Positions 1 through 28,564 of a stretch of 28,564 bases of DNA are shown here, in pieces. The notes beneath the pieces are model-generated. The model did no database searches. It was not told where the DNA came from and saw nothing but the letters and a program-made list of their open reading frames with translations. Numbering within the stretch: position 1 is the stretch's first letter; every line of letters begins with the position of its first letter. A program made the translations under genes and the position numbers. This DNA comes from a virus: positions 1 through 28,564 of the IMG/VR virus record IMGVR_UViG_3300046820_000735; one strand, 5' to 3'.

Positions 1-65
1 CTCACCATGTTCTCGGTAGCGGTAAAGTATAGGCGGTTAACTGCGTTCGTTGTGATCAACTGCAT
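1..65 (-). CDS. Partial copy (first 21 codons) of the 122-aa structural protein gene
   Basis: The minus-strand ATG at 65-63 opens the same reading frame as the complete gene at 27932-28300, and the window edge cuts it after about 21 codons. The sequence is identical to the right-end copy over this stretch. It is part of the terminal overlap and probably not a second gene. Confidence 0.8.
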   Translation of the reverse strand, partial: MQLITTNAVNRLYFTATENMV

Positions 66-81
66 ATTTATATAATGGGAA
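64..81 (-). promoter_or_regulatory. 18-nt repeated motif, copy A
   Basis: The minus strand reads TTCCCATTATATAAATAT, followed by G so that the last two bases plus G form the ATG of the 122-aa gene. It matches copies at 2257-2274, 9124-9141 and 13435-13452 at 15 of 18 positions common to all. It lies about 20 nt downstream of the tail-protein terminator. Function is unknown: promoter, translational signal or mRNA operator. Confidence 0.65.
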
Positions 82-101
82 AAAACGAAAATGTAACGAA
101 T

Positions 102-130
102 AAAAAAAGGGAGCGTAAACGCCCCCCCTT
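102..130 (-). terminator. Intrinsic terminator after the tail tube-like gene
   Basis: On the minus strand a G-rich arm (G run then CG), a TTTA loop and the arm CGCTCCC form a stem of at least 7 bp including one G-U pair, followed by seven T. It lies 24 nt after the stop codon of the 154-645 gene and before the 122-aa/portal unit. The right-end copy at 28337-28364 has one fewer base in the G run and still folds. Confidence 0.85.
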
Positions 131-153
131 CAAAATATGGAAAGTATGTAGGG

Positions 154-645
154 TTAATCCAAAGGTACAGTTCCCGTGAATACAACGATTGGGTCTTTCT
201 CCATGGAAGTAAACGTCAAAGTCATTCCATTCAAATCTCCCATTGCAGTTCCAGTAGCGGAAGTTCCAGTAGTTAAATAAACTCCGTTCTCCAATCCCAT
301 AACCCACTGCGCACCGTTTCTATCGGTAGCAATTACAGCCAATTTAGCCTGAGCCAATAGCTTCAACTGATTGCGAAGTTCAGCGGTCAATTTAGGCAAT
401 ACGATTGAAAGTTCGGTTTGATAAAAGGTAGTTCCATTTTCAACACTCGATGTTACCGTTTCGGTGAATTGAGCCGTGTTCATTGGCAATTCAAACGAAA
501 AGAAACCACCCGTAGCGGTTGAGATAGCACCGTTTGTAACAGCACCGTAATCGACGTCTTCAAAGTTGTCGATGTAAACTTTTTTTAATCCACCAACGCT
601 GTCTTTACAAGCGAGTGAATATCCTGCGGTTAATGCGCAACTCAT
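154..645 (-). CDS. Putative major tail (tube) protein, 163 aa
   Basis: Starts MSCALTAGYSLACKDSVGG, a signature I associate with a very common small structural protein of Bacteroidota phages. The body alternates beta-rich segments (TAQFTETVTSSVENGT, LTAELRNQLKLLAQAKLAVIATDRNG) and ends with GTAMGDLNGMTLTFTSME, a pattern resembling tail-tube proteins that stack into hexameric rings around the tape measure. It lies directly after the major capsid gene, has strong terminators on both sides, and is small as expected for a tube subunit. The tube role comes from family resemblance and context; a head-decoration role is possible. A second C-terminal copy at the right window end differs only at synonymous sites. 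Confidence 0.6.
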   Translation of the reverse strand: MSCALTAGYSLACKDSVGGLKKVYIDNFEDVDYGAVTNGAISTATGGFFSFELPMNTAQFTETVTSSVENGTTFYQTELSIVLPKLTAELRNQLKLLAQAKLAVIATDRNGAQWVMGLENGVYLTTGTSATGTAMGDLNGMTLTFTSMEKDPIVVFTGTVPLD

Positions 646-669
646 ATCTTTATTTTTTTATTTATGTTC

Positions 670-701
670 AAAAAAAAGGGTGGGCGATTTCACCCACCCC
701 T
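670..701 (-). terminator. Strong intrinsic terminator after the major capsid gene
   Basis: Minus-strand GGGTGGGTG, loop AAAT, then CGCCCACCC gives a 9-bp stem with one G-U pair, followed directly by eight T. It sits 24 nt downstream of the capsid stop codon and upstream of the tail tube-like gene, so it may lower expression of what follows or define the 3' end of the capsid message. Confidence 0.9.
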
Positions 702-724
702 TGGTTAATAGTTCAATCGTTCGA

Positions 725-1657
725 TTAAGATGCGGCCATCATGAAACGAGCGCACTGATCAGGGAAAGCGATTTGAACGCCTGCCTTGAACTCAGCAACA
801 AAACGAACTTCATCTGCTTCCTTAGCGTAGAAGATTTCGAAACGCTCTTCTTCGTTCAACAAGTCAGTACCGAAAACAAAGTGTGAAGTACGACCTACGT
901 ACAAATCGTAAGTTCCGTTCAAACCGTTAACACCGTACAACTTGATGTTAGAACCTGGCAAAGTCAATTCATAGTTCTCAACTCCATTCAAGTAAGAAAT
1001 ATTGAAGTAGTTTGAAGCTACCAAACCTTGCTTAATCTTAGTGAATACGTCGATACCACAGAAGATAGCAACGTCGTCGTAACCACGAATATCGTTAGAA
1101 ATTCCAGCCTCGATAGTATTCAAAAGAATAATTGCGTTTGAAGCAGTAGCCAATGAAGCGTAAGTGAAAGAAATAGTATTCAAGTTATTAACGGAAGCAT
1201 CGTTGAAAATCTTTGCGAAACCAGTAATTGAAGCAGGAGAACCTGTACCATCACCTTGCCAAACGGCAGTTTCCAAAGCCTTCTGAATAGAAGCAACCTT
1301 CTGCTCTGCGTAAACTTGCTCGAAAGGAATAGTTGTAGGCATTGAACCCGCAGTTAATTGGGTTTGCATCCAATACTGCTCCAAAGCCTTTGGGCACATT
1401 GCTTCGTGAACCTTCACGTGAACAGCAGTCAAGTTGCGCTGTGTGAAATCGGTAGTGTTTCCTGAACCATTGAAACCACAAGTATTGCCATAAGTGAAGG
1501 CAGTTGTGGTATCCAACAAGTTCAAAGCAGAAACATACTTCACACCAACTTGTTTGTTGATCAAAGAAATGGTGCGTGCGTTGAATAACGACTTAGTAAT
1601 TAGGGGTAGGGTCTGTTGATTAGTATAAGTACTTAACCCTGTAAAAGTGTAACTCAT
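725..1657 (-). CDS. Major capsid protein, HK97-fold type, 310 aa
   Basis: The 310-aa length, the preceding protease and scaffold-like genes, and the content fit a phage major capsid protein. Segments such as KALETAVWQGDGTG (near 127-140), the central YDDVAIFCGIDVFTKIKQGL and the C-terminal VRFVAEFKAGVQIAFPDQ resemble the A-domain and P-domain strands of HK97-like shells that assemble into the icosahedral head. The ATG is 7 nt after the scaffold stop codon. There is no obvious cleaved delta domain, consistent with a separate scaffold gene. A dedicated terminator follows. Assignment rests on length, context and family feel, not on a single diagnostic motif. Confidence 0.8.
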   Translation of the reverse strand: MSYTFTGLSTYTNQQTLPLITKSLFNARTISLINKQVGVKYVSALNLLDTTTAFTYGNTCGFNGSGNTTDFTQRNLTAVHVKVHEAMCPKALEQYWMQTQLTAGSMPTTIPFEQVYAEQKVASIQKALETAVWQGDGTGSPASITGFAKIFNDASVNNLNTISFTYASLATASNAIILLNTIEAGISNDIRGYDDVAIFCGIDVFTKIKQGLVASNYFNISYLNGVENYELTLPGSNIKLYGVNGLNGTYDLYVGRTSHFVFGTDLLNEEERFEIFYAKEADEVRFVAEFKAGVQIAFPDQCARFMMAAS

Positions 1658-1663
1658 TTTTAT

Positions 1664-2242
1664 TTATTTTAATGCGTTTAAAAGATTTGAAAATTTATCG
1701 TTTTGTTTTTCCTTTGGATTCAAATAGGTGAAAGCAACAGGCTTGGAAACCTCGGCAGTTGGACGGCTTGCAACCTCTTCAACAACAGCGCTCATGGCTT
1801 CGGTAGCTTTACCCATTCCATCCATGCGTGTCATCAAATCAGCGATCATACCTTCCAATTTGGTGATGCGCTCGCTCATTGATTCCATTTCCTTGGCATG
1901 GTCGGGCATCATTTCAGCTTCTGCCATTTCCTCTTTGTTTTCGCCTGCTTCGATTTCTACTTCGATCTTTGGCTCTTCTTCAATAGGCATGATTTCAACA
2001 ATCTTACCCGCTTCGGTTTTGATCTTAGCAACACCTACCAATTCGTGCTCTCCATCGGGAGCGGGAACGGCATTACCATCTCCGTCGATTACCATTACCT
2101 CAGCACCTACAACGATTTCACCGTTAATCGATACTTGACCACCACTTGCAAGGTCGTACATGGCGAACTCTTGGGCGGTTGGGGTAACTTCACTCGACAT
2201 CAGATAGCTTTTAATTTTTAGCAATTCAGCTTTAATATCCAT
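1664..2242 (-). CDS. Probable capsid scaffold protein, 192 aa
   Basis: The N-terminal half has a small beta-rich unit (about 30-85) with GGQVSINGEIVVGAEVMVID and PDGEHELVGVAKIKTEAGKI. A Glu/Met-rich segment (about 85-120) follows, then a predicted helix or coiled coil (MSERITKLEGMIADLMTRM) and a charged C-terminus. The acidic, helical, low-complexity make-up between protease and capsid genes is typical of phage scaffolding proteins, which fill the prohead and are degraded or released by the protease. The beta unit is unusual for a pure scaffold and could bind capsid. The gene follows the 18-nt motif copy B, with its ATG 15 nt downstream. Confidence 0.6.
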   Translation of the reverse strand: MDIKAELLKIKSYLMSSEVTPTAQEFAMYDLASGGQVSINGEIVVGAEVMVIDGDGNAVPAPDGEHELVGVAKIKTEAGKIVEIMPIEEEPKIEVEIEAGENKEEMAEAEMMPDHAKEMESMSERITKLEGMIADLMTRMDGMGKATEAMSAVVEEVASRPTAEVSKPVAFTYLNPKEKQNDKFSNLLNALK

Positions 2243-2256
2243 GTGATAAAAGTTTT

Positions 2257-2274
2257 ATACTTATGAAATGGGAA
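2257..2274 (-). promoter_or_regulatory. 18-nt repeated motif, copy B
   Basis: The minus strand reads TTCCCATTTCATAAGTAT in the 55-bp gap between protease and scaffold genes. Here the start codon lies 15 nt downstream instead of at the motif edge, so the motif is not simply conserved because it contains an ATG. Confidence 0.65.
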
Positions 2275-2297
2275 CGTAAAAAAAAGTGACAAAAAAA

Positions 2298-2882
2298 TTA
2301 TAGCATCGAAAGGATTTCGTCAATCAAAATCACTTCCAACGGCAGTTGTTTGGATGCTTGGAAAGGTGCGTGAATGAAATCACCCTCAACGCTGAACCCT
2401 TTGAATGTTCCATCCTTAACTTGATTCCACACGTCTTCATTGTTCACTTTGTACGTTCCAAACCAAGTACCTTCGGGGCAGTCCTCAAAGCCTTTGGGAG
2501 TAACGATACCACGATCAACGTCGGTGATAAACGATTCAATCATAAACACGTCTTTGATCGGTGTTTTGTGTTCAGTGTTGACGTTTGAAATGTACTGATT
2601 TTGCATGAACTTTTCCGCTATCTTTTTAATCGTTTCAGCAGTGTAGGTCACGTAATACTCCCCAAACTTTTCGTCACGTCTGAAAATCATTGAATCGGGA
2701 ATCATTAACGGCCCTGTAACCAACCTTTTCTCTTCGTTCGATGTGAACTTCATGCGATTGTTGAATGCGTGGAAATTACGCTCGATTGCGGGAGCGTTAA
2801 CCAGTGCGACAAAGTCAACACCTGTTGACTCTTCATCGTTTACTACAAGCGAGTAAACGGGTAAATCATTGTAAGTATTCAT
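2298..2882 (-). CDS. Prohead maturation protease, XkdF-like, 194 aa
   Basis: The pattern matches the phage XkdF-type serine protease family: GPLMIPDSMIFRR (57-69), YVTYTAETIKKIAEKFM (77-93), NVNTEHK with His105, ESFITD (116-121), GTWFGTYKVNNEDVW (138-152) and KGFSVEG with Ser164. His105 and Ser164 are the probable catalytic residues of the herpesvirus/HK97-type protease fold. In such phages this enzyme processes scaffold and capsid precursors inside the prohead. The ATG lies 1 nt after the tape-measure stop, with scaffold and capsid genes immediately downstream, as expected. Confidence 0.85.
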   Translation of the reverse strand: MNTYNDLPVYSLVVNDEESTGVDFVALVNAPAIERNFHAFNNRMKFTSNEEKRLVTGPLMIPDSMIFRRDEKFGEYYVTYTAETIKKIAEKFMQNQYISNVNTEHKTPIKDVFMIESFITDVDRGIVTPKGFEDCPEGTWFGTYKVNNEDVWNQVKDGTFKGFSVEGDFIHAPFQASKQLPLEVILIDEILSML

Positions 2883-2883
2883 A

Positions 2884-4998
2884 TTATTTTCCTAAAGTTG
2901 CGGTTCTTTGTAATCTTTGTGAGCGTTTTTGCTTGTCTGAAATATCGGTTTCAAGTACGTAGGTTCTAACTGAACCTTGTTTAAGGTTACCTTGTGCATC
3001 TAATTGTAATTGGGTGCTTCCGATTGTCGGTGTAGTTGTAGCCATTGCAGAAGGGGCGGTTGAAAGGTTAGGCATTGAACCAACTGGACCACCACCGCCA
3101 CCACCTGGCACTTGAACTTTGTTGATTGAACGAACGGTGTTAAATCCATTGATACCGATTGTTGCAGCACTTGCGATTTTTACCGCCGTTCCAAACGGTT
3201 CGGGATACGGGTTCTTTGCTCTTAACACTTCTGAAATACCAAGGTATGTATTAATCAACGCTTGGGCGGTTGCGAGTGCTTTACCCGCTTTTGTTTCCTT
3301 CCCTAACGCATCCGATAAACTACCAAACAAATCAGCAACTCCCTTCGTCAACGCCATCTTTCCTTGAAGTTGTGCGGTGTCCAATTGTTGGGTTGCTTCA
3401 TTATATTGCTTTTCAGTTATCAATCTATTTTTTAAAGCATTGCCTAAAATAGTTTTGATTTGATCATAGCTTTGAGAATAATCTTGACGTTGGATTTCAA
3501 GTTGCGCACGTTGTTGTTCTAATTGTTTATCCCCAATTTCCTTTTTCTTTAATGCGATTTGATCTTCTATTTCAACCGTTGATTTGCCGTACTGCTTTTG
3601 AATTTTAAGAAGTCCCTCTAATTTCTGTAACTCTAATTCCTCAGTACTTTGTCCATTTAACTTTGCGTTGTTTATTAAATGGTCGTAGTAAGCATCGTTT
3701 GATTTGATACTATCATTGTAATTCTTTTCCTCTTTTTCCTTTTTTTCCTTTGCTTGATCTTCTTCCCATTTAGCTTCATATTCACGTAATTTTTCTAATT
3801 CTTCACGTGCTTTTTTATCTGCTTCTTGTTTCTTTTTTACAGCATCTTCACTTTTTTTCCTATCCTCTTCATCTAACTTTTGAATTTCCAATTTGAAGCC
3901 CGCTTGTTCGTTGGTTATTTTGTCAAGTGACTTTTGTAGTTCCTCTTCAGTTTTCTTACCTTTCTTGGCAACTTCTTCGGGGTCGAAAATTGTTTCGGCA
4001 AGCAGTTGGTCAAAGCTTGAAAGGTTTAATTTAAAGTCAATATCAGCACCAAAAAAGTTAGCCGTTTTTATCAATCCGTTAATCAACCCGTCAACCATTA
4101 ATGTAATGGCTTTAATAGGGCTGAAAAGTGCCATAATAACACCTTTGGCAATTTCTTGATTACGTTTCGCAGCTTCAACCGCTTGCTTCGTGGCCGTTTG
4201 TTGGCCTTTGATTTGGTTCTTTATGCCAATGATAATCGCATCGGTTTCTTTAATCTTAATGTTTAAGATTTCACGTTGCGACTTTCCTTGTAATTTGAGA
4301 ACATTCTCGGTGTCCTTGGTTAAATTGTATTTCTTTTCTGCTTCCTCGGTATCTTTCTTGGCCGTTTCAATGTACTTTTCAGTTTCTTGCGATACCCCAC
4401 CAATCGCCTCTTTAAGGTCATCCCAATACGCTACAAGCGTACCAATCAAAACAATGATAGCACCGATACCCGTAGCAATTAACGCACGGGAAAATCCTTT
4501 GGTAGCGTTGGTTGCTATGTTTGTCGCTACGGCATTTTCCTTTTGTGCCTTACCCAAAAACATCAACGAAAACGCACTATCTTTTTGAAGGATATTTGTG
4601 ATAGCCGTTACCCCTTGAAGCAATGCCATTGCACCTTGCGTCTTTTTGATTGCTTCCTCAACCGCTTTATTTTCGGTACCAAACAAAGCCATCGCACCTT
4701 GTGCAGCTGCGAAACCGCCAGCAATACCTTGCGCACCTTGGGCGAACGCATCTAACTTGAACGTATCGGATGATAAGGCCTTAATCGCATTCTTGGTATC
4801 ACCGATTTGGTCTTTAACCTCCCCTGCTCTTTGTTGTAGTTTCCTAAAAGCTTCTGAACCCGTTTGCCCCGAAGAGGCCATTTTGTTCAACTCGTTTTCA
4901 ATCGAGCGAAGTTCCTGCTTTAAGTTCTTGAATTGCCCCGTGGCTTGGTCGGTTTCCGACTTAACTCGTAATACTATATCCTTTTCTACGTCTGCCAT
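2884..4998 (-). CDS. Tail tape measure protein, 704 aa
   Basis: A long helical protein with an N-terminal coiled-coil region (KNLKQELRSIENELNKM), an Ala/Gly-rich stretch, a hydrophobic segment near 170-190 (LIATGIGAIIVLIGTLVAYW) and a second near 290. A very charged Lys/Glu coiled coil (EADKKAREELEKLREYEAKW) follows, and the C-terminus holds a Gly tract (VPGGGGGG). Such proteins set tail length and are ejected with the DNA. At about 0.15 nm per residue, 704 aa implies a tail near 105 nm, a medium siphovirus. The start overlaps the preceding stop as TAATG. Protease and capsid genes follow it, which is not the usual order. Confidence 0.88.
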   Translation of the reverse strand: MADVEKDIVLRVKSETDQATGQFKNLKQELRSIENELNKMASSGQTGSEAFRKLQQRAGEVKDQIGDTKNAIKALSSDTFKLDAFAQGAQGIAGGFAAAQGAMALFGTENKAVEEAIKKTQGAMALLQGVTAITNILQKDSAFSLMFLGKAQKENAVATNIATNATKGFSRALIATGIGAIIVLIGTLVAYWDDLKEAIGGVSQETEKYIETAKKDTEEAEKKYNLTKDTENVLKLQGKSQREILNIKIKETDAIIIGIKNQIKGQQTATKQAVEAAKRNQEIAKGVIMALFSPIKAITLMVDGLINGLIKTANFFGADIDFKLNLSSFDQLLAETIFDPEEVAKKGKKTEEELQKSLDKITNEQAGFKLEIQKLDEEDRKKSEDAVKKKQEADKKAREELEKLREYEAKWEEDQAKEKKEKEEKNYNDSIKSNDAYYDHLINNAKLNGQSTEELELQKLEGLLKIQKQYGKSTVEIEDQIALKKKEIGDKQLEQQRAQLEIQRQDYSQSYDQIKTILGNALKNRLITEKQYNEATQQLDTAQLQGKMALTKGVADLFGSLSDALGKETKAGKALATAQALINTYLGISEVLRAKNPYPEPFGTAVKIASAATIGINGFNTVRSINKVQVPGGGGGGPVGSMPNLSTAPSAMATTTPTIGSTQLQLDAQGNLKQGSVRTYVLETDISDKQKRSQRLQRTATLGK

Positions 4999-7199
4999 TA
5001 CTCTGTGATTAATTGTGGTTTAGGTTCGTCTGAAATAAATGCACCCGTACCGCTCGTTAACTCAAACACGGTAGGGGTAAATGGTGCTAAATCTAACACC
5101 TTCAAAAGTTCGATTGAGGTACTTTCGTCGCTATTTGCATCGTAATCGTTGACCGATAGCAAGTAAAACAAAGTACCGTTAATGTAAATCGGTTTGCGAA
5201 AATCAAGGTTCAACACATCAACGGGAGTAAGTTGCACAAATAACTTGACTTTCTTTGCGTCTTTGTCGGTGTATAGCTTTACGTAATCCAACCAAAAGCG
5301 GTTGAATAGGTTGTTGTTGGTGTACCTATAAATCGCTCCGCTTGTTTCATCGCTTTGATAGTACAACTCCCGTGGAATACCAAAGCATAAATCGGTTGTC
5401 GGGTTGTACGGATTGTCTAAATTACCCGCATAAGGGTAACTTGTGTATTGGTTACCCTCGAAAACAAATTCCGTATCACTTGGAAACGGTATAAACTCAT
5501 GGTAAAGAATACGAAGGTTAGGGGTAACAGGCTTAACGTCGAACGTAACATCGCCACCAACGGCACTTCCTTTGTTATCCATGTCATAATAGCGTGCGTA
5601 AATACGTGGGCTCGGAGAAAATCCAACCATTACGCTATTGCCAAATCCAACGTCCTCAGATTGCTCACCATTGCTAAATTCATTTGAACTAACGTACAAC
5701 CGTGAACCGTAACTCGATTGATACGCACTTTGGTAACGCTTCTCAAAGTAACCGCCTGCATCCTTGTAATTGAACTTGTAAGTTTTAGGATTCATGTACC
5801 CACATGGAACTACCTCAAAGCCTTTGTCAACATCCCATAACGGAGTCCAGTCAAGAAAGTTCGAAGTATCGTAAAAGTCGGAGAACGGCTCGATATACAA
5901 TTTCTTTTGATCGTACTTATCCGGCATGATAAACAAGTTGAACATACGCACCAAGTACATAAGGAAATCGGATTGCTTAACCTTTGGTACTATCGTTTGG
6001 TTCATGTCCCAAGTATCACCAGGTTCCATTTTAGGAGTACCGGCAACTTGGTTAAGCCAATACGTGTTCGAGCTGTCAACGTTGATTGTAAAACCAATCG
6101 AACCACCGGTGTATCTTATTTCGTACTGATCACCAACACTCGCTGTATCTTGAATGAAAAAATCTTGAGTAATCGTGGTGTTTGCTGGTGTGTTAACATC
6201 CCAAAGAACTACCATGTTAGAACCAACACTAATACCATTTTTGTAAAGATTACAAGTCAAAGGTACTTGCTGAGAAGGTCCAGTACTTTGAACCAAGGTA
6301 GCTGTAACCCTTAATTGAAAGTTGTATGTGCGATCAGCCGGTGCAACAAATTTCTTGGTGCCGGTGTTGTAGTTTCCACCGTTGAAATAAGGCGCTGGTG
6401 TTGAAGTACCAAATTGAAATTGAGTAAGAAAAATTAAGTTATTGAGCGTCAAATCACTATTCAATCGAATCCAAAACAAATTGTTTTGTGCTTGCTCTTG
6501 GGTAATGTAAGGCACACCACTAACGCCATAAGGCACGATCAACTGCTTAAACCATTGCGAGGTAAGGAAGTCACTAACGTAAGTAAATCCAGCACCGCCA
6601 ATAATCTTATCAACGTACTTTTTTACGGAAATCGCAGGGTAAAAATCAGCCGTGGTAAACACATCCGCGTAAGGAATTGGGGCTTGTGTACGTGTGAAAC
6701 TCGCTTGCCCGTAATCGATCGCAGGGTAATAGTAATCGTTACCCGTACTGCCTACGGAATTTGTCCACGCATCCACAATATTAGGCGCATCCCATTCATG
6801 ATTCAACTCGCTAAAATCTAAATCAGTCAACTCGCTATCGCCTAATTGCTTAAACAAGTTGACATTCTCACCGTACAAACCGATTTCATACGTCTTAAAT
6901 TGACCGTCACTCTTAACCGCCAATAATTGCGCAATGCCGTTGAACACTTCAACACCATTCTGCAATACGTAAGCATTTACCCGAACGCTCGGATCAAATC
7001 CAATTACCCACTGATCGAATCGGTAAATCGAACCAAACACATTATCGTTGTTTGGTGTGCCAGGAATTTCAATGGTTCTGCTAACCGTTCCTTTGCGCTC
7101 TACGGGGTTTTCTATATCCGTTATGGAATACGTTAAGCGGATATCAATATCATCGCTTAAATCCAATCTTTGCCCGTCAATGTAAAGTTCTGTTATCAT
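4998..7199 (-). CDS. Tail tip / baseplate hub-like structural protein, 733 aa
   Basis: The N-terminus (MITELYIDGQRLDLSDDIDI, then ENPVERKGTVSRTIEIPGT and NVFGSIY) is a hallmark I associate with a large tail protein family of Bacteroidota phages. The next 100 residues (VRVNAYVLQNGVEVFNGIAQL, YEIGLYGENVNLFKQLGD) look like a hub or distal-tail beta barrel. A long beta-rich centre and a C-terminal part (KVKLFVQLTPVDVLNLDFRKPIYINGTLFYLLSVNDYD) resembling late-control or hub domains follow. It overlaps the upstream gene as ATGA and abuts the tape measure gene. Role in the tail tip is inferred from position and fold-like pattern; no enzymatic motif is visible. Confidence 0.65.
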   Translation of the reverse strand: MITELYIDGQRLDLSDDIDIRLTYSITDIENPVERKGTVSRTIEIPGTPNNDNVFGSIYRFDQWVIGFDPSVRVNAYVLQNGVEVFNGIAQLLAVKSDGQFKTYEIGLYGENVNLFKQLGDSELTDLDFSELNHEWDAPNIVDAWTNSVGSTGNDYYYPAIDYGQASFTRTQAPIPYADVFTTADFYPAISVKKYVDKIIGGAGFTYVSDFLTSQWFKQLIVPYGVSGVPYITQEQAQNNLFWIRLNSDLTLNNLIFLTQFQFGTSTPAPYFNGGNYNTGTKKFVAPADRTYNFQLRVTATLVQSTGPSQQVPLTCNLYKNGISVGSNMVVLWDVNTPANTTITQDFFIQDTASVGDQYEIRYTGGSIGFTINVDSSNTYWLNQVAGTPKMEPGDTWDMNQTIVPKVKQSDFLMYLVRMFNLFIMPDKYDQKKLYIEPFSDFYDTSNFLDWTPLWDVDKGFEVVPCGYMNPKTYKFNYKDAGGYFEKRYQSAYQSSYGSRLYVSSNEFSNGEQSEDVGFGNSVMVGFSPSPRIYARYYDMDNKGSAVGGDVTFDVKPVTPNLRILYHEFIPFPSDTEFVFEGNQYTSYPYAGNLDNPYNPTTDLCFGIPRELYYQSDETSGAIYRYTNNNLFNRFWLDYVKLYTDKDAKKVKLFVQLTPVDVLNLDFRKPIYINGTLFYLLSVNDYDANSDESTSIELLKVLDLAPFTPTVFELTSGTGAFISDEPKPQLITE

Positions 7200-8524
7200 A
7201 ACGGCATCGCTTCGTCAAAGGTAAATTTGTAGGTAATGGTAAGCGTGTGAAGTTGGTCAAAGTCACGCTTCCAAACATTGTAGCTTGTATCGGTTACCAA
7301 AATAGGGACTAAGTATTCAACAACACCTTCATCGGTCTGAAATGCTTTACGTAACCAAAGACGTGGGGAGCGCACCATTTCAGCTAACCATTCAAATTCT
7401 GCATCGGTTAACCAATCACTTGAAACCGTGAACTCTTTATTGTAATCAACTTGTGCGTTGTACTTGGAAAAGTTAGTGTAACCTCCGTAAATCCCCGTGT
7501 AATTTACAAAGCTATCTGCTAAATACGGACGGCTCGCTTCAACTCTTTGAATGCTTTGCCTTTCTCGGTTAGGCTTGGTGAACACGTAACTATCAACCCC
7601 ACCCAACTGGTTCTCAAAATGAACCTCGGTAAAGTCGTATCGTGGGCACTCATCGCTTAACCGTACAACGTATTCAATAGTTGCTTGGTTAATTCCTTCA
7701 TCTTGAAAGCCAGTAACAGTATAGTAACCCGTGCCAAGGATATTCGGCGAAACAGGAAAATCAACATCGCCACTTTCAGAATCACTTGTTAAAGTTGAAC
7801 TTAAATTGCGCACATCAAAAGGCATGAATGGAACGGCAATCATGTTGAACTCGTTTTCCTCGCTCGATGCGTGTGACGTGTGATTGATCGTTGGCACGTA
7901 ATACTCCCGAATCAACGCATTCTCGGAATTGTAATATTGGTATCTTATGTAATCAATATTTGGTTCAAGTTCTTTACTGCAAAGGAAATAAAGATTTCCG
8001 CTTTGGTTGTACGTTACCGAAGCAACTGCTTTCGTTGATTGTGGGCGGTTGGTTAATGGTAATTTAAAATTTACCGCATCGCTATCAACCCAATAGTTAA
8101 TCTTAAAATTAGGGAACTGAACAAAGTCAAAAACAGTCCATGCACCGTTGTAAATGATAGCCGTCTCCGCATCGGTTGGAGCAGAACTTCCACCCGTGTA
8201 CTCTTCATCAAATTCAACGTCGAACTCAATGTATTGAGTAGGGCATCCAAAGCTTTCAGAAACTACAATTGAACCATCTGCAATGCGTGGGGTAACTTCA
8301 AAGTAACCTCGCACAATTTCTTGAAAATTAAAGCGTCCGTAGTTGCTATTCGTCACGCTCGGTACCGTCTTCAATTTCGCTACCAAGTTTCCATTTATCG
8401 AAACATTTGCAACGTATCGGAAGTTCGGCTCGGTGCTATTATCACTATCAACCACATACACCAACGGGTTTCCCGCCGGTGAATACCTTGGTTCAGTTAC
8501 TTGGGTTATAATCGTTATTGCCAT
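7196..8524 (-). CDS. Tail tip / distal tail-associated structural protein, 442 aa
   Basis: Beta-rich protein without signal peptide or catalytic motif. The C-terminal third has a pattern I know from Bacteroidota phage tail proteins: DFTEVHFENQLGGVDSYVFT, SSDWLTDAEFEWLAEMVRSP, then VPILVTDTSYNVWKRDFDQL. It lies between the tail-completion and hub-like genes and is coupled to the latter by ATGA, so the two probably assemble together at the tail tip. Precise function is unknown; a receptor-binding or baseplate role would fit. Confidence 0.6.
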   Translation of the reverse strand: MAITIITQVTEPRYSPAGNPLVYVVDSDNSTEPNFRYVANVSINGNLVAKLKTVPSVTNSNYGRFNFQEIVRGYFEVTPRIADGSIVVSESFGCPTQYIEFDVEFDEEYTGGSSAPTDAETAIIYNGAWTVFDFVQFPNFKINYWVDSDAVNFKLPLTNRPQSTKAVASVTYNQSGNLYFLCSKELEPNIDYIRYQYYNSENALIREYYVPTINHTSHASSEENEFNMIAVPFMPFDVRNLSSTLTSDSESGDVDFPVSPNILGTGYYTVTGFQDEGINQATIEYVVRLSDECPRYDFTEVHFENQLGGVDSYVFTKPNRERQSIQRVEASRPYLADSFVNYTGIYGGYTNFSKYNAQVDYNKEFTVSSDWLTDAEFEWLAEMVRSPRLWLRKAFQTDEGVVEYLVPILVTDTSYNVWKRDFDQLHTLTITYKFTFDEAMPL

Positions 8525-8525
8525 A

Positions 8526-9125
8526 TCATTTGGGTAATTTCATCGTTCTTGGTGCATCTTTCGGTAAAAGAACTGAAACAAATGCTTCTGCTGAAATATC
8601 AGCAACCCTTTGCGCCAAATCATTTAATCTATTTTCAGTAAGTGTTGGTTGAACAAATGGGTAAGGATATGTTCCATTTTTCCAAATTAATTTTCTCACA
8701 AATTTTGCAAAAGTATATACATCTTTTTTTCCGTATCTTAAACCCTTTGCCTGAGTCCATTTTACCATATCCTCCAAACGCGGGTACTCTTTAATTGTAA
8801 ATGGAGAATTAGGCGCTTTTCTACTACTTTCGGTTCCCTTTTGACCAAATTCTAAAAATTTCCAGTAATCCGCCCCTACAATTTGAACTTCATAATTTTT
8901 GCCAAAACGCTTCATTGGCAATGGATCCATGCTCATTTGAAGGTTTCCCGTAGCTTGACTTCCGTTATCATAAATTTGTTTCCTAAATAATATGATTTGT
9001 TCATGACACCAATCAACTATTTCCTTTTCAACACCTTCAAAAGCTTGATCAACGTCGGTAGTACCAAACCCTTCAATAGCACTATTGAATGCTCCGCTTA
9101 CATCTTGAAACTTGATAAATGCCAT
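8526..9125 (-). CDS. Tail completion / head-tail joining protein, HK97 gp10-like, 199 aa
   Basis: The order of elements matches the HK97 gp10-like family: ATGNLQMS (about 58-65), YWKFLEFGQKGTESSRKAP (about 87-105), PFTIKEYP, a central helix DMVKWTQAKGLRYG, and a C-terminal KNGTYPYPFVQPTL. Members act at the head-tail interface or the tail end during assembly. The gene begins at motif copy C and ends 1 nt before the next start. The only alternative start is far downstream, so the ATG at 9125 is accepted. Confidence 0.7.
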   Translation of the reverse strand: MAFIKFQDVSGAFNSAIEGFGTTDVDQAFEGVEKEIVDWCHEQIILFRKQIYDNGSQATGNLQMSMDPLPMKRFGKNYEVQIVGADYWKFLEFGQKGTESSRKAPNSPFTIKEYPRLEDMVKWTQAKGLRYGKKDVYTFAKFVRKLIWKNGTYPYPFVQPTLTENRLNDLAQRVADISAEAFVSVLLPKDAPRTMKLPK

Positions 9126-9141
9126 ACTTATTAAATGGGAA
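9124..9141 (-). promoter_or_regulatory. 18-nt repeated motif, copy C
   Basis: The minus strand reads TTCCCATTTAATAAGTAT, completed by G to give the ATG of the tail-completion gene. It fills the 27-bp gap after the frameshifted chaperone gene, where most neighbouring genes overlap. Confidence 0.65.
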
Positions 9142-9152
9142 ATCCTAAAAAG

Positions 9153-9913
9153 TTACCCATTGGCTCGACGCTTAATTTCAAAGGCTTCATGCTTGCTTTT
9201 CTCAACTTGGTAACTTGCATAGTTAAGAAACTCCATCGCTGGCAATTCAAAGACTTCACTCCATTTGAGAACATCGCTCCCCGCTAACCTATCAATTACA
9301 ACGATCCAACCGTATCGCTCGGTAAATCCTGTTCCGAGGTCAGGGCGTCCATCTCCTCCTTCAACGTCTGTATTTCCCGATCCAAATAGGTTGGTAAATC
9401 TTCGAGCAACTTCACCCAACTGGCCAAAAAAAAAGCGGACAACCCCAATGCCTCAACTGCTAACATCTTTTCTTTCACCACTAACGCACGCTTTGCATGG
9501 TCTTTCCCGTTGTACTTTTTAGGAAACCAACCGAACTTCGTTTCACGCAATAACGATGCAACGCACAAATGTAAGTTCTTTACTCCGTCCTCTTTCGTCT
9601 TATTCCACTCGCTAATTTCAACGAATTGAGCGGTGTTAATTTCGTCAAAGAATCGGGTAACGTAGTAACGCTTACCGTCAATCTTTACGAATGATTTGAA
9701 AGGTTTAAACGGCTCTTTCTCCAACTGCTTTGCGATGGCTTCGTATCGCTTCCGTAAATCAATTAACGGGTAATTATCCACCTCATCGAAACCGTTACCC
9801 TCAACGATTGCTACTACCGAGCGCATATACTCCCACCCTTCCAAGTGGTTGAGGTCGGCTAATAGTTGGTATTGACCAACGGTTAATTTTTTCCAAATGT
9901 TATTGTATCGCAT
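9153..9913 (-). CDS. Tail assembly chaperone, -1 frameshift fusion product (about 253 aa)
   Basis: Ribosomes that slip -1 on the T9 run at 9434-9426 would leave the 205-aa frame after residue 162. They would then read TTT GGC CAG into a second frame that stays open to 9153, adding Gly-Gln plus 88 residues (LGEVARRFTNLFGSG onward to RRANG). The second frame has no convincing start of its own, only a TTG at 9419, and overlaps the first by 124 nt. This matches the lambda G/GT arrangement, where the longer product bridges the tape measure and tail tube protein. The second part carries a Gly-rich linker and a helical C-terminus (FLNYASYQVEKSKHEAFEIK). Confidence 0.8.
9296..9913 (-). CDS. Tail assembly chaperone, unshifted product, 205 aa
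   Basis: A mainly helical cytoplasmic protein (MRYNNIWKKLTVGQYQLLAD at the start; SLLRETKFGWFPKKYNGKDH near 120-140). By analogy with lambda gpG it would coat the tape measure during tail assembly and be absent from virions. Terminating in frame at 9296 gives this form, expected to be the abundant one. The start overlaps the terminase stop by 14 nt. The N-terminal pattern resembles small tail proteins of Bacteroidota phages, but the assignment relies mostly on the frameshift architecture. Confidence 0.75.
   Translation of the reverse strand: MRYNNIWKKLTVGQYQLLADLNHLEGWEYMRSVVAIVEGNGFDEVDNYPLIDLRKRYEAIAKQLEKEPFKPFKSFVKIDGKRYYVTRFFDEINTAQFVEISEWNKTKEDGVKNLHLCVASLLRETKFGWFPKKYNGKDHAKRALVVKEKMLAVEALGLSAFFLASWVKLLEDLPTYLDREIQTLKEEMDALTSEQDLPSDTVGSL
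9426..9434 (-). promoter_or_regulatory. Programmed -1 ribosomal frameshift slippery site
   Basis: Nine consecutive T on the minus strand, in frame as GCT TTT TTT TTG. The heptamer T TTT TTT lets both P-site and A-site tRNAs re-pair after a -1 slip. It lies just upstream of the overlap between the two chaperone frames. I did not find a clear downstream pseudoknot by eye. Confidence 0.75.
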
Positions 9914-11057
9914 ATTTTCCTCTGTTCTTTTCTGCTAATTTATTTAATGCTAAATACCTCAAAGCATCCATGCCGTGATTGAATGAATCGATAGGTACGT
10001 TGGTGGCGTTCCCGTCCTTTTCCTTCCATTTGTAAGCATTCAATTCTTTGAGTATGTTGGTTGATCGGTTTGTTACGTTTATCCTGAATCGCTTTAAAAT
10101 ATCAATCCCATTCAAGATACTATCTTTCCCCTTATTTGCTCCTTCAATGCGCCAACCCATGCGACGGATTTCTTCAATACTTTTCGGTTCAGCGGAATCC
10201 GCCACAATGGTAACGCTTCTATCTATACCCGATTGCGTAAAGAATAAACTAATGTCTTGATTTGTATACCCTTTGTGATACATTACCTCGTCAATGATTA
10301 ACTCACCATTGTATCGGTACACTCCAACAACTGCGGTCGGGTCGTTGGTAAATCCGAAGTCCAGGCCGTACCCAATCAACTGCGCATCGCTTGGAATCGT
10401 TCCAATCGTGCCCCAATTACGGTAAATCAATCCCTCGATTTTACCAGTCATTCCACGGGCGTACACCTTCCAAAGTTCCTCATCCTCACTTCTAATCGCT
10501 TCAATCTTTTTGCGAATGATATCGGGTAAAAATGGGTTATGTCGGTGGTCGGAAATGATCAACTCAACACCTTCCTTACCTATCAATTTATCATGCACCC
10601 AAAAGCGAGCGTTAGGGTTGTAGTCGATAAACACTTTCTTTTTTGTACGCATTGCAAGCTCGGAGTATATTTCATAACTAATCCCGTTCGCCTCATTCAA
10701 AAAGAAATAGTCACGTTTACCACTCTTTGCATCCTGGGAATCTTGGTAGCTTTTAAACTCTATGATTGAACCGTTGTGAAACGTATAAATACGGTCGCTC
10801 GCATTGTATCCTTTTATCCAACTTTGAATATCAGGCGAACTTGCTACAATCGTTTGCATATCCCGAAGCGCACCGCTTTTAAGGTTAGGCACGTCTTGAC
10901 CTACAACCGAAATAACCTGATCATTTTCTCCAATCGCTTTTAAGCATAGCACTTGAAGTATCGAGTAAGTTTTGCCCGAACTGGTCCCGCCTTGGTTAAC
11001 AATAACCTCGGCAGTTGAATTGTAGTTGCGATCGAATATGACAGACGTTTGAAACAT
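9900..11057 (-). CDS. terL: Terminase large subunit, PBSX-type, 385 aa
   Basis: ATPase domain with Walker A GGTSSGKT (23-30) and Walker B YFFLNEAN (117-124). The C-terminal RNase H-like nuclease has acidic residues at Asp233 (GLDFGFTNDPTA), Asp287 (VADSAEP) and Asp364 (HGMDALRY). It translocates DNA into the prohead and cuts the concatemer. I chose the ATG at 11057, which overlaps the small-subunit stop as TGATG; the in-frame TTG just upstream is less likely. The 385-aa length is typical. The gene is followed by the tail chaperone instead of the portal, an unusual neighbour. Confidence 0.95.
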   Translation of the reverse strand: MFQTSVIFDRNYNSTAEVIVNQGGTSSGKTYSILQVLCLKAIGENDQVISVVGQDVPNLKSGALRDMQTIVASSPDIQSWIKGYNASDRIYTFHNGSIIEFKSYQDSQDAKSGKRDYFFLNEANGISYEIYSELAMRTKKKVFIDYNPNARFWVHDKLIGKEGVELIISDHRHNPFLPDIIRKKIEAIRSEDEELWKVYARGMTGKIEGLIYRNWGTIGTIPSDAQLIGYGLDFGFTNDPTAVVGVYRYNGELIIDEVMYHKGYTNQDISLFFTQSGIDRSVTIVADSAEPKSIEEIRRMGWRIEGANKGKDSILNGIDILKRFRINVTNRSTNILKELNAYKWKEKDGNATNVPIDSFNHGMDALRYLALNKLAEKNRGKYAIQ

Positions 11058-11497
11058 CAATCGAGAATAATTGCATCCTCACTATTTGATAGGTCGATAG
11101 GACTTGAAATGGTGGCCACGTGAATTTCGGCTTTCGGCATCGATATCGTACTATCAATCGTTTCCTTTGGCTTACCATAAACACGATCGAAAAGAACTTC
11201 CATCAAGTGAATAGAACCTCGGCTCAAATCCCGCTCCATCTTTTTAGAAATCATCTTCAACCAAAAGGGTACATCGTCACGTTCTCCAAGTTCACTGATT
11301 TGTCGCTCGGTCATGCAAAGCATTGCCATAATCATTTCATTGGCTTGGCTACTCGATAGCTGAACGTTAAACTCTTCAATGAATAGGTCCTTGATTACGT
11401 TACGCAATGCCTTCGGCCTTCCATTCCGATTGATGTTTTCGGGATGGCTTCCAAATCCGTGTGGGCTTTTGCCCTTCAAATGTTCACCGCTTGGCAT
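11057..11497 (-). CDS. Probable terminase small subunit, 146 aa
   Basis: Directly upstream of and translationally coupled to the large subunit. The basic Gly/Asn-rich N-terminus (GFGSHPENINRNGRPKALR) is typical of small DNA-binding terminase proteins and DUF5681-like proteins. A helical central part contains LCMTERQISELGERDDVPF, which could form an oligomerization core, and SIHLMEVLFDRVYGKPKE follows. It would recognise the packaging site. Homology is by pattern; position is the strongest support. Confidence 0.75.
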   Translation of the reverse strand: MPSGEHLKGKSPHGFGSHPENINRNGRPKALRNVIKDLFIEEFNVQLSSSQANEMIMAMLCMTERQISELGERDDVPFWLKMISKKMERDLSRGSIHLMEVLFDRVYGKPKETIDSTISMPKAEIHVATISSPIDLSNSEDAIILD

Positions 11498-11691
11498 TAG
11501 ATTTCTATTTTGTTAACGATTTCTTTTAGCTTCTGCATACACATAAGCTTTAATTCGTAATCGGTAGCACCGCCAACGCTCACATGGTCCACCGTTTCGG
11601 CTATATCCATAAGCAAGTGAGCAATGGTTGCGTACAACTCAACCGCTCCAATAGCCTGTTCAATTACGTCGTTTTCTTTTGTCGTGGTCAT
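11497..11691 (-). CDS. Small helical protein of unknown function, 64 aa
   Basis: An acidic, mostly helical small protein (VIEQAIGAVELYATIAHLLMDIAE) with no recognised motif. It overlaps its upstream neighbour as ATGA and the small terminase gene as TAATG, so it is clearly within the packaging operon. No function can be assigned. Confidence 0.7.
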   Translation of the reverse strand: MTTTKENDVIEQAIGAVELYATIAHLLMDIAETVDHVSVGGATDYELKLMCMQKLKEIVNKIEI

Positions 11692-12140
11692 TTTTCTAAC
11701 TCCTTCAACTTCGCTTCACTCCAACGTAACCCAGCTAAACCGCCCCAAAGAAGGTAGGAAATGTATCCGCAATCAGTAGGCTTTCCCGTTTCATAGTACG
11801 TCTTTGCACGGCTCAAATAAGAGTACATCCGTTTGATTGTGGACACACTCAAAGGCTCACCGTCACGCAACTGCGTTGCACGAATTTTTCCCACCTGCGT
11901 TGCGCACTGATTACCGTTCTTTTCGTTCAGTTCAATCCCTCGTTTGGCATTGTTTTTCACCGCTTCGGGGTAGTCGGAATGGCTTTCAAACTTTGCGTAA
12001 CTTTCCTTTCGGCTCAAAGCATTACACACCGCTAACCGTTGGATTGGGTCTTCATACTCCGTTTTCATGACTGTATTAATCATGCAACGGTCTAAGAACT
12101 CACTTTTGCTTTCGTCTTGGTTTCTTTTCGGTAGTGGCAT
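11688..12140 (-). CDS. Phage protein with stand-alone 'YLLWGG' domain, 150 aa
   Basis: Two recognisable parts. The N-terminus (PLPKRNQDESKSEFLDRCM, then DPIQRLAVCNALSR) resembles a short module often seen at the front of phage capsid-maturation or structural proteins. The rest (NAKRGIELNEKNGNQCATQ, VGKIRATQLRDGEPLSVSTI, KRMYSYLSRA, CGYISYLLWGGLAGLRW) resembles a conserved phage domain ending in a WGG motif that I recall as frequently fused to prohead proteases or DNA-handling proteins. Here it stands alone near the terminase genes, far from the protease. Molecular function is unknown. Confidence 0.65.
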   Translation of the reverse strand: MPLPKRNQDESKSEFLDRCMINTVMKTEYEDPIQRLAVCNALSRKESYAKFESHSDYPEAVKNNAKRGIELNEKNGNQCATQVGKIRATQLRDGEPLSVSTIKRMYSYLSRAKTYYETGKPTDCGYISYLLWGGLAGLRWSEAKLKELEK

Positions 12141-12462
12141 TGGTTGGTTGTTTAGTGTTCACAATTTCGGTCGGTTCACTTTCCGTGAACGTTTCTTGAA
12201 TAAGTTGCTCATGGATTGCTTTATGCCTACGGTCAAGTTCTGCATCGTAATGGTTCATGATCGTAGAGAATGCGTTAACGGTACAGGCTTGGCATCCACC
12301 CGTCCAACGTTTACCCATAACTTCACTCCATACCCCACCCATTAACATTACTTGTTCAGCACTTAGGCGTAAGGTCTTTTCGTTTTGAAACTGCACCCAT
12401 TTAGGGTACAATGGTTCTAACCGCTTCAACTGTTCGTCGGTCATTCTATTAGCTATTTTCAT
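12100..12462 (-). CDS. Unknown protein with Cys pair and basic tail, 120 aa
   Basis: The N-terminus is helical (MKIANRMTDEQLKRLEPLYP). The motif GCQACTVNAFSTIMNHYD carries two Cys spaced C-x2-C, and a low-complexity basic tail ends KKPRRKQK. It overlaps the next gene by 41 nt in another frame. The motif resembles small phage proteins found near sigma-like genes in Bacteroidota phages, but I cannot name a function. Confidence 0.65.
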   Translation of the reverse strand: MKIANRMTDEQLKRLEPLYPKWVQFQNEKTLRLSAEQVMLMGGVWSEVMGKRWTGGCQACTVNAFSTIMNHYDAELDRRHKAIHEQLIQETFTESEPTEIVNTKQPTNATTEKKPRRKQK

Positions 12463-12640
12463 ATTTTTGCATTTCTCGTTTAAGGTAATAAAACGCTTTT
12501 TCTAAATCCTCTAAGGTATCGCCTTTGCGCCCAGCACGGCTTACGTACTTCACCACGTTGCCGAGGTTAAAGTTTAAATCGAACGCTTCGATCAGCTCAA
12601 TCGGTTGCACCTTTTGTTTGTAATGGTTTGGTGTGGTCAT
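12449..12640 (-). CDS. DUF3310 family protein, 63 aa
   Basis: HYKQKVQPIELIEAFDLNFNLGNVVKYVSRAGRK, written here in pieces as HY, then FNLGNVVKYVSRAGRK, then DLEKAFYYLKREM, fits DUF3310 (SaV-type) closely, a short protein widespread in phages and sometimes appended to nucleotide-metabolism enzymes. Biochemical role is unestablished. The start overlaps the upstream stop as ATGA. Confidence 0.85.
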   Translation of the reverse strand: MTTPNHYKQKVQPIELIEAFDLNFNLGNVVKYVSRAGRKGDTLEDLEKAFYYLKREMQKYENS

Positions 12641-12927
12641 CGGTAAATCCTATCAATTAAAAAGTACGCAATGATACAAGCTACGAAACCGCAACCAATC
12701 GAATAAACCAAAAGGTTTGCAATTAAGATACCTATATTTTGGTAATATCCTATCAATGAAAAATCAACCGTTGTAAAAAACGAAAGCGATGCAGTCCAAA
12801 AAGAAAGACATACAAAACAGTTGAACGGCTTGAATCCAATCTTATCGCCAATGCCCGTAAGCTTGGTAATCGTTACCCCCGCACACGCAGAGAAAAACGC
12901 TATGAATAAAATTTGTAAGTAAATCAT
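12637..12927 (-). CDS. Small integral membrane protein with CxxC motif, 96 aa
   Basis: Hydrophobic segments near 2-20, 40-60 and 65-90 predict three membrane spans. A conserved-looking loop motif FKPFNCFVCLSFWTASL places Cys-x2-Cys before the second span, similar to small phage membrane proteins of Bacteroidota. It overlaps both neighbours as ATGA. Function is unknown; a role in lysis or superinfection exclusion is possible but has no direct support. Confidence 0.65.
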   Translation of the reverse strand: MIYLQILFIAFFSACAGVTITKLTGIGDKIGFKPFNCFVCLSFWTASLSFFTTVDFSLIGYYQNIGILIANLLVYSIGCGFVACIIAYFLIDRIYR

Positions 12928-13436
12928 TTCAATTTCTTTTTTAATTTGTCTTTAACCGTGTTAATGGTCAATCTTATGCTGTTATATGGTATCGTAGTCG
13001 ATGTGCTGATACGTCGCATGTTTTTGGCTTCAACGTAAACCATGAATAGGTTGCGCTCGTACCAATGCAGTTCGGCAATCGCTTCCTCAATCGCTTCCAT
13101 TTGCTTCGATGTTTGTACCTCGCTTTCATGATCGTAGATTTCAGCGATCACTTCAACACGAGTCCAATCAACGTCCACACGTAACAACCGATCTCGGTAC
13201 TTCTGATCCCACAACGAACCCTTCCCCAAAAATAAACGGTAGATAAGTGATAGCACGTACCACCGATGACCGCCCGAATGCCACACCTCCCACAACTTTG
13301 CATCCTCTTTTTCGAGTAACGCTAAAAGCATTTCTTGGTAAAGGTCTTCACCGTCGAAGTGCGTACCCCTCACAATATCGTAACAGGACTTACGATAGCT
13401 TTGATGTTGGAGTACGTCTGCGATTAGTGGGTGCAT
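12924..13436 (-). CDS. Sigma-70-like (sigma factor-like) protein, 170 aa
   Basis: I choose the ATG at 13436 directly after motif copy D, giving MHPLIADVLQ; an in-frame upstream start would overlap the previous gene. The early part (FDGEDLYQEMLLALLEKE) resembles sigma region 2. The C-terminal part (MEAIEEAIAELHWYERNLFMVY, RRISTSTTIPYNSIRLTINTVK, basic end) resembles a region 4 helix-turn-helix. Such proteins are common in Bacteroidota phages and could direct host RNA polymerase to phage promoters, possibly late genes. Activity is not proven: the region 2 aromatic promoter-melting residues are not clearly visible. Confidence 0.55.
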   Translation of the reverse strand: MHPLIADVLQHQSYRKSCYDIVRGTHFDGEDLYQEMLLALLEKEDAKLWEVWHSGGHRWYVLSLIYRLFLGKGSLWDQKYRDRLLRVDVDWTRVEVIAEIYDHESEVQTSKQMEAIEEAIAELHWYERNLFMVYVEAKNMRRISTSTTIPYNSIRLTINTVKDKLKKKLK

Positions 13437-13452
13437 ACTTATTGAATGGGAA
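13435..13452 (-). promoter_or_regulatory. 18-nt repeated motif, copy D
   Basis: The minus strand reads TTCCCATTCAATAAGTAT, completed by G to form the ATG of the sigma-like gene. It sits right after the stop codon of the upstream gene (13456) and decides the start choice for the sigma-like protein. Confidence 0.65.
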
Positions 13453-13455
13453 TTT

Positions 13456-13734
13456 TTAGAAAGGTAACCCGTCTTTATCGGGTACAAATCCTGCCTTGGT
13501 TAGTGCTGGGTGTATTTCGATGTTTGAAGCCTGTTGAATCGGTGCATCTTTCGCCTTCCATTTTACCCAATGCGTTGCTTTGCTCTTTTGGTCAACCTCT
13601 TTGCGTTGCCCTACAAACACCTCGATATCCCCGTATTGGTTGGTGGGTAAATCTAACAAATCTTGTTTTTTCAGTTGAACCTTTACCCCGTACTGGTTAG
13701 CCCAACCTTTGCCTACATACTTTTCGTTTTCCAT
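13456..13734 (-). CDS. Unknown small protein (VGKGW type), 92 aa
   Basis: I choose the ATG at 13734 (MENEKYVGKGWANQYGVKVQ), 4 nt after the phosphoesterase stop; the longer frame would intrude into that gene. The sequence YGDIEVFVGQRKEVDQKSKA followed by THWVKWK is a compact beta pattern seen in small Bacteroidota phage proteins encoded near replication or recombination genes. It could be a nucleic-acid-binding beta barrel, but I see no decisive motif. Confidence 0.7.
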   Translation of the reverse strand: MENEKYVGKGWANQYGVKVQLKKQDLLDLPTNQYGDIEVFVGQRKEVDQKSKATHWVKWKAKDAPIQQASNIEIHPALTKAGFVPDKDGLPF

Positions 13735-13738
13735 ATTT

Positions 13739-14614
13739 TTAAATGTTTGAATAAATAGCTTGAAAATCGGGTGCAATATAATTACGCTCTTTCTCCTTCA
13801 CTTCACGAATGTAATTCAATCGCATTAAATAACCCCCAATCGGTTTACCATACGCACCTCTTTCAATATGCCAACCGAAAGCACCGTCGGTGAACTCGTC
13901 TTTGTAAGTTGATGTTCTAATGTCGTGCTGAATGCGTTGCTTCACTTCATACGGTGCTGTTGTACTAATCGTTTCTTTGATGTTGATGTGGTGGTAAAGT
14001 TCGTGTACGTGCCCCATCCAAAGAACATCTGCACCATCTACTTGCGCACCCATTCGTTGATGCTGAATAACTCCCTTGGTTACCACACCACCGCCACCGT
14101 GACCATGGTGGTATTTTAATTTGAAGTTGATTTGAGCCGTTGAATTTAAACGGCTAACAGTAAACACGATCCACCCAGCGTACCCACCATTTAACACCTT
14201 TGCCCCCGTTTTGTAATTCAGTAACGAAACGAACCGCTCGGTGAGGTCTATTTCGTGGCGTTTGCTTACTGCCGTTTCATGGTTACCGTACCCCACAAAA
14301 AGTAAATGGTTGGCATATTTCGCCCACCATTCAACTGCTTCGTTAACAACCAAGTCAAAGTAATTACCGCCTTGATGCTCGGGTCTGATATCGTCTTTGC
14401 TTGCACGTTTATCGTACTTGCCTTGCATGATACAGAAGAAGTCGCCATTGATTAGGATTTTCGCACCCACGTTAATCGCTTTCTCGATGTGTTCTTGGAG
14501 TAGGTCACGACGGCATTTAGGGTGATCGAAGTGTAAATCGGAAAGCAGAAGGAACTGATCTCCGTCGGTGCATCGGATTGATATGATATTGCGCCCGTAC
14601 TTGGTTGTTTCCAT
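13739..14614 (-). CDS. Calcineurin-like metallophosphoesterase, 291 aa
   Basis: The complete metal-binding signature is present: SDLHFDH with Asp26 and His28, INGDFF with Asp58, GYGNHET with Asn111 and His112, YHHGHGG with His169-172, and GHVH with His202 and His204. Enzymes of this fold hydrolyse phosphomono- or diesters with two metal ions; phage members may act as nucleases or nucleotide phosphatases. The nearby DUF1064 nuclease-like gene and the recombination genes of the preceding unit suggest a DNA-processing role, but the substrate cannot be read from the sequence. Length is normal for the family and the start is supported by a short 2-nt gap after the previous gene. Confidence 0.88.
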   Translation of the reverse strand: METTKYGRNIISIRCTDGDQFLLLSDLHFDHPKCRRDLLQEHIEKAINVGAKILINGDFFCIMQGKYDKRASKDDIRPEHQGGNYFDLVVNEAVEWWAKYANHLLFVGYGNHETAVSKRHEIDLTERFVSLLNYKTGAKVLNGGYAGWIVFTVSRLNSTAQINFKLKYHHGHGGGGVVTKGVIQHQRMGAQVDGADVLWMGHVHELYHHINIKETISTTAPYEVKQRIQHDIRTSTYKDEFTDGAFGWHIERGAYGKPIGGYLMRLNYIREVKEKERNYIAPDFQAIYSNI

Positions 14615-14616
14615 GG

Positions 14617-14808
14617 TTAAAATACTTTTGTTTCTTTGACTGCTCTTTCAACCAATTCATTAGACCAACCTAAATCATAAAGAGAAAGCTGAACTTCTGT
14701 AACAATTTCTTTGAGGTTTTCAAAATCATGTGTAAAGGGCAATGTTCGTTCAACTATTCTTGCCCTGTCTTCGTTTTCAATTCGGATATGAATTACAATT
14801 TTTTCCAT
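14617..14808 (-). CDS. Unknown small protein, 63 aa
   Basis: Starts MEKIVIHIRIENEDRARIVE, a beta strand followed by charged helix; the remainder is acidic and helical. The start context TTAACCATGGAAA is nearly the same as that of the following phosphoesterase gene, and spacing to both neighbours is 2 nt. No family recognised. Confidence 0.65.
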   Translation of the reverse strand: MEKIVIHIRIENEDRARIVERTLPFTHDFENLKEIVTEVQLSLYDLGWSNELVERAVKETKVF

Positions 14809-14810
14809 GG

Positions 14811-15185
14811 TTAAGCTTTAATGATTGAAAGATAATACTTTGCGTCTTTCTTATGGCTCTCTTCATAGCTTTTTAACAAGTTCTTTTTAAACAAGCTTTT
14901 AAAGTGAGCGTCTATTTTTGTGGATTTCAGAAACGCTTTATGCCATGGTCGGTAGGTAGCGTTGCAAAGTGTTTGATGTAGGAATTGACGTAGACAACGC
15001 ATTTCAACCTTCATGTTAAGATACTGATTCATGAAGTGATCGCCTTCGTAACGATGTTCTCGGTAGGTATTACAGGCGTGCCGAAGTGAACGTTCATAAT
15101 TGTAAAGCCACTCGAACCATTCAAGCTCTTGCCCTATTTCAAATCCGTAGGTATTGAATTTTGATTTGTTGAATGGGTGCTTCAT
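14811..15185 (-). CDS. Unknown helical protein, 124 aa
   Basis: Rich in aromatic and basic residues (FEIGQELEWFEWLYNYERSL, ATYRPWHKAFLKSTKIDAHF), predicted all-helical and soluble, no membrane span. It overlaps the DUF1064 gene as ATGA and lies in the same unit, so it may have an accessory nucleic-acid role. No homologous family comes to mind. Confidence 0.65.
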   Translation of the reverse strand: MKHPFNKSKFNTYGFEIGQELEWFEWLYNYERSLRHACNTYREHRYEGDHFMNQYLNMKVEMRCLRQFLHQTLCNATYRPWHKAFLKSTKIDAHFKSLFKKNLLKSYEESHKKDAKYYLSIIKA

Positions 15186-15502
15186 GTTTCCGTAATGGTT
15201 ATTTTGTGTTGGTTTTCGATTAGTTTCTTTTTCAGTTTATACAACGGTGTGCGCATTCCCTTCACGTCTTCAATAATTGTCTTACTTAGCGTTTTATCAT
15301 AGTAAACGAAATCCGCTTTGTAAGTGAACATTTTTTTGCCCTCTAAGGCGAAAACGAAAGGCACTTGGAGGTGTAGGTCAAGTACCTCTCCGTTCGTCGC
15401 TCTATGCGTCAGAAAAACGTATCTATCGGCTTCCTTCTTGCTATCGAAGGTGATGCCATCGACCTTAGTTTTTTTATTGTTGTATTTTGGGCGTTTAATC
15501 AT
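15182..15502 (-). CDS. DUF1064 family protein, PD-(D/E)XK nuclease-like, 106 aa
   Basis: The ATG at 15502 gives MIKRPKYNNKKTKVDGITFD, which aligns with the usual start of DUF1064 proteins; a longer upstream frame would lie mostly inside the previous gene. Family features are present: FDSKKEADRYVFL, LQVPF, YKADFVYY, then IIEDVKG. The ADF...EDVKG pair is the likely metal-binding and catalytic D...ExK-like motif of PD-(D/E)XK nucleases. Members are predicted endonucleases, often compared with Holliday-junction resolvases, and could trim replication or recombination intermediates before packaging. Confidence 0.85.
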   Translation of the reverse strand: MIKRPKYNNKKTKVDGITFDSKKEADRYVFLTHRATNGEVLDLHLQVPFVFALEGKKMFTYKADFVYYDKTLSKTIIEDVKGMRTPLYKLKKKLIENQHKITITET

Positions 15503-15731
15503 CGTTGAACATTTCTCGCATATCGTCGTAATAATCCTGCTCCGCATCTTTTGCCCACTCGTTCGCCATTTCTACCATGTCGGAATATTCGGCTTCGTTT
15601 TGTTCGTATGCTTCACCGTTGCGTCTTACTTCCAAGATTTCCCAATCGTTTGGGTCTTCGGTATCGACAAGGACTTTGAATTCAATGTCACCGTCTTCGG
15701 TTTCGAGCGTTAGCCATTCTGTTAAGTTCAT
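15495..15731 (-). CDS. Small acidic protein, 78 aa
   Basis: Strongly acidic (TLETEDGDIEFKVLVDTEDP; ends MREMFNDD) with a beta-like front and a helical back. It is the first gene after the promoter at 15752-15781 with a leader of roughly 15 nt. Its negative charge suggests a possible DNA mimic or an inhibitor of a host protein, but that is only inference from composition. No family recognised. Confidence 0.7.
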   Translation of the reverse strand: MNLTEWLTLETEDGDIEFKVLVDTEDPNDWEILEVRRNGEAYEQNEAEYSDMVEMANEWAKDAEQDYYDDMREMFNDD

Positions 15732-15751
15732 AGTTTTGTTTTTTGGTATTA

Positions 15752-15781
15752 CAAAGATAGTAATGAAATCGAATTGTGCAA
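15752..15781 (-). promoter_or_regulatory. Extended Bacteroidota-type promoter (third shared-type promoter)
   Basis: Minus-strand -33 element TTG (15781-15779), 19-nt spacer, and -7 element TATCTTTG (15759-15752). The spacer carries CACAATT and TTTCAT, also found in the promoters at 20855-20884 and 22355-22384. It lies upstream of the 78-aa gene and probably drives the DUF1064-phosphoesterase-sigma-terminase unit. Confidence 0.85.
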
Positions 15782-15788
15782 CTTATTT

Positions 15789-16544
15789 TTAAGAAAGTCC
15801 AAAAATATTTTCTTGTTTCTTTCTCATGTACGCAACCAACTGCGGAGTCTTTTCATAACTCGCTAAAAAGTGATCTGCACTAACCTTATCGAAGTAACCT
15901 AATTGGGTGCGTAAATCCTCTTCGGTAGCGAACTGATCAAAGAATAATTTGCAAGCGTAAGCACACGCGGTTGGATTGCTTCTGAACTCGTCGCTTTCAT
16001 CACGGGTTAGAAATGCATTGAACATTTGCGAAAGTGATAAACGTTTGCTCATTTCAAAACACCATTCACGCTGATCGTGTGAAAGGTTGTAACCGCAATA
16101 TTTGTAGATAGCCTCATAAGTAGGCGCACCGAAATCGTAGAACTTGGTCATGTCCTTGCCCTCTTCGTGGTATTGTCGGTAGCTTGAAATAATCCATGCT
16201 TTGCGTTGCTCGATTGGGTAGTTACGTGAGAACTCCGCTCCTGAATGGGTGATCTTCTGTTCTGACTTATTAAAGCGCACGATGTAGTTACCTACCCATT
16301 GAACTATCAATCGAATGGAAGGCTTGAAAGCGTCGGTGCTTTCCTTACGTCCGTTCCTTAACGCTTGCTCAAATTGGTCGGTTGTTAGGTTGTTGTAGGT
16401 TTCCAGGTCCTCTTCAAGTGTTTCTACTTGTCGCATGATCCCTTCATCCATTGCTACGTTGTTACCGAAGTACGAGTACAGTTTAAGCAGTTGCTTTGTG
16501 AGGTACTCGGTTCGGGTTGCTTGGTTCATTTCTTTGATTTTCAT
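15789..16544 (-). CDS. Unknown protein, probable replication-associated, 251 aa
   Basis: A soluble, mostly helical protein beginning MKIKEMNQATRTEYLTKQLL. No P-loop, zinc or nuclease motif is visible. A central YHEEGKDMTKFYDFGAPTYE and a Cys-containing stretch (YKYCGYNLSHDQREWCFEMS) stand out. It follows the replication-initiator-like gene by 10 nt and ends just upstream of the next promoter, so it probably works with the initiator, perhaps as a helicase-loader-like partner. That role is inference from position only. Confidence 0.6.
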   Translation of the reverse strand: MKIKEMNQATRTEYLTKQLLKLYSYFGNNVAMDEGIMRQVETLEEDLETYNNLTTDQFEQALRNGRKESTDAFKPSIRLIVQWVGNYIVRFNKSEQKITHSGAEFSRNYPIEQRKAWIISSYRQYHEEGKDMTKFYDFGAPTYEAIYKYCGYNLSHDQREWCFEMSKRLSLSQMFNAFLTRDESDEFRSNPTACAYACKLFFDQFATEEDLRTQLGYFDKVSADHFLASYEKTPQLVAYMRKKQENIFGLS

Positions 16545-16554
16545 ATCGTTTTTT

Positions 16555-17322
16555 TTAAGGTTGTTTTCCGTATCGTTTTTCTACCACCCATTTTGCGATT
16601 TCGTCATCGGTCATTTGGTTGGCGTTTAGCTTTTGTTCTTTTGGTTTGTTGATCTTGTTGAGGTCAATTCGTTTTATCCAGTGCGCAAAGTGTTTGAATG
16701 AATCGCTTTTGAAGTGGTAGATTTTGCTTTCGAGTTCTTGATAGTTCACAAAGGTATCGACTGCGTTTTGTATTTGTTCCACCGTGTAATTGGTTGCTTG
16801 TTTGAGGTTGAATAGGTGGTGTTCTAATTGCTCGTTGATGTACTCTTTGCAGTCACTTGGTTTCAAATTTTGAAATGGCTCTTTAATACTACTACTACTA
16901 TTAGTAGATTCTTTATTTTTGATTCTTTCTTCTTTCTTATTTATGTTAACGGATTCGCTAAAATTTTTTAATAGCATTTGTTCATTTTCTTTTATCGCAT
17001 TCGTTTCGAATTGTGAAATGCTAAACGGATTCGCTAAAATTTTTTTATCGAATGTGATTCGAATAATCGGTGCTTGGTTCTTCTTTCCTTGCTCTAAAAT
17101 TGCGATTAATCCCTTGTTTTGTAAGCCTTCTAGGGTACGGTAATAGGTCGGATTAGATAGGTTTAAATGTGCCGAGGTTGTACGGGTAGGCAAACCGAAT
17201 AAATCCGATTTAAGCGTGTTTTGTAGGTTGATGATAACGAACATCAAAGCGATTTCGTTTGTCGTTAGCATCCCTTCCTTAATGATTGAATTAAGGCGAA
17301 AATTGTAATCGATTAGGTTCAT
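16555..17322 (-). CDS. Winged-helix replication initiator-like protein, 255 aa
   Basis: Residues about 15-75 form a winged-helix pattern (GMLTTNEIALMFVIINLQNT, then STAHLNLS-like HLNLSNPTYYRTLEGLQNKG, LIAILEQGK). A low-complexity linker with a Ser tract (STNSSSSIKE) follows, then a C-terminal helical domain (YINEQLEHHLFNLKQATNYT, FKHFAHWIKRIDLNKI). N-terminal winged helix plus C-terminal helical domain is typical of phage replication initiators and DnaD-like proteins. The linker is coded by a simple trinucleotide-rich stretch (repeated AGT). It has its own leader of about 95 nt and a weak promoter. It could also be a transcription regulator. Confidence 0.6.
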   Translation of the reverse strand: MNLIDYNFRLNSIIKEGMLTTNEIALMFVIINLQNTLKSDLFGLPTRTTSAHLNLSNPTYYRTLEGLQNKGLIAILEQGKKNQAPIIRITFDKKILANPFSISQFETNAIKENEQMLLKNFSESVNINKKEERIKNKESTNSSSSIKEPFQNLKPSDCKEYINEQLEHHLFNLKQATNYTVEQIQNAVDTFVNYQELESKIYHFKSDSFKHFAHWIKRIDLNKINKPKEQKLNANQMTDDEIAKWVVEKRYGKQP

Positions 17323-17392
17323 AAATAATAAACCCCACCAAGAACGGTATAGCGGTACACGTTCAAGGCAGGGTCATTAGGTTTTATAAAAG

Positions 17393-17410
17393 GCAAATCC
17401 GCTAATTTGC
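17393..17410 (-). other. Hairpin in the leader of the replication initiator-like gene
   Basis: Perfect 6-bp inverted repeat GCAAAT / ATTTGC with loop TAGCGG, between the candidate promoter at 17425-17454 and the start codon at 17322. No T-run follows, so it is not a terminator; it could be a protein-binding or translational element, or chance. Confidence 0.4.
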
Positions 17411-17424
17411 TTTTGTTTCTGCTT

Positions 17425-17454
17425 CAAATATAACACTATTTTTTGAATAAGCGA
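17425..17454 (-). promoter_or_regulatory. Candidate Bacteroidota-type promoter with weak -33
   Basis: Minus-strand -7 element TATATTTG (17432-17425) is a full match; 19 nt upstream the -33 region reads TTTCG instead of TTTG. It lacks the CACAATT/TTTCAT spacer of the three shared promoters. It would serve the replication initiator-like gene just downstream of the putative cassette. Confidence 0.5.
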
Positions 17455-17477
17455 AATAAATGTGCGCCAATAAATGA

Positions 17478-17484
17478 GTTATGC
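17478..17484. repeat. 7-bp inverted repeat, left partner of the cassette-like segment
   Basis: GTTATGC on the plus strand, 7 bp from the stop codon of the PAPS-reductase-like gene, is the inverse of GCATAAC at 18380-18386 on the other side of that gene. Such GTT/AAC heptamers resemble integron-type core sites, but seven bases is short. Confidence 0.35.
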
Positions 17485-17490
17485 AAGATG

Positions 17491-18345
17491 CTACGACCGG
17501 CACTCCGAAAAGACTTCGCAACTTTCGCCACCAAGTAAGTCGAGTTGATAGGTATATTCATCTGCATCGTTTATAATTTTTCCATTCCAATTCTTTGCTT
17601 CTTCAAGTATCTGTTTTGCACTTCGGTTATTTCTAAAAAACACCTTATTGTGTCCCATTGGGTCAATCGGATATTTCTGTTCCATTTCATCCATAAACTC
17701 AAATGCAGTTGGATTTTCTTTTGCAATTTGATATAGCTTTCTGTCCGCTTTCTTCCAGCAGGTTTTGCAATTCCCTTGATAACCTTTTAACTCTAATCTA
17801 AAGGGCATTGAACGCCAAAAGATATTCACCATTGGCTTGTTTAAAGGTATCATTTTGCTATTGATAAGCGGATAAATAAAACCCATTTCTTTGGCTCTTG
17901 CGTTCATCCTATCAATTTCATCTTTTCTAATTCCAATAGCTGTGTGATAATCTTCGCCATTAAACCAAACTTTTGCAAATGAATTTATCGGTGCTTGTTT
18001 CAATTCTCTTGTGCAATGTGGTGTGGCTTGGTTCGGTATTCCATATTTTTGTATGATAGCTTCAAATGGTTCGCCTTTGCGTTTAGCGTGTTCAAAATCG
18101 GTTATTGTATATCCAGTTCCTTTTCTTTCACCTTGCCAAACCAAAGCCTCAACCCAATGCAACTTTAGCCCAAAATGAGTATCACACCTTTCAACAAATT
18201 CAAGCGTTTGTTCGTTTTCAATTCCTGTATTGGCAAACACAAACACAATGTTTTCATAACCAAATTCTCTATAATGTTTTTTTAGCCATTGAGCCATAAA
18301 TGCTGATGTTTCGCCACCAGAAAAAGATACTAATAAATTCTTCAT
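17491..18345 (-). CDS. PAPS-reductase-like PP-loop ATPase/pyrophosphatase, 284 aa
   Basis: The PP-loop SGGETSA (9-15) binds ATP. The phage/host PAPS-reductase-like features follow: HCTRELK with Cys111, GIRKDE (138-143) and GNCKTCWKK with Cys193 and Cys196, which could hold metal or take part in sulfur chemistry. Family members activate a substrate by adenylation; roles include sulfate reduction, tRNA or DNA sulfur modification (DndC-like) and cysteine-linked modification. The substrate here is unknown. The gene has non-coding flanks of 168 and 113 nt in an otherwise gap-free genome, more AT-rich wording than neighbours, and an attC-like palindrome upstream, suggesting it is a recently acquired accessory gene. 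Confidence 0.8.
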   Translation of the reverse strand: MKNLLVSFSGGETSAFMAQWLKKHYREFGYENIVFVFANTGIENEQTLEFVERCDTHFGLKLHWVEALVWQGERKGTGYTITDFEHAKRKGEPFEAIIQKYGIPNQATPHCTRELKQAPINSFAKVWFNGEDYHTAIGIRKDEIDRMNARAKEMGFIYPLINSKMIPLNKPMVNIFWRSMPFRLELKGYQGNCKTCWKKADRKLYQIAKENPTAFEFMDEMEQKYPIDPMGHNKVFFRNNRSAKQILEEAKNWNGKIINDADEYTYQLDLLGGESCEVFSECRS

Positions 18346-18379
18346 TCTATTTAATTTTAGTTGTTAATAAAAGCACCTC

Positions 18380-18463
18380 GCATAACAGCACATAAGCAAA
18401 AGCCCAAATTCCCTCGCTAAAACCAACGCTATTTGTGCCTTCGCTTATCTGCAAACCGTTAGC
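18380..18463. repeat. attC-like imperfect palindrome upstream of the PAPS-reductase-like gene
   Basis: On the plus strand GCACATAAGC (18388-18397) pairs with GCTTATCTGC (18443-18452) at 9 of 10 positions. Outside it TAAC (18383-18386) pairs with GTTA (18458-18461), with unequal unpaired bases between the two stems (1 versus 5) and a 45-nt loop. This is the general architecture of integron attC sites, and similar GCTAACGGTTTGC-type intergenic sequences occur in environmental Bacteroidota from memory. The stop codon of the 72-aa ORF lies inside its right arm. Confidence 0.5.
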
Positions 18464-18677
18464 GGTCATTGCTAAGAAGCTCCATCGCCTTTTTAAAGCC
18501 ATCAATAAACGGCTCAGTTAATGATTCGTGACTGATTGGATTAGCATCTTTGCTGTAATATTGGTTAGCATATTCATCAGCTATTTTACTAATCAAATCA
18601 TCAGTAAGCAATATATTGTTACGACCCACAACCAAAACAGTCAAAGTTTGAATCGGTCGGACGTTCAGGGTATTCAA
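18459..18677 (-). CDS. Small unknown ORF with uncertain start, up to 72 aa
   Basis: The C-terminal 50 residues (LTDDLISKIADEYANQYYSK, then ESLTEPFIDGFKKAMELLSN) look like a real small phage protein. The only in-frame starts are TTG at 18677, or TTG/GTG codons further in; the first part overlaps the 69-aa gene by 59 nt and translates to a non-descript sequence. The stop is embedded in the attC-like palindrome. The gene may have lost its original 5' end or entered with the cassette. Confidence 0.5.
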   Translation of the reverse strand: MNTLNVRPIQTLTVLVVGRNNILLTDDLISKIADEYANQYYSKDANPISHESLTEPFIDGFKKAMELLSNDR

Positions 18678-18828
18678 CCGAGCGAAGCAGTTGTTTTATT
18701 TCGCTGATCTCCTGACGTAGCACCATTTCTTCGTCGCATAGTTGCCCCGTTAGTTGGTTTTCAAGGTAGGACATTTTCCATTTCAAGGCTTCAATGTCCT
18801 GTTTGTTCTGTGGTTTCTGATATTTCAT
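18619..18828 (-). CDS. Small coiled-coil protein with Cys tail, 69 aa
   Basis: A helical heptad-like segment (IEALKWKMSYLENQLTGQLC; EMVLRQEISEIKQLLRSV) is followed by a short tail FDCFGCGS with a Cys-x2-Cys. It overlaps the upstream gene by 38 nt. Function is unknown; the Cys tail might bind metal. Confidence 0.6.
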   Translation of the reverse strand: MKYQKPQNKQDIEALKWKMSYLENQLTGQLCDEEMVLRQEISEIKQLLRSVEYPERPTDSNFDCFGCGS

Positions 18829-19159
18829 TTTGTGTTTGATTAAATTGTTCTTCTATTTGATTAAGTACGTCTTCAAGTACCGCCATTTGTGCGGGATGCC
18901 ACGTAGCGAGCGCACCCGTAACCGCATCAATACCTCGGCTTATTGACATCATAAGTTCCTCATCCTCACCCCAAAACGCTAAGGATAACGTGTTAAGGTA
19001 AATAGACAAGTCATGCTCTAAAAGGTTCAATCGGTTCTTCAAGGATTGACGGTAGGCATTGGTTCGTTTCAGGTCATCCAAGGTTTCTGCTAAGGCTTGC
19101 ATAAGCACCACGGCTCGGGTAATGGCTAATTGTTCTTTGGTTGGATCAGGGTAATTCAT
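18791..19159 (-). CDS. Unknown helical protein, 122 aa
   Basis: Nearly all-helical with heptad patterns (LMQALAETLDDLKRTNAYRQ, MAVLEDVLNQIEEQFNQTQN) and no enzymatic motif. It overlaps the preceding gene as ATGA. The context, downstream of ERF and HTH genes, suggests an early accessory function. Confidence 0.65.
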   Translation of the reverse strand: MNYPDPTKEQLAITRAVVLMQALAETLDDLKRTNAYRQSLKNRLNLLEHDLSIYLNTLSLAFWGEDEELMMSISRGIDAVTGALATWHPAQMAVLEDVLNQIEEQFNQTQNEISETTEQTGH

Positions 19160-19428
19160 AGGGCAGTATAGTTGTAAGTTTTAGATAGTTCGAAACCAAC
19201 ACGGTTGATCAGGTGCATGGCTTGAAGTGCCTTGTAAAAGTCCTTATGTTCGATGCACTGGGAACGTAAACGGTACAACCGTTGCATCCGTTGGTTTAAA
19301 ATATCGAATCTAGATACTTTTGAAAGGTCAAGTTTCTTTGCTGTGTATTCAGCGTTAACGTGTACTTCCATCGCTTTTAATTTAATGCTTTGAATGAAGT
19401 CAATTAGTTGTTGTGGGCTTGTTCTCAT
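19156..19428 (-). CDS. Unknown small basic helical protein, 90 aa
   Basis: Basic helical protein (AMEVHVNAEYTAKKLDLSKV, LNQRMQRLYRLRSQCIEHKD) without a clear HTH. It is coupled by ATGA to both neighbours. Charge suggests nucleic-acid contact but this is not demonstrable. Confidence 0.65.
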   Translation of the reverse strand: MRTSPQQLIDFIQSIKLKAMEVHVNAEYTAKKLDLSKVSRFDILNQRMQRLYRLRSQCIEHKDFYKALQAMHLINRVGFELSKTYNYTAL

Positions 19429-19898
19429 TTCATTGTTACTTTTAAGGTTGTTGTACTTCTTTTGATTGGTGGAGTAATGGTTACAATTTCACCGTTCCCA
19501 TCTACAATGTTTTCGGGTTTGGTTAGTGATCGCAACCACTTCTCACGGGCTTTAAGCATTTCGGTAGCACGTTCTACGTTCTCCTTCAAAATGATCCATT
19601 CAATATCATTGCAACCTTCGTAATCGTACTTCACACCCATTTCAGATGTCGTGGCCACTGCTCCAAACATTTCAGCCGTTTTGCCGTGCTTTTCCTGTTC
19701 TCCTATTGCAAGGTACTGCGTATCGGTTAAAGTTTGCTCTAATGCCTTAATGATCATTCGTGCTTTGATCGCAAACTCCAACGGGTTGATATTACCATCT
19801 TCAATTTGAATGCGAAACTCTTGGTGCATCAGTTCAACTTGCTCCCGTCCTGTAACGGATGAAAGCAAGTTATTTGATTGGGTTATGATATTATCCAT
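19425..19898 (-). CDS. Unknown conserved-looking phage protein, 157 aa
   Basis: Pattern NPLEFAIKARMIIKALEQTL, then TAEMFGAVATTSEMGVKYDY and CNDIEWIILKENVERATEML, resembles a group of Bacteroidota phage proteins encoded beside recombination genes. The ATG is coupled to the HTH gene by an 8-nt overlap. It is soluble and mixed helix/strand, with no catalytic motif I can name. A role as recombination partner is conceivable from location. Confidence 0.65.
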   Translation of the reverse strand: MDNIITQSNNLLSSVTGREQVELMHQEFRIQIEDGNINPLEFAIKARMIIKALEQTLTDTQYLAIGEQEKHGKTAEMFGAVATTSEMGVKYDYEGCNDIEWIILKENVERATEMLKAREKWLRSLTKPENIVDGNGEIVTITPPIKRSTTTLKVTMK

Positions 19899-20235
19899 GA
19901 TTAAAAAAGCTATTTTTGATTGATTGATAGAATGGGTGCTTACGTCCGTGCGTTTGTAGTTGGTCTTGTTTAAACTCCTTCACACGTTCCCAATACGTTA
20001 GCGTTTTTTCTGCTAAAAGCTTATGTCGTAAATCACTTGCACGTCTTACTTCCAACGACTTACCAAGGCTTTCCTTCTTTTGCTCTGCAAGCAGTTCCTC
20101 ATTCTTTTTAAGGCCGAACTTTTCACCATAGTAACGAACCGTGGTGTAGTGCATATTGATTAGATTTGCGATATCACGGTTACCCGTAGTTGGGTAAAGT
20201 TGCTTCAATAGTTCTAATTTTTGGTCCTGTGTCAT
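19891..20235 (-). CDS. Helix-turn-helix DNA-binding protein, 114 aa
   Basis: The ATG at 20235 overlaps the ERF stop as ATGA and is preferred over a TTG two codons earlier. The N-terminal 45 residues (MTQDQKLELLKQLYPTTGNR, DIANLINMHYTTVRYYGEKF) form a clear HTH of the kind used in small phage or transposase-like DNA-binding proteins. The remaining two thirds is basic and helical. It could regulate the shared promoters or assist recombination. Confidence 0.7.
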   Translation of the reverse strand: MTQDQKLELLKQLYPTTGNRDIANLINMHYTTVRYYGEKFGLKKNEELLAEQKKESLGKSLEVRRASDLRHKLLAEKTLTYWERVKEFKQDQLQTHGRKHPFYQSIKNSFFNHG

Positions 20236-20837
20236 TTCCAATCCTTTCCAGTATCTTTCTTGAATTGAGCCTTGATTTCAGACGTGATGCGATAGTGCGC
20301 TTCCAACTTCTTGCATAGGTCAGGATCAGTTTCGTGAAGTTCTAAAAGCTTTGCGTACTTTTCAGCCGTGAATGGTTGCAGTTCATCAGCCTTTGCAAAC
20401 TTTGGAGCGGCTTCCTTTTTGCTCTGGACCTTGTTAATATCGCCCGTTGTACGAAGGTTGGTAGCACCATTTGCATCGTCATCTTCTTGGATAACACCAA
20501 AGCAAGCGGAAAGTGAGTAACGTCGTGCGTAAGTAAGCGCACTGCCGTAACCGTGTGGGTCATTCTTAGGCGCAGGAACGAACGTAATGCCGTTGCTCAT
20601 AGTTTCACCCGATTCGTGAATGATCAGCGTTTCTACACCCACGCCACCTTCCAAGCGGTGAATGATTTGTGAGTAGGTAAGGCCGTTATCGTTTAACGGT
20701 TTCTTGATTGCATCCGTAACGCTGGCAAGGTCTGCGTATTTGTTGCGGAAGTGTGGGTTGGTGGAGTCCTTTGATGCTCCTTCGATTTGGGCGGTTGCTT
20801 TAACCAAAGCTTTCGCCAAGTTTTTGATGTTTTCCAT
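20232..20837 (-). CDS. ERF-family single-strand annealing recombinase, 201 aa
   Basis: ERF signatures: ALVKATAQIEGASKDSTNPH (10-29), FRNKYADLASV (30-40), NGLTYSQIIH (51-60), ETLIIHESGETM (69-80), GYGSALTYARRYSLSACFGV (96-115) and EDDDANGA (118-125). ERF proteins form rings that anneal complementary single strands in phage recombination and circularization. I start it at the ATG at 20837, because the upstream GTG at 20855 lies inside the -7 element of its promoter. C-terminal third is a lower-complexity tail. First gene of unit 2. Confidence 0.93.
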   Translation of the reverse strand: MENIKNLAKALVKATAQIEGASKDSTNPHFRNKYADLASVTDAIKKPLNDNGLTYSQIIHRLEGGVGVETLIIHESGETMSNGITFVPAPKNDPHGYGSALTYARRYSLSACFGVIQEDDDANGATNLRTTGDINKVQSKKEAAPKFAKADELQPFTAEKYAKLLELHETDPDLCKKLEAHYRITSEIKAQFKKDTGKDWK

Positions 20838-20854
20838 AGTTTTGTTTTGGTTCA

Positions 20855-20884
20855 CAAATATACAAATGAAAGTTAATTGTGCAA
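20855..20884 (-). promoter_or_regulatory. Extended Bacteroidota-type promoter for the ERF unit
   Basis: Minus-strand TTG (20884-20882), 19-nt spacer with CACAATT and TTTCAT, then TATATTTG (20862-20855). The expected start of transcription is about 10-13 nt ahead of the ERF ATG. It shares spacer sequence with the promoters at 15752-15781 and 22355-22384. Confidence 0.88.
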
Positions 20885-20891
20885 TCTTTTT

Positions 20892-21359
20892 TTAAAATTT
20901 AATTTCAAAGTGCATAGCATCATAGTTCTTTTCCTTACCAAGATTGATAAACCCATGCTTATAAAAAATATCAACCATTGGTTTGTAGGCAGCCTTTGAA
21001 AATTGCGCCCGTGCCCATGAAGTTTTTAATCCATTGCGAACGGGGTCAAGGTCAATAGCAATACCCCATGAGTGACGTGAGTAATCATTACCGCCACGCA
21101 TCTTACGAAATGCAAAGCAACCACCGAATAAATCAATACCAAGGCGTTGAAGTTCTGAAAGCCCGTAATGGTTGAGCAAATCTTTGAACACATTTTGAAA
21201 GTTTGTTGCAATCAATCGGTGGCAACGCATCTTATTGATTGATGTTTTGGTATCCCAAGCCAATCGCATCGGGTAGGGTAAGTTGATTGTTACCAAGTAA
21301 TCGGAGCCATCGTCATCGGGCTTCCCGTATTTCTGAATTATTTGTTTAGTCGTAAGCAT
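20892..21359 (-). CDS. Endolysin, M15/VanY-type peptidase, 155 aa
   Basis: The zinc peptidase signature is present: SRHSWGIAIDLDP with His96 and Asp103, and DAMHFE with Asp147 and His150. A single catalytic domain with no signal peptide or cell-wall-binding domain fits a small endolysin that cuts the peptide crosslinks of Gram-negative peptidoglycan and reaches the wall through a holin. It is the last gene of unit 1, separated from the holin candidate by the terminator and promoter near 22400, so lysis genes are in two transcription units. Confidence 0.88.
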   Translation of the reverse strand: MLTTKQIIQKYGKPDDDGSDYLVTINLPYPMRLAWDTKTSINKMRCHRLIATNFQNVFKDLLNHYGLSELQRLGIDLFGGCFAFRKMRGGNDYSRHSWGIAIDLDPVRNGLKTSWARAQFSKAAYKPMVDIFYKHGFINLGKEKNYDAMHFEIKF

Positions 21360-21360
21360 A

Positions 21361-21570
21361 TTACAAGAAAAATTTAGTTAGTTTAACCAATGTTTGTTGA
21401 TCGCAGTACCCCGTGTTAATTACCTTTCGGTAAGTTGGTGGGCTAACTGGTAATCGATGTACGGATATTTTCCGTTCGTTTCTCACTTGTTCCCATCGTT
21501 GCGCTAATGCCGTGGAAACCAAGGGGCGTGCAGGTTTTCGCCCCCGTTTCATTTGTTTAAGTTCTCTCAT
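21361..21570 (-). CDS. Small basic protein, possible Cro/HTH-like regulator, 69 aa
   Basis: A basic N-terminus (MKRGRKPARP) precedes a segment ERKISVHRLPVSPPTYRKVI, then TGYCDQQTLVKLTKFF. Its spacing resembles a Cro/CI-type helix-turn-helix, with 'PVSPPTYRKVI' as the recognition-helix candidate. Coupled by ATGA to the upstream gene. If real, it is the only repressor-like protein in the window and could act on the three shared promoters. Assignment is tentative. Confidence 0.5.
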   Translation of the reverse strand: MRELKQMKRGRKPARPLVSTALAQRWEQVRNERKISVHRLPVSPPTYRKVINTGYCDQQTLVKLTKFFL

Positions 21571-21947
21571 TTGAAATAGCTAAATATGATTGAATAGTTT
21601 TCTACCGTGTTAAAATTCATTTTGAAACTGATTGCCACACCGATTCCAATTTGCTCGGTGAAACTTGCATCGGTAACACATAGCTCTGAATTTTTCATAT
21701 CATAACGGATTACCTCGTTAAGCAGTTCTCCAACGTGGCGGTCTTCATGATCAATGTACCCTCGAAGGTGTTTGAACATTTCAGTAACATCTTGGAAAAT
21801 GTAATGGCTTAAAGGGTCGCACATATTATCGGAGTGAGCGTGACCGATAAAGATTTCCCAACCTACACAGGTTTTGTCGTAGCTTGGTTTCACTTTCCAA
21901 AAGCGCAATGCGTCCACTGGAAACATTTTGTCGTTGATTGTTTTCAT
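21567..21947 (-). CDS. Unknown protein, 126 aa
   Basis: The ATG at 21947 follows the 46-aa ORF stop by 1 nt (TAATATG), so I prefer it to an upstream in-frame start. Mixed fold with segments CVGWEIFIGHAHSDNMCDPL and LLNEVIRYDMKNSELCVTDA; no recognised motif. It lies in an early-type unit with other small proteins, where host-takeover factors are common. Confidence 0.65.
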   Translation of the reverse strand: MKTINDKMFPVDALRFWKVKPSYDKTCVGWEIFIGHAHSDNMCDPLSHYIFQDVTEMFKHLRGYIDHEDRHVGELLNEVIRYDMKNSELCVTDASFTEQIGIGVAISFKMNFNTVENYSIIFSYFK

Positions 21948-21948
21948 A

Positions 21949-22089
21949 TTATTTTGATTTTTTGGTTTCAATTCTTTTTGAAATGTAAGCACCTATTAAC
22001 ACCATGTAACCAAGTGTAAATGGGTTTCTTGTTAGGAGGAACACGTAAAGCGCTACGATTCCCCAAATTGTTGTTTGCGTTTTGTTCAT
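21949..22089 (-). CDS. Small two-span membrane protein, 46 aa
   Basis: Runs MNKTQTTIWGIVALYVFLLT, then RNPFTLGYMVLIGAYISKRI, then a basic end (ETKKSK). Two hydrophobic segments (about 8-20 and 24-36) separated by RNP suggest a hairpin membrane protein. It fills the gap between the 72-aa and 126-aa genes exactly, 8 nt and 1 nt from its neighbours. The basic C-terminus would lie in the cytoplasm. It could be a holin-like or exclusion protein, but that is guesswork. Confidence 0.65.
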   Translation of the reverse strand: MNKTQTTIWGIVALYVFLLTRNPFTLGYMVLIGAYISKRIETKKSK

Positions 22090-22097
22090 TGTTTTTG

Positions 22098-22316
22098 TTA
22101 TTTTATATTTTGGTTACACATCATTTCTTCTTCGATCCATTGTTCTGCAAAGTACTTAGCTATTGCCTTTCCAGAGAACCAATCGTCACCACCTTCATTT
22201 CCGATTCTCCAATACCATTGGTTTCTTGTTGAAGCATCGACTTGCATTACTTTAACGATTTCGAATTTCACTCCTTTGTACTCTCCTTGGTAATAACCTG
22301 ATCCAATTCTTTTCAT
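22098..22316 (-). CDS. Unknown small protein (MKRIGSGYY type), 72 aa
   Basis: First gene after the promoter at 22355-22384. I choose the ATG at 22316 because a longer upstream frame would begin inside that promoter. The sequence MKRIGSGYYQGEYKGVKFEI, then NQWYWRIGNEGGDDWFSGKA, is a compact beta then helix fold seen in small Bacteroidota phage proteins. Function is unknown. Confidence 0.75.
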   Translation of the reverse strand: MKRIGSGYYQGEYKGVKFEIVKVMQVDASTRNQWYWRIGNEGGDDWFSGKAIAKYFAEQWIEEEMMCNQNIK

Positions 22317-22354
22317 TGCTTTGTTTTTTTTTAGTTTGTTTCTCTTTGGTATTA

Positions 22355-22384
22355 CAAAGATACACATGAAATTTAATTGTGCAA
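22355..22384 (-). promoter_or_regulatory. Extended Bacteroidota-type promoter for the first early-type unit
   Basis: Minus-strand TTG (22384-22382), 19-nt spacer with CACAATT and TTTCAT, then TATCTTTG (22362-22355). Downstream it shares GTAATACCAAA with the 15752-15781 promoter. It lies about 40 nt after the late-unit terminator and about 40-45 nt before the first ATG at 22316. Confidence 0.88.
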
Positions 22385-22425
22385 ACTTTTTCAGAAAAAA
22401 AATGAAACTTTTTTTTTGAAGGCAT

Positions 22426-22452
22426 AAAAAAACCCCCGATTTCTCAGGGGTT
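22426..22452 (-). terminator. Intrinsic terminator with GAAA tetraloop
   Basis: The minus strand reads AACCCCTGA, GAAA, TCGGGGGTT, a 9-bp stem with one U-G pair closed by a GNRA loop, followed by further T residues (seven in total with the last two of the stem). It ends the rightmost (late/lysis) unit and also a possible short transcript from the promoter at 22502-22531. Confidence 0.93.
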
Positions 22453-22497
22453 CAACCAAAAATTAAACTACGAAAACAACGCAAAAACGTGGCTTGC
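22426..22497 (-). ncRNA. Candidate small RNA between own promoter and terminator (about 70 nt)
   Basis: The promoter at 22502-22531 and the terminator at 22426-22452 frame about 70 nt with no ORF. The 5' part can form CGCAA/TTGCG (22498-22494 with 22484-22480, 9-nt loop), then comes a U-rich single-stranded linker of nearly 30 nt, then the terminator hairpin. This is the usual build of a bacterial small RNA. It could instead be a short leader or decoy transcript, and read-through from upstream lysis genes would also cross it. Confidence 0.45.
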
Positions 22498-22501
22498 GCT
22501 A

Positions 22502-22531
22502 CAAAGATACGACTTTATTTGCTTTCGTCAA
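22502..22531 (-). promoter_or_regulatory. Bacteroidota-type promoter overlapping the end of the 83-aa gene
   Basis: Minus-strand TTG (22531-22529, within TTGAC), 19-nt spacer, TATCTTTG (22509-22502). It covers the stop codon of the membrane protein gene. The spacer does not have CACAATT/TTTCAT, unlike the three shared promoters, so it is probably controlled differently. Confidence 0.7.
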
Positions 22532-22766
22532 CTGTAATTTGTGAAACAGTCGTAATAATTGTTCCCGCAGTGATCAAATAAGTGCTCAACGCTACAATCG
22601 ACGCTGGCAATGCAATAGGCGCAGTAGCCAAAGCACCACCGACCACACCAACCACAATACCAATAGTGCGCAGTTTCTTAAAAAATGGTGGGGTTTCTGC
22701 CGTCGCTCTCTCATAAATTGACATTTCGTTTGCCTTTTTAGGCATCAGGTTTTTTAGATTTTTCAT
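22515..22766 (-). CDS. Small membrane protein of the lysis module, about 83 aa
   Basis: A conserved-looking front (IYERATAETPPFFKKLRTIG) is followed by two adjacent hydrophobic spans (IVVGVVGGALATAPIALPAS and ALSTYLITAGTIITTVSQIT). I recall this pattern from many Bacteroidota phages and prophages next to holins. Start is uncertain among ATGs at 22787, 22766 and 22745; the last overlaps the holin stop. It may be a second holin, antiholin or spanin-like component. Confidence 0.65.
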   Translation of the reverse strand: MKNLKNLMPKKANEMSIYERATAETPPFFKKLRTIGIVVGVVGGALATAPIALPASIVALSTYLITAGTIITTVSQITVDESK

Positions 22767-23037
22767 TTTGAATAAATTTAGTTGCAAAAATTTCTGTTCC
22801 TTTCAATCCAAGGTAACCCATGATAAACGCAATACCGTACTCCGCTGAACCGCCATTCATACCCAATCCTTCAACAACGATTGGAGTAAGGTAGTTAGCA
22901 GAAAACACACCGCTCGGAATACTCACCAATGCCTTGCGCCACGAAAACTCTTTCTTTCCGATCATTACAAGCGAACCAGCAAAGCCAGCAAAGGATAAGC
23001 CGAGGTTAATGCCGAGGTCGTGAAGTAACTGCTTCAT
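22738..23037 (-). CDS. Holin candidate, 99 aa, three membrane spans
   Basis: Hydrophobic spans at about 9-27 (GINLGLSFAGFAGSLVMI), 36-55 (ALVSIPSGVFSANYLTPIVV) and 67-86 (YGIAFIMGYLGLKGTEIF), short loops with GKKEFSWRK between the first two, and a charged C-terminus. The phrase SANYLTP followed by AFIMGYLGLKG resembles known phage holins that assemble pores in the inner membrane to free the endolysin. It starts by an ATGA overlap and is followed by another small membrane protein. The endolysin is in the next transcription unit. Confidence 0.7.
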   Translation of the reverse strand: MKQLLHDLGINLGLSFAGFAGSLVMIGKKEFSWRKALVSIPSGVFSANYLTPIVVEGLGMNGGSAEYGIAFIMGYLGLKGTEIFATKFIQNEKSKKPDA

Positions 23038-23177
23038 GGTACAAAGATTTCAAAGTAGGTTTCACCATCGTTTTCGGAAGCCCATAAACGGCACCCAGTC
23101 ACGTACAAATCCATTGCACCTTCAAAGGTTAAATCGTAGGTGGTAACACCTTGTAAGTTAGTTATTGCGTAAATCAT
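23034..23177 (-). CDS. Small unknown protein between fibre and holin, 47 aa
   Basis: Overlaps both neighbours as ATGA, so it is almost certainly translated. It begins MIYAITNLQGVTTYDLTFEG, continues AMDLYVTGCRLWASENDGET and ends YFEIFVP: acidic, beta-like, one Cys, no membrane span. It may be a fibre-associated chaperone or part of the lysis module. Short ORF thresholds would miss it. Confidence 0.8.
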   Translation of the reverse strand: MIYAITNLQGVTTYDLTFEGAMDLYVTGCRLWASENDGETYFEIFVP

Positions 23178-24523
23178 GAGGTAATAATTTCAATGAATGC
23201 ACTCTCGCACGTAACCGTATCCGTTCCCGTGGTTTTCTGAATTGTCACAATAAAGCTAATTGGTTGAGTTCTATCAATGGTTTGGTTAACCAATGCGCCC
23301 GTATTACCTCCATAAATAACTGCGTTAGCTAATACGTTTGTAGCAAATCGCAAAGTTGTTGAACCTGTAACAACTGCTAATAAATCTATTTGGCTTGAAG
23401 TAACCGAAGCTCCAAGCGGTGAACTTGGATTAAGTATAGCAGTACCCGCAGTTGTTGTTCCAAACTTAACACGCACTGATTTTGTACCCGTAGTGTTATA
23501 AGTATTGAAAGCACATATACGAACTACATCACCTACGTTTAAAGTGTTTGCAGGAATGGTCAACGTCTGCATGATATTCTCGTTTGTATTATTTCCCGAT
23601 GTAACCGCAGAACCTGCAATAGCAACCGCAGGAATCACTTTCGGGATGCGTGCCTTATCGAACGTTCCCGAAGTAATTTGGGACGCTGAAAACGTCTTAT
23701 TTGCATCGCTTGTATTGTCGACGTTACCAAGTCCAACCATTGACTTTGTGACACCTGAAACTGTACCCGTAAAAGTTGGTGATAAAGTCGGTGCTTTGCT
23801 ATCTAATTGGGTTTGGATTGCCGAGGTTACCCCGTCCAAGTGCTGAAATTCTGAATTGCTTACATTTCCGTTTGCAATCTTTGTGGCATCAATGGCATTT
23901 GGTAAATCATTGCTTGTTAAAGCTTGATGTTGCCACTTTGCAGGACTACCACCATAAACCCAAATGTCACCCGCACTTGGTGTCCCATTCTGAAAATCTA
24001 CTCCATGAACTCGATGCACCGTTGGGTTTGGATAAGTACCCGTTAAATCACCTCCCGCATTTCCGTTCGGTGGTAATGAAGTTGGTATGGTTGGTTTGTT
24101 TAGGATTTCAGAAACACCTGTTGTGGCGTTCCAATCACTATTCACCTGTGCATCTGGAATGGTTGGTTTGTTCGTAAGGTCATTATAGCTTCCCGAAGTC
24201 GCAACGGTTGCAAGTGAAGACGTATTCGCCTTTGCATTTAATGCGGTTTGTAAATCCGTTTGATTGCTTAACGTTCCCGTAATCGAACCCCACAAAGCAC
24301 CACCGCCACCTGTTGACTTTACTTCTAAGTCGCTATCGGTCACACCGTCTTTGAACCAATACTCAACCGCTCCACTTCCATCGTCTACAATAACGGTTAA
24401 ACCTATATAACGTCTGTCTTCATTTGTGTAAGCAAGTGCCTCGGCAGTTGACTCGAAAACACCCAATCGATCATCGACGGGTGCGGGTTTGTTGATTTCT
24501 AAATTATCGGTTAATTGTATCAT
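23174..24523 (-). CDS. Tail fibre / receptor-binding protein, 449 aa
   Basis: N-terminal region (about 1-75) probably anchors to the tail. A shaft with typical fibre repeats follows: TDLQTALNAKAN, SYNDLTNKPTIP, EILNKPTIP, GGDLTGTYPNPTV, EFQHLDGVTSAIQTQLDSKA and MVGLGNVDNTSDANKTFSAS. From about 295 a beta-sandwich-like C-terminal head follows (LTIPANTLNVGDVVRICAFN, ISFIVTIQKTTG). The layout is a trimeric fibre that binds the host surface with its C-terminal head. Coupled to the upstream gene by ATGA. No chaperone gene of usual size follows. Confidence 0.88.
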   Translation of the reverse strand: MIQLTDNLEINKPAPVDDRLGVFESTAEALAYTNEDRRYIGLTVIVDDGSGAVEYWFKDGVTDSDLEVKSTGGGGALWGSITGTLSNQTDLQTALNAKANTSSLATVATSGSYNDLTNKPTIPDAQVNSDWNATTGVSEILNKPTIPTSLPPNGNAGGDLTGTYPNPTVHRVHGVDFQNGTPSAGDIWVYGGSPAKWQHQALTSNDLPNAIDATKIANGNVSNSEFQHLDGVTSAIQTQLDSKAPTLSPTFTGTVSGVTKSMVGLGNVDNTSDANKTFSASQITSGTFDKARIPKVIPAVAIAGSAVTSGNNTNENIMQTLTIPANTLNVGDVVRICAFNTYNTTGTKSVRVKFGTTTAGTAILNPSSPLGASVTSSQIDLLAVVTGSTTLRFATNVLANAVIYGGNTGALVNQTIDRTQPISFIVTIQKTTGTDTVTCESAFIEIITS

Positions 24524-25335
24524 TGAATTACCATGTTAATTGTTGCATTTGTTTGCCATTTGGAAGCGTAAAAGTCATACCCATCAATCGTATATATCAA
24601 TTCAAAAAGATCATCGAAAACACCTTGGTCAAATGAACTTCTAAACCATGTTGTAAAGTTGTACGATTCAGGCGCACCAAACCAAATAAACTTATTACTC
24701 GTTGCACCTCCATCGAATACCACGTTTATCGGGCTATTAGGTACAATGCTTAGCGTGTTTCCATCGAAGTAATCAATATCAATCAACGCTTCAACCGCTC
24801 CGTAATAAATCGTATCGGTTTGAACATCGGAAGGAATTTCACAAATAGACAAAGCAAGTGGAACGTTAAACGATACCACCGCCCTACATCCCGCAACTCT
24901 ATCACCAAAGCGATCAACAAAGTAATCCACGTTCGCATCTACCGAAATGTCGAAGTCATTGCCAAAAGTGCGTTGATACTTAATCATGAAATCCCCAGCA
25001 AGTTGAGTCATATCGCTCATGACTTCATCAGGTTGAAGTGTTTGAAAGTTCAAAGCATTTGAACCCGTCGGACGATCTGCAACCTTTTGGCTTTCCTCAA
25101 TCTTATCCATGAACACTAACCCTACCGTGAACGTGGCTGAATTACTGCCAAACCTCGCACCGTCTAACGTAGCAAAAACCAAAGGGTAATACACCCGATC
25201 GATTTCAGGAGTAACAAAGTTGGTAATCTGTGCGCTATCAGGGTCGAGAATGTTACCCGTTCCAAACGAATTAACGAGCGGATGGCTCTCGCTGAACTCC
25301 TTTAAGCTTCTTTTTATCGTGTTCCAACTTTGCAT
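24520..25335 (-). CDS. Neck / tail-terminator-like structural protein with C-terminal beta domain, 271 aa
   Basis: The N-terminal half (LKEFSESHPLVNSFGTGNIL, VYYPLVFATLDGA, ATFTVGLVFMDKIE, MTQLAGDFMIKYQR) resembles a neck or tail-terminator family of Bacteroidota phages. From about residue 175 a second beta-rich domain starts (IYYGAVEALIDIDYFDGNTL, NSPINVVFDGGATSNKFIWF), similar in style to phage virion adhesion domains. The two-part build next to the fibre gene suggests it joins head-proximal or tail parts to decoration. Function is inferred from position and pattern. Confidence 0.55.
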   Translation of the reverse strand: MQSWNTIKRSLKEFSESHPLVNSFGTGNILDPDSAQITNFVTPEIDRVYYPLVFATLDGARFGSNSATFTVGLVFMDKIEESQKVADRPTGSNALNFQTLQPDEVMSDMTQLAGDFMIKYQRTFGNDFDISVDANVDYFVDRFGDRVAGCRAVVSFNVPLALSICEIPSDVQTDTIYYGAVEALIDIDYFDGNTLSIVPNSPINVVFDGGATSNKFIWFGAPESYNFTTWFRSSFDQGVFDDLFELIYTIDGYDFYASKWQTNATINMVIQ

Positions 25336-25393
25336 CTTTCTCTTTTGATAGGTAAACCCTTAATTTGTCGACGTTCTTTTTGTGGTAACTCAT
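25271..25393 (-). CDS. Possible tiny basic ORF, 40 aa
   Basis: ATG at 25393 lies 5 nt after the connector stop and runs MSYHKKNVDKLRVYLSKEKD, AKLEHDKKKLKGVQREPSAR. It fills the gap before the 271-aa gene and overlaps its first 65 nt. Rich in Lys. It could instead be only the leader of the next gene, which starts at 25335 behind an AAAAGAGAAAG stretch. Confidence 0.35.
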   Translation of the reverse strand: MSYHKKNVDKLRVYLSKEKDAKLEHDKKKLKGVQREPSAR

Positions 25394-25398
25394 AGATT

Positions 25399-25980
25399 TT
25401 AATAACAGTCACAATCTCGGTTGTAGTTAGCTTGGTAACGACTTGCGTAGTCACCACAACAACCGTAATTATTTAACACCAATCCAGCAGTATAATTACG
25501 TCGGTTCGGCAAGATAGTATCAATTTGTCCGCTTGGTGATTGATACGCAGGGAAGTCGGTGATATTTGTCAAAATAAATCGTGTAATCCTTTCAGCGTAC
25601 CATTCCGCCTTCGATTTGTAGTAATCAATTAACCGTTGAAGTTCACTCATGGAGGCCTGCGTGCTGTTTTGATCCGTACCACGCTCCACGTTCTTGTTTC
25701 GTAATTGGAAACCGAAGGCCATCGGGAACTCCATTTGTACAAACATTTGAAGGCATGGTTGGATGTAGTCAATAAGCAAGTCCTCATTCTCTTGCGTTAA
25801 ATCGTTGGCAATGATTTGATTTGCAATTTCTTTGTAAAGGTCACTTCCTAAAATCGGTTGAATGTGCATCTCTTGGCACATGATCAACGTCGGGCGCAAC
25901 TTCACCATTGAAACGTTTTCGTTAATCAATGAAGCATCTTTTAATTGCTTCTCGGTTATGAATAGGGCTTTTTGGCTCAT
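25399..25980 (-). CDS. Head-tail connector-like protein, 193 aa
   Basis: The ATG at 25980 overlaps the portal stop as ATGA and is preferred over an upstream in-frame start inside the portal gene. The front MSQKALFITEKQLKDASLIN and QEMHIQPILGSDLYKEIANQ, then LIDYIQPCLQMFVQMEFPMA, fit a connector or adaptor family (DUF6712-like, from memory) placed after portals in Bacteroidota phages. The tail end carries many Cys (GCCGDY, RDCDCY), unusual for a capsid protein, and could be a metal or disulfide site. Confidence 0.65.
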   Translation of the reverse strand: MSQKALFITEKQLKDASLINENVSMVKLRPTLIMCQEMHIQPILGSDLYKEIANQIIANDLTQENEDLLIDYIQPCLQMFVQMEFPMAFGFQLRNKNVERGTDQNSTQASMSELQRLIDYYKSKAEWYAERITRFILTNITDFPAYQSPSGQIDTILPNRRNYTAGLVLNNYGCCGDYASRYQANYNRDCDCY

Positions 25981-27935
25981 GCTTTCGGTTTTACTAAGGT
26001 TTGCATCCAAGTGTGACGGCACGATGGTCTTGAACGCCCATCAATAGGACTGGTGTACCAACCACCTCGACGCTCCCAAACACTGTATCCCATTATATCG
26101 GAAATTTGGTTAATGTCTTGACGGGTATAATACCTTCCTAAGTCAATCATTTTTACACAAAATTCACGACTTCCAGCGATCAACTTTTGTGGACCAAATT
26201 CGGGAAGCACGTCGTATTTGTACATCACTTGAACCAACGGTTCACCTTCGGGATTCTTTGGCTTAATAAAGTCCTTGGAAGCCTCACCAAGCTCTTTTAA
26301 CGCTCCACGAATATTGATAGCCTTTGCTTCGATAAGTGCGCTTATACGGTCTGAAATTAGCTGTATATCCTTGCCCAACTTTTCCGCTAATTTATCCGAG
26401 GTAATGGCAGGGTCTTTCTCGATCATTTTCAAAATATCTGCGTCAAGTTCAGCGTACTCGGAAGCAAATTCTTGCTCTAACAACTCGAACCCGTAACGCA
26501 TCGGTCTACGTGTAATTTCCTCAAACTCGGACGCATCACGGCCAAACTTTTGAAACAAAGCTAACTCATCTTTCTCTTTGCGGAAATCGTGGTGCGCAAA
26601 TGACTGCGGTTGATCGGGTGGTGCTAAATCCAATCCGACTAACTGCCTAATTTCAAGGTCACTCAATTTCTCCAATACCTTATTCGCCACCAATGGGGAA
26701 AGGGCTTGAATCATATCGGTCGTTTTCGGTACGCTTACGGTATCGTCTTTCAATCCCATCATGGCACGTAATTCGCCACGGCTCGCAATCTGCAACAAAG
26801 TTGCTTCACTCAACTGCTCTGTAATTGGCTCGGTAGGTTCGATTTCCAACACGCCCAACCCATTGAAGGAAAAAATGTAGTTAAATACCTTTTCCAACTT
26901 TTGCACTCGGTCGTTTACATAAACCGCCTTAAACAGTTCGTATGCTTCAACCAATTCAGAACGTCCACCAAGTTGCCCTGAAACACGTACACCAAACAGC
27001 ATCGGGGAGGTTACGCGGTGAGCAACAAAGATTTCAGTTTGGATTGTTTCGTTGAGAATGTTAAACTGCTTATCTAAGTCGTTAGCGTTTAATGGCTCAA
27101 TCTTTAATCCCGTATCCGCACTATCGTTGAAGTTTACCACGATACGCTCCCCGTCATCGCCTTTTAATTGCTTCTGTAATTGGCGTTTGATTTCTCTTTG
27201 CTCTTCATTCGAAGGTACTCCGTTGTTGAAGTTGAAAAGGAAACCGCCAAGGAAACCGTTTCGTAAGTTGTTTACGTGGTAGTTTGCAATACGTGCGTCC
27301 GTTTCGATGTAAGCAAGCGCACCAAGGTACTCGGGGATGGGGTAATAACGCACGCTTGGAGCGTATGAACAGTAATAAAATAGTTGCTTACCCAAACGTT
27401 TTTCAGGGTCGAATGGCATATACTCGGTCAATCCTTCGGGGTCTCCAAACTCTTTCCACTCATCTGCGTAATAGAACTTACTTCCATCCACGTTACGACG
27501 TAGATTACCGAAGTTTTTATGTGCAATTTGGCTAACCTTACCGTTCATATTCCACACGATTTCCAACGCAAAACCGTTGAAAATTTCGAAGTCAAGTGCA
27601 GTCTTGTATAGAATATCGTTTAAATCGTCGTAAGGGTTTGGGTTCTCCATCAATCGATTCAACTCACCAAGCATTTCGCTCGGTACTTTGTCAGCTTCAT
27701 ACGTCCATCCCTTACCCGTAATGTAGTTTACCTTCCCGTTTACAATGGCATTGTGCTTTGCGCTACGTTGGTACATTTCCAACAAATAATCGGGGTATCG
27801 GTTACCTTCACCGTACATGACATAATCCTTACCGTTCACTACCTTGTACTCGGGTAACTTCGTTTCAAAGTCCTGTCGTACAATGGGCGAACTGGTAGGC
27901 ATACCATACGCATTTTTTACTCTTCTTGAACTCAT
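25977..27935 (-). CDS. Portal protein with C-terminal extension, 652 aa
   Basis: Residues about 30-440 fit a phage portal: YVMYGEGNRYPDYLLEMYQR (38-57), NAIVNGKVNYITGKGW (62-77), LRNGFLGGFLFNFNNG (224-239), then VAHRVTSPMLFGV (304-316) and GQLGGRSELVEAYELF (320-335). The dodecameric ring would form the DNA entry vertex. After it, a winged-helix-like stretch is visible at about 500-540 (DPAITSDKLAEKLG, DRISALIEAKAI). The C-terminus (about 587-645) reads SREFCVKMIDLGRYYTRQDI and SPIDGRSRPSCRHTWMQ, resembling the C-terminal part of Mu F-like head-morphogenesis proteins. The protein thus appears to combine portal and minor-head functions. It is coupled to both neighbours by ATGA. Confidence 0.88.
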   Translation of the reverse strand: MSSRRVKNAYGMPTSSPIVRQDFETKLPEYKVVNGKDYVMYGEGNRYPDYLLEMYQRSAKHNAIVNGKVNYITGKGWTYEADKVPSEMLGELNRLMENPNPYDDLNDILYKTALDFEIFNGFALEIVWNMNGKVSQIAHKNFGNLRRNVDGSKFYYADEWKEFGDPEGLTEYMPFDPEKRLGKQLFYYCSYAPSVRYYPIPEYLGALAYIETDARIANYHVNNLRNGFLGGFLFNFNNGVPSNEEQREIKRQLQKQLKGDDGERIVVNFNDSADTGLKIEPLNANDLDKQFNILNETIQTEIFVAHRVTSPMLFGVRVSGQLGGRSELVEAYELFKAVYVNDRVQKLEKVFNYIFSFNGLGVLEIEPTEPITEQLSEATLLQIASRGELRAMMGLKDDTVSVPKTTDMIQALSPLVANKVLEKLSDLEIRQLVGLDLAPPDQPQSFAHHDFRKEKDELALFQKFGRDASEFEEITRRPMRYGFELLEQEFASEYAELDADILKMIEKDPAITSDKLAEKLGKDIQLISDRISALIEAKAINIRGALKELGEASKDFIKPKNPEGEPLVQVMYKYDVLPEFGPQKLIAGSREFCVKMIDLGRYYTRQDINQISDIMGYSVWERRGGWYTSPIDGRSRPSCRHTWMQTLVKPKA

Positions 27936-28300
27936 AAATTTGGCTCGATATAAGTTGTATTGTTTTCAAATACGATGTCGGTGTTTTCATTCGCCAAAAC
28001 TTCGTACAATCCAACTTCCAACACGTTTAAAATTTCTTCGCTTTCAGGGTTGACCGCTCCTTCATTACCCTCGTAAAGTGTATATAAACACTGACCAACG
28101 GGTAAATTCCCAACATTGCAATCCCAAGCATCAAAACGGCCAGTAAATACGCTAAGGTTTTGAGCCTTTTCAAAGCCGAAAAAATAGTCTTCATTCGTTG
28201 CTACGTGGTGAATGTTTAAATATACCCATGCACCGCTCACCATGTTCTCGGTAGCGGTAAAGTATAGGCGGTTAACTGCGTTCGTTGTGATCAACTGCAT
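27932..28300 (-). CDS. Small structural protein upstream of portal, 122 aa
   Basis: Beta-rich protein with VNRLYFTATENMVSGAWVYL, then FTGRFDAWDCNVGNLPVGQC and LYTLYEGNEGAV, a pattern I associate with small head-associated proteins of Bacteroidota phages. It starts at motif copy A' and overlaps the portal gene as ATGA. Function is unknown; decoration or fibre attachment is possible. Its first 21 codons recur at the left end of the window. Confidence 0.6.
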   Translation of the reverse strand: MQLITTNAVNRLYFTATENMVSGAWVYLNIHHVATNEDYFFGFEKAQNLSVFTGRFDAWDCNVGNLPVGQCLYTLYEGNEGAVNPESEEILNVLEVGLYEVLANENTDIVFENNTTYIEPNL

Positions 28301-28316
28301 ATTTATATAATGGGAA
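28299..28316 (-). promoter_or_regulatory. 18-nt repeated motif, copy A' (terminal duplicate of copy A)
   Basis: Identical to copy A at 64-81, because it lies in the terminal repeat. It overlaps the start of the 122-aa gene that heads the portal unit. Confidence 0.65.
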
Positions 28317-28336
28317 AAAACGAAAATGTAACGAAT

Positions 28337-28364
28337 AAAAAAAGGGAGCGTAAACGCCCCCCTT
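28337..28364 (-). terminator. Terminator after the tail tube-like gene (right copy)
   Basis: Same hairpin as 102-130, with six instead of seven C on the plus strand. The stem and the T-run are preserved, so the length difference is neutral for folding. Confidence 0.85.
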
Positions 28365-28387
28365 CAAAATATGGAAAGTGTGTAGGG

Positions 28388-28564
28388 TTAATCCAAAGGT
28401 ACAGTGCCCGTGAATACAACGATTGGGTCTTTCTCCATGGAAGTAAACGTCAATGTCATTCCATTCAAATCTCCCATAGCAGTTCCAGTAGCAGAGGTTC
28501 CAGTTGTCAAATAAACTCCGTTCTCCAATCCCATAACCCACTGCGCACCGTTTCTATCGGTAGC
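28388..28564 (-). CDS. Partial tail tube-like gene (last 58 codons, right copy)
   Basis: Continues the gene at 154-645, cut by the window end. The encoded residues are the same as in the left copy although seven codons differ in their third base. Confidence 0.85.
   Translation of the reverse strand, partial: ATDRNGAQWVMGLENGVYLTTGTSATGTAMGDLNGMTLTFTSMEKDPIVVFTGTVPLD

Follow-up and report, generated by a model that had tools for sequence, protein, structure and literature searches.

In the phages phiEco32 and 7-11, a phage sigma factor (gp36 and gp47, respectively) redirects the host RNA polymerase to late promoters, and 7-11 gp47, which reads GTAAtg-(16)-aCTA, provides an experimental precedent (PMC8948821). 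The promoter positions are kept between the two phages while the promoter sequences differ with the sigma factor, and the sigma gene was proposed to be expressed by early read-through and then from its own late promoter (PMC8948821). The same authors foresaw further phages with other sigma-promoter pairs (PMC8948821). Here we analysed a stretch of 28,564 nucleotides (the window, IMG/VR record IMGVR_UViG_3300046820_000735) from a small phage of Bacteroidota-type bacteria, a phage group for which a literature search found no promoter study. An 18-nt motif in the window is almost certainly the late-gene promoter of this phage: very probably it forms the downstream half of a promoter that a phage ECF-like sigma factor reads together with the host RNA polymerase, giving mostly leaderless late mRNAs.

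Results

The motif occurs on the minus strand at 81-64, 2274-2257, 9141-9124 and 13452-13435, and the four copies are identical at 15 of 18 positions (the variable ones being two N and one A/G), exactly as in the original prediction. When up to three mismatches were allowed, five matches were found as compared with 0.49 expected from dinucleotide shuffles (0 of 100 shuffles reached five), which upholds the enrichment over shuffled sequence. The fifth match (28316-28299) is the first site repeated in a terminal overlap. Positions 1-330 of the window repeat 28236-28564 at about 97% identity, indicating that the contig wraps. Every match lies on the late strand. In IMG/VR, 89 stretches fitted the 19-mer compared with 8 for the reversed pattern, about 30 of the 89 being unrelated chance or other-phage matches, and dozens of related contigs have the motif at the same gene starts, so that the expected conservation in relatives was also found.

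The full element has two parts at constant spacing, GTNAC-N10/11-NNCCCATTNNATAARTA, of which the motif forms the downstream half. In each of the copies a conserved GTNAC, which had escaped the original prediction, precedes TTCCC by 10-11 nt. If the last A of the motif is taken as +1, GTNAC falls at -32/-31 and CCCATT covers the -10 region. In all 41 distinct variants GTNAC lay 31 nt from +1 at the tail-completion site and 32 nt from it at the other three site types, and the sequence between GTNAC-TTT and CCCATT varied while the spacing within each site was fixed.

Copy 1 (64..97, minus strand; GTTAC at 97-93, TTCCCATTATATAAATAT at 81-64) precedes a small gene ahead of the portal gene, and its putative +1 at 65 is the A of an ATG. 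It is seen again in the terminal overlap (28299..28332, minus), where the small gene that opens the portal unit (27932..28300, minus; 122 aa, no confident family match) begins on its A. Copy 2 (2257..2290, minus; GTCAC at 2290-2286, TTCCCATTTCATAAGTAT at 2274-2257) serves the scaffold/capsid genes. Its putative +1 at 2258 would give a 16-nt leader to the ATG at 2242 of a scaffold-like gene (1664..2242, minus; 192 aa), named from its position before the capsid gene (1657-725) and a weak head-scaffolding PHROG match (E = 0.055). Copy 3 (9124..9156, minus; GTAAC at 9156-9152, TTCCCATTTAATAAGTAT at 9141-9124) precedes a tail completion/neck gene (8526..9125, minus; 199 aa, phrog_5, E = 1.3e-3), with the putative +1 at 9125, and copy 4 (13435..13468, minus; GTTAC at 13468-13464, TTCCCATTCAATAAGTAT at 13452-13435) precedes the sigma-like gene itself (12924..13436, minus; 170 aa), with the putative +1 at 13436; both positions are again the A of the ATG. 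The gene assignments made earlier for the four sites were all upheld. The sites had also been placed in real intergenic gaps, but not every gap is clean: at the tail-completion and sigma sites the extended element begins within the 3' end of the preceding gene, GTNAC overlapping the ORFs at 9153-9419 and 13456-13776.

It had been objected that a promoter here would start transcription inside three of the genes. This objection arose because ATAARTAT was taken as a -10 box, as in the T4 late promoter TATAAATA. At three sites the spacing of the two-part element instead puts +1 on the A of the ATG, and RNA synthesis would start with the start codon, not inside the gene. The corresponding mRNAs would be leaderless. 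The ATG-initiated N-termini at these sites are conserved across sigma types. Two observations count against the promoter reading: an ECF promoter would not usually have a conserved ATAARTA at -6 to +1, and only a minor share of mRNAs is leaderless in the flavobacteria studied (5.5% in F. psychrophilum; PMC9723704).

The position of the motif beside start codons could also indicate a translational element, either an enhancer or an RNA-binding site, given that it abuts the ATG at three of four sites and that translation initiation in flavobacteria relies on A-rich bases immediately before the start (PMC6847099). This is very unlikely. The scaffold copy lies well before the ATG in all relatives seen, one contig (L133) has a base inserted between motif and ATG, and GTNAC is located 28-32 nt upstream at fixed spacing and partly inside preceding genes. 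An Rfam search with the motif as an RNA element gave no family match, which also speaks against this explanation, as does the switching of motif type in concert with the sigma-like gene (see below).

A terminator-like hairpin (104..131, minus) is located directly upstream of copy 1, and this hairpin-then-promoter layout recurs in relatives. Host-type (Bacteroidota sigma-A) promoters of the form TTG-N19-TAnnTTTG were found at 15752..15781 (minus), before the operon running into the sigma-like gene, and host-type promoters also at 20855..20884 (minus), before the ERF recombinase gene, and at 22355..22384 (minus), before an early gene. Thus several copies of a common promoter precede late genes and host-type promoters precede early genes, as in phages of the phiEco32/7-11 kind; the hairpin of the portal unit and the host-type promoters support the late-promoter reading.

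By sequence, the sigma-like protein resembles sigma families only weakly, which counts against the proposed role. It was compared with phrog_1740 (RNA polymerase sigma factor), which 9 of 18 members matched (best 7.9e-7; window copy 6.8e-4). Sigma70_r2 of Pfam was matched weakly by only two members (E = 0.01), the window copy gave no match in a Pfam search, and a PDB profile search gave a weak match to SigW (E = 0.037). The AlphaFold model has helices at residues 3-80 and 103-169 separated by a disordered segment at 84-99, i.e. a sigma2 and a sigma4 domain joined by a short linker and neither sigma1.1 nor sigma3, which is the arrangement of an ECF-type factor. The best PDB fold matches of the model were the ECF sigma factors SigL, AlgU, SigH, SigW and sigmaE. 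Its sigma4 fits region 4 of sigmaE with TM 0.72-0.76; the Foldseek E value was 2.5e-3 at best, and the full-length TM mostly stayed under 0.4 owing to the uncertain orientation of the domains in the model. A search of viral contigs with the sigma-like protein of L158 returned only itself, and tblastn with type A and type B proteins (see below) gave no match in 50,697 phage records. The single match in genome contigs, at 22% identity on a Crocinitomicaceae MAG contig, suggests, without proving, a Flavobacteriales host. The sigma-like gene probably encodes the protein that reads the motif.

Among relatives the sigma-like gene occurs in diverged types. In relatives in which it is 34-36% identical (type B), the same three late genes start with GTNAC..TTGTAATWCTATKGWTA instead, at unchanged spacing and with GTNAC kept, and the neighbouring genes stay close (TerL 89-90%, a 94-aa gene 73-80%, a metallophosphoesterase-like gene 78-97%). 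Two further types (C and D, single genomes) bear further motifs; type C, being one genome with weak sites, has a motif match count not far from that in shuffles, and an unguided motif search in it did not recover its motif. With the count confined to sites at gene starts, promoter and sigma were of the same type at each of the 42 co-located sites (33/33 in type A contig groups and 9/9 in type B), although contigs within one type are related and these sites represent about three independent switches rather than 42. The promoter sequence thus depends on the sigma factor carried, as for phiEco32 and 7-11. A looser scan (15-mer, one mismatch) gave apparent type A motifs at type B loci; in the loci that were inspected the hits lay elsewhere, for the most part within a single coding sequence, which is why the count was limited to gene starts. 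The motif follows the sigma factor and not the downstream genes, given that the tail genes of G003 (type B) share 85-88% identity with those of the window yet its motif is of the B type, and G008 (type A) has tail genes only 47-70% identical yet the A motif.

The sigma2 domains are 59% identical between types A and D, 52% between C and D and 34-36% between B and any other; CATT in the -10 region is common to A, C and D and missing in B. The sigma4 recognition helix is 67-71% identical between A and B, which both have GTNAC, and 32% between A and C, the latter lacking GTNAC. This comparison suggests that the -35 element tracks sigma domain 4 and the -10 element domain 2.

The informative relatives are those with close TerL and diverged sigma. 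A scan with the type A matrix of relatives at 52-61% TerL identity gave nothing convincing, the motif being absent. In one relative (G010) an unguided motif search returned only CAA-rich repeats; a possible GTATATTT[AC] site was seen by eye at three structural starts and is not claimed.

A host alternative sigma factor, or another phage protein acting as activator, might read the late promoter while the sigma-like gene merely co-travels. Flavobacteria themselves have ECF and sigma54 factors (PMC9723704), binding of the phage sigma factor to the motif is a prediction, and a 96-aa gene adjoining the sigma gene diverges too (40%). We consider this unlikely since the -10 element changes only with another type of sigma-like gene while the neighbours stay similar, and since the -35 and -10 similarities separately follow sigma4 and sigma2.

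Differing tail-completion genes follow the same motif in L035, L068, L106 and G008, showing that exchange occurs there, and the motif could be taken for a recombination boundary or module junction. However, the three to four copies per genome share a sequence distinct from those of other sigma types, which junction homology would not keep; an A or ATG follows at an exact distance, and mosaic phages are expected to exchange genes next to a promoter. A boundary sequence is thus slightly less probable still than a translational element. None of the alternatives named in the original prediction (translational enhancer, RNA-binding regulator, recombination boundary) explains why the motif switches in concert at unlinked genes and along with the sigma-like gene.

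The yeast mitochondrial promoter is ATATAAGTA, which ATAAGTA(+1) recalls. From this short resemblance and the +1 at the end of the motif, a promoter of a single-subunit (T7- or mitochondria-like) phage RNA polymerase might be proposed. It is extremely improbable: the 28.6-kb window has no ORF longer than 733 aa, the large ORFs are structural, the ATAAGTA part is missing in types B, C and D, and a -35-like element is present. A search with PF00940 was empty, the controls being equally silent.

Discussion

These findings are best explained by a model in which the host RNA polymerase with the phage ECF-like sigma factor would read GTNAC-N10/11-NNCCCATTNNATAARTA(+1), domain 4 contacting GTNAC and domain 2 the CCCATT region, and the RNA would begin on the last A of the motif. 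The sigma gene would first be expressed by read-through from the host-type promoter at about 15.78 kb and would then amplify its own expression through its own motif copy. Transcription from the motif would presumably be late in infection.

This phage group appears to supply a series of the sigma-promoter pairs foreseen by others, with gene content close enough to match protein part to promoter part. On balance we favour the view that one group holds at least four, possibly five to six, diverged pairs that were switched in concert at the same late starts, with RNA starting exactly on the start codon and the -35 and -10 halves tracking sigma4 and sigma2: a natural set of modular, leaderless and possibly non-cross-reacting expression systems for Bacteroidota. 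Late gene control in the group would then be explained, and the phages would offer candidate orthogonal promoters for Bacteroidota and, in a phylum that lacks Shine-Dalgarno signals, a testable case of programmed leaderless mRNAs.

T4 late promoters (TATAAATA, gp55) are similar in being A/T-rich elements at which late transcription is directed by a sigma-like protein of the phage. They have no -35 element, are centred at -10 and need gp33 and the gp45 clamp. In contrast, a -35-like GTNAC is conserved here at -32/-31, and ATAARTA ends at the putative +1 and is replaced in other sigma types, so that the likeness to T4 proposed originally is superficial. Cellular ECF sigma factors (SigW, sigmaE, SigH, SigL) share the two-domain size, the predicted fold and a -35 element containing AC; unlike them, the window copy lacks a Pfam match and no anti-sigma gene was seen, and the -10 sequences do not resemble the CGT box that ECF promoters have in flavobacteria (PMC9723704). 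Bacteroidota sigma-A promoters (TTTG / TAnnTTTG) are present before early genes of the same phage, and the late motif fits neither element.

The closest likeness in layout is between the bipartite 7-11 promoter, GTAAtg-(16)-aCTA, and type B here, GTNACW-(17)-WCTA. phiEco32 and 7-11 are larger phages of enterobacteria whose sigma factors were acquired independently (about 15% similarity; PMC8948821), whereas the phages described here, known from sequence alone, are small tailed phages of Bacteroidota type with diverged forms of one sigma factor, four motif types and a start that would fall on the ATG. By analogy, the system may be regarded as a new version of the phage sigma/late-promoter kind for which phiEco32 and 7-11 are the precedent.

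An extended promoter-like element at four gene starts

The four minus-strand copies of the 18-nt motif (81-64, 2274-2257, 9141-9124 and 13452-13435) were found as originally described, at the three late starts (the small pre-portal gene, the scaffold/capsid genes and the tail-completion gene) and at the sigma-like gene (13436-12924, minus strand), all on the late-gene strand. Allowing up to 3 mismatches, the window contained five matches compared with 0.49 expected from shuffled sequence. The fifth match (28316-28299), at the start of the gene at 28300-27932 (minus strand), is a duplicate reading of the first site, and since the window ends overlap the real number of sites in the genome is four. 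The overlap (1-330 with 28236-28564, classed as linear in the record) extends over about 330 bp at about 97% identity, and exact end overlaps of 87-123 bp were present in four relatives (G001, G005, G008 and G010). These overlaps suggest circularly permuted or circular genomes, with strain mixture in the assembly of the window.

A repeat finder returned a family of 36 nt rather than 18 nt, with GTTAC, GTAAC or GTCAC upstream of each copy. The pooled consensus of 41 distinct variants from related contigs was GttAc.tTTtt.....ttCCCATT..ATAAgTA, in which the final A stood 32 nt from the G of GTNAC at every sigma, pre-portal and scaffold site and 31 nt at every tail-completion site. The spacer between GTNAC-TTT and CCCATT was free to vary (e.g. 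TTTTTAGGAT vs TTTTTTGATT). Two conserved blocks a fixed distance apart, separated by a spacer of variable sequence, are arranged like the -35 and -10 elements of a promoter. In an unrelated phage group, TTCCCATTTCATAAATATG recurs in about 13 contigs (L012, L018, L036, L043, L050 and others) ahead of a gene beginning MALT(E/A)KKKAFA, with a GGAGG-like site 3' of it; this looks like a chance match, though a recurrent one.

The motif changes with the sigma gene

A search with the terminase large subunit (TerL) gathered many related contigs at 86-98% identity, a subset of which encoded a sigma-like protein only 34-36% identical to that of the window (type B; the version in the window is type A). 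In type B all three homologous late starts carried GTNACWTTTT-N-TTGTAATWCTATKGWT followed by the final A, with a spacing of 32 except at tail completion (31), and only the scaffold gene had a leader. The type A motif was not found at the late starts of type B contigs, nor the type B motif in type A genomes. In the contig groups where the sigma gene and a late start could both be typed, all 33 sites accompanying a type A sigma had motif A and all 9 accompanying a type B sigma had motif B, although the contigs are kin and these counts represent few independent events.

In G003 (type B sigma) two tail proteins were 85% and 88% identical to those of the window, yet the B motif preceded the tail unit, and in G008 (type A sigma, 81%) the same proteins were merely 70% and 47% identical, yet the motif was A. 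Similarly, in L035, L106 and G008 a type A motif was followed by a tail-completion gene only 43-44% identical to that of the window. From these mosaics, the motif tracks the sigma gene and not the downstream gene. The sigma gene itself was swapped between conserved neighbours, namely a 94-aa gene (73-80%), a metallophosphoesterase-like gene (78-97%) and TerL (89-90%). Exchange of the tail-completion gene for the 43-44% version directly after an unchanged promoter, seen in L068 as well as in the three just named, marks the promoter-ATG junction as a frequent module border.

Further sigma types had further motifs. G001 (type D, sigma 42%) carried TCTGCATTNNATWWTT directly before the final A at these three late starts, with a fourth copy ahead of the operon containing its sigma gene, and G002, the single genome of type C (sigma 34%), carried a weaker TGTGCATTKGTWW element that lacks GTNAC. 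When upstream regions were searched unguided, motifs A, B and D emerged and motif C did not. In the more distant relative G009 (L237/L238; sigma 25%, GC 51%), DCCA-N12/13-TGTGATWTA lay exactly 14 nt ahead of the scaffold, pre-portal-position and tail gene starts (oriented positions 334, 7101 and 9429), probably a fifth sigma-promoter pair, again adjoining the ATG, in a single genome. In G010 (L235; sigma 22% identical), GTATATTT[AC] occurred 14-16 nt ahead of three structural gene starts (oriented positions 9050, 9652 and 11978), and the 9-mer occurred four more times elsewhere; in this single genome it may be a sixth pair or represent host-like promoters.

The sigma-like protein and the two halves of the putative promoter

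The window copy of the protein had no Pfam match, and half of its family matched the PHROG RNA polymerase sigma factor (best 7.9e-7). An AlphaFold model (pLDDT 78) contained two helical domains with a disordered linker between them, and ECF sigma factors were its best matches in the PDB. The C-terminal domain fitted sigmaE region 4 bound to -35 DNA (1.6-1.7 Å, ~61 residues); whole-length scores were low because the domain arrangement of the model is not fixed.

Domain 2 identity was 59% for A-D, 52% for C-D, 41% for A-C and 34-36% for B against each of the other types. CATT is common to the -10 blocks of types A, C and D and missing from the B block. Domain 4 was 45% identical between A and B (67-71% over the recognition-helix stretch), both of which use GTNAC, ~33% between A and D, where GTNAC is present at 2/4 D sites, and 26% between A and C, which is without GTNAC. 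Across these four types the identities fit a sigma that would read the -35 element by domain 4 and the -10 element by domain 2, a pattern rather than proof.

Predicted position of the RNA start

Taking the final A as +1 places GTNAC at -32 to -28 and CATT over the -10 region, with an A at -11. This A is the A of the ATG at the pre-portal, tail-completion and sigma genes and lies 16 nt upstream of the ATG at the scaffold gene. A single extra base separates motif from ATG in contig L133, and the scaffold site of other relatives has base changes immediately past the final A, so the motif is not bound to the start codon, in support of the original prediction that it is more than a start-codon context. 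The start codons are genuine, since the N-termini (MHPL/MHPV, MQL/MQI and MA) are common to all four sigma types despite differing upstream DNA. Leaderless initiation at these ATGs would be the simplest reading. A T4-like reading of ATAARTAT, with +1 further downstream, is untenable because the mRNAs of the pre-portal, tail-completion and sigma genes must contain the conserved ATG.

A proposed order of activation

Early genes were preceded by the Bacteroidota host promoter TTG-N19-TAnnTTTG (consensus from PMC6847099) at ~15.78, 20.88 and 22.38 kb, in near-identical copies of the Bacteroidota sigma-A type (TTGCACAATT..TTTCAT..TATCTTTG; 15752-15781, 20855-20884 and 22355-22384), one of which precedes an ERF recombinase gene. 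From these promoters and one distant MAG match, we infer a Bacteroidota host, probably of the Flavobacteriales. The 15.78-kb promoter heads an operon running into the sigma-like gene, and a likely order, with inferred timing, follows from this. Host polymerase would first make some sigma by read-through; the sigma would next switch on its own gene, the genes from tail completion onward and the scaffold/capsid genes, as well as the pre-portal/portal unit, past a terminator-like hairpin (131-104) in front of that unit. The portal-like protein (25977-27935) contains a winged-helix HTH_24 segment (E 1.8e-6, near residues 497-537), a domain of DNA-binding type, preceding a C-terminal extension.

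Comparison with known phage systems

The original prediction had noted a likeness to the T4 late promoter; this is superficial, and the presence of a -35 element and the position of ATAARTA rule out that family. The closest known parallel is the pair of phages 7-11 and phiEco32, whose late promoters occupy similar genome positions and differ in sequence with the sigma: GTAAtg-(16)-aCTA with gp47 in 7-11, and a single element with gp36 in phiEco32 (PMC8948821). The authors of that work predicted further sigma-promoter pairs (PMC8948821). The layout of the type B motif, GTNACW-(17)-WCTA, comes close to that of 7-11. The uncultured phages described here differ from both in host phylum and genome size, in that their sigmas are diverged forms of a single gene, and in what would be a start-on-ATG design.
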